Source of the DNA: a virus
DNA length: 46,995 bases
Reading direction: 5' to 3' (one strand)
IMG/VR virus record: IMGVR_UViG_3300008459_000083
Span: 1-46,995 of that record
In this document: positions 1 to 46,995 of the stretch, in pieces
Layout: the number at the start of each line of letters is the position of its first letter
How positions within the stretch are numbered: the first letter of the stretch is position 1
The notes under the pieces: model-generated
The model's input: only the letters and a program-made list of their open reading frames with translations
What the model was told of the DNA's origin: nothing
Databases searched by the model: none
Program-made: the position numbers and the translations under genes

Positions 1-2
1 AT

Positions 3-62
3 CAAGCACACTTGTACAAACAGGGCCTTGACGGCTTTGAACTACTAGGACCACAACAATAA
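3..62 (+). CDS. C-terminal end of an unidentified protein (partial)
   Basis: An open frame enters from the left edge and ends at a TAA whose last base is the first base of the next ATG (TAATG). Only 19 codons are visible, reading QAHLYKQGLDGFELLGPQQ, so no function can be assigned. The one-base stop/start overlap suggests it is co-transcribed and translationally coupled with the next gene. The same junction type recurs in the virion block. Confidence 0.5.
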   Translation, partial: QAHLYKQGLDGFELLGPQQ

Positions 63-397
63 TGGCAGACTTATACACAATTTGGGCAGACAAAGAAGGC
101 GATATCTCAGACCTAGACTGGGTCAACGGAATGAAAAGTTTCTTTGATCATCTTATTTCTGAAGGCAAGATGCAAAGCTACAGGATCACTAGATGCAAAA
201 TGGGATTCCGTAGCATTGCAGACATGCCCGAATGGATGATCCTGATGGAATTTAAAAACATGGCTCAGATGGACGAGGCATTCAAGAGAGTTGCTCCACT
301 TGAAGGTGAATTAGAAACCAAACACAAAAGTTTCAATCAGTTTGTGAGTGGCAACATCCAGCACGCACTGTTCCGTGATTGGCCTGACCAGTTCTGA
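62..397 (+). CDS. small alpha/beta protein, DUF6614-like (function unknown)
   Basis: This 111-residue protein starts at the ATG overlapping the previous stop. It is soluble, with no signal peptide or membrane segment. The pattern is an opening strand (LYTIWADK), an acidic helix around residues 14-34 (DLDWVNGMKSFFDHLISEG), a strand-turn-strand (SYRITRCKMGF) and a second helix ending near residue 75. This fits a ferredoxin-like dimeric alpha/beta-barrel fold and resembles, from memory, the DUF6614/YCII-like small proteins of marine bacteria. No catalytic residues can be named. It is the last plus-strand gene before the converging minus-strand block. The ORF is convincing; the family link is tentative. 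Confidence 0.7.
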   Translation: MADLYTIWADKEGDISDLDWVNGMKSFFDHLISEGKMQSYRITRCKMGFRSIADMPEWMILMEFKNMAQMDEAFKRVAPLEGELETKHKSFNQFVSGNIQHALFRDWPDQF

Positions 398-413
398 GAT
401 CTCTTAGAGATCT
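397..413 (+). other. perfect 7-bp hairpin at gene end
   Basis: AGATCTC (397-403) and GAGATCT (407-413) are perfect inverted repeats around a TTA loop. The hairpin starts on the last base of the stop codon of the 62-397 gene. No T-tract follows directly, so it is not a classical terminator alone. It may act with the next hairpin and T-run. Confidence 0.45.
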
Positions 414-447
414 ATTGATTCGCTGTCGCTCATCAATTATTGTTTTT
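414..447 (+). terminator. possible rho-independent terminator (weak)
   Basis: ATTGAT (414-419) pairs with ATCAAT (432-437) across a 12-base loop, and the T-rich run TTATTGTTTTT follows (437-447). The stem is short and AT-rich, so this is a weak candidate. Its position just after the last plus-strand gene and before converging genes supports a terminator role. Confidence 0.35.
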
Positions 448-473
448 CCGTATTATCCAGATCTTGTGGTCAC

Positions 474-497
474 AATTCACCCAGTAACGGGTGAATT
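474..497. other. perfect 9-bp hairpin in convergent gap
   Basis: AATTCACCC (474-482) and GGGTGAATT (489-497) form a perfect 9-bp stem with a 6-base loop. It could form in RNA from either strand. No U-run follows on either strand, so it looks more like RNA structure or a protein-binding palindrome than an intrinsic terminator. Confidence 0.5.
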
Positions 498-753
498 TGA
501 TCTGCATTATCCGAGTCGGAGCAGTCACTTCGTTCTGATGAGATTGTAGTTTCCTACACGGAGGCGGTTGACCGGTACCCCCTACTCAAGCTTCACATAT
601 CAACGGAACCCTAGTGACCCGAGAAGAACCAAGTCCTATAAGCATGAGTTGTGTCTTTTTCACAGAGCTCAAACCATTTGTTGCCTTAAGTTAGCATTTG
701 CCTTGCACACACAAGATTATCCGGACCGGGTATCTCACCGTTCCTCCTTGCGA

Positions 754-769
754 GTCGAGCTGCCTCGAC
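754..769 (-). other. perfect 6-bp stem-loop just after the GIY-YIG stop
   Basis: On the minus strand GTCGAG-GCAG-CTCGAC folds into a 6-bp stem with a 4-base loop, starting 4 bases after the TAG stop of the GIY-YIG gene (774-776). No U-run follows, so it may be a processing or 3'-end-stabilising stem rather than an intrinsic terminator. Confidence 0.4.
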
Positions 770-773
770 CAAA

Positions 774-1205
774 CTAGGTGCTTAATTTGCGGATATGGCT
801 ACCATGCACACGCACTTGAATGTGTCCATTGTACCAGTCATCCGACTCTAATACACGTCTTGAGAATTGTTCGCGAGCTTCTATGTAACTACATTCAGCC
901 TTGGACCTACAGTAGTATAATATTTCGCGAGTGAAGTTGTCAGCGCCCAGCGCCAGGATGTCTTTGTTGAGTTGTTCGTTGCTGCCGTAGTAAGTCTGCC
1001 AGTCCGATTCGATTTTGCCACGTATTTTCTTGCGTTTCTTGTTGCCGTTCTTGAGTTTTACTACCTTATATGTTGTCTTGCTAAATTTTGCTAATTTTTT
1101 TCCAATATACTTTCTGCCGGTTGTGTTATTTGTGATCAAATAAACAAAACCCACGCAATCTTCGGGTAACACTTCAATAGTTTTGCTTTCGAATAGCCAT
1201 GACAT
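774..1205 (-). CDS. GIY-YIG family endonuclease, phage type
   Basis: This 143-residue protein carries a GIY-YIG signature near the N-terminus: GFVYLITNNTTGRKYIGKK (from about residue 19), with the two tripeptides degenerate as FVY and YIG. A basic stretch (KNGNKKRKKIRGK, about 52-64), an SDWQTYYGSNEQL segment (about 68-80) and a YIEAREQF helix carrying the likely catalytic glutamate follow. The end, YNGHIQVRVHGSHIRKL, matches the usual end of this family in marine T4-like phages as I remember it, so the gene looks complete. Members cut DNA and are often selfish or nicking enzymes. It lies 30 bases downstream of gp46. No clear Shine-Dalgarno site is visible. The fold is confident; the role is not. 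Confidence 0.8.
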   Translation of the reverse strand: MSWLFESKTIEVLPEDCVGFVYLITNNTTGRKYIGKKLAKFSKTTYKVVKLKNGNKKRKKIRGKIESDWQTYYGSNEQLNKDILALGADNFTREILYYCRSKAECSYIEAREQFSRRVLESDDWYNGHIQVRVHGSHIRKLST

Positions 1206-1235
1206 GGACTATTGTTTATGACCGATGTCAGACCA

Positions 1236-2999
1236 CTAGGCAATTTCTACATCCGTATTGTAACTGGTAAAGCCGTTTTCTTTGACCACTTTGAGTATGT
1301 TTTCCACACGCCCAGCCAACTCGTCTCTATGGCTTACCAACCATATGCTCTTGTGACGTTCACGACTCATGTGTTTGAGCAAGGCCAAGGCATTTTCTAC
1401 ACCCTGTGTGTCTAGGCCCGAGTCGATCATTTCGTCTATAAACAACACATTGATAGGTTGATACAGACTTTCAAACACATCACGGAATGCCCAGCTCATG
1501 CTCAGGATCAAACGATTGCGTTCGCCACGACTTAGGTTATCAAAATCTAACTCACGTCCCAGCTCTTCAATGCTCACAGTCAAATCGTTCTGGAACACCA
1601 CAGTGTGTGGCAAGCCAATCCTGTCCAAGTAGTAGGTGAGTCGGGCATTTAAATAAGTCAAATTCTGTTCAATGATCTTCTTGCGTATAAAACTGTCCTT
1701 GCTGGTCAGCAATTTGAGCAAGAAGTCTTGATGTTCTTGCAATCTAGTGAGTTCATTTAGTGTGTCATACGTGACCACTTGCAGGGCCTGTCCTTGCATG
1801 TCCGCTATCTGTTCACCGTAAGGATCTGTTTCGGCCTGTTTATTTTCCAACTGCGTTTGCAGTGCGGCCATGCTAGATCTATGATCAATGGCATCTTCTT
1901 CACGATCATAGAACATGACCGGTGGCCGGCCTAACGTGCCCAGGGACGTGTGGGCAGTCTCAAGTTCTGATAAGAGCTGTGTATGTCCCGAGCACGCTTC
2001 TCGCGCTCGCTCCAGATCAGCCTGCTTACCTTCCAGGACCTGTTGGTGCTTATAGTCGTGGAAAGCCTGCCCGCAGGTGTGACATGTATGTGATTCAAGT
2101 GTCGCAATCTCCTTGCCAAGCTTCTCAATGCTTTTGTTCTCGCGGTCTTTATCAAGCTTCGTGCGGGAGATCTGTCCAGCCAGGTCGTTAAGGTCCTTGC
2201 GCTTCTGATCCCATACTTTGTGCGCCTTGTGGGCCTGTATCTCGGCTTCAATGTCAATCTTCTTGAGTTCTTCAAGCGCGGTTTCAAGTTTTTCAATCTC
2301 TTCTTCATGTTTAGTCACCCATAAGGTCTGTCTACGTCGCAAGGCTTCAATCTGTTCTTCAATACGTTTGTTGGCTTCTTGAACTGCCCTAATACGGAAC
2401 TCTTCCTGCTGTATGGCCTCTTTGGTTTGTCTATTGTGTTCTTTGATCCGATCAGCCCGTTCACTGAGCAAGGTAATGCCCAGTAATTGTTCAATGATGA
2501 TTCTCTGATCGTTGGCCTTCAAACTCAAGAACGGTTCGGTGTAGGTGTTGAGTGCCAGGATGTGTTTGAACATGTCATGACTGAGACCCAGTGTGTGTTC
2601 AATGGCATCTTGTGTTTCTCTACTGTCACCTTGAGAATCATCGGTGATTTCTTGTTCTTTGTTGTTGACGTAAAACTTCAACACATTGGGTTTGCGCCCA
2701 CGTTCAATTCGATATTCGGCACCGTTGACCACAAAGTCCAAACTGACCATCATGCCTTTGCTGTTGGTCTTGTTGACCAGATTGTCTTTGCGTATGTTGC
2801 TGAGTGCCTGCCCATATAGGCTGTAGCTGAGTGCGTTGATTATGGTGGTCTTGCCTGTGCCATTGCGACTGCCGTCGCCTCCGAGGTCCAGATTTTCTCC
2901 CAGGACTAGGGTCAGATCTTTTCGATCAAAATCAATGCCTTGTGTGCTGTTACCCACACTCATAAAGTTTTTAACGGTTAGTTTTTTTATTTGGATCAT
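1236..2999 (-). CDS. gp46: recombination endonuclease subunit gp46 (Rad50/SbcC-like ATPase)
   Basis: This 587-residue ATPase partners gp47 to process DNA ends for phage recombination and recombination-dependent replication. The Walker A motif NGTGKTT is at 46-52. A coiled coil (about 180-300) leads to a zinc hook C306-H-T-C309, and a second coil (about 320-430) follows. The ABC signature LSRGERNRLIL (about 489-499) and Walker B with catalytic glutamate NVLFIDE (about 517-523) come next, then the SHRDEL switch region. The length is close to T4 gp46 (560). The start ATG is 8 bases after the amidinotransferase stop, has no Shine-Dalgarno site, and is preceded by TATAAT ending 7 bases upstream. 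It is complete, with all key motifs present. Confidence 0.95.
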   Translation of the reverse strand: MIQIKKLTVKNFMSVGNSTQGIDFDRKDLTLVLGENLDLGGDGSRNGTGKTTIINALSYSLYGQALSNIRKDNLVNKTNSKGMMVSLDFVVNGAEYRIERGRKPNVLKFYVNNKEQEITDDSQGDSRETQDAIEHTLGLSHDMFKHILALNTYTEPFLSLKANDQRIIIEQLLGITLLSERADRIKEHNRQTKEAIQQEEFRIRAVQEANKRIEEQIEALRRRQTLWVTKHEEEIEKLETALEELKKIDIEAEIQAHKAHKVWDQKRKDLNDLAGQISRTKLDKDRENKSIEKLGKEIATLESHTCHTCGQAFHDYKHQQVLEGKQADLERAREACSGHTQLLSELETAHTSLGTLGRPPVMFYDREEDAIDHRSSMAALQTQLENKQAETDPYGEQIADMQGQALQVVTYDTLNELTRLQEHQDFLLKLLTSKDSFIRKKIIEQNLTYLNARLTYYLDRIGLPHTVVFQNDLTVSIEELGRELDFDNLSRGERNRLILSMSWAFRDVFESLYQPINVLFIDEMIDSGLDTQGVENALALLKHMSRERHKSIWLVSHRDELAGRVENILKVVKENGFTSYNTDVEIA

Positions 3000-3006
3000 G
3001 GATTTA

Positions 3007-3012
3007 ATTATA
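3007..3012 (-). promoter_or_regulatory. -10-like box abutting the gp46 start
   Basis: TATAAT on the minus strand ends 7 bases before the gp46 ATG (2997-2999). The best -35 match, TAGACC, is 18 bases upstream and weak. If active, transcription would begin at or near the start codon and give a leaderless mRNA. The box overlaps the stop codon of the preceding gene, so it could be chance. Confidence 0.3.
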
Positions 3013-4225
3013 ACACATTACCGCGGTGTAGGTCTAGAGTCAAACAGTGTAGACCACAGTCCACAAAAAATCTGTGTCGCCAAGGCACAACCACTGGATC
3101 TATGCCTCTTTGTTTTAGTTGACGAAAAATATCTGGATCGTGATTACTTACACAAACGGTTTCGGGATTTACGGCCAATACATTGACATCAAACACAGTC
3201 TCATGCACATGCCCGGTCCAATCACGCAGGTATAGTTCCACAAAATTTGTAAATTCCTCATTGTGCTCTTGGCCCGGAACCCACCAGCGTCCACCCACAC
3301 GCTGTTGCATGATTGAAAAATCATCTAGATGACTCAGATAACTTTCTGCAGGAACTCCAATCACATGGTATCCAGGAAAATGTCGTGCATAATCAATCAA
3401 AGGATCAATGCCTAATATGGTCTGTTGACCCAGTATCACAAAACAACCGTCGGTGTGGCCGGCTTTGGTGTTTATTTGACTGACAGTGCGTGATCCAATG
3501 CTCATGTGTTCACGAATCCATCCAGCATAGTCACAGTATTCGATACAATCGACCACAATGTGATCGTTGACCAGCATGATATTGGGGCCTGCTAGCCAGT
3601 GTACTTCTTTGGTTTCATAACACAAGTCCCAAGCAAACTGATCCAGTTCTTGTTGTATAAAAGGATGGCTGGATCTAGCGCCTTGCACATAGTCCTCAAA
3701 ACAGGGCCAGTCGGGTCCGGCCAGTTCGGCATATTTGTTGCGACAGTACCAGGTATCCACTTGAGGATTGTAACAATCCTGCACCCGAGCCATGCGGTTG
3801 TAATAAAATTCTTTGTTGATGGTCGATAGATCTACCAGATGAGTTGAGTTGTAGTTGGCCACGCAATCGTCTACCAATCGGTTGTTTTGATCGAGAGGAC
3901 TTACTTTGTACATGATGTCGCCAATTACACTGTGGCAATCTCGAGGATTCACAGGGGGTATCAAAAATTGTTGAGTCTGTTCGTGATGCTCTACAAACTG
4001 ATCCACTGTGGGCAATCGAGGTCTTACAACTTGAGAGCCGTGTTGTGTTAGGATTTTTTCAAACGTGTCTAGATCTTGATTGATTTCGTCTGCAATACGC
4101 ATGAGAGGTTCACGTATGCTGGCATTGGTAATAAATCTAAAATATTCTGGCGTATAATAATTGCCCAACACCACAGCTCGCAGTTCGTCGTAGGTGTTGT
4201 TTTTATAATAGATCCCTTGACTCAT
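3008..4225 (-). CDS. amidinotransferase-fold enzyme (glycine amidinotransferase-like)
   Basis: This 405-residue protein resembles the arginine:glycine amidinotransferase/deiminase superfamily. The N-terminus has the family opening (YDELRAVVLGNYYTPEY, about 12-28). The centre has AGHTDGCFVILGQQ with the likely catalytic H257 and D259. The C-terminus has FFVDCGLHCLTLDLHR with the likely nucleophile C394, matching the HCxTxDxxR end of the family. Known members move an amidino group from arginine to an amine or hydrolyse guanidines. The region matching the third catalytic residue of GATM reads AGPNIM (212-217), where Asp would be expected, so activity or substrate may differ. The gene lies between gp47 and gp46 and overlaps gp47 by ATGA, so it is co-expressed with them. 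The fold is fairly sure; substrate and role are unknown. Confidence 0.75.
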   Translation of the reverse strand: MSQGIYYKNNTYDELRAVVLGNYYTPEYFRFITNASIREPLMRIADEINQDLDTFEKILTQHGSQVVRPRLPTVDQFVEHHEQTQQFLIPPVNPRDCHSVIGDIMYKVSPLDQNNRLVDDCVANYNSTHLVDLSTINKEFYYNRMARVQDCYNPQVDTWYCRNKYAELAGPDWPCFEDYVQGARSSHPFIQQELDQFAWDLCYETKEVHWLAGPNIMLVNDHIVVDCIEYCDYAGWIREHMSIGSRTVSQINTKAGHTDGCFVILGQQTILGIDPLIDYARHFPGYHVIGVPAESYLSHLDDFSIMQQRVGGRWWVPGQEHNEEFTNFVELYLRDWTGHVHETVFDVNVLAVNPETVCVSNHDPDIFRQLKQRGIDPVVVPWRHRFFVDCGLHCLTLDLHRGNVL

Positions 4226-5235
4226 AGATTTTGATAGATTTTCAACAACATCTTAGGATCGTAAAACTCACTTTCAATGTTGGTCAGTTGGTCAGTAACA
4301 ATTTGATCCACACTTTCAAACTTGATTTCTCCTGGTGCCATGTCGGTGTCTACTGTGTTGTTTTTTACCGGAATCAAGGCCATTTCTCGCAAGTGGTAAT
4401 CTCGTACAAAGGTATCCTTGATAAAGTTGGCTTCTTCATAGCTGATGTCAATGTCCAGCTCCACACGCACATGCATGTTCTGGGCCAGCAGGTCCGGAGC
4501 ATGATCTATGACCTGACTCAATTTTAGTACCTTGTACAAAGGTTGTCCTGGCCAGGCGTGGAACACTGGATCTTTTCCCCATTCCAAAGTCATCATGCCA
4601 CGTGCAGTATCGCCAGCATCGGCATAATTGTGTGGGAAACAGTTGCCAATGTAATGTATATTTTTCTTTTGCTGTCGCAAGTGGAAGTGTCCAGAAAATA
4701 CCCGGTCAAAGTTTCCAAAGTGATCAACTTGTATTTCTCCATGATCGGGCATTTCCACCATAGCGTTCATTTTAAAATGTGGCAGTTCAAAGTGTCCAAA
4801 CATGTATTGACCTTTTAACTTGGGAATACGCTTGTGATCGTCTCCGACCAACCAGGGCGCAATTACCACATCGCCATCCTGGAACCAATCGTTGACAATC
4901 TGTATGTTGGGTATGTGTCGAGCCCATTCAGTTGAATAGATATCACGCTTGTCACGATAGTACAAGTCATGATTGCCTGGGATAAAATAAAAGCGATCAA
5001 ATGCGGCACTTAACTTTTCCAGACTACGCAGGCTGTACTGCAAGGTCTGCATGTTCAAAGCTGCACGTTGGTGGCTCCAGTCGCCCAAGAACATACCAGT
5101 TTCGCAACCGTTTTCTTTGGCAGTTTTTATAAACCAGTCAATAAAATTGCTACAGTCTTGATTGTGTGCCAGACTATTTGATTTTAGACCAAAGTGAATA
5201 TCAGTGCAGACTGCAACTTTTTTAAATAGACTCAT
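4222..5235 (-). CDS. gp47: recombination endonuclease subunit gp47 (Mre11/SbcD-like nuclease)
   Basis: This 337-residue metallophosphoesterase is the nuclease partner of gp46. All phosphoesterase motifs are visible in order: DIHFG (D12, H14), GDWSH (about 51-55), GNHD (about 87-90), GHFELPH and GHFHLR (about 185). The length matches T4 gp47 (339). The C-terminal part would cap the nuclease and bind the gp46 coiled coil. Its stop overlaps the amidinotransferase start by ATGA. The ATG at 5235 has no Shine-Dalgarno site, but a -10/-35 pair sits directly upstream, suggesting a leaderless message. The gene is intact. Confidence 0.95.
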   Translation of the reverse strand: MSLFKKVAVCTDIHFGLKSNSLAHNQDCSNFIDWFIKTAKENGCETGMFLGDWSHQRAALNMQTLQYSLRSLEKLSAAFDRFYFIPGNHDLYYRDKRDIYSTEWARHIPNIQIVNDWFQDGDVVIAPWLVGDDHKRIPKLKGQYMFGHFELPHFKMNAMVEMPDHGEIQVDHFGNFDRVFSGHFHLRQQKKNIHYIGNCFPHNYADAGDTARGMMTLEWGKDPVFHAWPGQPLYKVLKLSQVIDHAPDLLAQNMHVRVELDIDISYEEANFIKDTFVRDYHLREMALIPVKNNTVDTDMAPGEIKFESVDQIVTDQLTNIESEFYDPKMLLKIYQNL

Positions 5236-5242
5236 AGATTAT

Positions 5243-5271
5243 AGTATACACTATGAGTTTTGACTTTGCAA
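5243..5271 (-). promoter_or_regulatory. sigma70-like promoter for gp47, possibly leaderless
   Basis: On the minus strand TTGCAA (5271-5266) and TATACT (5248-5243) are separated by 17 bases, near the sigma70 consensus with ideal spacing. The -10 box ends 7 bases before the gp47 ATG, so the predicted start site falls on the start codon. No ribosome site is present. It would drive gp47, the amidinotransferase, gp46 and the GIY-YIG gene. Confidence 0.4.
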
Positions 5272-5280
5272 GTGCTTTGG

Positions 5281-6210
5281 CTAAGTTTCGTTGTTGTACT
5301 CGGCTGTGTCAATGTTTGTAACTATCATACCTGAATTGGGATTTTTCTTGCCAGCATTCTGACGAGTCCAGCTGGGATTGAGTCCGTTCATTTCCAACAT
5401 GTCGTCACGAATGTTTTGATTTTTCTTTTCTAGATTCAGGATCCGGGTAAAACTATTGGTGATAGCAGCAGTGTAATAGGCAAACGGATTTTGACTCTTG
5501 CTTTCATCAAACTGTAGGCCGATCTGACTGAGTTGCAACAGGGCCTGTCCGCGCATTTCTTCGTTATAGGTGTAGCCACGCCAGTTGCTGCGTGTGGCAT
5601 AGCGTTCACACAATTTCATGAACATGGTGGCCAACTTGCGTGTCATGGTTCCGTGATCCTTGCTGAATTCGCCATGCTCAAAGTCGCCACTCCAGTGACT
5701 TTTGCCCACCTGATATGGTTGTTTGTTTTCGTCCAGGCGATAGTGATAAAATGGAGGAAAGTTCAGCCTTACATGTTTTTCATCCAACACAGGAACTTCC
5801 AACAAGTCGGCCAGGGGATCTTCTTCATCCAACAATTCTAATTCAAAAATGTCTTCAATTTTTTTCTTCTTGGCCTGTGACTTGGGCACTTTTTTTGGAG
5901 CCATGGGTATGTGTTCCCAACAGGTGATTCTAAATACCAGGTCAGTATTGGGTATTTTTTTAGGATCCACAATGGTACCTTCGCGTTTTAAACGATCTGC
6001 ACGATTTCTTCTTGCTTCGGCAATGGTGCGTTGATTGATTTTTAACAACGTGGGCAGTATGATATCGTACTGATGATCCTGTACAGGATCGAGGTAGCTA
6101 CAGTAGGTATTCTTGCTTAGGTGTATTTCTTTTAAGATATCTCTATTGTTGAGATAGTTGACACGTGGTGCTGTTTTTGGTATTGCTAGTGTAGCGGTAG
6201 TGTTTGCCAC
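5281..6210 (-). CDS. gp55: late-transcription sigma factor, gp55-like, with a long insertion
   Basis: The C-terminal third is the gp55 core: LCERYATRSNWRGYTYNEEM, then QNPFAYYTAAITNSFTRIL and EKKNQNIRDDML. This matches T4 gp55, which directs the host polymerase to TAAATA promoters. I choose the GTG at 6210 (309 residues) because AGGAG lies 8 bases upstream and a late-promoter motif lies just before that; a TTG at 6255 would add 15 residues but precedes the likely transcription start. T4 gp55 is about 185 residues. Here the opening NYLNNRDILKEI is separated from the core by about 150 extra residues with a lysine run and an acidic-hydrophobic stretch (IEDIFELELLDEEDPL). The last 30 residues are polar, without an obvious clamp-binding tail. 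The sigma call is strong; the insertion's role is unknown. Confidence 0.85.
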   Translation of the reverse strand: MANTTATLAIPKTAPRVNYLNNRDILKEIHLSKNTYCSYLDPVQDHQYDIILPTLLKINQRTIAEARRNRADRLKREGTIVDPKKIPNTDLVFRITCWEHIPMAPKKVPKSQAKKKKIEDIFELELLDEEDPLADLLEVPVLDEKHVRLNFPPFYHYRLDENKQPYQVGKSHWSGDFEHGEFSKDHGTMTRKLATMFMKLCERYATRSNWRGYTYNEEMRGQALLQLSQIGLQFDESKSQNPFAYYTAAITNSFTRILNLEKKNQNIRDDMLEMNGLNPSWTRQNAGKKNPNSGMIVTNIDTAEYNNET

Positions 6211-6218
6211 TGGGAGAT

Positions 6219-6223
6219 CTCCT
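6219..6223 (-). promoter_or_regulatory. ribosome binding site deciding the gp55 start
   Basis: AGGAG on the minus strand lies 8 bases before GTG (6208-6210). No comparable site precedes the longer TTG start at 6255, so the shorter protein is preferred. Confidence 0.7.
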
Positions 6224-6230
6224 AATTGAT

Positions 6231-6238
6231 TATTTATT
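6231..6238 (-). promoter_or_regulatory. late-promoter motif upstream of gp55
   Basis: AATAAATA on the minus strand matches the T4 late consensus TATAAATA at 7 of 8 bases. It lies 20 bases before the chosen GTG, so transcription would start about 15 bases before the gene and include its ribosome site. This would put the late sigma factor under its own control. Confidence 0.5.
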
Positions 6239-6296
6239 GTAGCACAAAACTCCAAGTTGTCAACCAGAGATCATTATGTTAGCCGATTATTTTTTG

Positions 6297-6304
6297 GGTA
6301 AATA
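6297..6304 (+). promoter_or_regulatory. late-promoter motif for the virion block
   Basis: GGTAAATA lies 18 bases before the ATG of the gp48-like gene, in the short divergent gap between gp55 and the virion genes. It contains the TAAATA core of T4-type late promoters and faces away from the gp55 motif at 6231-6238. AGGAAA follows as a weak ribosome site. Confidence 0.55.
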
Positions 6305-6322
6305 CTACACAGGAAAAAGCAC

Positions 6323-8005
6323 ATGCCATACATTATTGAAAACGGTGTTACACGTTTTGTGACCAAGGAAGAAATTGATGCCTATAACAAGGCAAATCCT
6401 GTGACCCCACCGTTCAGAGAATCTTCTGCCACACCCGCAGGTGGCAAAATTACTAATGTTACCCCTAACCAAGCAGAAATTGACAACCAAAAAATAACAG
6501 TAGAAAACGGCCAGGGCTCATTGAGGGATCGTGAGCAGGCATTGGCGCAGGCTCGAGCAAGTGGTGCATCTGCAACAACAATAGCAGAACTACAACAAAA
6601 TGTTGAAAATCAACAAAGAGCAAATGCTATCAGCGAAGAAACTTTAGCATCCTTGCAGGGTCAGGTGCCACAACAATTTCTTGTGCCCAACACTACTAAT
6701 ACCAGCCCTGATCAACCTTTGCCAGAAACATCACAACCGTATTCTGCCTTGGTAGGTGTGCCACCGGGAGCTGATCCAGAGTTTCCAGAGACTGATGATC
6801 CGGTATTTGTGGAACAAAACGGACTCAATGTTTTGGCTGAAGATGTGCCAACTGCGGTCGGCGAAGACGATCTGGTACTGCTCAACACTGGTCAAAATCT
6901 AGGTGTAGCCGACGAAGCCGGATTTGTTGAAGATCCTGCCACAGGACTCAATGTCCTGCCCGAAGACATACCAGCAGAGGAAGCAGACAACCAATTGGTA
7001 GATCTCAACACCGGAGAAACCCTGACTGTTGACGAATTTGGATTTACTGAAAGTAGTACAGGACTCAATATCCTGCCAGAAGATCAACCTGCAGGAGAGA
7101 TCGACGGTTATCTCACAGAGTTCAGTGCCGACGGCGATCGTGTGCTGAATCCCGAACAGGTTACCGTGGCCCAAGAACAGGCCTCGACTGAATTCACAGC
7201 ACGACAAAGAGCCCGTCAACAACAGGCCATTGCCAGCCAACGACGACAGATCAACAACGGTGACTGGCGTGTGCGTATCAGGCTGGCACCGCAAAGCACG
7301 TATCTGTACAATGCACCACAACCGGGCATACTGCAACCACTCACAGTGACCGATGGTGTAATATTCCCCTACACTCCTACCATCAGCACAGCCTACAAGG
7401 CCAATTATGCACCCTACGACCTTACACACAGCAACTACAAGGGATACTTTTATCAAAGCAGCAACGTGGACCCAATCACGGTCACTGGTACGTTTACTGC
7501 CCAGGACACGGCCGAAGCCAACTATTTGTTGGCAGTGATAACTTTTTTCAAATCAGCTACCAAGATGTTCTACGGGCAAGATGCCGAGCGTGGCGCACCA
7601 CCCCCCTTGGTATATTTCACTGGGCTGGGCGAATATCAGTTTAACGAACACCCGTGCCTGATACAGAATTTTACATATACCTTGCCCGCAGAGGTGGATT
7701 ACATACGTGCCGGCAGCCCAGGCAACATAGGAACCAACCTGACCACCAATAGAGATCGCCAAAGCGTGGCCACCAATGGTGTGTTTGGCAGCCTAAACAG
7801 ATTGGCCACGGCTTTCTTGACCAAGGGAGCCATACCCAATACACCAGCGCCACCCACGCTGGGGCTGAATCGTCCTACCTACGTGCCTACCAAGATGGAA
7901 ATCTCAGTGACCATGTTGCCAACACAGAGTCGTCAACAGGTCAGCAAACAGTTCAGCGTCAAGGAATTTGCCAATGGTAACTTGATCAAAGGAGGATTTT
8001 GGTAA
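6323..8005 (+). CDS. gp48: baseplate tail-tube cap protein, gp48/gp54-like, with repeated acidic N-terminal linker
   Basis: This 560-residue protein is the first gene of the virion block. Residues 1-310 are low-complexity and Q/A/E/D-rich, probably disordered, and carry three copies of a GLN-(V/I)-L-(A/P)-ED motif (DNA at 6821, 6944, 7061). The folded part (about 310-560) starts with WRVRIRLAP and contains FPYTPTISTAYKANYAPY, ITVTGTFTAQDTAEANYLL, FFKSATKMFYG and PPPLVYFTGLGEYQFNEHP. These match, from memory, the tube-like domain of gp48/gp54 baseplate proteins of marine T4-like phages, which cap the baseplate and start tube assembly. Its TAA overlaps the next ATG. Whether it is the gp48 or gp54 equivalent cannot be settled by eye. 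Confidence 0.7.
   Translation: MPYIIENGVTRFVTKEEIDAYNKANPVTPPFRESSATPAGGKITNVTPNQAEIDNQKITVENGQGSLRDREQALAQARASGASATTIAELQQNVENQQRANAISEETLASLQGQVPQQFLVPNTTNTSPDQPLPETSQPYSALVGVPPGADPEFPETDDPVFVEQNGLNVLAEDVPTAVGEDDLVLLNTGQNLGVADEAGFVEDPATGLNVLPEDIPAEEADNQLVDLNTGETLTVDEFGFTESSTGLNILPEDQPAGEIDGYLTEFSADGDRVLNPEQVTVAQEQASTEFTARQRARQQQAIASQRRQINNGDWRVRIRLAPQSTYLYNAPQPGILQPLTVTDGVIFPYTPTISTAYKANYAPYDLTHSNYKGYFYQSSNVDPITVTGTFTAQDTAEANYLLAVITFFKSATKMFYGQDAERGAPPPLVYFTGLGEYQFNEHPCLIQNFTYTLPAEVDYIRAGSPGNIGTNLTTNRDRQSVATNGVFGSLNRLATAFLTKGAIPNTPAPPTLGLNRPTYVPTKMEISVTMLPTQSRQQVSKQFSVKEFANGNLIKGGFW
7988..7995 (+). promoter_or_regulatory. ribosome binding site for the gp53-like gene
   Basis: AAAGGAGG is the strongest Shine-Dalgarno sequence in the region. 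It is 9 bases before ATG 8005 but only 3 before an in-frame TTG at 7999, so ATG 8005 is the start. It lies within the last codons of the upstream gene. Confidence 0.75.
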
Positions 8006-8304
8006 TGGCCAATTACACATCAACCAGTCCTTATTTTCAAACTGGATACAGTCAATTTTTCTTGGATGTCATGGTCAATCGTGCCATACCCAAACAACCC
8101 GATGACCGCTTGTTCAAGATCAATCAAACTTATCAATACAGACCAGACTTGTTGGCCTTTGACTTGTATGACACACCGAATCTTTGGTGGGTGTTTTATC
8201 AACGCAATCCCAATACCCTGACCAAGCCCCCTTTGGATTTCGTAGCCGAAACAGTGATATACCTGCCCAAGATTACCACATTAAGAACTGTGTTGGGATT
8301 CTAA
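8005..8304 (+). CDS. gp53: baseplate wedge protein, gp53-like
   Basis: This 99-residue protein has the gp53/LysM-like pattern: RPDLLAFDLYDTPNLWWVFY, then NPNTLTKPPLDFVAETVIYLP, in which a short globular domain ends with a P-x-D-x-(6)-IYLP strand. In T4, gp53 joins neighbouring baseplate wedges. T4 gp53 is about twice as long (196), so this is a minimal form, as in other marine relatives I recall. The start is ATG 8005, overlapping the previous stop as TAATG. The next gene starts one base after its stop. Confidence is good from motif plus position. Confidence 0.75.
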   Translation: MANYTSTSPYFQTGYSQFFLDVMVNRAIPKQPDDRLFKINQTYQYRPDLLAFDLYDTPNLWWVFYQRNPNTLTKPPLDFVAETVIYLPKITTLRTVLGF

Positions 8305-8305
8305 C

Positions 8306-11275
8306 ATGACTACAAACGCTGCAGAACTCAGAGCCGAAGCACTTAAACTCCGAGATGAGGCTGTGGCTTTGTCTTTGCAATCAAATGAATTAGGCACCAG
8401 TAACTTCGCCCTATCCCGACAATTGATTGCACAAGCAAAGGCTAAACTAGACCAAGCCGATGCTCTTGCACGCCAGGCAAATTTGTCAGAAAACAGCGGC
8501 GGAACAGCCAGCTCTGGACAAGTGACTGCTGAAGAACAGCGTGCCAGATCCGACAATGCCGCAGTACAAAATCCTCCACCGGCAGCGGTTGACGACGATG
8601 GCTTTGTACAAAGCAGCACCGGACTCAATGTTCTTCCCGAAGACGAAATTGAATTTGGCACCGACGGACGCATAAGAACCACCGAAGAAACACAATCAAC
8701 TCCGCCCGCACCCCCACAACCATTTGCCTCTCCTGGAGACGAAGATGCTCAACAAGTACCATTTGCACCCACACAAGGAGGAGTAGGAGCCAGAAGTGAT
8801 GACAGCGGCACAGCTACAAAAAATTCCACTCGTGCAGAAATTGACAATGTGTTTAATCGTGGTGTTACGCCGCAAGCCAATGTGTTGGATCAATATGCCA
8901 GTTATACCTATACAGCATCCTTGTATTTGACAAGCCCAGAAGAATACAAAACCTTGATCAGTCAAAAGAAAAAAGTATTTCCAGGCAAACAACTGTTGAT
9001 ACAAAGTGGTGGTGCTCCTATTGCTGGAAGAAACACTTATTTCAGCAATGACTATTACATAGACAAAATTCAAATCAATTCTACCATACAGGGCAAAGGC
9101 AGCAATGCGGCCCACAATGCCAATAACATAACACTGACAGTGATCGAGCCCAACGGAATCACGCTCATACCCAACCTCGACAAGGCTGTCCAGGAATATC
9201 TGGGCACACCAGAAAAGAAAAAAACCAATTTTACTTCACCCATATACTTGCTGATCATCAGATTTTATGGCTACGATGACCAAGGAAATTTAGTTCGTGG
9301 CGGAGCACCAAATGGCATTCAAAATACTGGATCAGGAGATACCTCGGCGTCTGATAGTCAGGCAAGCAGCGGCGGCGCTTTTGTTGAAAAATTTTATCCA
9401 TTGGCCATCAGTGCAATTGATTTTAAAGTGGCCAACAAATTGGTTGAATATGAAATCAAGGCTGCCAGTCCCAGTTATCTGGTGGCCACTGGCAGCAACC
9501 GAGGTACCATACCTTACAACGTGGAAATAGGTGGAATCACAGTCAAAGATGCATTGACTGGCCCCACCGTGATTGCGCCAACCAGGGGAACAACCACTGG
9601 AGGATTCACCAATGATGAGTTGAATCAGCGTGCCCGATCCCAGGGTGTATTTGCCGAAGGCGATGAACCAAATCCAGATACCTTGCCACCAGCTCCGCCC
9701 AATGCAGCAACAGCACCCAATTCCAAGTTGACCATCCGACAAGGACTACTGACTGCCCTCAATCAATATCAAGAAGACCTAGTCCGGGCCGGGGTGTACA
9801 CTTTTCCAGATACTTACAGTATAGAATTTATAAATGCCAGTCTGGAACAAGCCAAGATACAAGTTAAAAATCCCGATAAAAATCGCGGAAGCCCACCAGT
9901 CGGAGGCACAGCCGCTGATCAAAAAAATCCAGACAAACAAAGTTACGATCCTACCAGCCGTATCATCAGTGTCACTGCGGGCACACAGATTGTGCAATTT
10001 ATAGATCAGGTTTTGAAAAACAGCACATACATCACGGATCAAGCTCTGGTACGTATTGGTGAACAGACCGGCAAACAAGAACCCAATGGCACTCCGGGAA
10101 AAAATGTAGCATGGTACAAGATTGGTTTGCAGGCCGTACCAAAACCTAAGAAATATGATCCCAAAAGAAATGACTTTGCCTACGATATCAAATATGTCAT
10201 TAGCATTTATAAATTGAGTGATCTTGTAAGCACCTATTTCCAGGTGCCCACATACAACGGAGTCCACAAACAGTATAATTATTGGTTCACTGGCGAAAAC
10301 ACACAAGTGATCAGTTATGAACAAACATACAATGCCTTGTACACAGCCGTAATGAGTGGTAGCCCTGGCCAATTTGGCGGCACAATAGTAAATGACGCTA
10401 TCAAGGCCAATTTCCAGCCCCGGAGTGGAGAAAGCAGCCAGGGAGCTGCTGGTCGTGTCAATGAAATCAGTGCCAACGCTGCTGACTACCTTTTCAATCC
10501 AAGTAACCTGGCCAATGCCACCTTGCAAATAGTTGGAGATCCTGCTTGGTTACAACAAGGGGAAGCATTTGCCATTCCTGGCAAGGCTGGATTTGAATTC
10601 AATCCATTCCTGGCCGATGGCACTATTAATTTTGATTCTCAACAGATCTTGTTTGAAATCTTGATCAATACTCCTGCCGACTATGACCTAGACACAGGCA
10701 TCATTGACCCAAATACTCGTACCACAGTGTTTGAAAATCAAAAGCGACCCGGAGCCACACGACAAAGTTATGTTTACAATGCCACACAATGTGTGAGCGA
10801 GTTCAACAAAGGAAAATTTACACAAACTCTCAAAGGAACTTTGTTGACCTATTTGCCAGATCAAACATTCAAAGAACAACAAGCTCTGGGTCGTCCTGCA
10901 ACTCCCAACACAAACACTGCCAATATCAATGTGAGAACACTCAATAGTAGTGCGGATGTAAGAGAAAACAACAACTCCAATCAGCCCGACAACGAATGGA
11001 CCAATGTCAATGGAATCAATGTATTGACAGCAGATTTGCCTGGGGAAACAACAGATGAGGAAGTTCCAATCAGTCTGAATTCACCGCAACCACAACCAGC
11101 TCCAGAACCGCCGACCTCTGACGGCGACATCGATGTGTTTGCAGGATTGTCAGAAGATCAGCGACCATCCGCACCACCCAACGCTGGCGACATCGATGTG
11201 TTTGCAGGATTGTCAGACGACCAACAAACAGCCGGCGTAAATAGTCAGTCACAACTAATGGATAGAGAAGCATAA
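8306..11275 (+). CDS. large baseplate hub-like structural protein
   Basis: This 989-residue protein sits where the hub (gp27-type) would be, directly before the gp5-like spike. It begins with an alanine-rich coiled helix (about 1-60), then a disordered acidic linker with a GLNVLPED motif (DNA 8621). The folded centre (about 190-860) includes YTYTASLYLTSPEEYKTLI, a strand-rich LIIRFYGYDDQGN segment, FYPLAISAIDFKVANKLVEY, ISVTAGTQIVQFIDQVLKN and a KYDPKRNDFAYDIKYVISIY strand pair. The tail (about 890-989) is again disordered, with a second GLN-like motif (GINVLTADLP) and two copies of GDIDVFAGLS. Large proteins of this kind occur between gp53 and gp5 in marine T4-like phages, as I recall. Its stop overlaps the next ATG. 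The hub role is inferred from order. Confidence 0.6.
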   Translation: MTTNAAELRAEALKLRDEAVALSLQSNELGTSNFALSRQLIAQAKAKLDQADALARQANLSENSGGTASSGQVTAEEQRARSDNAAVQNPPPAAVDDDGFVQSSTGLNVLPEDEIEFGTDGRIRTTEETQSTPPAPPQPFASPGDEDAQQVPFAPTQGGVGARSDDSGTATKNSTRAEIDNVFNRGVTPQANVLDQYASYTYTASLYLTSPEEYKTLISQKKKVFPGKQLLIQSGGAPIAGRNTYFSNDYYIDKIQINSTIQGKGSNAAHNANNITLTVIEPNGITLIPNLDKAVQEYLGTPEKKKTNFTSPIYLLIIRFYGYDDQGNLVRGGAPNGIQNTGSGDTSASDSQASSGGAFVEKFYPLAISAIDFKVANKLVEYEIKAASPSYLVATGSNRGTIPYNVEIGGITVKDALTGPTVIAPTRGTTTGGFTNDELNQRARSQGVFAEGDEPNPDTLPPAPPNAATAPNSKLTIRQGLLTALNQYQEDLVRAGVYTFPDTYSIEFINASLEQAKIQVKNPDKNRGSPPVGGTAADQKNPDKQSYDPTSRIISVTAGTQIVQFIDQVLKNSTYITDQALVRIGEQTGKQEPNGTPGKNVAWYKIGLQAVPKPKKYDPKRNDFAYDIKYVISIYKLSDLVSTYFQVPTYNGVHKQYNYWFTGENTQVISYEQTYNALYTAVMSGSPGQFGGTIVNDAIKANFQPRSGESSQGAAGRVNEISANAADYLFNPSNLANATLQIVGDPAWLQQGEAFAIPGKAGFEFNPFLADGTINFDSQQILFEILINTPADYDLDTGIIDPNTRTTVFENQKRPGATRQSYVYNATQCVSEFNKGKFTQTLKGTLLTYLPDQTFKEQQALGRPATPNTNTANINVRTLNSSADVRENNNSNQPDNEWTNVNGINVLTADLPGETTDEEVPISLNSPQPQPAPEPPTSDGDIDVFAGLSEDQRPSAPPNAGDIDVFAGLSDDQQTAGVNSQSQLMDREA
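11123..11217 (+). repeat. 32-bp exact direct repeat, 63-bp period
   Basis: A 32-base sequence at 11123-11154 recurs exactly at 11186-11217, giving a 21-residue in-frame period in the disordered C-terminus of the hub-like protein. Each copy encodes GDIDVFAGLS followed by (E/D)-DQ. The exact DNA identity points to a recent duplication or conversion. Confidence 0.85.
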
Positions 11276-12813
11276 TGGCAGAGAACGTACAACGCAGTAG
11301 AGGCCGTCCCCAGGGATACAAATTTGATCGCGGCGGTACTCCTGCGGAAATGGGTCCTTACATTGGCATTGTGGTCAACAACATAGACAACACTCGCAGC
11401 GGCCGGTTGCAGGTTTACATTGATCAATTTGGAGCTGTGACCGGAGACGGCTTGCCAAATTTAACAGATCCCAGCTTGTGGAGAACTGTGAGCTATTGTC
11501 CGCCATTTTATGGGGCTACACCCAGGTCTGGAACCAGCGCCGGCACCGGAACCTATGTTCCAGGTAATCAACAAAGCTACGGCATGTGGTTTACTCCGCC
11601 AGATCTGGGCACACAAGTTTTATGTTTTTTTGTAGCAGGAGATCCTTCACAGGGCTACTATGTGGGGTGCATACCAGAACAAGGAATCAATCACATGATT
11701 CCAGCCATTGGTAGTGTGCCCAATTCAGAAGCACAAACACAAAATGCCAATCAGCAAACATATTTTGCTGGAGCCTCTTTGTTGCCAGTGACTGAAATTA
11801 ACAATGCCCCTGAAAATACTGCCATCAGCGAAAATCCCAAATTCTTTGATCAGAAAAAACCAGTTCACAGTTATGTGGCAGCAATACTGTTTCAGCAAGG
11901 CCTGACCAACGATCCCTTGCGTGGTCCTATTGCATCCAGCAGCCAACGGGAAAGTCCCAGCAACTGTTATGGTATCAGCACACCGGGCCGGGCCATATAT
12001 GCTGGCGGGTTGCAGGACAACAATGCTACTCAACAGTTGGACAATCAAAAACCTCAAGACGTGGCTGTGATTGGTCGCAGAGGTGGACACACTTTTGTCA
12101 TGGACGATGGCGATCTTGAAGGCAATGATAATTTGATTCGTATTAGAACTGCCAAAGGTCATCAAATTACCATGAGTGACGATGGCAACTGTTTTTACAT
12201 CTGCCATGCCAACGGACAGACCTGGATTGAATTAGGGCAAGAAGGCACCCTGGATGTGTTTACCACCAACAGCATCAACCTACGCACACAGGGCACAATA
12301 AATCTGCACGCCGACGAAGACATCAACATGTATGCTGGTCGAAACATCAACGTCAAAAGCCAACAAAACACCAATCTCCAAAGTGATCAAGACATCAGCC
12401 TGGGCAGCAAAAAAGATCTGACCATGTTCAGTGGCGCCAATATTGGCATCAAGTCCACAGGAACTCTGGCTCTCAAAAGCAAACAGGGCAGTTGGGACGG
12501 TGGTAGCACTCTAAGTTTCAAAGGCGGAATTCTGCACCTCAATGGCGGCCCCACATACCCGGTCAACGACGTCAGGGGTCTGACCAAATATCTCAATCCT
12601 GACGTGGAATTCAATAACAGCACCGGGTGGCAGGTCAGCACCACCGGCACCGAAAGCATTGTTACTCGAGCACCCACACACGAGCCTTATCCTTATCACA
12701 ACCAAGGTGTGGCAGTGAGTGTGACTTTAGAACAAGGTCAACCCACACCACCTCCGGCTGCTCCAACCGTGCCAGCCGGGGTAGCAATCACAAAAACTGC
12801 AGGCCCAACATAA
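11275..12813 (+). CDS. gp5: baseplate central spike, gp5-like (OB-fold plus beta-helix, no lysozyme)
   Basis: This 512-residue protein has the gp5/VgrG plan. An OB-fold-like N-terminal region starts with YIGIVVNNIDNTRSGRLQVYI (about 24-44) and includes GYYVGCIP. A middle section (about 250-330) holds HTFVMDDGD and IRIRTAKGHQITM, the usual lead-in to the spike. A repeated beta-helix runs about 335-415, with alternating units such as INLHADEDINMYAGRNINV. The end has a conserved THEPYPYHNQGV segment and a proline-rich tail. T4 gp5 has a lysozyme domain between the OB-fold and the helix; I see no lysozyme motif, so wall digestion is probably done by another protein. It would form the trimeric needle. 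Both junctions are tight. Confidence 0.85.
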   Translation: MAENVQRSRGRPQGYKFDRGGTPAEMGPYIGIVVNNIDNTRSGRLQVYIDQFGAVTGDGLPNLTDPSLWRTVSYCPPFYGATPRSGTSAGTGTYVPGNQQSYGMWFTPPDLGTQVLCFFVAGDPSQGYYVGCIPEQGINHMIPAIGSVPNSEAQTQNANQQTYFAGASLLPVTEINNAPENTAISENPKFFDQKKPVHSYVAAILFQQGLTNDPLRGPIASSSQRESPSNCYGISTPGRAIYAGGLQDNNATQQLDNQKPQDVAVIGRRGGHTFVMDDGDLEGNDNLIRIRTAKGHQITMSDDGNCFYICHANGQTWIELGQEGTLDVFTTNSINLRTQGTINLHADEDINMYAGRNINVKSQQNTNLQSDQDISLGSKKDLTMFSGANIGIKSTGTLALKSKQGSWDGGSTLSFKGGILHLNGGPTYPVNDVRGLTKYLNPDVEFNNSTGWQVSTTGTESIVTRAPTHEPYPYHNQGVAVSVTLEQGQPTPPPAAPTVPAGVAITKTAGPT

Positions 12814-12815
12814 TC

Positions 12816-14426
12816 ATGGCCATATTTGATTACGCATTGCCCAGCGGCAGTCAGTTTATACTAGACGCTCCTGCTGGTACCACACAGATTCAAGCTGATA
12901 GAATCTTTTATGAGCAAGTGGCTGCAGGAAGTCTAGTAGGATATCAAGCTGGTCAGACTCTGACCAGCACTGCTTTACGGATAACCAAGTTTGAACTCAG
13001 TCGTTTGGATCGTGGTACTGCTGGTGTGGATACTAATACTATACTTGGCATTGTACAAAACTTGCCTGTGGTGTCTGGCATGCCAGAACTGATCAATGTA
13101 CCAATACAAAATCCTGTGGATCAAACTGACATAGTGCTGGCTCGTGGAAATGGACTTGGACCCTCACCTGTGGGCAACCTCACAGCATTTCAAGTGCAGA
13201 CACTACAGGCACAACTGGCCAATCAAGTCGATCAGGCCAGTGATGTAATAACTCAAGAAAAAGGCATAGGCAAGTATGGGTTGACTTCTTTGCAACTAGA
13301 ACAACTGGGCTATGTCAAACCAGGAACCTGGGCAAGATTTTTGTCTAGCGACCCAGATCAGTTTGTGTCGGTCATGAACAGCCCGGGCATATGGACTGGC
13401 CAGGGCGGCATCGACAGTCTAGCTGATCTGTTGACAGACGAGTCCAGTCAAAATCTCATACAAAATCAACTCATGCAGGTATCCTATAATAATTTGCTGG
13501 CCACAGGAGTTATCAGCAACGTTCCTACGTCTACAGTTTCGTTGAGTCAAGGACAAATTTACACAGCCGCGGGATTGCAACCGCTTACTGCGTTGAATGT
13601 CTTGGGCATTGACAGCCGGATTTCAACCTCATTGCTTGGGAGATCAAACACTCTTGCTTCGGGCACAATTAATAATCTGGCAGTGGCACAAACAACCATT
13701 GGTATAACAAATCGCATCACTGGAGAGGTAGGGGCCTTGATCAACAATGCCAGCAAGTTTGGATCTGCAGCCACAGCTGCCTGGGCCAAATCCGGCGGCA
13801 TACCTAGTTTGAGTAGTCTGGCCACTGGAATTAACAATTTACCAACATTGCCAAATATCAATATCAATCAAATCACAAGTGGACTTACCAACTTGGTTCC
13901 GGGTAATCTTGGTGCACTCAAGGCAGGACTAGACAACCTTGGTAAAGCTTCGCAGTTTAGTTTGAATTTTACCAATCCTGTAAACAGTCTTTCAAATATC
14001 AATGTACAAGGATTGGCCTCAGGGGCATTAACCAGTGCTCAAGGACAACTAACCGGCGCATTGGCCAGCGCCCAGGGCCTGGCGTCTGGATCTCTCGCAC
14101 AGCTTGGCAGTTTGTTTTCCAGCGGCGGCGGAAACTTGGTGTCGGGCACGCAGATAGCAGCCGGATTTAACAACACTGTAAAACGTAGCACAGTGGACTC
14201 AGCTGTGACACGTATTTTAGGCAACAGTAAAATACCCACGCCGTCGTTTGAGTTTCCCAGCCCGTCTGTGCTGGCTGAACGTCTTGATATAACCCAGGCA
14301 CAAAATATCTTGCAAGGACTTAGACAACAAGGATCTCAGGTGTTGAACCAAGCCACTCAGTTGCAGGGACAGGCCACAAGAATTGCTGGACCAGCCACTT
14401 CGGCATTTAACCGCATCACAGGATAG
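12816..14426 (+). CDS. virion structural protein of the baseplate region (unassigned)
   Basis: This 536-residue protein starts at the ATG two bases after the gp5-like stop; the frame is open upstream, but those codons overlap gp5 and have unnatural composition. A central segment, KGIGKYGLTSLQLEQLGYVKPGTW (starting at about residue 151 and split by a turn), followed by NSPGIWTGQGGIDSLADLL, recurs in other marine T4-like structural proteins as I remember. The C-terminal half (about 270-480) is rich in G, S, A, L and N with loose repeats (ALTSAQGQLTGALASAQGL), compatible with an extended or solenoid region. No enzyme motif or signal peptide is seen. It is probably a baseplate hub or tape-associated component. 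Confidence 0.6.
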   Translation: MAIFDYALPSGSQFILDAPAGTTQIQADRIFYEQVAAGSLVGYQAGQTLTSTALRITKFELSRLDRGTAGVDTNTILGIVQNLPVVSGMPELINVPIQNPVDQTDIVLARGNGLGPSPVGNLTAFQVQTLQAQLANQVDQASDVITQEKGIGKYGLTSLQLEQLGYVKPGTWARFLSSDPDQFVSVMNSPGIWTGQGGIDSLADLLTDESSQNLIQNQLMQVSYNNLLATGVISNVPTSTVSLSQGQIYTAAGLQPLTALNVLGIDSRISTSLLGRSNTLASGTINNLAVAQTTIGITNRITGEVGALINNASKFGSAATAAWAKSGGIPSLSSLATGINNLPTLPNININQITSGLTNLVPGNLGALKAGLDNLGKASQFSLNFTNPVNSLSNINVQGLASGALTSAQGQLTGALASAQGLASGSLAQLGSLFSSGGGNLVSGTQIAAGFNNTVKRSTVDSAVTRILGNSKIPTPSFEFPSPSVLAERLDITQAQNILQGLRQQGSQVLNQATQLQGQATRIAGPATSAFNRITG

Positions 14427-14434
14427 AGTAAATA
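14427..14434 (+). promoter_or_regulatory. late-promoter motif just before gp25
   Basis: AGTAAATA begins directly after the preceding TAG stop and ends 4 bases before the gp25 ATG. The TAAATA core fits T4 late promoters, but so close a start would give little or no leader. It could be leaderless, serve downstream genes, or be chance. Confidence 0.35.
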
Positions 14435-14438
14435 CATC

Positions 14439-14813
14439 ATGCCTACTTTTATTGGATTCAACACAATCAATCAAAACAAAAAATTCACCTTGGTGGATTT
14501 TGAATTAATCAAACGTGATCTCTTGAATGCATTCAACATACGCCAGGGAGAACTAGTGGGTCGTCCAGCGTATGGCACCAGCATCTTTGATTTTGTTTTT
14601 GAAAATCAATTGCAAGAAACAGAACGTGCCTTGTTGACAGAAATACAGCGTGTGGCCGGCGGTGATCCACGTGTGTTTGTCAGCAACATAGAAATATTCC
14701 CCCAACAAAATGGTATGCTATTGCAGTTAGAAATCACAGTGGTGCCCAGCACCGATGCACAACGTTTGGCCATATTTTTTGACCAATCTCAGCGTCAGGC
14801 CAGCTTTGTTTAA
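14439..14813 (+). CDS. gp25: baseplate wedge protein gp25 (GPW/gp25 family)
   Basis: This 124-residue protein has the gp25 pattern: FTLVDFELIKRDLLNAFNI, RQGELVGRPAYGTSIFDFVF, then ALLTEIQRVAGGDPRVFVSN and a final strand pair. It is a conserved sheath-baseplate connector, shared with contractile injection systems (TssE-like), and helps trigger sheath contraction. The length is near T4 gp25 (132). The diagnostic R-x-G-E-x-x-x-(R/N)-P-x-(Y/F)-G-(T/S) segment is intact. It is followed after 45 bases by gp6, its usual partner in the wedge. Confidence 0.93.
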   Translation: MPTFIGFNTINQNKKFTLVDFELIKRDLLNAFNIRQGELVGRPAYGTSIFDFVFENQLQETERALLTEIQRVAGGDPRVFVSNIEIFPQQNGMLLQLEITVVPSTDAQRLAIFFDQSQRQASFV

Positions 14814-14832
14814 CTACGCAGTTTATTCTGTC

Positions 14833-14840
14833 CATAAATA
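14833..14840 (+). promoter_or_regulatory. late-promoter motif for gp6 and the giant gene
   Basis: CATAAATA matches the T4 late consensus at 7 of 8 bases. It is 18 bases before the gp6 ATG, leaving a short leader with a weak TTGGAAA ribosome site. It is in the only true gap between gp25 and gp6. Confidence 0.6.
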
Positions 14841-14858
14841 ATAGAAATTGGAAAAACC

Positions 14859-17800
14859 ATGGCTACAACCACAAGACAAACTGCGATATTTGGTGTTGAA
14901 GATTGGAAACGTATCTATCAAACCTATAGAGAAGCCGACTTTCAAAGCTATGATTTTGAAACTCTGCGCAAAAGTTTTGTGGACTATCTGCGCCTTTATT
15001 ATCCGGAAACTTTCAACGATTACATTGAAAGTTCAGAGTTTATTGCCCTCTTGGATGTCATGGCCTTTATGGGCCAGTCTCTGGCCTTTCGCACAGATTT
15101 AAACACACGTGAAAATTATCTAGACACAGCAGAACGCCGAGACAGCGTGGTCAAACTGGCCAACTTGGTATCCTACACTCCCAAACGAAACACAGCCTCA
15201 CAAGGATATCTCAAAATATTTTCAGTGCAAACCACAGAAAATGTCATAGATTATACCGGCGTCAATCTATCCAATGTCACAGTAAACTGGGCCGACCCCA
15301 CAAACTTTGACTGGCAAGAACAGTTTACAGCCATCATCAATGCCAGCCTGACCGACACTCAGCGTGTGGGCCGCCCTGCAGCAAGAAGTACCATACTTGG
15401 TGTAAGGACTGACGAATACACTGTGAATCTGGTTCCAGGATTCCTGCCAGTGGTGCCTTACACAGCCACCGTGGACGGAGTCAACATGCCGTTTGAAGCA
15501 GTCAATGCCACGGCCGCCGGAAAAGAATTTGTGTATGAACCCAGTCCTCTGCCCGATGGTCAATTTAATATTTTGTTCCGCAACGACGAACTGGGATTTG
15601 CATCGGCCAACACAGGTTATTTCTTTTTGTTCAAACAGGGAGTTTTGCAGAATCAAGATTTTAACCTGCCAGAACGCATAGCCAATCGTGAAGTCAACAT
15701 CAACATTGAAGGAATCAACAATACTGATCGTTGGTTATATCAGTTAGACAATCTGGGCAACGTGGCCGCTGAGTGGCAGTACGTGGAAAGTGTTTATGCA
15801 GCAGCAGTAGAACAACTGGCTCCTGCTGTCAGAAATTTATTCAGTACTACATCCAGGGTCAATGATCAGATTGCCTTGAATTTTGGTGATGGAGTGTTTA
15901 GTGCTATTCCAGTGGGTCTATTCCGTTGCTATGTGCGTGCTTCAAATGGCCTGCAATACATTATCAATCCCGAAGAAATGCAAAGTGTGGTCATACCCAT
16001 CAGCTATGTGAGCCGCACTGGACAACTAGAGACCATAACATTTACCTGTGGTATCACGCAACCAGTGACCAATGCTCAGGCACGTGAAACCATTGACGAG
16101 ATCAAACAGCGTGCTCCGGCCCGTTACTACACACAAAATCGCATGGTCAACGGCGAAGATTACAACAATTTTCCATTTACAGCCTTTAACAGTATTTTAA
16201 AAAGCAAGGCCTTGAATCGTGCCAGTATAGGCACCAGTCGTTATTTGGATTTAGTAGATGGCACAGGCAAATACAGCTCGACCAATACTTTTGCCAGCGA
16301 CGGCGCCCTGTATGAATCCAACAATTTGCCTAGTTTTAATTTTGCTTGGTTAAACAACAACGATGTTTCCAGTATCATTACCAATCAGATTGAACCCACT
16401 TTGATAGCTTCCGGAGCCCAGCAATTTTATTACGCCAATTACACCAGACCCAGCTTGATTGCACTGAATGTAAGTTGGCAACAAAGTACCACCCTGGCCA
16501 ACGAAACCACAGGATATTTCAAAAATTCACTGGGCACACCCGAGTCAATTGGCAATTATACTTCTGACAACAAACGTTACATTGTGGTCGGCAGTCTGGT
16601 CAAATTTGTACCACCAGCGGGTTATTTTTTCAATTCCAGCAATCAATTGGTAGCTGGAGTTCCTGTGCGTGCCGATGAAAAATTGGTGATCTGGGCCAGT
16701 CCCACAGCGGTGTATCTAGATGGAACCAATCAAGGTTTGGGCAATTTCAGCAACGGTGTGGGCCCGGTGACCTTGAACAATTTTGTGCCCACTGGTGCCA
16801 TAGCCACTCAAGTGATTCCTTTGTTTGTGACTGATCTAGACACTACAATCAGACAAAGTATTTTAGATCAAATCTTGCTCAATAGAAATTGGGGGCTGGG
16901 CTACGCCAACGTTGCTACTACCACTCCGCAAGGAGTGCTGATTCCGGCCGGAACTTGGTATTTGATTACCAGTACCAATCTTGACGTGGATGCTGACTGG
17001 AGCAACGCCTTTGCAGGAGACACCAGTGGCACTAATCTAGATGCAAGTTGGTTTGTACAGGCCACCACTGATGGAGAAAATTACACAGTGGTTTCACGCA
17101 GTCTGGACTATTATTTTGGTAGCGTGTTAGAAACCAGATTTTTCTTCTACAGCGGTCAGCAAATTTTTGACAGCAGGACTGGCACTACCATTAGAGATTT
17201 TGTCAATGTGTTAAAGACCAACAGCAAGCCCGACAGCAATATTCCCCTTGAAGGTGATACACGTTTACGCATCATTGGTCAACCCGTGCAAAGCGATGGC
17301 TTTGTAGACGACTTCCAAGTTCTAGTAGGCTTTGAAGACACTGACAGTGATGGCGTTCCAGATAACCCAGATTTCTTTAATGACATTGTGGCACCCAATG
17401 TCACACCTAATCTCAAACTGGTGTTTTTACAAAGCACTGTAGATTTTGACAACTTGCAACGCTACCTTCTAGTTGATGCCGGTATAGTCAATAGTGACTA
17501 TGCAACCTTGGATGACATTGAGTTGGTCAAACAAAGTTATGTTGATGGTCAGGTTTTCTATGCGTATTCACAACAGTTATTTTATTCGTTGACAGTAAAT
17601 CCCAACAATGGAACCCGTGTGTTGGTACTCCGCAGTGATTTTATTGCTAGAGTTGGTAGACAAGGATTGTATTTCCAATATCGTCATAACAGTCCTTTGA
17701 CTTCAAGGTTAGATCCTGGCAGTACCAATATCATTGATCTGTATGTGGTCACCTTGCAATACAACACTGCCTATCGGAACTGGATCAAAGATTCCACAGG

Positions 17801-18299
17801 CACTGTGCCAGAACCTTTGCCACCAACTATTGATCAACTGACCACTGATTATGCTGGACTACAAGATTACAAAATGATCAGCGACAACGTGATTGTCAAC
17901 AGTGTGGAATTCAAACCTTTGTTTGGCGCCAAAGCCCCAGAAGAACTGCGTGCTACCATCAAGGTCATTAGAGCTATCAACAGCACCGCCAGCGTGAGCG
18001 AAATTAAAAACTTGGTCGTGGCCAACATGGATGCTTATTTCAGTCTTGACAAATGGAACTTTGGCGACACATTCTATTTTTCAGAACTGTCTGCTTACCT
18101 GCATGCACAGATTGGAGACATTGTCAGCAGTGTGGTCCTGGTACCTCTAAATCAACAAAAGTTTTTTGGTGACCTGTATGAAATACGCAGTGCGCCCAGT
18201 CAGATTTTTGTTAATGCAGCCACGGTCAACAACGTTGAAGTCATACAGGCATTGACCAGTACCAATTTGCGTACAGCGCCCGGTAGTGGAGTCATCTAA
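14859..18299 (+). CDS. gp6: baseplate wedge protein gp6
   Basis: This 1146-residue protein is the main structural wedge subunit, which forms the inner baseplate ring. The N-terminus is typical: FETLRKSFVDYLRLYYPETF, YIESSEFIALLDVMAFMGQS and TRENYLDTAERRDSVVKLAN (about 29-110). A conserved centre has QRAPARYYTQNRMVNGEDYN (about 415-434). T4 gp6 is 660 residues; the extra length is beta-rich sequence in the middle and after residue 450. The C-terminal part (about 1010-1140) carries the GPW_gp25-partner features KVIRAINSTASVSEIKNLV and FYFSELSAYLHAQIGDIVSS. It overlaps the giant gene by one base (TAATG). Confidence 0.92.
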   Translation: MATTTRQTAIFGVEDWKRIYQTYREADFQSYDFETLRKSFVDYLRLYYPETFNDYIESSEFIALLDVMAFMGQSLAFRTDLNTRENYLDTAERRDSVVKLANLVSYTPKRNTASQGYLKIFSVQTTENVIDYTGVNLSNVTVNWADPTNFDWQEQFTAIINASLTDTQRVGRPAARSTILGVRTDEYTVNLVPGFLPVVPYTATVDGVNMPFEAVNATAAGKEFVYEPSPLPDGQFNILFRNDELGFASANTGYFFLFKQGVLQNQDFNLPERIANREVNINIEGINNTDRWLYQLDNLGNVAAEWQYVESVYAAAVEQLAPAVRNLFSTTSRVNDQIALNFGDGVFSAIPVGLFRCYVRASNGLQYIINPEEMQSVVIPISYVSRTGQLETITFTCGITQPVTNAQARETIDEIKQRAPARYYTQNRMVNGEDYNNFPFTAFNSILKSKALNRASIGTSRYLDLVDGTGKYSSTNTFASDGALYESNNLPSFNFAWLNNNDVSSIITNQIEPTLIASGAQQFYYANYTRPSLIALNVSWQQSTTLANETTGYFKNSLGTPESIGNYTSDNKRYIVVGSLVKFVPPAGYFFNSSNQLVAGVPVRADEKLVIWASPTAVYLDGTNQGLGNFSNGVGPVTLNNFVPTGAIATQVIPLFVTDLDTTIRQSILDQILLNRNWGLGYANVATTTPQGVLIPAGTWYLITSTNLDVDADWSNAFAGDTSGTNLDASWFVQATTDGENYTVVSRSLDYYFGSVLETRFFFYSGQQIFDSRTGTTIRDFVNVLKTNSKPDSNIPLEGDTRLRIIGQPVQSDGFVDDFQVLVGFEDTDSDGVPDNPDFFNDIVAPNVTPNLKLVFLQSTVDFDNLQRYLLVDAGIVNSDYATLDDIELVKQSYVDGQVFYAYSQQLFYSLTVNPNNGTRVLVLRSDFIARVGRQGLYFQYRHNSPLTSRLDPGSTNIIDLYVVTLQYNTAYRNWIKDSTGTVPEPLPPTIDQLTTDYAGLQDYKMISDNVIVNSVEFKPLFGAKAPEELRATIKVIRAINSTASVSEIKNLVVANMDAYFSLDKWNFGDTFYFSELSAYLHAQIGDIVSSVVLVPLNQQKFFGDLYEIRSAPSQIFVNAATVNNVEVIQALTSTNLRTAPGSGVI

Positions 18300-21200
18300 T
18301 GGCACGAGTACGTTCGGTCGATTTTTTACCTGAAATATTTCAGACTCCGGTCAATAGACAGTTCTTGTCGGCCACGCTGGATCAACTCATACAAGAGCCA
18401 AAATTCCAAAAAACGCAAGGATTCGTTGGCCGTCGTGTTGGACCCGGAGTTAATCCCGAAGATCGTTATGTGATTGAGCCCACCAAGACACGCAATGATT
18501 ATCAATTGGAACCTGGAGTCGTTGGTCTTGAGCCCGGCACCAACAATATCAATGATGTAATCACCTATCCTGGAATCAATGATGCACTGAGATTGCAAGG
18601 CGCTTACACCAACAATTCAGACAGACTATACACCAGCGAATACTATGCCTGGGATCCATTTGTTGACTTTGATAAGTTTGTAAACTATCAACAATACTAC
18701 TGGTTGCCTAGTGGTCCTCTTGATGTGGATGTTTCGTCATCCACGGTTTTGTCTACTGACAATTTCGTAGTAACACGAGCAAACGGCACTTATACATTTA
18801 GCGGAATAGCTGGAACCAATCCTGCGTTGACCTTGTTACGCGGCGGCAGTTATACATTTCAAGTGGCACAGAATGACAAACAAAATATAAATTTCCGTGT
18901 GCAGAATCGCGGTATTTCTGCATATCTAATAAACTACGAGCCCAATCCTACTTTGACACTGGTGCGTGGCAACACCTACACATTTACCTTGTCACTGACT
19001 GGGTTATTTCCTTTTTTCATCAAAACACTGCCAAGCCTGGGCAATATCAATACCTGGGATTCAGGCGTGACCAACAATGGTGCCAGTATCGGAACCGTGA
19101 CTTTTGTGGTACCTCAAGATGCACCAGATGTGCTGTATTACAGCAGCAGTACACAACTTAACATGCGTGGTACCATGAACATAGTTGATGCCACGCCTGG
19201 CACTGGCCCGGGCTTTTGGATCCAAGCTGCACCCGGCGTCAACGGAAGATTACCAGCTACTCCTAACATCAGCAGTAGAGATGTTTTGGGAGTAACCAAC
19301 AATGGTGAAGACCTTGGCACTATCACATTCGATGTGCCTCTAAGCACAGCACAAAGTTTTTATTACGATTTGATCGAGCTCCCAGGCGTGGATCTGATAA
19401 CCACGTTACAGTATGATCAAATCAATGGCAAAACAGTTGAGCAGTTTTTTATTGAAAATATCTCTGGTATCGATGGCATAGTTGACCTTAACAATCGCAC
19501 ACTGGTATTCCAATACACTGACAGTGGCTGGGATACTGTGCCAGAATCTCTAAGATACAACGTATGGAGAATCAATTATGTAGACATAGCTGGCACTGAT
19601 TATATACAATTGATCAATGTGCTGACCGTAAACAATTTGGAAAAGTTTTCAATTCTGTATGGCACACAATATGCCAGCACCGGGTGGTACAAAAATACCC
19701 AAGGACTGTTTGAACAGATTCCTTTGTTGACCGCAGTCAACAATGTGTTGTACTACCAAGATGGTCTAGATCCAGCACTGTTTGGAGAAATCCGTTTGAT
19801 AGATCCGCTGGAATCTTCCACATTGAGAATTGACGACATACTTGATCGCCCTGACTATACTAGCCCCAACGGAGTAGTATTCACCAATGGTCTCAAAGTA
19901 GTTTTCCGCGGCAACGTTGATCCTGTCAGCTACCAAAATCAAAGTTACTACGTGGAAGGTGTAGGCACGGCCATACGCCTGTTGCCTGTGACTGATTTTG
20001 TCACACCTGAAACTTACACGCAGAGCGCCAGCATTGCCTTTGACCAATTGCCCTACGATGTGGGCAATTTTGATGGCACACTGAATGCTCCTGCAAGGCC
20101 CGACTATCTTACCATCAACCGAGCCAGTCCAGATCTCAATGGCTGGAGTCGTAGTAATCGTTGGTTCCATATAGATGTAATCAACTATTCAGCCGAACTC
20201 AACAACATACAACCCACAGTAGACAATGCTGCACGTGGTCGTAGACCAATCCTGGAATTCCGAGCTGGCACACGCTTGTTTAATTTTGGAACACAAGGCA
20301 AACAACCAGTCAACATCATTGATTTCCAAAACACAGATGCACTCAGCAATATCAATGGCACACTGGGATATGGTGTGGATGGGTATTCATTTATCAACGG
20401 AACTCGCGTTATTTTTGCAGCCGATAGTAACCCCACTGTCAGAAACAAGATATATCAAGTTGAATTTATCATGCCTGACACACAGGATCCATTGATATTG
20501 CAACCTATTATCAATTTGGTACCTGCAACAGATACCGATGTAGAAATCAATCAAACTGTGGTATGTTTGAGTGGTATAACTTTACAAGGAAAAAGTTTTT
20601 ACTATGATGGGGTGGCATGGTTATCAGGACAAGACAAACAAAGTTTAAATCAAGCACCGTTGTTTGATATATTTGACAGTTCTGAAATCAGTCTTGGAAA
20701 TTTGGTCAAATATCCTAGTTCAACTTTCACAGGTAGCAAGTTACTAAGCTATGCCCCGGGCACTGGACCCGATGATCCAGTGCTGGAGTTTGCTTTGAAA
20801 TATCTTAACTTGGCCAACATCGGTGACATTGTGTTTGACAACAACCTTTACACAGATACTTTTATATATGTAAAAGATTCAGTCAGTGCGACAGAAGATA
20901 TCAGTTTTGGCTTTGTGCATCGTTATTTGAACCGAGTTGCTTTTGTAAGAGAACTGGGTTGGCAAACAGCCGTTACTCCCAGCATAACTCGTCAACAATT
21001 TAGATTCACCTACGAAGGCCGTCCATTGCAGTTGGATGTCAAGGTCAATGATTCTGTCACGGTTCCTGCAATACAGTTGTATGTGAATGCCAGGTTCCAG
21101 GACCCAAGTCGTTACTCAGTAGCAACCACAGCCGACATAACCACAGTGATCTTGACGCCCGAGGCCACCGGAGTAGTGCCAGGCGACATTATTGAAATTG

Positions 21201-24200
21201 CAGCCATCAGTGATCAAGTCAGTGCTCAAGGATTTTATCAGGTACCTATCAATTTAGAAAACAATCCGATCAATGCCAACAGTGGAACATTTACTCTAGG
21301 CACTGTGCGTAGCCATTATGGTACCATCGGAGAAAATCTGATTGCATTGCAAGGTCCTATCAACGGAGCCAACAACACACGTGACCTAGGCAACATTGTT
21401 CCTTATGGCTTGCAAATACTACAACAGTCAAGCCCGCTAACCTTGGCCGGATACTTTGCAAGAAATCTTGAATATGATATTTTTGCCTCTATAGAATACA
21501 ATTCTAGAGAATATATCAAGTTTAAAAATCTCATGCTGGAAACAGTGGTTCGCAACGAGTATGGAAATGCTACCGTGGCACAAATCCTAGACTTGGCTAT
21601 CGCAGAAATTACCCAAGGGCGCACAGACATCAATCCATTTTATTGGAGTGATATGTTGCCCACTGGTTCAGTATTTTTAGAAACCACGTACACAGTTACA
21701 CCTATCACTACCAATGTATTTGATACTGAGCAGACTTATGATTTTACATCAGCCAACTTCCAAGGCTTGTTGGTATATCTTACTCGTGCTACTGCAGAAC
21801 CTGGAGTAAGCACAACCACGCTACTAAGCCGCCACACTGACTATGTTGTATCAACTGATGGACCAACATTGTCTGTCACTGTGCCTTTGGTCGTAGGCGA
21901 CGTGGTAACCTTGCGTGAATATCGCGACACTGCTGGAAATTTCTGTCCTAACACTCCTAGCAAGATGGGCCTGTATCCCAAATATTTGCCAAGGATATTT
22001 GTTGATACCAATTATATAAATCCCACAACAGTGATACAAGGCCACGATGGCAGTATCACCGTGACGTTTGGCGACATCAGAGATGAAATCTTATTAGAAT
22101 TTGAAACACGCATTTACAACAATCTCAAGACCGACGACAATCCAGTGCCATTAACCATCGACGATGTTATTCCGGGATTTTTCCGCACTACAGATTACAC
22201 GCAGACTGAGATCACTGCAATTCTTGGAGAAAGTTTTTTAAGTTGGATTGGCTGGAACAAACTAGATTACAAAGCACAGGACTATCTAGCCAACAATCCG
22301 TTTACCTATAATTACAGTAGTGCTGGCAGCAAAATAAACAGCGACGGCACGGTCAGCAACACCATTGAAAGTCCGTTGCTGGGTGCCTGGCGCGGAATCT
22401 ACAGGTACTTCTACGACACCATCAGTCCCAATCTGACACCGTGGGAAATGTTAGGTTTCAGTGAAGAACCTGCTTGGTGGACACAACGGTATGGTCCTGC
22501 GCCTTATACCAGCGACAACTTGGTATTGTGGGACGACCTCGAAGCTGGCCTAGTGGCTGATCCTGTGGCACCTTATGTGGTCATAAAATTCCGCAGACCG
22601 GGCCTGACATCAGTTATACCGGTAGGCACTGAAGGACAGTTGCTGGCTCCAATCAACAGTGTGGTAGGCGCATATGATCCTACCGCATTCCGCAAGAGTT
22701 GGGTGGTTGGTGATGGCGGCCCTGTTGAAAGTTCCTGGTGGACATCCAGCAGTTATCCATTTGCGGTCATGCGCCTATTGGCATTGACACGACCTGCAGA
22801 ATTCTTTAGCCTGTTTGCTGATCGTGATCGTTATCGTTTCAGCGCAGAATTTGATCAATACTTGTACGATGGTCGTTATAGATTGAGTCTGAGATCAATT
22901 CCGGGACAAGATAGTATCAGCGGCATCGAAGTCTATGGACGCTTGGAAGGACAACAAGATGGAATCAGCAAGGCCAGCTATATCAACTGGATTGTTGATT
23001 ACAATCAACAGCTGGGTCGCAACAGCACCGAACGATTGACCGATGACCTGGCCAACATTGATGTTCGGCTGTGCTATAGAATGGCCAGCTTTACCAACAA
23101 ACAATATCTAAAAATATTCACAGAAAAATCCAGTCCCAACAGCCAAAACAGTAGCCTGTTGTTGCCCGACGAAAGTTACAATCTGTTGCTGTACAAGAAT
23201 CAGCCATTTGCTGACATTGTGTACAGTGCTCTAATTGTGGAACGTGTGGCCACAGGATATGCTGTGTTTGGATACAGTACTACCAATCCATACTTTGAAA
23301 TTTTTGCCAGCTCCAGTGGCGGAGTATTACAAACAGTAAGTGGTGGTGGCGCCGACGTGCGAGTGCCAGTCAACTACACCGACATTGTGGTCCAAGTTCC
23401 ATATGGATATGTGTTTACTAACACCACCATGGTCGTGGATTTTATATTGAGTTATGGTGCATATCTTATAAGTCAAGGCTTGATATTTACTGATGTTGAA
23501 AACGGGTATCAACTCAACTGGAAACAGATGGCCACAGAATTCTTGTATTTCAGTCAACAAGGTTGGGCCACAGGAACCCTGATCAATCTAAATCCGGTGG
23601 CCAGTCGATTGGTAGCTGTCAAAGCTGGCGCAGTGGTTGATACCATTGAAAGCCTTACACCAGAGAACATGTTGCTGGATCAAAATCGTGGAGTGTTGCC
23701 CACACGTGATCTTGTGATCGATCGCAATGAAAATACTTTTACTGTAACTTCCAATTCAAATCAAACCATAAGTTATTTGCATCTGAGATTTACCAACTAT
23801 GAACACATGGTTGTGTTAGACAACGTCAGTATTTTTGCTGATTTGATCTACGATCCAATTACGGCTGCACGACAAAATCGTGTGCGGATCACAGCAGCCA
23901 CTACCACTGAGTGGAACGGACAAGTAGATGCACAAGGATTTATCCTCAACGAAAACAATGTCAAAGAATGGCAAAGCAATCGCAAGTATACCAAGGGCGA
24001 AATTGTTTTTTACAAAAATGTATATTGGTCAGCACAGACCATTGTACAACCCAAGGTATTGTTTGATTACACCGATTGGGTAAAGTCCGATTACACGCTG
24101 ATACAAGAAGGTCTATTACCTAACATAGCCAACAAGGCCAACCAATTGGCCAACAGTTACAATACCTACAGTGCTAATCTGGAACGCGACAATGACTTGT

Positions 24201-27200
24201 TGAGCTATGGCTTGATTGGATTCCGTCCTCGTCAGTACATGGCTGCACTGAATCTTGACGATGTCAGCCAGGTCAACATCTACCAACAGTTTCTAGGAAG
24301 AAAAGGCACTATACGCTCAGCTGAACTGTTTACTAGTGCAGACCTAGGCAAAGAAAGTGGCGAATACAACATATATGAAAACTGGGCCATATTGGCAGCC
24401 ACATACGGCGCCAATGCCAATCGTAGCTTTTTTGAACTCAGGCTCACTGAAGATCTCTTGCAATCAAATCCCAGTGTGATACAAGTTATCAATCCACAGC
24501 AATCCAGCGATGCAGATCAAACTGTGTTGTTGAGCAATGTCTGGAGAGAAAGTTTCAAACTGACCAGCACTGATATATTGCCTACTACCTATTCAACCAT
24601 CAGTGACACTGCTTTGCCCAGTGCCGGTTATGTAAATTTGAATGATGCAGACATCACTGTGTTCAGTCTGGATGATCCTTCCAGTATTGCTGCCAACTTA
24701 GACTCTGTGGGCATTGGCACTGTAATCTGGGTAGCAAAAACCAATCCGTATGATTGGAACATTTACAGATGTGAACGTGTGACCGGAAGACTTACACAAG
24801 TAGCAGATAATCTCAATCAGACCAGTGTGGCCACATTCACTTCGGCACACGGTCTTGTTGTAGGCGATCTGATAATTGTTCGTTATTTCAGCCAAGCAGT
24901 AGATGGAGTATATCGTGTATTATCAGTGCCCGGTATCACACAAGTAGTTATTGCTTATAATTTTATCAGTACCAATCAAACCACTCTGAGTGGAGACGGG
25001 CTGGTTTTTTATTTGCAAACAGCTCGAGTAGCACAACCCAGCGATATAGCCACCTTGCCATATGCCAACAGTTTGGTACCTGGCGCACGAGTATGGGTCG
25101 ATGACAATGGTGCTGGTCACTGGGTGGTTTTAGAAAAACAAAATTCATTCACAGATTTTGATCGACTCCGTGTAGAATTTCCAATAACCAACAACCAACT
25201 TGGTTTTTCCATAGCCCAAGGCGCTGATAATTTTACAGCATTGGTTGGAGCTCCTGGATTAGATGCCGAGGATAGCTCGCTGGATTCAGCTGGCGGTGTT
25301 TACACCTACCGTAGAACTGTCGATGGCAACTACGGTTTCAACATAAATTTACAATTGAACGCAGTAGACACGTTGGGGTTTGGTAACAGTGTAGACTTTG
25401 GCAATCGTACCTGGGGAGTTGCCGGAGCCAGCGGTAGTAACAATTATGCTGGATACGCGGTGGTCCTGTATTTGGTACCTGGTACCAACGATTATATTTT
25501 GTCACAGATGTTGATAGCACCAGACTTGGATTTTAACCCAATCAAGTTTGGCTCAGCAGTGACCATCAGCCCGGATGAACGCTGGATGTATGTGAGTGCT
25601 GCCGATGGCAACAAAGTCTATGCCTACGGCAAGGTTGAAATAGAAAATCAGCGAGTGGTTTATGTGACCGACGGCGCTACCAACATATTCAACTATTCAA
25701 ATTTTATTGAAATTGACAGTGTATTTCCAAATCAATTGGTGTTGAGCCTGGACAATTTGCAAAGCGGCATCAACGTAGACCTTGTTTTTGCCATTGACTA
25801 TTTTATAACTGCCACAACGGTGGTGTTATTCAGCACCCCGACTGCAGGATTAAATCTCTCCATCAGCCGCCGGCAGATCGCACAGCTTGACGACTACAAC
25901 TATTTTGGAATACTTCAAAATACCACCAGTGGACTTGGTGTTGACGCTGTATTTTCTCTGAACTCTGTGCGTGGAGCCTATGTTCCTACATTGGTCTCGC
26001 CCGGTTCTGGATATGCACCCGGTGACACCCTGGTTGTATTTGGAGCAGCAATTGGTGGAGCCACGCCGGCCAACAATTTAACAATAACAGTGACCACAGT
26101 TGATGCCAACACTGGAATAGCAACATTTACCAATAGCGGAACTGGCATTAGCAACATCACGACCTTTGCTCTCAACCCAGATCTTTATACAGCCACCAAC
26201 ATTTATTCGTTTACCATGTCTGTGGATGGGCAATTACAACGCCCATTTATTGATTACAGCTTTAACAACAGCACCCTGGAAGTGACTTTTATAAACAATC
26301 CTCCTTTTGGATCAATCATCAGTGTGTCAACTGGATCTTATTGGCAATATGTGGATACTCTCACAGTTCCTGGCCTAAGTGCAAATGCAGAATTTGGATC
26401 CAGTGTAACCACTGCCACCGACGGCCGTCAAATTTTGATTGGCTCGCCCTTAGACGACGCTGGAGCAGTGAATCAAGCTGGTTCAGTTTATGCGTTTGAT
26501 CGTAGCGTGATTCGCTACTTGGTGACAGATGTCACACAGTTGACTTATGCCATGCCAGGAACTCCTCAAGGCCCAATCTCGGTAATTTTAAACAATCAGT
26601 TCTTGAACAACTCAGATGACTTTATAAATGGTCAATTTAGTGTGGTGGGATCTGATGTTGTGTTGGCCAGTACAACAAGTTTGACTATTGGTGACATTAT
26701 AGAAATTGAAACCAATGAGTTTCAGCAGATACAAAAAATTGTTTCGGCCACAGCTCAAGACGAAAGTGCATTTGGTACTGCTGTAGAAATCTGTTCAAAC
26801 AATTGCAGTGTGTATACCGGTGAGCCATTGGCCACAGTAACTCTTCCCCAGGAAGGACAAGTACAACGCAACGTAAATCAAAGTCGAGTGTACGGAGTCA
26901 TCTCAACCACCAAAGCCAACCCTGCTCTCACTGCCGGAGACACAATAAGAATCAACAACACTCAAGTTGCTGTTCCTCTTGCTCCCGACAATACCATACA
27001 AGGATTGATATCAGCTATTAATTCGGCTGGAATACCCAATGTGATAGCATCGGCCACGACAGATCTTGTGTTGTTGGGTGACGATGTAACCAAGACATTT
27101 GATGTAGGAACCATATACAGTGCCACAACAGCTTATACCACTGTGGTCTATTTGGGCACTGTGTTACAGACTGCCGGAGTTGATTACACCTACAACAATA

Positions 27201-30200
27201 CCACAAAACAGTTGATATTTGTAGCCGCACCCACTTTTGGTACAACAATAACTGTGGTTTCTGGACGCATGACAGTGAGTGTGATCAATATTCAAGCCAC
27301 TGCGCCCAACAACAAACTCACAGTCTTACCTGGAGTCGATGCAGGTGACAGCACCATTGGAACAGCATTTGATGACCTAGGCTTTGACACCTACTACTAT
27401 GTACAAACCATTGTGAGTCCGAATCCCACTGACTATGCTTACTTTGGTCAAAGCCTGGATGTTGACAGCACAGCCGTAAATTTGATAGTGGGTGCGCCCA
27501 ATGGTGATGTGTACGCACCTGTGACTTTTGATCTCGATCGCACTTATTTTGATGACCGCAGCACCACATTCTTCTCACCAGTATTCAACAGTGGTGTGGC
27601 TTACACTTTTGATTTGTTGCCCAGTGCCGCGTCATCGATCAACAATCCTGGTGCCTTGATATTTGGACAACAAGTATACGACAACACTTCTGCTACCAAT
27701 GATCGATTTGGTTTTGCAGTCAACTATCGCAATGGAAGATTACTGATAGGATCTCCTGGCAACGATCAACAAGTAGCCGAGGCCAACTATGGCCAAGTCA
27801 CTGTGTACAGCAATCCTGATAATACACCGGCCTGGGCAGTACAGATCCTGCAACAACCGTCGGTCAATATAGATCAGATCAACAGTGTGTTCATGTACGA
27901 CAGACTCACATCCAACGCTCAGCAATATTTTGATTTCTTTAACCCGTTGCAAGGCAAGATACTTGGCGCAGCCCGTCGTAATATTGATTATATTGGTGCA
28001 GTTGATCCTGCAGATTACAACACTGGTCCTGTGCATAATTTAGGTAACAGCTGGGCCCAAGAGCACGTGGGAGAAATTTGGTGGGACACAGACACAGTGA
28101 GATTTATTGATCCTAACCAGGACAATATCACTTATGCAAGTCGTAGATGGGGACAAGTGTTTCCTGGTAGTCGTGTAGACATCTATCAATGGGTCAGCAG
28201 TTCAGTTCCGCCGGTAAGTTACACCGGTCCTGGTATTGCTCTCAGCACAACCAGTTACACAGTAACGTCGAGTTTGAATCAGCTCAACATATTTGAAACT
28301 CGTTATTATTTTTGGGTGCGTGGCATAACAACAATTGACGTTGTTGCAGGCAAAACACTGAGTACAGTGGGCATTGCCAACTATATTGAAAATCCAAGAA
28401 GCAGCGGAATACCTTACATAGCACCGTTAAGCTCCAGTACCATAGCCATCTATAATGCTTTGGATATTATTAGTGCTGCTGATACAATTTTGCATATTGA
28501 ATATGATCGTCAGCTGACTGCAGCCAATGTACATCAAGAATACGAATTGATTGCTGATGGACGGGCTGACAGTTTCCTTAATGATATTTTGTATAGAAAA
28601 TTGTTGGATAGTTTTTGCGGGGTAAACGCATCTGGTGCCAATGTACCAGATCCACTGTTGAGTCCAGCTGAACGATATGGTGTGCAGTTCCGTCCAAGAC
28701 AGAGCATGTTTGTTGATCGATTCGCTGCTTTGCAAAATTATCTGCAACGGGCCAACAACATATTTTTAAAATTTCCAATGGTGGAAATACGTAGGTTCAA
28801 TCTGCTGAACAGCAGCGAACCCGAACCATCATTGAGCTCAGGTGCCTGGAACAAACGTGTGGCCAACCTTGAAGAACTCAGCTTTCAGAATATCAGGGCA
28901 GTTCCGTTGGGTTACAAGTATTTGGTAGTGTCTGACAGTGGCCAGGGTGGGCTTTGGACTATTTACGAAGTTCAAAGTGGACTATTGGGGCAACGTGAGA
29001 CCAATCTCGTCAGAGTACAAAATTATGACACACGCCGCTATTGGAATACCATTGACTGGTATGAACCCGGTTACAACTCTAGCATACAACCTGTGGCCGA
29101 AGTACAAAATTATTCAGACCTGCGCACACTGACTTTGTCACAGGCACCGGTAGGTAGCAGTGTCAAGGTAACGGCCAATGCCCAAGGCAAATTTGAAATT
29201 TATGTTAGGACCGATCTTGGGTGGAATCGTGTGGGATTACAAAACGGTACCATTGAGATCAAAGAAGAAATTTGGAACTATGCCGCTGGAAATTTTGGAT
29301 TTGACGTTGAAGTGTTTGATGCACAATACTTTGATCAAGAGCCTAATATAGAAACTCGACAAATTATACGAGCCATCAATGAAGAATTATTCATTGATGA
29401 ATTGCTGATTGAACGCAATCTCAGTCTGATGTTGGTATTCAACTTTGTTTATAGCGAGAGTGAAATACCTGAATGGTTGATAAAAACCAGTTTGATCGAT
29501 GTGGATCACAAGATCCGTGCTCTGTTACCTTTCCAAAATTATATGCGTGACAATCAAGACTTTGTGCTGGATTACATACAAGAAGTTAAGCCCTATCACG
29601 TACAAATACGTGAGTTCAATCTTACCTATGATGGAGACGATGCCTACGCTGGTAATTTGACTGATTATGACTTGCCGGCCTATTACGATCGACTGCTTAC
29701 AGTTCCACAATTTGTTAGTCCTATTTTGTTGCCTTACACACAGTCTGGCAGTTTTATACAAAGCAACACCAGCGATGTGGCCAGCAACGCAGAAATTTGG
29801 ACCTTGGCTCCTTGGAAAGATTGGTATAACAATTACTTGTTGAGTGTACAAAGTGTGACCATAATTTCTGGTGGTGCTGGATATACCGCAGTTCCTGAAA
29901 TCACCGTGACAGGTACCTGCGTTGAGCCTGCAGAACTAACGGCAGTAATCAATTCTGCAGGTCGTGTTATTGGTATTGATATCATCAATCCTGGCAGTGG
30001 TTACAGTAGTACCCCAACAATAACCATAACCGGCAACGGTGTTGGCGCAAGAGCTGTGGCCAACATGGGCAATGACCTGATTAGAACTTTTAAAACTGTT
30101 ATCAGATATGACCGTTACCAGTATTCCACAACTATCTTTGAATGGCAACCCAATGTAACCTATCCTGCCGGCACGCAGGTTCGTTATATTGATCGTGTAT

Positions 30201-32677
30201 GGTCTGCTGTGGGAACTGTAAACAACAGTATATTTGATCTGGAACAATGGACCCCGGTACCTGCTGACACACTGAGCGGTGTAGATCGTACCATGGGATT
30301 CTATACACCCACAGTCAATCAACCAGGTCTAAGTTTGCCTTTGTTAATTGACGGAGTTGACTATCCAGGAGTACAAGTCAGGGGGCTTAATTTTGATCAA
30401 AACACTGGGTTTGATGTAGGCAACTTTGATATCAATCCTTTTGATAATTTCAGCATTAGCCCTGAAGGATTTCCAACCTATGATCCGGGCATACTTGACA
30501 CTATCTATGGTAGCAGTTACTTAGATCTTTATCTAGGAACTCGCCCAACCGATGTCAACGTCGACGGCGGCGGCTATGTAGACGTTTATAGCAGTTATGC
30601 ACCAGAAGAACTCATACCCGGCGCAGAATTTGACACATTAGATCTTCGTGTGTACACAAGAGCTGGAAGCGATTGGTTATTCAACGGCCACGGATTTCCA
30701 AATCAGTCTGTTAAATTTATTTTTGATCCATTGAATCCAACACAAAGTTGGGCAGATCTAGTTCCTTATCCGCAGTCAGTAATTGTTACTAATTTAACCA
30801 GTGGTCAGAATCTTGAACAAGATTTTGCCTATGTGCTCGACTGGGTTGAACAGACCATAACCATGATTCAAAATGCAGATCCAGGCGATATCATTGTGGT
30901 GTCTGTTTATGGCCTAGGTGGCGGAAATCAGTTGTTTGAAAATTCATATCAAGGATCCACTTTTGGTACTGAATTATCGGTTCCGGTGGCTTACGATCAA
31001 ATCCTAGAATTTGCAATTTTTGTCAATGGAAACTTGACGACCAACTATACCTATGCATCAGAATACGCAAGTAGTACCAAGATTACGTTTGCCAACTCAT
31101 TCAGTGCCACAGACATGGTAACATTGACAGCCATTGGCCCAACCACAGTAGACAACATTGAAATCATAGATTATAGTTGGAGTGCTCCTCAGACACAAAT
31201 AATGGCGGGCGATGGATCTACACTGACCTATGAGCTTGACAACAGTTTGGCCTATACCAATCCTGACAATTTGATTGTCACGGTCAACGGTCTACGTGCC
31301 AGAACCAGTGCTGGTATTGAATACTACGGCGATGGCAGTACTGAATATCTGATTCCAGATCGTTTGGGATATAGTTACGCACTTATCGCCGACAACGAAG
31401 TCAATGTTTATATTGATGATATTCCTTTGATATTGAATGTGGACTATGTTGTTGAACCCTACAACCCATTCAATGGATATGACGGACGTCGTGTGGTGGT
31501 ATTTGCCGAAGATACTCCTATTGGATCACGAATTTTGATCTGCGTTGACACCAACACACAATGCTATGTAAACCGAGGAGATTCAACATTGAATTTCCAA
31601 TTAGGACAAGGTCTCGAACCGGGTGTAGGTGACGTGATTGAAGTTACAACCTGGAATGACACACGTCAACAAAATATCTTGACCCAAGTGTTTGTGGGGC
31701 CAGTGCAGGTGGGTATAACCATCACTGAACCTTATGATTCTACTAGATTTGATCAAGGAGATGGCACCAGCCCCGGAGACCCAGACTATCCAGTGGCTCC
31801 TTTTGATTTTAGTGCTGACTCACTTGTTGTATCTAATAATCTTGACCTGGGACGCATTGTAGTCAATGCTGATCGTCTGTGGGTAACTGTAAATGGTCGT
31901 CGACTGTATTATGGATTTGGTTTTGGTATAGTAGGGCAAGAACTGATCTTGACCAATGGCATACTGGGACCAAATGACGTGGTAATGATCACACAGTTTA
32001 CTGAAAGCATTGTTCCTGAGCCCATGGCTTTCCGTATATTCCAAGACATGCGCGGAGTGCAGGCCACTTACCGTATGACTGTTGCCACTACCACACAATT
32101 AGCACAACCACTGGGTCAATACGACGATGTAATTTATCTAGTAGATGCATCCACACAAGGCGAGCCCAATATTGCAGCCAATATCTGGGGTGTGCTGACC
32201 GTCAATGGCGAGCGTATCATGTATCGTGAGCGGGATACCGTAAATAATACCATCAGCAGTTTGTTGCGTGGCACAGCTGGAACAGCTGCTGCTTCGCACA
32301 ACGTTGGTTCAATAGTTTACAGTCTGGGACGTGGCAATCTTTTGCCAGAACAGTTTCAAAATTATATTGTCAACAATACATTTATGTCCGATGGTACCAC
32401 AGTTGAATTTGTCACTGACATTGTTACCACAGAAGCGGATCTTGATGCAGTTGAAATTTACGTTGGTGGAACTAGAATATCCAATGATGGAACATTTACT
32501 GGGTTTGCTCCAGTGAGCTTTGAATTTGATGAAGCACCACCTGCTGGACTTGACATCAACATACTGGTACGTCGAGGGGTCACGTGGTATGCACCCGGCC
32601 CAGGAACACCCAGCAATGGTGTAGCTTTGCAAGATACCAATACACAGGCGGCAAGGTTTTTACGGGGACTAACCTAA
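18299..32677 (+). CDS. giant baseplate/tail structural protein (4792 residues), gp7/gp8 position
   Basis: A single open frame of 14.4 kb directly follows gp6. The opening (MARVRSVDFLPEIFQTPVNR, then QFLSATLDQLIQEPKF) matches the start of very large structural proteins in marine T4-like phages as I recall. Features in order: a duplicated cupredoxin-like region without copper ligands (about 172-360), seven FG-GAP-like units (DNA about 25199-27800), many repeats of the form V-x-x-NG-x-x-L-x-x-x-x-DY with tube-like strands, a YTAVP/GSGYSSTP double repeat (DNA about 29870-30070), and a C-terminal VNGERIMYRERDTVNNTISS-LLRGTAGT segment typical of these proteins. It would be an extended wedge, fibre-anchor or host-contact protein. 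The order suggests the gp7/gp8/gp10 role, but I see no direct similarity. No frameshift is visible. Confidence 0.8.
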   Translation: MARVRSVDFLPEIFQTPVNRQFLSATLDQLIQEPKFQKTQGFVGRRVGPGVNPEDRYVIEPTKTRNDYQLEPGVVGLEPGTNNINDVITYPGINDALRLQGAYTNNSDRLYTSEYYAWDPFVDFDKFVNYQQYYWLPSGPLDVDVSSSTVLSTDNFVVTRANGTYTFSGIAGTNPALTLLRGGSYTFQVAQNDKQNINFRVQNRGISAYLINYEPNPTLTLVRGNTYTFTLSLTGLFPFFIKTLPSLGNINTWDSGVTNNGASIGTVTFVVPQDAPDVLYYSSSTQLNMRGTMNIVDATPGTGPGFWIQAAPGVNGRLPATPNISSRDVLGVTNNGEDLGTITFDVPLSTAQSFYYDLIELPGVDLITTLQYDQINGKTVEQFFIENISGIDGIVDLNNRTLVFQYTDSGWDTVPESLRYNVWRINYVDIAGTDYIQLINVLTVNNLEKFSILYGTQYASTGWYKNTQGLFEQIPLLTAVNNVLYYQDGLDPALFGEIRLIDPLESSTLRIDDILDRPDYTSPNGVVFTNGLKVVFRGNVDPVSYQNQSYYVEGVGTAIRLLPVTDFVTPETYTQSASIAFDQLPYDVGNFDGTLNAPARPDYLTINRASPDLNGWSRSNRWFHIDVINYSAELNNIQPTVDNAARGRRPILEFRAGTRLFNFGTQGKQPVNIIDFQNTDALSNINGTLGYGVDGYSFINGTRVIFAADSNPTVRNKIYQVEFIMPDTQDPLILQPIINLVPATDTDVEINQTVVCLSGITLQGKSFYYDGVAWLSGQDKQSLNQAPLFDIFDSSEISLGNLVKYPSSTFTGSKLLSYAPGTGPDDPVLEFALKYLNLANIGDIVFDNNLYTDTFIYVKDSVSATEDISFGFVHRYLNRVAFVRELGWQTAVTPSITRQQFRFTYEGRPLQLDVKVNDSVTVPAIQLYVNARFQDPSRYSVATTADITTVILTPEATGVVPGDIIEIAAISDQVSAQGFYQVPINLENNPINANSGTFTLGTVRSHYGTIGENLIALQGPINGANNTRDLGNIVPYGLQILQQSSPLTLAGYFARNLEYDIFASIEYNSREYIKFKNLMLETVVRNEYGNATVAQILDLAIAEITQGRTDINPFYWSDMLPTGSVFLETTYTVTPITTNVFDTEQTYDFTSANFQGLLVYLTRATAEPGVSTTTLLSRHTDYVVSTDGPTLSVTVPLVVGDVVTLREYRDTAGNFCPNTPSKMGLYPKYLPRIFVDTNYINPTTVIQGHDGSITVTFGDIRDEILLEFETRIYNNLKTDDNPVPLTIDDVIPGFFRTTDYTQTEITAILGESFLSWIGWNKLDYKAQDYLANNPFTYNYSSAGSKINSDGTVSNTIESPLLGAWRGIYRYFYDTISPNLTPWEMLGFSEEPAWWTQRYGPAPYTSDNLVLWDDLEAGLVADPVAPYVVIKFRRPGLTSVIPVGTEGQLLAPINSVVGAYDPTAFRKSWVVGDGGPVESSWWTSSSYPFAVMRLLALTRPAEFFSLFADRDRYRFSAEFDQYLYDGRYRLSLRSIPGQDSISGIEVYGRLEGQQDGISKASYINWIVDYNQQLGRNSTERLTDDLANIDVRLCYRMASFTNKQYLKIFTEKSSPNSQNSSLLLPDESYNLLLYKNQPFADIVYSALIVERVATGYAVFGYSTTNPYFEIFASSSGGVLQTVSGGGADVRVPVNYTDIVVQVPYGYVFTNTTMVVDFILSYGAYLISQGLIFTDVENGYQLNWKQMATEFLYFSQQGWATGTLINLNPVASRLVAVKAGAVVDTIESLTPENMLLDQNRGVLPTRDLVIDRNENTFTVTSNSNQTISYLHLRFTNYEHMVVLDNVSIFADLIYDPITAARQNRVRITAATTTEWNGQVDAQGFILNENNVKEWQSNRKYTKGEIVFYKNVYWSAQTIVQPKVLFDYTDWVKSDYTLIQEGLLPNIANKANQLANSYNTYSANLERDNDLLSYGLIGFRPRQYMAALNLDDVSQVNIYQQFLGRKGTIRSAELFTSADLGKESGEYNIYENWAILAATYGANANRSFFELRLTEDLLQSNPSVIQVINPQQSSDADQTVLLSNVWRESFKLTSTDILPTTYSTISDTALPSAGYVNLNDADITVFSLDDPSSIAANLDSVGIGTVIWVAKTNPYDWNIYRCERVTGRLTQVADNLNQTSVATFTSAHGLVVGDLIIVRYFSQAVDGVYRVLSVPGITQVVIAYNFISTNQTTLSGDGLVFYLQTARVAQPSDIATLPYANSLVPGARVWVDDNGAGHWVVLEKQNSFTDFDRLRVEFPITNNQLGFSIAQGADNFTALVGAPGLDAEDSSLDSAGGVYTYRRTVDGNYGFNINLQLNAVDTLGFGNSVDFGNRTWGVAGASGSNNYAGYAVVLYLVPGTNDYILSQMLIAPDLDFNPIKFGSAVTISPDERWMYVSAADGNKVYAYGKVEIENQRVVYVTDGATNIFNYSNFIEIDSVFPNQLVLSLDNLQSGINVDLVFAIDYFITATTVVLFSTPTAGLNLSISRRQIAQLDDYNYFGILQNTTSGLGVDAVFSLNSVRGAYVPTLVSPGSGYAPGDTLVVFGAAIGGATPANNLTITVTTVDANTGIATFTNSGTGISNITTFALNPDLYTATNIYSFTMSVDGQLQRPFIDYSFNNSTLEVTFINNPPFGSIISVSTGSYWQYVDTLTVPGLSANAEFGSSVTTATDGRQILIGSPLDDAGAVNQAGSVYAFDRSVIRYLVTDVTQLTYAMPGTPQGPISVILNNQFLNNSDDFINGQFSVVGSDVVLASTTSLTIGDIIEIETNEFQQIQKIVSATAQDESAFGTAVEICSNNCSVYTGEPLATVTLPQEGQVQRNVNQSRVYGVISTTKANPALTAGDTIRINNTQVAVPLAPDNTIQGLISAINSAGIPNVIASATTDLVLLGDDVTKTFDVGTIYSATTAYTTVVYLGTVLQTAGVDYTYNNTTKQLIFVAAPTFGTTITVVSGRMTVSVINIQATAPNNKLTVLPGVDAGDSTIGTAFDDLGFDTYYYVQTIVSPNPTDYAYFGQSLDVDSTAVNLIVGAPNGDVYAPVTFDLDRTYFDDRSTTFFSPVFNSGVAYTFDLLPSAASSINNPGALIFGQQVYDNTSATNDRFGFAVNYRNGRLLIGSPGNDQQVAEANYGQVTVYSNPDNTPAWAVQILQQPSVNIDQINSVFMYDRLTSNAQQYFDFFNPLQGKILGAARRNIDYIGAVDPADYNTGPVHNLGNSWAQEHVGEIWWDTDTVRFIDPNQDNITYASRRWGQVFPGSRVDIYQWVSSSVPPVSYTGPGIALSTTSYTVTSSLNQLNIFETRYYFWVRGITTIDVVAGKTLSTVGIANYIENPRSSGIPYIAPLSSSTIAIYNALDIISAADTILHIEYDRQLTAANVHQEYELIADGRADSFLNDILYRKLLDSFCGVNASGANVPDPLLSPAERYGVQFRPRQSMFVDRFAALQNYLQRANNIFLKFPMVEIRRFNLLNSSEPEPSLSSGAWNKRVANLEELSFQNIRAVPLGYKYLVVSDSGQGGLWTIYEVQSGLLGQRETNLVRVQNYDTRRYWNTIDWYEPGYNSSIQPVAEVQNYSDLRTLTLSQAPVGSSVKVTANAQGKFEIYVRTDLGWNRVGLQNGTIEIKEEIWNYAAGNFGFDVEVFDAQYFDQEPNIETRQIIRAINEELFIDELLIERNLSLMLVFNFVYSESEIPEWLIKTSLIDVDHKIRALLPFQNYMRDNQDFVLDYIQEVKPYHVQIREFNLTYDGDDAYAGNLTDYDLPAYYDRLLTVPQFVSPILLPYTQSGSFIQSNTSDVASNAEIWTLAPWKDWYNNYLLSVQSVTIISGGAGYTAVPEITVTGTCVEPAELTAVINSAGRVIGIDIINPGSGYSSTPTITITGNGVGARAVANMGNDLIRTFKTVIRYDRYQYSTTIFEWQPNVTYPAGTQVRYIDRVWSAVGTVNNSIFDLEQWTPVPADTLSGVDRTMGFYTPTVNQPGLSLPLLIDGVDYPGVQVRGLNFDQNTGFDVGNFDINPFDNFSISPEGFPTYDPGILDTIYGSSYLDLYLGTRPTDVNVDGGGYVDVYSSYAPEELIPGAEFDTLDLRVYTRAGSDWLFNGHGFPNQSVKFIFDPLNPTQSWADLVPYPQSVIVTNLTSGQNLEQDFAYVLDWVEQTITMIQNADPGDIIVVSVYGLGGGNQLFENSYQGSTFGTELSVPVAYDQILEFAIFVNGNLTTNYTYASEYASSTKITFANSFSATDMVTLTAIGPTTVDNIEIIDYSWSAPQTQIMAGDGSTLTYELDNSLAYTNPDNLIVTVNGLRARTSAGIEYYGDGSTEYLIPDRLGYSYALIADNEVNVYIDDIPLILNVDYVVEPYNPFNGYDGRRVVVFAEDTPIGSRILICVDTNTQCYVNRGDSTLNFQLGQGLEPGVGDVIEVTTWNDTRQQNILTQVFVGPVQVGITITEPYDSTRFDQGDGTSPGDPDYPVAPFDFSADSLVVSNNLDLGRIVVNADRLWVTVNGRRLYYGFGFGIVGQELILTNGILGPNDVVMITQFTESIVPEPMAFRIFQDMRGVQATYRMTVATTTQLAQPLGQYDDVIYLVDASTQGEPNIAANIWGVLTVNGERIMYRERDTVNNTISSLLRGTAGTAAASHNVGSIVYSLGRGNLLPEQFQNYIVNNTFMSDGTTVEFVTDIVTTEADLDAVEIYVGGTRISNDGTFTGFAPVSFEFDEAPPAGLDINILVRRGVTWYAPGPGTPSNGVALQDTNTQAARFLRGLT

Positions 32678-32685
32678 GGTAAATA
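32678..32685 (+). promoter_or_regulatory. late-promoter motif before the minigene
   Basis: GGTAAATA starts directly after the giant gene's TAA and ends 4 bases before ATG 32690. Layout and sequence (GTAAATA, base, ATC, ATG) nearly copy the gp25 junction. Confidence 0.4.
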
Positions 32686-32689
32686 AATC

Positions 32690-32839
32690 ATGAACGAAAA
32701 TACCACTGGGCAACCACCAGAAAAATCCAACAACACTCCTGCTAAAAGACCCAATGAAACAGGATCTATCAGCGTAGAGGGATTTGTTCGTATTTTTGAT
32801 CCAAATACCAAAGAGAAATTTGTGGAGCAACGAGCATGA
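32690..32839 (+). CDS. 49-residue minigene, relative of the next protein's N-terminus
   Basis: This short gene encodes 49 residues: a polar, proline-rich, probably disordered half, then SVEGFVRIFDPNTKEKFVEQ. That second half matches the start of the next protein (KIEGFVKITDPISGEILLDK) in spacing and at key positions (EGFV, I, DP). Its TGA overlaps the next ATG as ATGA. A promoter-like GGTAAATA precedes it. It may be a truncated duplicate or an assembly-interface copy. It is a real gene by coupling and similarity; the function is unknown. Confidence 0.7.
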   Translation: MNENTTGQPPEKSNNTPAKRPNETGSISVEGFVRIFDPNTKEKFVEQRA

Positions 32840-33456
32840 TAATTCAACCCGGCCTAACCAAAATTGAAGGCTTTGTAAAAATTACCGATCCTATTTCGGG
32901 AGAGATTCTATTAGACAAAAAAAATGCCATACACTATGAGAATATTTCAATTGCCATGGCACAGAGTTTGAGCAATCGTACTCCGGAACAAGGCGGCGGT
33001 TGGATCTATCAAATGGCTTTTGGCAATGGCGGAAGCAGTGTAGACCCCACAGGAGTTATCACATATTTGCCCCCAAATACCACGGGACAAAATGCAGACC
33101 TGTATAACGAAACTTATTACAAAGTGGTCGACGATAACTCAGCAGCCAACACAGATCCCAGCAACAACAAGATGACAGTGTTACATACTTCTGGAACTGT
33201 TTATACGGATATCTTGGTAACTTGCTTGTTGGACTATGGCGAACCTATTGGACAACAGGCCTTTGACAACAGCACCAATTTCAACGGTGAATTTGTGTTC
33301 GACGAACTGGGTTTAAAATGCTGGAACGGCAGTGAAACTGATCTGCGCCTGATTACACATGTAATTTTTCACCCAGTACAAAAAAGTTTGAATAGACAGA
33401 TACAGATTGATTACACTTTGCGCATTCAAACTTTGACTAATTTGAGTGCTGCATAA
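32836..33456 (+). CDS. conserved virion structural protein, EGFVKITDP family
   Basis: This 206-residue protein starts at the ATG overlapping the minigene stop. The N-terminus (IEGFVKITDPISGEILLDK, then NAIHYENISIAMAQSLSNR) is a pattern I recall from conserved structural proteins of cyanophages and relatives. The rest is beta-rich (residues 50-200), including TDILVTCLLDYGEP, FVFDELGLKCWNGSET and LITHVIFHPVQKSLNRQIQI, consistent with a small baseplate or fibre-attachment domain. There is no enzyme motif, signal peptide or membrane segment. Its position between the giant protein and the fibre gene fits a connector role. Confidence 0.7.
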   Translation: MIIQPGLTKIEGFVKITDPISGEILLDKKNAIHYENISIAMAQSLSNRTPEQGGGWIYQMAFGNGGSSVDPTGVITYLPPNTTGQNADLYNETYYKVVDDNSAANTDPSNNKMTVLHTSGTVYTDILVTCLLDYGEPIGQQAFDNSTNFNGEFVFDELGLKCWNGSETDLRLITHVIFHPVQKSLNRQIQIDYTLRIQTLTNLSAA

Positions 33457-33459
33457 ATA
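33452..33459 (+). promoter_or_regulatory. late-promoter motif at the end of the EGFVKITDP gene
   Basis: CATAAATA overlaps the stop codon (33454-33456) of the preceding gene and is 50 bases before the fibre gene ATG. It is a close match to the T4 late consensus. Confidence 0.45.
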
Positions 33460-33476
33460 TGTGCATATTAAATTGC

Positions 33477-33484
33477 GGTAAATA
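33477..33484 (+). promoter_or_regulatory. late-promoter motif for the fibre gene
   Basis: GGTAAATA is 25 bases before ATG 33510 and is followed by GGAG about 13 bases before the start. It is 17 bases downstream of a second TAAATA motif, so this gap may hold tandem late promoters. Confidence 0.5.
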
Positions 33485-33509
33485 CACTAGGACGGAGTAA
33501 CTTAAAAAA

Positions 33510-34883
33510 ATGGCATATATAATCAATTTAACCAATGGCACCATATTTGCTACCATAGCAGATGGTACCATCAACACTTCCAGTTCCATGGTCCTGGTTG
33601 GCAAGAACTATGCAGGTTACGGAGAATTTCTAGATGAAAACTTTATTCATCTATTGGAAAACAGTGCTGACACAGCACCTCCAGGAGCACCATTAACTGG
33701 TCAACTCTGGTGGGACGCAAACACCAATGTGCTGAAAGTTTACAACGGTACGCTATTCAAGGTTGTCTGCGCAGCTGCTGCCAGCGCCACGGCTCCTACC
33801 AGCAACGTGGTTGGTGACCTATGGTTTGACACTACCAATGCCCAGCTCAAGGTTTATACAGGTACAACATTCTTGTTGGTTGGCCCACAATTTACAGCAG
33901 GCACAGGTGTAACTGGTGCCATTGTTGATACCATCACTGACAATACCGCAGTCAACCATGTGGTGATCAAATTGTTTGTACAAGACAGCGTGGTAGGAAT
34001 CGTCAGCAAAGATGCAACTTTTACTCCACAAGTGGCCATCAGTGGCTTTACCACTGTGCGCCCAGGAATCACACTCAGTACCTTGATTGGTTCTCAAATT
34101 CCCTTGTTCCAAGGCACAGCAACATCGGCCCAGGGCTTGATTTCTGGCAATGTGGTGTTAACTCCTAACAACTTTATGAGGTCAGATACCAACACCTCCA
34201 CCACCGGCACACTCAGCGTGCTGAACAACAGTGGACTAAGTGTAGGTGACAACTCGGACTTCCGTGTCACTGTGGCTGGCACAGCAGTATCGGTCAACAA
34301 TCAAACTTCTGGCGGCAACTTTAGCATTGGCGTCAACGTTGGTGGAACACCAACTCCGGCTTTGAGCATACTTGGTACCACGGCTGTTGTTGGTGTATTA
34401 GGGATATCTAATCTGAATGCAGGCAACGGAGTCGGCAATATCGGATCTTCCAGTAACTATTTCAATCGCTTGTTTGCCACAGCAACCACAGCACTTTATG
34501 CGGACGTGGCTGAACGCTTTGCGTCCGATCAAGAATATGCTCCGGGTACTGTGGTAGAACTTGGCGGCACAGCAGAAATTACTCGTTCAAACACAGATCT
34601 CAGTGACAATGTGTTTGGTGTTATCAGTACCCAAGCAGCCTATCTTATGAATGGCGGCGCTGGGTCAGATGCTACACATCCTCCAGTGGCCATGACTGGC
34701 CGTGTTCCGGTCCTTGTGACTGGGATTGTACGCAAAGGCGATCGGTTGGTATCGGCTGGCAATGGTCTGGCACGTGCTGCCCAACCAGGAGAGGCCACTG
34801 CATTTAACACTGTGGGCCGTGCATTACATGACAAGTTGGAAGACACCCAAGGCACTGTCGAAGCAATTGTAACAATCAAATAA
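33510..34883 (+). CDS. tail fibre-like protein with Peptidase_G2-like C-terminal domain
   Basis: This 457-residue protein starts with a fibre-base region (MAYIINLTNGTIFATIADG). Two short repeats typical of phage fibres follow: LTGQLWWDANTNVLKVYNGT (about 63-82) and VVGDLWFDTTNAQLKVYTGT (about 98-118). The middle is a beta-rich shaft with N/G/S-rich strands. The C-terminus (about 325-457) has YADVAERFASDQEYAPGTVV, NVFGVISTQAAYLM, and PVAMTGRVPVLVTGIVRKGD, resembling the Peptidase_G2 autocleavage/chaperone domain of phage tail spikes. Such domains fold the trimer and then cut themselves off. A ribosome site and a late promoter precede it. The fibre role is likely; autocleavage is inferred. Confidence 0.7.
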   Translation: MAYIINLTNGTIFATIADGTINTSSSMVLVGKNYAGYGEFLDENFIHLLENSADTAPPGAPLTGQLWWDANTNVLKVYNGTLFKVVCAAAASATAPTSNVVGDLWFDTTNAQLKVYTGTTFLLVGPQFTAGTGVTGAIVDTITDNTAVNHVVIKLFVQDSVVGIVSKDATFTPQVAISGFTTVRPGITLSTLIGSQIPLFQGTATSAQGLISGNVVLTPNNFMRSDTNTSTTGTLSVLNNSGLSVGDNSDFRVTVAGTAVSVNNQTSGGNFSIGVNVGGTPTPALSILGTTAVVGVLGISNLNAGNGVGNIGSSSNYFNRLFATATTALYADVAERFASDQEYAPGTVVELGGTAEITRSNTDLSDNVFGVISTQAAYLMNGGAGSDATHPPVAMTGRVPVLVTGIVRKGDRLVSAGNGLARAAQPGEATAFNTVGRALHDKLEDTQGTVEAIVTIK

Positions 34884-34897
34884 ATTAGGAAGCAACA

Positions 34898-35890
34898 ATG
34901 ACGTATTCATCCGGCTCACTGATTGAAGCGGTAGACTATAATGGGTTTGCCAACAACACTGCTGGCGCCAATGTCAACACAGTCTGGGGCACAGGTTCTG
35001 GAGATAGTGGCTGGGGACAAGCCAGTACACTGACCACGGTAGCAGCTGGCACTGATGTAACAGCCACACAATGGGCCAACCTGAACAGTAGAATCACCAG
35101 CATGGCCGCTCAAACAAACACAACAATCACATCCAGGGTAAACCCAGTGGTTGGAGATATCATTGGTATTTTATCTGCCGTAAATACCGACCTGACCAAT
35201 TGCACAACCAATCGTGGCGATGCTGCAGCTTCTGGAACCACCAGCAACACCTGGACGGGCAGTACAGCCAAGACCACAGCCACTGGATCTGGACAATCTG
35301 CTTGGACTATTACATGGACTCATGTCATCACTTTTCCCAGTGCTGATCAAGCCAGATATTTTTGGAATGCCGGCGGCCTAGTTCGTTTGGACATGAGCAA
35401 AACTGCCAACGTGACCGATGCTGACCCAGACTGGAACGTCTTTGTGGGCACAGTGGGTCAACTGTATCTAAGTGGACGAGTCAACGGCGCCAGTCAAACT
35501 ATTGCCACTATACCCTATAGCGGATTCACTCGTTCAGTCAATCCCCAGCCTGTAGCGAGTACCACAGGATGGTACACACTTGGATCAGGTGCAGCACCCA
35601 CTACCATGTTCCAAATCAACGACCCAGTGAGTCCTTACACTGGTAACTTCATAAGGGTCACTGCCGAAGTCAATGCTGGCAGGACCACACTGACCTTGAG
35701 GACCTTATGGAGTAGCAGTGGAACAGCCATTGTAGGTTCTACTGCCAATATTTCTGGTGGCACCGATACTGCAAGCCCGTATGTGAGTTTTGGCACTGCT
35801 CCTGCGGTATTGTGCAGATTTATTCCACCGTCGACCGCGTCTCTTACCGACAGCTGGGGCACACCAACTATTGCAGCTTCGGTTGTTTAA
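34898..35890 (+). CDS. tail or virion structural protein (unassigned)
   Basis: This 330-residue protein is rich in T, S, G, N and A. It starts at ATG 34898 with AGGAAG as ribosome site in the 14-base gap after the fibre gene. The first part (about 1-110) has NTVWGTGSGDSGWGQ and a helical TATQWANLNSRITSMAAQTN segment, a pattern I remember from conserved marine T4-like structural proteins. The remainder (about 120-330) is beta-sandwich-like, with WTITWTHVITFPSADQARYF, FWNAGGLVRLDMS and FIRVTAEVNAGRTTLTLRTL strands. There is no catalytic motif. It may be a fibre tip, adhesin or head/tail decoration protein. Confidence 0.6.
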   Translation: MTYSSGSLIEAVDYNGFANNTAGANVNTVWGTGSGDSGWGQASTLTTVAAGTDVTATQWANLNSRITSMAAQTNTTITSRVNPVVGDIIGILSAVNTDLTNCTTNRGDAAASGTTSNTWTGSTAKTTATGSGQSAWTITWTHVITFPSADQARYFWNAGGLVRLDMSKTANVTDADPDWNVFVGTVGQLYLSGRVNGASQTIATIPYSGFTRSVNPQPVASTTGWYTLGSGAAPTTMFQINDPVSPYTGNFIRVTAEVNAGRTTLTLRTLWSSSGTAIVGSTANISGGTDTASPYVSFGTAPAVLCRFIPPSTASLTDSWGTPTIAASVV

Positions 35891-35906
35891 TCACTAGCCA
35901 AAACGC

Positions 35907-35935
35907 TCGACTCTGCGGTAAATTTGTAGTATAAT
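35907..35935 (+). promoter_or_regulatory. sigma70-like promoter for the right-hand operon, possibly leaderless
   Basis: TCGACT (35907-35912) and TATAAT (35930-35935) are separated by 17 bases. The -10 box is perfect and ends 6 bases before ATG 35942, so transcription would start on or next to the start codon. No Shine-Dalgarno site is present. It is the only promoter-like sequence I see in the 51-base gap upstream of the long overlapping operon. Confidence 0.5.
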
Positions 35936-35941
35936 AATCCT

Positions 35942-36244
35942 ATGGATACCAATCAACTTGTGGCACACGCCCGTGCTAGGTTTGAGCATGAATCTGCTCG
36001 CCGCGCATTACGAGAAAAATACCAGGCCAAATTTACTTTTGCTCATGCCGGAGGCATGTGGCAGGCCGGTCCAGAACTGCTGACCCTGTTAAAACTGTGC
36101 TCGGGCACTGTGGTGATCCTGGATCTGTACGAAAATCCTGTCCGGATACAGGCCGAAGAACTGTATGAACTGGCCTTGCAACGCTGGCAAGAATGCTTGA
36201 ATGCCTGGCTGATCGAATACGAACAGTCGAACCAACAACGATGA
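35942..36244 (+). CDS. conserved small phage protein, first gene of the right-hand operon
   Basis: This 100-residue soluble protein begins with a charged helix (QLVAHARARFEHESARRALR), a short strand section (AKFTFAHAGGMWQAGPELL) and a VVILDLYENPVRI segment, and ends in a long helix (ELYELALQRWQECLNAW). I recall proteins of this shape in marine T4-like phages near structural genes, all of unknown function. It starts 6 bases after a TATAAT box. Its TGA overlaps the next ATG as ATGA. No metal or catalytic motif is visible. Confidence 0.65.
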   Translation: MDTNQLVAHARARFEHESARRALREKYQAKFTFAHAGGMWQAGPELLTLLKLCSGTVVILDLYENPVRIQAEELYELALQRWQECLNAWLIEYEQSNQQR

Positions 36245-37002
36245 CCACGGGAGCTTTGATATTTGCTCACAACAATGATCACATAGACTATGTGGCCATG
36301 GCTCGCTGGTCAGCCCAAAACATAGAGCGTCATCTTGGTATACCCACACACGTTGTGACTGATACCGTCACAGACAACTCCAACTCAAGATGGTTTGGGG
36401 ATTACAACATCAACATGGCCTGGCACAACCAAAGCCGAGTCACTGCTTATGATGCCAGTCCTTGGGATCGTACCTTGGTCTTGGATGCAGATTATGTGGT
36501 GGCCAGTGATCAACTACGAACTATCATGGATACCAATCAAGATTTTTTGTGCTTTCGCCGAGCCTATGATGCCACAGGAGTCAATGACTTTGTGGGGCAC
36601 GATACCTTTGGAGATGTGCGCATGCCCATGTGGTGGGCTACGGTCATGTGGTTTAATCGTAGCCAGCACAGTCAACTCATATTTGAAGCCATGGCCATGA
36701 TACGCAACAACTGGACACACTACAGACGCATATACAAAATCAATCAGGCCACCTATCGCAACGACCATGCGCTCAGTATTGCCTTGTGCCTATTACAAGG
36801 GCACACTCTGGACGTGCCTGCTGTACCTTGGAGCATGGCTTCGGTCATGCCAGAATACCGGTTGACGCAAACTGATTCGGATTCTTATCGTGTGGAGTTT
36901 GAGGATCACTTGCAACGCTCGCGCTGGATTGAATTGCATGATCAAGATTTCCATGCCATGGGCAAACAACAACTAGGAGACATAGTTGCCAATTGTTGCT
37001 GA
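36241..37002 (+). CDS. GT-A-like glycosyltransferase candidate (DAD motif)
   Basis: This 253-residue protein has the outline of a nucleotide-sugar transferase. The N-terminal Rossmann-like part (ALIFAHNNDHIDYVAMA, then THVVTDTVTD) leads to a D-x-D motif in LVLDADYVVASDQL (about 79-92), which would bind metal and nucleotide-sugar. The acceptor half contains MPMWWATVMWFNRS (about 124-137) and RNDHALSIALCLLQGH (about 180-195). The start is ATG 36241, overlapping the previous stop; longer in-frame starts lie inside the upstream gene. The next gene is a shorter relative. Donor and acceptor are unknown. Confidence 0.65.
   Translation: MTTGALIFAHNNDHIDYVAMARWSAQNIERHLGIPTHVVTDTVTDNSNSRWFGDYNINMAWHNQSRVTAYDASPWDRTLVLDADYVVASDQLRTIMDTNQDFLCFRRAYDATGVNDFVGHDTFGDVRMPMWWATVMWFNRSQHSQLIFEAMAMIRNNWTHYRRIYKINQATYRNDHALSIALCLLQGHTLDVPAVPWSMASVMPEYRLTQTDSDSYRVEFEDHLQRSRWIELHDQDFHAMGKQQLGDIVANCC
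36975..36979 (+). promoter_or_regulatory. ribosome binding site deciding a TTG start
   Basis: AGGAG lies 6 bases before TTG 36986 and supports that unusual start codon for the second glycosyltransferase-like gene. The first ATG inside that frame would remove the conserved strand around GYVIPAIGP. Confidence 0.65.
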
Positions 37003-37711
37003 ACGTGGATACGTTATTCCTGCCATTGGGCCTGTGTACGAAGCTTGCGCTGAACAACTGGCTCACAGTCTTTATCAATTCCATCCTGCGGCCAATGTCA
37101 CTATAGTTACCGCGGACATGTTACCCTATGGAGATCAGGGCGGCTGGGCCAACGACTGGCAAATGTTTAGTGTCAGTCCTTATAGACAAACTATCAAACT
37201 AGAAGCTGACATGATTGTAGCCAGCCCAGTGGACCATTGGTGGACCTTGTTTGAACTGCGCGATGTTGTGATCAGTCTAGGTTGCAGAGATTTTTATGGA
37301 CAATCGTCCTCAGTGAGGACTTATAGAAAATGCTTTGATACTAATCATTTGCCAGATGTGTTCAACGCTGTCACTTACTGGAGATTGAGTTCAACAGCCA
37401 AGGAATTTTTTGATCTGGTCCGGCAAATATTTGAGCATTGGACCGAATTCCGTAAACTGTTGAAGTTTGCAGATGATCAACCCAGCACCGATGTGGTCTA
37501 TGCCATGGCCGCCAAGATCATGGGCCCGGAACGTGTGACTTTGCCTGTTGGAGTTGGTCCCAGTATTGTACACATGAAACGCGGTATCAATCCCATAAAG
37601 ACCGACGACTGGACTCAGGAGTTAATTTGGGAAACAGATCCTTTCCGGATAAACACTATTGCACAATCAGGATTCGTACACTATCACAAGAAAGATTGGA
37701 GGATACAATGA
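36986..37711 (+). CDS. second GT-A-like glycosyltransferase candidate (EAD in place of DAD)
   Basis: This 241-residue protein starts at a TTG with a good ribosome site. The layout is like the preceding gene: N-terminal GYVIPAIGPVYEACAEQLAH, VTIVTADMLPYGDQ, then IKLEADMIVASPVDHWW (about 69-85) where the D-x-D position reads EAD. A middle FYGQSSSVRTYRKCF-DTNHLPDVFNAVTYWR segment and a late GPSIVHMKRGINPI strand follow. It resembles glycosyltransferases of the GT-A fold. The Glu may still bind metal, or the protein may use an acceptor or donor differently. It overlaps the previous gene by 17 bases and the next by ATGA. Confidence 0.6.
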   Translation: MPIVAERGYVIPAIGPVYEACAEQLAHSLYQFHPAANVTIVTADMLPYGDQGGWANDWQMFSVSPYRQTIKLEADMIVASPVDHWWTLFELRDVVISLGCRDFYGQSSSVRTYRKCFDTNHLPDVFNAVTYWRLSSTAKEFFDLVRQIFEHWTEFRKLLKFADDQPSTDVVYAMAAKIMGPERVTLPVGVGPSIVHMKRGINPIKTDDWTQELIWETDPFRINTIAQSGFVHYHKKDWRIQ

Positions 37712-37953
37712 GCAATGATCATGATAAAGTCAAACACAGCCGCCGCATCAGCAAAACACGCGATGCCGAAATACGTCAAGTAAAAATTGCCCGAGCTCAC
37801 GGGGTCACAGTAAAAGAATATCATAGATATGCCAAGCATCATGCCATGAACTGCGGTCGTCCACACTGCTTGTTGTGTGGCAACCCACGCAGGATCTGGC
37901 GTGAAAAAACCATACAAGAACAACGCAACGAACAACGCAAAGACGATGAATAA
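37708..37953 (+). CDS. small CG-x3-C-x2-CGNPR protein (likely zinc-binding)
   Basis: This 81-residue basic protein starts at ATG 37708 with GGAGG 5 bases upstream. The N-terminal half is a charged helix (SRRISKTRDAEIRQVKIARAH). The core is YHRYAKHHAMNCGRPHCLLC followed by GNPR (about 44-67), with Cys at 55, 60 and 63 and nearby His residues that could bind zinc or iron. Small proteins with this CG-x-P-x-C-x-x-CGNPR signature are widespread in phages and bacteria as I recall, without a known role. It overlaps the neighbours (ATGA upstream, 8 bases downstream). RNA binding is possible from charge; this is inference. Confidence 0.7.
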   Translation: MSNDHDKVKHSRRISKTRDAEIRQVKIARAHGVTVKEYHRYAKHHAMNCGRPHCLLCGNPRRIWREKTIQEQRNEQRKDDE

Positions 37954-38284
37954 GCTGACTGTTGAAAACTTTTGGAAAATATGGTCTGAATCCGCGGTCC
38001 AGGCACCAGCGGTATTTTATAGATTATACTACAATGACGATGGCAGTCCTATGTATTACACCATGGAAGATTTACCAGGTAATTACGTTGAGGTGGACAT
38101 AAACACATATCTTGTTGGATCTCACAATGTTCGCGTGGTTGATCAAAAATTAGTAGATCTACCGACTGTGGGGATGGCAACAAAATTACGACCCAATTTG
38201 TCAACAGGCACAGCCTGTGATCCACACGATGTTTGTGTTGTGGTTGACGAAAATGTGTCGCACGTAAAATGGAGTTTGCAATGA
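37946..38284 (+). CDS. conserved small protein of unknown function
   Basis: This 112-residue protein starts at ATG 37946, overlapping the previous stop by 8 bases. It has the pattern VENFWKIWSESAVQAPAVFY, then RLYYNDDGSPMYYTMEDLPG, then YVEVDINTYLVGSHNVRVVD, a mixed alpha/beta domain with a proline/glycine turn. I recall similar short proteins in marine phage genomes near glycosyltransferase-like genes. No enzyme motif or membrane segment is visible. Its stop overlaps the next ATG as ATGA. It is not a likely radical SAM precursor peptide, because it is folded-looking throughout and has no Cys/Gly-rich core. Confidence 0.6.
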   Translation: MNKLTVENFWKIWSESAVQAPAVFYRLYYNDDGSPMYYTMEDLPGNYVEVDINTYLVGSHNVRVVDQKLVDLPTVGMATKLRPNLSTGTACDPHDVCVVVDENVSHVKWSLQ

Positions 38285-39204
38285 ACAAAATAGACATAGC
38301 AGATCTAGACTGTATCTATCTCAGTTATGATGAGCCCAACAAAGAAGAAAACTGGATAAAAATCAAAAACATGATACCATGGGCACGTCGTGTGGATGGC
38401 ATCAAAGGAAGTGATTCGGCACACAAGGCAGCCGCTGAAGCCAGTGGCAGTGAAAGATTTGTGTTGATCGACGGCGACAACATACCAGATGCAAAGTTTT
38501 TTAATCTACAACTAGAACTTGATAGTACCAATGTAGATTGTGTATTTCGTTGGCGAAGCAGAAATCACATCAATGGTCTCATGTACGGCAATGGTGGACT
38601 CAGTTGCTGGACCCAACAGTTTGTCATGGACATGCGTACACATGAAAACTCAGATGGTGCCACAGAAAGCAATGTGGAATTTTGTTTTGATCCCAAATAC
38701 ATAGCCATGCATGATTGCTACTCGACCACATATCCCAATGCCAGTGAAAAACAGGCCTGGCGTGCTGGATTCCGTGAAGGTGTCAAAATGTGCCTGAACA
38801 AGGGAGCCAGACCCAGCTTGACAGAATTCCAACAACGTGTGCATCATAGAAATCTTGATCACTTGACCATATGGCACAATGTGGGTCGCGATGTGGAACA
38901 CGGTATCTGGTCCGTAGCAGGTAGCCGCATGGGCACTTATATGACCATGCTCACTGAGTGGGACTATCGATTGGTACAGGACTTTGATGCTCTTGAAGAT
39001 CTATGGAAAACCGTGCAGGATCATGATCCTGAAATTGTGGCTGGACGGGTCAGTGAAGATCTGCACACACAATTGGATCTTCCCATGATCATGCTTGATG
39101 CCAATGCCAGCAAGTTTTTTAAACATCATTATCGTAGCAATTGGCACAATCGAGGTTTGATGGTGCGAGAGATAGATGTAATAAGGCAACAAGAAGGATG
39201 GTAA
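38281..39204 (+). CDS. third glycosyltransferase-like protein (DGDN motif)
   Basis: This 307-residue protein starts LDCIYLSYDEPNKEENW (about 9-25), continues with PWARRVDGIKGSDSAHKAAA (about 33-52), and has FVLIDGDNIPDAKFF (about 60-74). This is the layout of a GT-A domain, with DGD as the metal-binding motif. The rest includes GLMYGNGGLSCWTQQFVMDM (about 103-122), NVEFCFDPKYIAMHDCYSTT, and HIWH-type His residues near the centre. The family is one I recall from marine phages and uncultivated bacteria, with no known substrate. It overlaps both neighbours and is directly upstream of the first radical SAM gene. The start ATG at 38281 is preferred over an in-frame ATG at 38269. Confidence 0.6.
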   Translation: MNKIDIADLDCIYLSYDEPNKEENWIKIKNMIPWARRVDGIKGSDSAHKAAAEASGSERFVLIDGDNIPDAKFFNLQLELDSTNVDCVFRWRSRNHINGLMYGNGGLSCWTQQFVMDMRTHENSDGATESNVEFCFDPKYIAMHDCYSTTYPNASEKQAWRAGFREGVKMCLNKGARPSLTEFQQRVHHRNLDHLTIWHNVGRDVEHGIWSVAGSRMGTYMTMLTEWDYRLVQDFDALEDLWKTVQDHDPEIVAGRVSEDLHTQLDLPMIMLDANASKFFKHHYRSNWHNRGLMVREIDVIRQQEGW

Positions 39205-40583
39205 AAAGTGATTTCTTGCACAGTGCCGAACAGATGCAACAGTCATTGGGACCAGCCTTGTGTTTGGCTAAATGGAAACAGGTCAGCTTGCACTTGCCCA
39301 CGGGCCTAAACAACAGTTGCTACCATCCACCTCTACACCCTATTCCTGCAGAGTTGTTAGAAGATAATCCATCAGCACTACACAATACTCCGCACAAAAA
39401 AGAACAGCGTAAAATTATGTTACGGCAAGAACGTCCAGCAGAATGTAGCTATTGTTGGAACATGGAAGACAACAATAAACTTAGTGACAGACATTATAGA
39501 AGTGGCGAGCCTTGGGCTGCCAAAGATTTTGATGTCGTGGTAAATTCAACCGGAGAAGAAGATGTCTTACCTAGTTATGTTGAAGTTAATTTTAATCATG
39601 CTTGTAATCTTAAATGTAGTTATTGCAGTCCACAGTTTAGTTCCTCATGGGCGGACGAAGTTGAGAAACTGGGAGGATTTCCTACTAGCCGTGTTCACAA
39701 TGATCCCAGTCACTTTGTTGGCCGCAACCGTCCTATCCCAGTAAGAGAACACAATCCCTATGTAGACGCCTTCTGGTCTTGGTGGCCCGACTTGTATCCA
39801 GAGCTAGAACACTTCCGTATGACCGGCGGCGAGCCATTGCTAGACAAAAACACTTATCGTGTATTTGATTATGTATTTGCTAATCCTAGTCCCAAGCTTC
39901 ACTTGAATGTGACCAGTAACTTCAGTGTGGATGAGCGGTCATGGCAGAAGTATTTGGGCTATGTCAAACAGTTATGTGAAGGTGAACAGATAGAACACTT
40001 CATGCAGTATGTGAGCTTGGACAGTTTTGGACCTCAATCCGAGTATATCAGACACGGCCTGGACTTTGATCTGCTGTGGGACCGTGTAAATCAGTTCCTC
40101 ACAGAAATTCCAGGACGTAACAGCGTAACATTTATTGTGACCATGAACAATTTGAGTGTCACTGGTTTGCCACACTTGTTTGCTGGTATACTTGGTCTAC
40201 GCAAGATATACAGTACAACATATCAGCGTGTGTGGTTTGATACGCCAGTGCTTCGCCAGCCTGCCTGGCAAAGTCTGCAACTCTTACCTGAAAGTTATGT
40301 GGATCAACTTGAACAACTATGGGCCTGGATGATCAGACAGACGGAACGACCAGAAGCTCCGTTTCAAGGCTTTAAAGATTACGAGATAGCACGTCTAGAT
40401 CGTGACATAGCCTGGATGCGTGATGGGCAAAGGTTAGATTCTACATACTTACAAAAAAATAAAGCAGATTTTTATAGATTCTTTAGTGAACACGATCGTC
40501 GCCGCGGCACTGACTTTTTAACAACATTTCCAGAAATGAACGCCTGGTGGAAGGAATGCGAGTATCATGCTAGGCAATCGTAA
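39198..40583 (+). CDS. radical SAM protein with N-terminal twitch-like cluster, subfamily A (copy 1)
   Basis: This 461-residue enzyme has the radical SAM [4Fe-4S] motif C136-NLK-C140-SY-C143 and a GGEP SAM-binding loop (FRMTGGEPLLD, about 213). Ahead of it is a second cysteine set: C22 (in LCLAKW), C41 (SCYHPP), C83 and C86 (CSYCW), probably an auxiliary Fe-S site like a half-SPASM (twitch) domain placed N-terminally. The C-terminus has RRRGTDFLTTFPEMNAWW, shared with copy 2. Such proteins use SAM-derived radicals on peptides, sugars or bases; the substrate is unknown. The start is ATG 39198; longer open codons upstream overlap the previous gene. It overlaps the next gene by 17 bases. Confidence 0.85.
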   Translation: MVKSDFLHSAEQMQQSLGPALCLAKWKQVSLHLPTGLNNSCYHPPLHPIPAELLEDNPSALHNTPHKKEQRKIMLRQERPAECSYCWNMEDNNKLSDRHYRSGEPWAAKDFDVVVNSTGEEDVLPSYVEVNFNHACNLKCSYCSPQFSSSWADEVEKLGGFPTSRVHNDPSHFVGRNRPIPVREHNPYVDAFWSWWPDLYPELEHFRMTGGEPLLDKNTYRVFDYVFANPSPKLHLNVTSNFSVDERSWQKYLGYVKQLCEGEQIEHFMQYVSLDSFGPQSEYIRHGLDFDLLWDRVNQFLTEIPGRNSVTFIVTMNNLSVTGLPHLFAGILGLRKIYSTTYQRVWFDTPVLRQPAWQSLQLLPESYVDQLEQLWAWMIRQTERPEAPFQGFKDYEIARLDRDIAWMRDGQRLDSTYLQKNKADFYRFFSEHDRRRGTDFLTTFPEMNAWWKECEYHARQS

Positions 40584-41709
40584 ATTAATACTGGATGTAT
40601 GTTGTGAAGTGTACGATCTGGTGTTGCCTTGGATGGACGGAGATTTTTTTGATTTCAGCAAACATAACGTAGTGCCGGGTGCTGTGTACTTGATTGGCCG
40701 GGCACAGATGAATCACAATCGAGAGCACATTCGTGAACTGGTCGAATCCAACACCATACGAGTGATCTTGAGTAATCCAACCGAAGGAAGCTCTACACTC
40801 AGAGATCACTGTGAACATGTACACAAATGCGGTGATCTGATCCGCGGTCACCGAGTGCTGTTGATCGGTGGCGGCGACATGGATTCAGATTGGCCTTGCT
40901 TGCAGTATGAAAGTTTTTTGCCTAAGATTTTAGACTACGAGGAAAATCAACAAGCCACGAGTCAATCATCGCGCATATACGAGACCCGACACAAGCCATA
41001 CAAATTTTTATTTTTAAATGGACGTAGTCGTCCTCATAGAAAATACCTGTTGGAAAAATTCAAATTAGATGGTGTGTTAGGTCAATCCTTGTGGACCAAT
41101 TTGGAAAATCGTTCAGGTTCTCATGGGCAACTAGCACTATGGTACCAAGGACAGGATCTCATGCTCACGGCCACTGATGTCAAAACCCTGCCAGAACAAT
41201 ACGAAGTAGATAGATATTGTCAACAGGTCAACAAGACTTTTGATTCTGGATTCGTAAAAAGCGATCTGTTTAATCAAGAGTGGGGAGAAATATACATTGA
41301 GCCTGCACCTTACATAGACACCTATTTTAGCCTGGTCACAGAAACAGTGTTTGATTATCCTTACAGTTTTCGTACAGAAAAAATTTGGAAGCCCATTGCC
41401 ATGGCTCATCCCTGGATAGCTGTGGCCAATGCCGGTTATTACAGAGACATGCATCGTTTGGGATTTAAATCTTTTGGTCACCTAATTGATGAAAGTTTTG
41501 ATCAAATTGAAGATTCACAAAAACGCATTGAACGTATTAGTGAGGTGGTTACGGACCTGTGCAAGCAAAATCTGGATGAATTCCTTGCGTCTGCACAAAA
41601 TATCTGTAAATACAATCAACAACATCTAGCAGACATGCGCCTGCAGGTCCGTAAAGAATTTCCCGAACGTTTTTTCCAATTTATTGCCCGGTATCAATTC
41701 AATGAATGA
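40567..41709 (+). CDS. glycosyltransferase-like protein with TEKIWKP C-terminal motif (copy 1)
   Basis: This 380-residue protein sits between two radical SAM genes. The N-terminal half is Rossmann-like, with VYLIGRAQMNHNREHIRELV (about 40-59), VLLIGGGDMDSDWP (about 96-109) and FLFLNGRSRPHRKYLLEKF (about 147-165). The C-terminal domain has YFSLVTETVFDYPYSFRTEK (about 253-272), IWKPIAMAHPWIAVAN, and LGFKSFGHLIDESFDQIEDS (about 301-320). The TEK-x-(W/F/Y)-KP and GF-x-(S/T)-(F/Y)-x-x-(L)-(I/F)-DES(F/Y)D pattern recalls the donor-binding end of GT-B enzymes such as fucosyltransferases. The gene at 45541 shares this end. Transfer of a sugar is a reasonable guess, unproven. Confidence 0.6.
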   Translation: MLGNRKLILDVCCEVYDLVLPWMDGDFFDFSKHNVVPGAVYLIGRAQMNHNREHIRELVESNTIRVILSNPTEGSSTLRDHCEHVHKCGDLIRGHRVLLIGGGDMDSDWPCLQYESFLPKILDYEENQQATSQSSRIYETRHKPYKFLFLNGRSRPHRKYLLEKFKLDGVLGQSLWTNLENRSGSHGQLALWYQGQDLMLTATDVKTLPEQYEVDRYCQQVNKTFDSGFVKSDLFNQEWGEIYIEPAPYIDTYFSLVTETVFDYPYSFRTEKIWKPIAMAHPWIAVANAGYYRDMHRLGFKSFGHLIDESFDQIEDSQKRIERISEVVTDLCKQNLDEFLASAQNICKYNQQHLADMRLQVRKEFPERFFQFIARYQFNE

Positions 41710-43039
41710 TTTAAAATTCCGTCAGCAGGTCCTTGACACAAAAAGTGCCAGCTTCTGTGCGGCCAAATGGTACAATGCTACCATTTGGCTAGGATCTGGG
41801 CAGACTACAAGCTGTCATCATCCTCCGGCACATGCCATTGATGCAGAAGCTATCAAAACTAATCCCAGTGCTATACACAACACAGTAGAAAAGAAAATAG
41901 ATCGGTTAAACATGCAGTTAGGCAACCGCCCCAAGGGTTGTGAATATTGCTGGAAGATCGAAGATATGGGCCGCGATGCTGTTAGCGACCGTGTGTACAA
42001 GAGTAAAATTTATCCTATCAAGGCCCTAGATGAAGCATATATTCAACCGCATCAAGAAGATGTCAACCTCAGAACGCTGGAAATTGCTTTTGACCGTACT
42101 TGTCAGTTTGCTTGCTCCTATTGCAATCCCGCCTTTAGTAGTAGCTGGGTCCGTGATATCAATCAAAATGGGCCATATGCCGGCTTGGTTAGCGACGGTA
42201 GGAATCACTTTACCCATGCTCATGACCATAGTCAGCTGTATCGCTACGGTGAAACTAATCCGTATGTTGAGGCCTTCTTTGCATGGTGGGAAACAGACCT
42301 ACACCAAACGCTACAAGAACTAAGAATCACCGGCGGTGAGCCATTGATGTCAGGAGAAACTTGGAAGTTAATTGATTGGTTCAAGGCCAATCAAGGACGC
42401 AGTCAGACTCGATTAGCCATTAATTCAAACCTGGGCATGGACCGATTAAAATTGTTGGACTTTATTAATCGCATACAAGATATTCCACATCTTGAGATTT
42501 ATACCAGCCAGGAAAGCATTGGTGCACAGGCCGAGTACATCAGAGATGGACTTGATTATGATCTATGGATGCACAATGTACAAGAACTGTTAGAGCATGA
42601 TGCAATCAAGGCTGTGCATTGTATGGCCACTATCAATGCCTTGTGCCTGGACAGTCTTCCAGATTTGTTGAATCAATTGATCCGACTCAAACAAGTTTAT
42701 GGTCGCGAGCGTGTGAACTTTACCTTGAACATACTGCGTTTTCCTAGTTTTCAAAGTGCCTTGGTGTTGCCAGATAACATTCGCACACAATACAAAAACA
42801 ATCTTAAAATCTGGCTACAACTTAATCAAGATAGTCCACTCATGCACGAACACGAAATCAATCACATGCAACGGTTGATTGATTACCTAGACGTGGTCAA
42901 AACTCCGCATTCAGACACATTTGACATGCCCAAGCTACACAATGATTTTAAACAGTTTTATCAGCAGTACGATCAGCGCCGTGGCAAGAACTTTTGTGAA
43001 ACGTTTCCTGAATTAAAAGAATGGTACAACTCATTATGA
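41702..43039 (+). CDS. radical SAM protein with N-terminal twitch-like cluster, subfamily A (copy 2)
   Basis: This 445-residue paralogue of the gene at 39198 has the radical SAM triad C134-QFA-C138-SY-C141 and a GGEP loop (LRITGGEPLMS). The N-terminal cluster Cys are C19 (FCAAKW), C38 (SCHHPP), C80 and C83 (CEYCW), in the same order and spacing as copy 1. The C-terminal motif RRGKNFCETFPELKEWY is also shared. The ATG at 41702 overlaps the previous stop by 8 bases; an in-frame TTG at 41684 would add 6 residues but lacks a site. Divergence from copy 1 is large, so the two probably act on different substrates or as a pair. Confidence 0.85.
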   Translation: MNDLKFRQQVLDTKSASFCAAKWYNATIWLGSGQTTSCHHPPAHAIDAEAIKTNPSAIHNTVEKKIDRLNMQLGNRPKGCEYCWKIEDMGRDAVSDRVYKSKIYPIKALDEAYIQPHQEDVNLRTLEIAFDRTCQFACSYCNPAFSSSWVRDINQNGPYAGLVSDGRNHFTHAHDHSQLYRYGETNPYVEAFFAWWETDLHQTLQELRITGGEPLMSGETWKLIDWFKANQGRSQTRLAINSNLGMDRLKLLDFINRIQDIPHLEIYTSQESIGAQAEYIRDGLDYDLWMHNVQELLEHDAIKAVHCMATINALCLDSLPDLLNQLIRLKQVYGRERVNFTLNILRFPSFQSALVLPDNIRTQYKNNLKIWLQLNQDSPLMHEHEINHMQRLIDYLDVVKTPHSDTFDMPKLHNDFKQFYQQYDQRRGKNFCETFPELKEWYNSL

Positions 43040-44340
43040 AATACAATTGGAAAGATCGTGTACCAGTATACATTCCCATAGAAAAACTAAGTGACCAACA
43101 GCGCGGGCGACTGATAGACAGTGATCATTTTTGCATGATCCCTTGGATTCACATGCATGGCTGGCCCGACGGTAGAGCGTTTCCTTGTTGCCTGGGAGAG
43201 GATGCACATCATATTGGCAATCTCAAAGAACAGTCAATGGAAACCATATGGAACGACGAACCCATGCGTGAAATTCGACGCAACATGCTGGCAGATCAAC
43301 CGTCAAAGCAATGCACACGTTGTTATGAACAAGAAGATGCTGGGTTCTCCAGCATGCGCAACAATTCAAACAAACACTTTGGGCAACACATAGCAGAAGT
43401 AGATGCCACCCTGCCTGACGGCACCCATCCCGAAATGAAACTGCGTTACTGGGACGTGCGGTTTTCAAACATCTGTAATCTTAAATGTCGCAGTTGCGGC
43501 AGTATCTTTAGCTCACGCTGGTACGACGATGACGTGCGATTGAATAACGGCAAGCCCCTGCGCCCCAGAGTGCAGTTTGCGGGCCGCACAGAAATGGACA
43601 TATGGCAACAAATGGAGCCGCAGATTCAGCATCTAGAGCAGATCTATTTTGCCGGTGGCGAGCCATTAATAATGGAAGAACACACACGTATCCTGGAAAA
43701 GCTGATTGAGTCTGGCAATACCCGTTTGCGTTTGATATACAATACAAACCTAACAGAATTACGCTACAAAAAGAAATCAGTACTAGAGTTGTGGAAACAC
43801 TTTTCCAATGTATGTGTGGCTGCAAGCCTAGACGACATGGGCGAGCGAGCGGCTGTTATCCGTTCGGGCACTAACTGGGCAGAAGTAGAACAAAACATCA
43901 GAGATCTAAAAGCTCAGTGTCCGCACATTGACTTTATGATATCTCCTACCCTGAGCATAATGAACATATGGAATTTTACCAAGTTCCATCGTTACATGGT
44001 GGATCAGAATTTCATCCGCGCCGGTGACTTTAATTTGAACATCCTACAGAGTCCCTCGGAGTATAGAATTGACATACTGCCTGATGATATTAAACAACGT
44101 TTTCTAGCAGAGTTTGAAGCACACATAGAATGGTTGCGTCCCCGGGATCCGCTACAACGTGCCACTGGCGGATTTGAAGCTGCTGTCAAGTTCATGCTGG
44201 CACAGGATCGCACACAGTTACTCACAGACTTCTGGGAAACAGCCAGTGACCTTGACTGGAGTCGCAACGAACGCCTGATTGATGCGGTGCCAGAATTGGC
44301 AGAGATCATTCAGTACAAACCCGCACACACACGAGTATGA
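43036..44340 (+). CDS. radical SAM protein with N-terminal twitch domain, subfamily B (copy 1)
   Basis: This 434-residue enzyme has the radical SAM triad C147-NLK-C151-RS-C154 and a GGEP loop (IYFAGGEPLIMEEH). The N-terminal twitch-like domain has FCMIPWIHMHGWPDG with C33, then PCC (C51, C52), IGNLKEQSMETIWNDEPMRE, and C93-TR-C96. This C-x2-PW ... PCC ... IWN ... C-x2-C pattern is the half-SPASM signature, here placed before the catalytic domain (matching the N_Twi_rSAM type as I recall). The end has DWSRNERLIDAVPELAEIIQ. It joins both neighbours by ATGA. The substrate is unknown. Confidence 0.87.
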   Translation: MKYNWKDRVPVYIPIEKLSDQQRGRLIDSDHFCMIPWIHMHGWPDGRAFPCCLGEDAHHIGNLKEQSMETIWNDEPMREIRRNMLADQPSKQCTRCYEQEDAGFSSMRNNSNKHFGQHIAEVDATLPDGTHPEMKLRYWDVRFSNICNLKCRSCGSIFSSRWYDDDVRLNNGKPLRPRVQFAGRTEMDIWQQMEPQIQHLEQIYFAGGEPLIMEEHTRILEKLIESGNTRLRLIYNTNLTELRYKKKSVLELWKHFSNVCVAASLDDMGERAAVIRSGTNWAEVEQNIRDLKAQCPHIDFMISPTLSIMNIWNFTKFHRYMVDQNFIRAGDFNLNILQSPSEYRIDILPDDIKQRFLAEFEAHIEWLRPRDPLQRATGGFEAAVKFMLAQDRTQLLTDFWETASDLDWSRNERLIDAVPELAEIIQYKPAHTRV

Positions 44341-45554
44341 ACCTACCACATGAAAAATTCTGTGTGTTACCTTGGGTCAGCTTGGAGACCAGTCCTATAG
44401 GCACAGTCAGACCTTGTTGTCTGGCCGAAGATGAAATCGTAGACAACACTGGCAAAAAGTTTGACTTGAACACTGCCAGCTTTCTAGCTATACAAAACAG
44501 CCACTACATGCGTGAATTACGCCAGGAATTTATTGATGCCAAGCAACCACAGACCTGTAGAAAATGCTGGAAAGAAGAATGTGCTGGCCGTACCAGCAAA
44601 CGCATGCACACACTAGATCGTCTTAAACACATGTTGCCAGACCAAGACTGGTCTGCGGATGCCAAACCCTTGATGTTCCTGGATCTTAAACTGGGCAATA
44701 TCTGCAATCTCAAATGCCGTATCTGTGGCAGCTGGTCTAGCTCAACATTTGCCGCAGAAGAATTGGCCAACCTAGGACCCAATGAGGATCGTAAAAGTAA
44801 TCATCATTATCGCATGTTGCGACAAGGTGCCTGGCCTAGAGAAAATCCTGTGTTTTGGACCGAGATTGAAAAAATTGTAGATCAAATACAGTATATTGAG
44901 TTTACCGGCGGCGAACCATTCATGATACAAGAACACTTTGATTTACTACAGAGATTGGTAGACCAGGGCCTGGCCGGCGGCATAGAGATACACTACAACA
45001 CCAATGGCACACAGTGGCCAGAACAGGCTGAAAATATCTGGCGCCATTTCAAGACAGTGGAAATAGCTTTTAGCATAGACGATGTGGGTGACAGATTTGA
45101 GTATCAGCGTACCAATGCGGTGTGGAGTGAGGTGCTTGATAATATTCAAAAATTTAAACTCATGCGCAAAAGGCATAACAACATACGATTACAAGTTTGT
45201 AGTACAGTAAATGTATTCAATGTTTATTATTTGGAAGACGTGGCCACGTGGATTGACGCACAGAAATTTGATTTTGTATATTGGAATATGATACACGAAG
45301 CATACTATTTTAGCATAGCCACTCTGCCTGAATCAGCCAAGCAGGTCATTGCTGATCGGTTGTTAAACGCTCAAGTGACAGATCAGATCAAAAAAGAATT
45401 TGTTAACATAGTAGAATTTATAAACAACGGTATGAGCCTAGACGGCAATATCTTACGTATGCGCACAGCTGATTTAGATCGTAAACGCAATCAAAATCTC
45501 CTGGATGTGGAACCAGAATTTGCCAAATTGATTGATTATCATGGACCCAACTAA
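44337..45554 (+). CDS. radical SAM protein with N-terminal twitch domain, subfamily B (copy 2)
   Basis: This 405-residue paralogue of the preceding gene has twitch-like Cys at C9 (FCVLPW), C27 and C28 (RPCC), C74 and C77 (CRKC). The radical SAM triad is C123-NLK-C127-RI-C130, followed by FTGGEPFMIQEH. The end has RKRNQNLLDVEPEFAKLIDY, alignable with copy 1. It starts with the ATGA overlap at 44337 and overlaps the next gene by 14 bases. The shorter N-terminus relative to copy 1 reflects a missing leader of about 24 residues before the first Cys. The enzyme class is clear; the product is unknown. Confidence 0.87.
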   Translation: MNLPHEKFCVLPWVSLETSPIGTVRPCCLAEDEIVDNTGKKFDLNTASFLAIQNSHYMRELRQEFIDAKQPQTCRKCWKEECAGRTSKRMHTLDRLKHMLPDQDWSADAKPLMFLDLKLGNICNLKCRICGSWSSSTFAAEELANLGPNEDRKSNHHYRMLRQGAWPRENPVFWTEIEKIVDQIQYIEFTGGEPFMIQEHFDLLQRLVDQGLAGGIEIHYNTNGTQWPEQAENIWRHFKTVEIAFSIDDVGDRFEYQRTNAVWSEVLDNIQKFKLMRKRHNNIRLQVCSTVNVFNVYYLEDVATWIDAQKFDFVYWNMIHEAYYFSIATLPESAKQVIADRLLNAQVTDQIKKEFVNIVEFINNGMSLDGNILRMRTADLDRKRNQNLLDVEPEFAKLIDYHGPN

Positions 45555-46536
45555 ACCCACAGTCCTGATCGAGTCGGGTTCAAACCATACTCTACACAAA
45601 TTTTTAAAAGAATATTTTAATGTCACAGTGTACGATCCCACAAAGACCTATGACAAACACACATTGGTATTGGCAACTATTTTTGCCAATCATTGGTGGC
45701 AAGATTTATATGAGCAGGGGCATAGAATTATTATAGATAATCTGTCTGAACCTTATGATTATTTTAAAAAGACTTATCGGTTCATGGACCCGGAACGGTA
45801 TTATGCACTACACAACGCCAATTGGTTTTGGTATGTGGAAGCAGAAAGCATATTGAACCAGTCATACACTCCAGATAAAACCTATAAAAAACTAGCATTA
45901 ATGCCCATCAACTATGAAAAGGCACATCGTACCTTGTTGTTCGACCGCATGCAACCTTATTTAGATGATTGCGTGTACAGTTTTGCCGCACGTGGCATAT
46001 ATCTTCCTGGCGATCGCGAAGATAAACGACCACCTTGGGATCGGCATTTCAATGCCGAGTGGTACGATGCAACTTACTTTACTCTAGCAGCAGAAACATG
46101 GAGCGATGACCCTGAAGAATATCTAAGATATGGCCGCAGGCCCGACGACGATTTATTGGTACAAGGCGTCTGTTATATAGGTCCGTATCCTTTTATCACG
46201 GAAAAGACTTATAAACCCATAGCACATCAACATCCTTTTATGATCTATGGACAATCGCACACACTTGAACGACTGCATGCACTGGGCTTTGAAACTTACG
46301 AAAATCTTTTTGATGAAAGTTATGATCGTGTGACCAATACTGATGTCAATCAACACGATAACAAATTAGATATAATTATCAACAATGTACGCGACTTTGA
46401 ACGCAGGCCCTACGATCAATTGACCCAGGAGAAAATCCAGCATAATTACGCACACTACACTGATTTACAGTTGATTAAACAACGTGTACAAAAAGAAATC
46501 ATTGATCCTTTACTAGATTATGCAAACAAAATCTAA
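45541..46536 (+). CDS. glycosyltransferase-like protein with TEKTYKP C-terminal motif (copy 2)
   Basis: This 331-residue protein shares the C-terminal domain of the gene at 40567: FTLAAETWSDDPEEYL (about 181-196), GPYPFITEKTYKPIAHQHPF (about 215-234), and LGFETYENLFDESYDRVTNT (about 246-265). The N-terminal half is different and shorter, with ILIESGSNHTLHKFL-like and RIIIDNLSEPYDYF (about 62-75) segments. The shared end suggests the same donor class with a different acceptor. The ATG 45541 lies inside the end of the previous gene. It overlaps the next radical SAM gene by 17 bases. Confidence 0.6.
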   Translation: MDPTKPTVLIESGSNHTLHKFLKEYFNVTVYDPTKTYDKHTLVLATIFANHWWQDLYEQGHRIIIDNLSEPYDYFKKTYRFMDPERYYALHNANWFWYVEAESILNQSYTPDKTYKKLALMPINYEKAHRTLLFDRMQPYLDDCVYSFAARGIYLPGDREDKRPPWDRHFNAEWYDATYFTLAAETWSDDPEEYLRYGRRPDDDLLVQGVCYIGPYPFITEKTYKPIAHQHPFMIYGQSHTLERLHALGFETYENLFDESYDRVTNTDVNQHDNKLDIIINNVRDFERRPYDQLTQEKIQHNYAHYTDLQLIKQRVQKEIIDPLLDYANKI

Positions 46537-46995
46537 AACCTTGTGCATGGCACCGTGGACGCACACTTACCTCAGTCCACAGACTGAACGCAGGATGTGT
46601 TGTGCGTCAAGAGAACCTGCGCAAAACTTTGAGCAGTACATAGACACTGCTTCGGGCACAGGCAAGTACATTCCTATCACCTTGGATCAGCACTGGAACA
46701 GTGAACACATGCGTAGTGTGCGTCGTCGTATGATGACTGGCGAAGTCTTGCCCGAGTGTGAAGTGTGCAACGATAAATTATTGAACACTGATGTGTATCG
46801 CAGTTATTTCAATCAACTGTTTGCTCATAAACAAGACGAGATATGGAACTCCACCGACAGCACAGGATACACTACTATGAAACCTGTGAGCTGGGATTAT
46901 AGATTCAGCAATCTCTGCAATTTTAAATGCAGGATGTGCGGTGACATGTTGAGCAGTGCTTGGGAAAGTGAGCAACGTCAACACAACATGATTGA
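46520..46995 (+). CDS. radical SAM protein with N-terminal twitch domain, subfamily B (copy 3), cut by window end
   Basis: The reading frame runs off the right edge after 158 codons. The visible part has C9 (LCMAPW), C27 and C28 (RMCC), C80 and C83 (CEVC), and the radical SAM triad C133-NFK-C137-RM-C140, in the same order as the two preceding subfamily B genes. The GGEP loop and catalytic barrel lie beyond the window. The start is ATG 46520, overlapping the previous stop by 17 bases. This is the fifth radical SAM gene of the operon, so the cassette continues to the right. Confidence 0.85.
   Translation, partial: MQTKSKTLCMAPWTHTYLSPQTERRMCCASREPAQNFEQYIDTASGTGKYIPITLDQHWNSEHMRSVRRRMMTGEVLPECEVCNDKLLNTDVYRSYFNQLFAHKQDEIWNSTDSTGYTTMKPVSWDYRFSNLCNFKCRMCGDMLSSAWESEQRQHNMI

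Follow-up and report, generated by a model that had tools for sequence, protein, structure and literature searches.

The host recognition cluster of pelagimyophages and cyanomyophages, which are T4-like marine phages, holds glycosyltransferases (GTs) and radical SAM cassettes, and a change of the host surface has been proposed for it (PMC7029224). The accessible text on the T4-like environmental genome TARA_ERS488813_N000010 lists genes for Fe-S assembly along with 12 radical SAM genes (PMC5332604). Radical SAM and GT genes in this part of T4-like phage genomes have been reported previously, and the sequence-only reading of the locus described here, which knew of no characterized system with such content, was too strong in view of these two papers. 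No description of a fixed five-enzyme core was found in the literature.

The window analyzed here is the whole 46,995-nt stretch of IMGVR_UViG_3300008459_000083. Its genes for a T4-type baseplate, a late sigma factor, and gp46/47 identify the contig as part of the genome of a jumbo T4-like phage that is uncultured.

Operon layout and conservation

Thirteen genes run from position 35942 to the right edge of the window, where the record stops inside g13. All neighboring pairs overlap, as the sequence-only reading had described, and the gene-boundary analysis puts the overlaps at 4 to about 19 bases, varying with start codon choice. Five operon genes encode radical SAM enzymes, and five others resemble glycosyltransferases.

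35942..36244, + strand: g1, first operon gene, 100 aa; labelled in 89/108 loci
36241..37002, + strand: g2, GT-A-like glycosyltransferase with a DAD motif; in 107/108 loci
36986..37711, + strand: g3, GT8-like (glycogenin-like) GT-A glycosyltransferase, predicted; in 107/108 loci
37708..37953, + strand: g4, small optional gene with a Cys-rich stretch; phrog_4499 (a PHROG without assigned function)
37946..38284, + strand: g5, about 112 aa; labelled in 78/108 loci
38281..39204, + strand: g6, GT-A-like glycosyltransferase (alternative start 38269); among the most conserved genes
39201..40583, + strand: g7, radical SAM enzyme 1 (N_Twi_rSAM), GTG start; 308 bits
40567..41709, + strand: g8, GT-B-like protein, accessory; in 84/108 loci
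41702..43039, + strand: g9, radical SAM enzyme 2 (N_Twi_rSAM), alternative start 41684; 302 bits
43021..44340, + strand: g10, radical SAM enzyme 3 (N_Twi_rSAM); 403 bits
44337..45554, + strand: g11, radical SAM enzyme 4 (N_Twi_rSAM); 339 bits
45541..46536, + strand: g12, GT-B-like protein, accessory; in 28/108 loci
46520..46995, + strand: g13, radical SAM enzyme 5 (N_Twi_rSAM), truncated by the record end; 141 bits

Across 108 non-redundant loci, gene order mostly follows g1-g2-g3-(g5)-g6-g7-g9-g10-g11-g13-(350 aa)-carbamoyltransferase. The gene set is therefore far from chance, and the conservation of set and order in related contigs that had been proposed as a check is present. The ~350-aa gene lies 3' of g13 in 54 of 65 loci on longer contigs, and the carbamoyltransferase is next downstream in all 20 loci long enough to reach that position. 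Five radical SAM enzymes and three GTs form a fixed core and not a loose cassette; g8 and g12 are accessory.

Inserts between the core genes vary by locus and comprise GT-B, sulfotransferase, and NDP-sugar genes, with APS kinase, UDP-glucose dehydrogenase, epimerase, and DegT among them. Other inserts with GDS/GCS-like starts resemble SGNH hydrolases by appearance; they gave no Pfam match and are therefore not used as evidence. Locus-specific inserts would suit an assemblage of unrelated genes gathered in a variable region and sharing no function, as would the up to 21 N_Twi_rSAM matches per related genome, the majority of which lie outside the operon. The fixed order, the finding of each enzyme's orthologue in most loci, the invariant cysteines, the one common promoter, and the overlapping reading frames argue against such an assemblage, and we consider it quite improbable.

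The operon carriers are a group of giant uncultured T4 relatives in which the set is placed beside tail-fibre genes. These phages are represented by hundreds of environmental contigs, those of 220-457 kb among them, and by not one of the 50,697 deposited phage genomes. Searches of these 50,697 records by tblastn gave no match to g3, g6, or g8, and g7 and g10 gave only 22% matches in two Vibrio phages.

Promoter and upstream tail genes

32836..35890, + strand: tA, tB, and tC, three tail-region genes directly upstream (PHROG matches for tA and tB)
35930..35935, + strand: TATAAT -10 element, 6 nt before the g1 ATG; predicted sigma70-like, near-leaderless operon promoter

A -10-like hexamer lies at most 18 nt from the g1 ATG in 73 of 88 loci, and an exact TATAAT is found within 60 nt of g1 in 53 of 89 loci compared to 4.2 expected. 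Within the window, TATAAT with identical spacing to the ATG occurs only at g1 and at a gp46-like gene. A terminator hairpin precedes g1 in 67 of 89 loci and is missing from the window's own copy. TAAATA, a T4-like late motif, precedes tB in 87 of 93 loci compared to 9.6 expected. The motifs suggest that tA-tB-tC are conserved neighbors in a transcription unit separate from the operon, which is predicted to be expressed pre-late from its own sigma70-like promoter.

The neighborhood introduces another explanation. The radical SAM enzymes could change amino-acid side chains in tB, tC, or another tail protein and the GTs could add sugars, which would diversify adsorption. In almost every locus tA-tB-tC precede the operon, and marine phage contigs lying in MAG bins repeat this arrangement of tail and GT genes. 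The sigma70-like promoter counts against tail modification, setting the operon apart from tail genes with a late motif.

Glycosyltransferase-like genes

The g3-family profile matches glycogenin (GT8) over residues 5-111 (E=1.7e-7), and g3 has an acidic metal motif, ExD. The glycogenin relation together with this motif makes g3 a predicted GT8 glycosyltransferase; it also matches phrog_1903, a PHROG without assigned function. The g2 protein is related to g3 (E=4e-7), and D82xD84 is invariant in its 26 homologues. A g2 pattern scan of IMG/VR found nothing because the short words of g2 are not conserved, though blastp sees g2 in nearly all loci. The g6 search of IMG/VR returned 482 confirmed stretches, with 71-77% identity among the matches listed, and D62, D64, and N65 are invariant across the homologues. 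The g6 model (pLDDT 93) has GT-A fold matches that include SunS, ThuS, HddC, and TarP (E about 1e-4) and are weak (TM 0.25-0.35); the best are the peptide S-glycosyltransferases SunS and ThuS at TM about 0.3. Sequence profiles of g2, g6, and g8 gave no convincing match to solved structures. The earlier view that three genes resemble GT-A enzymes is consistent with the glycogenin match of g3 and the invariant DxD of g2 and g6, with the g6 fold weak. The same view held that two genes share a GT-B-like end, and the C-terminal halves of g8 and g12 are indeed related (E=2e-13). Most top fold matches of the g8 model (pLDDT 95.5) are GT-B enzymes, although weak ones (best E 1.8e-3, TM 0.31-0.40).

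Bacterial g6 homologues lie in glycan loci near GT1, GT2, GT28-C, PMT, and DegT genes, and bacterial relatives of g6 and of the radical SAM genes are found without phage tail genes.

Radical SAM enzymes

Each of g7, g9, g10, g11, and g13 has a CxxxCxxC motif plus an N-terminal Cys set. Both features had been recognized from the letters alone, and the assignment is borne out by the match of all five proteins to one NCBIfam family, NF033640 (N_Twi_rSAM, twitch-domain). The curated cut-off of this family is a whole-protein score of 170 bits, and g7, g9, g10, and g11 all exceed it. The 141 bits of g13 extend over 158 aa and are below the cut-off because the protein is cut by the record edge; its full-length relatives exceed the cut-off. 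Full-length g13 orthologues are present in other loci with a median identity of 80%. A PQQ role has been suggested for radical SAM genes of Lake Baikal phages (PMC7678222). This role is not favored here because the best family for all five proteins is NF033640, and no PQQ model is among the matches listed for them.

The CxxxCxxC SAM-cluster motif is invariant in every locus compared (83-106 loci per paralogue). All seven Fe-S cysteines are invariant in g7 (106 loci) and in g9 (104 loci), all eight in g10 (99 loci), and those of g11 are likewise invariant, C288 as well (91 loci). Four or five invariant N-terminal cysteines point to a second Fe-S cluster of the SPASM/twitch type, and the SPASM profile matches the N ends of g10 (2.4e-12), g11, and g13. 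The five genes fall into five separate, ancient orthologous groups common to freshwater and marine phages. Compared with the adjoining tail genes tB and tC, g6 and four of the five radical SAM genes are better conserved.

Radical SAM enzymes of the SPASM and twitch types are frequently peptide or protein modifiers. This property favors modification of a tail protein, as do the SunS and ThuS folds of g6, at TM about 0.3. The carbamoyltransferase, NDP-sugar, and sulfation genes indicate sugar substrates instead, and the bacterial relatives that occur apart from tail genes also speak against a tail target. On balance, we regard tail-protein modification as unlikely, but a serious competitor.

Small genes g1, g4, and g5

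The g1 protein has no match in Pfam or PHROG, and g4 is found only among close relatives. The g5 position is occupied in 91 of the 108 loci when unlabelled small ORFs are counted, and it aligns poorly in distant relatives. Multi-radical-SAM peptide pathways exist, and with two small proteins in the operon, g5 or g1 could be a precursor peptide that the radical SAM enzymes mature and that is then glycosylated, as in a RiPP pathway. The g1 and g5 homologues are instead conserved over much of their length; their alignments show neither a leader/core pattern nor a short core rich in Cys or repeats. Profile searches of the operon proteins and their neighbors gave no match to precursor- or leader-peptide families. 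A RiPP-like pathway with g1 or g5 as precursor is highly unlikely on these data.

A proposed glycan pathway

A-type Fe-S carriers were detected in 9 of 10 related jumbo contigs, as were epimerase and DegT sugar aminotransferase families; in eight of the 10, the epimerase and DegT genes lie side by side, separated from the operon by about 5-14 kb. PF00303 (thymidylate synthase/hydroxymethylase) is present in only 1 of the 10, with ThyX in the region in its place. T4 glucosylates its DNA, and by analogy the radical SAM, GT, and carbamoyltransferase enzymes might decorate a phage base; the carbamoyltransferase adjoins the operon, and early expression would fit. The scarcity of PF00303 weighs against this idea, neither the GT8-like g3 nor the sugar-nucleotide setting speaks for a modified base, and Tet_JBP gave no match in the phages or in the controls. 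We consider DNA hypermodification very improbable indeed. The sequence-only reading had proposed a dedicated modification pathway acting on a surface glycan, a peptide, or a DNA base. The pathway is supported by the strictly conserved order, orthology, and catalytic cysteines, and the glycan by the context; the DNA base gained no support.

We judge the case evenly balanced that the operon is a core pre-late glycan pathway of uncultured jumbo T4-like phages. During infection it probably builds or changes a sugar coat, and the modification probably targets the host envelope. Gene content, order, orthology, conservation of the catalytic cysteines, promoter motif, and context are observed here; the chemistry of each step, the target, and the purpose are our inference. 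The substrate class is read from context because no enzyme here has a characterized close homologue.

In the proposed scheme, host RNA polymerase would read the operon from the sigma70-like promoter soon after infection. The GT-A enzymes g2, g3, and g6 would build or extend a short glycan, supplied in part with an amino sugar from the phage epimerase and DegT aminotransferase. Each of the five radical SAM enzymes would perform one radical step on the glycan or its sugar nucleotides, with oxidation, deoxygenation, epimerization, or similar reactions as candidates, and phage A-type Fe-S carriers may help load their clusters. The downstream carbamoyltransferase and exchangeable inserts (GT-B enzymes, sulfotransferases, APS kinase, and sugar dehydrogenases) could add strain-specific decoration. 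The most likely purpose would be altered surface sugars on the infected cell, for example against superinfection.

Several points were counted against the glycan reading. SPASM/twitch enzymes often act on peptides, and the g6 and g8 fold matches have TM values of 0.25-0.40. The tail-gene neighborhood suits tail modification equally well. The promoter timing is predicted, and the window copy is without the hairpin upstream of g1.

More tentatively, at somewhat below even chances, the operon may encode a long-conserved viral assembly line, core to its lineage, in which three GTs and five radical SAM enzymes that cannot stand in for one another make a glycan chemistry undescribed from cells. Viral radical enzymes are usually recorded singly as auxiliary genes; here five form a conserved core. 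If a surface glycan is the product, the operon would represent a new phage route to reshape hosts and exclude competitors, and an enzyme source for sugar chemistry.

Comparison with described systems

The jumbo Vibrio phages K566 and K567 also have several related radical SAM genes adjoining GT-like genes, near a gene annotated as the lipid A acylation protein PagP. They differ in identity (about 22%) and gene order, gave no g6 match, and no tail neighborhood was seen. TARA_ERS488813_N000010 is T4-like, with many radical SAM genes and an A-type Fe-S carrier gene; it is compared by description only, and the accessible text does not describe gene order, GT association, or a pathway (PMC5332604). 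All five proteins match NF033640, the four complete ones far above the cut-off. That family has no assigned function, whereas here it is represented by five fixed paralogues in one operon, which gives it a testable setting. The host recognition cluster is likewise T4-like, with a variable region after the VrlC gene that contains tail fibres, GTs, and radical SAM genes, and its commonest GT family is GT8, like g3 here (PMC7029224). In that cluster the radical SAM genes are presented as added cassettes, whereas here five orthologues and three GTs form a fixed core that is predicted to share one promoter, in a jumbo phage group that has no cultured member.

Domain and gene content of the operon

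The record is a virus fragment of 46,995 bases with T4-type gene content: gp46/47-like genes, a late sigma factor, and baseplate proteins. It also encodes a protein of 4,792 aa and has three genes of the tail region (tA, tB, and tC). The nearest relatives of its gp6-like baseplate protein belong to jumbo T4-like phages, Phosso, Atu_ph07, and XbC2 among them (~34% identity). Two other features of the fragment are:

774-1205, minus strand: small gene adjoining the gp46-like gene, with matches to a PHROG annotated NAD synthetase and to homing endonuclease families
18299-32677: single open reading frame of 4,792 aa, with the gp6-like baseplate gene on one side and the tail-fiber genes on the other

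Its family matches indicate that the first is probably a homing endonuclease. The second occupies the position of VrlC in T4-like phages.

The operon consists of 13 overlapping genes (g1 to g13) that start directly after the tail genes at 35942 and run to the window edge. The products of g7, g9, g10, g11, and g13 belong to the twitch-domain radical SAM family NF033640 (N_Twi_rSAM). The g3 protein groups with glycogenin-like GT8 enzymes, and g2 is its relative and retains the DxD motif. DGDN is retained in g6, which has a GT-A-like predicted structure, and g8 and g12 have a GT-B-like half in common. Because the structure matches were weak, the folds of g6, g8, and g12 are given here as probable assignments.

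Conservation of the five radical SAM enzymes

A scan of IMG/VR with g6 gave 482 confirmed stretches, with 71–77% identity among the matches listed. The non-redundant loci of at least 18 kb numbered 108, the window included. The non-radical SAM genes present were g6 (108), g2 (107), g3 (107), g8 (84), and g12 (28), and the radical SAM genes were g7 (106), g9 (105), g10 (103), g11 (97), and g13 (92); contig ends account for some of the apparent losses. The commonest order, tC-g1-g2-g3-g6-g7-g9-g10-g11-g13, was exact in 44 of the 108 loci, and the other orders are mostly explained by a missing label, an additional radical SAM copy, or a contig end. Compared with the window, g6, g7, g9, g11, and g13 had median identities of 65–80% and g10 of 49%; the values for the tail-region genes were 81% (tA), 61% (tB), and 48% (tC).

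The radical SAM tree resolved five separate supported groups, one per operon gene, each with freshwater and marine phage members; some divergent extra copies fall outside them. All cluster-binding cysteines are invariant within each group. These sequence data indicate that the five enzymes are old, active-looking, and non-interchangeable. Marine phage contigs inside bacterial MAG bins have the same tail-glycosyltransferase order; in some of them the radical SAM genes are fewer or different. Several marine MAG contigs (L256–L272), assigned to genomes of Rickettsiales, Pelagibacter, Rhodobacteraceae, or Verrucomicrobia, carry the phage tail-glycosyltransferase-radical SAM order and seem to be phage DNA placed in the wrong bin.

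Predicted timing of transcription

A TATAAT-like element lies 4–7 nt 5' of the g1 ATG in most of 88 loci, and exact TATAAT occurs within 60 nt of the ATG in 53 of 89 loci versus 4.2 expected. The late-type TAAATA is found at tB in 87 of 93 loci versus 9.6 expected. Within the window, TATAAT at operon-like spacing precedes only g1 and the gp46-like gene, and T4 gp46 is made ahead of the late genes. These motifs predict early or middle, near-leaderless operon transcription, separate from the tail genes. A terminator-like hairpin is 5' of the operon promoter in 67 of 89 loci; the window's own copy has none.

Neighboring genes, inserts, and Fe-S supply

In 54 of 65 loci, g13 is followed by a ~350-aa protein of unknown kind; all 20 loci that reach far enough have a carbamoyltransferase downstream. 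Farther on, a convergent group contains an epimerase and a DegT-type aminotransferase. Between the carbamoyltransferase and this pair, a second conserved block (L252:3186-6439, minus strand; also in loci L250, L254, and L255) holds three conserved genes without a known family (~340, 384, and 368 aa) and an opposite-strand gene of 543–1,132 aa. The jumbo contig L254 (3261-5967) has two insertions immediately after the carbamoyltransferase, an AMP-binding enzyme and a protein of the tryptophan-halogenase family, which are an unexpected pair for a phage.

Inserts numbered 125 in 90 loci, mainly between g6 and g7, and 30 loci had none. Their Pfam matches include sulfotransferase, APS kinase, UDP-glucose dehydrogenase, epimerase, DegT, AMP-binding enzyme, and further radical SAM proteins. 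Twelve jumbo-type contigs had 7–21 N_Twi_rSAM matches each. Contigs G002 (346,856 bases) and G003 (320,175 bases) have 21 and 19, counts that are very high for a virus; the majority lie outside the operon. A-type Fe-S carrier genes, usually two, were found in nine of ten jumbo-type contigs tested.

Function of the operon

Bacterial chromosomal g6 homologs (Rhodobacterales, Bdellovibrionota) are close to GT1, GT2, GT28-C, PMT, or DegT genes, and those of Bdellovibrionota also to radical SAM genes. Together, this bacterial context, the sugar-related enzymes inside the operon and nearby, the glycosyltransferase homologs, and the predicted early promoter lead us to favor a glycan pathway that would act on the infected cell. 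DesII, AprD4, and BtrN are precedents for radical chemistry on sugars, cited for the chemistry and not for kinship. The operon position is fixed behind the tail genes and proteins are frequent targets of SPASM-like radical SAM enzymes, so modification of tail proteins by the operon enzymes is a serious rival to the glycan pathway. There is little support for DNA modification or for a RiPP pathway.

Comparison with known systems

No description of the fixed core of five enzymes, or of its orthology, promoter, or spread through uncultured jumbo phages, was found in a literature search (subscription papers and most preprints were outside its scope). This kind of region is already known from three descriptions. 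The host recognition cluster of marine T4-like phages holds tail fibers, glycosyltransferases, and radical SAM cassettes, and host surface change was proposed (PMC7029224). One T4-like genome was described with 12 radical SAM genes plus Fe-S genes (PMC5332604), and Tasman Sea phages are reported to carry radical SAM and glycosyltransferase genes commonly (PMC7150976). Vibrio phages K566/K567 have a separate radical SAM and glycosyltransferase-like cluster (L007:12720-22181) close to a gene annotated PagP, and they may be a cultivable system for examining the glycan idea.
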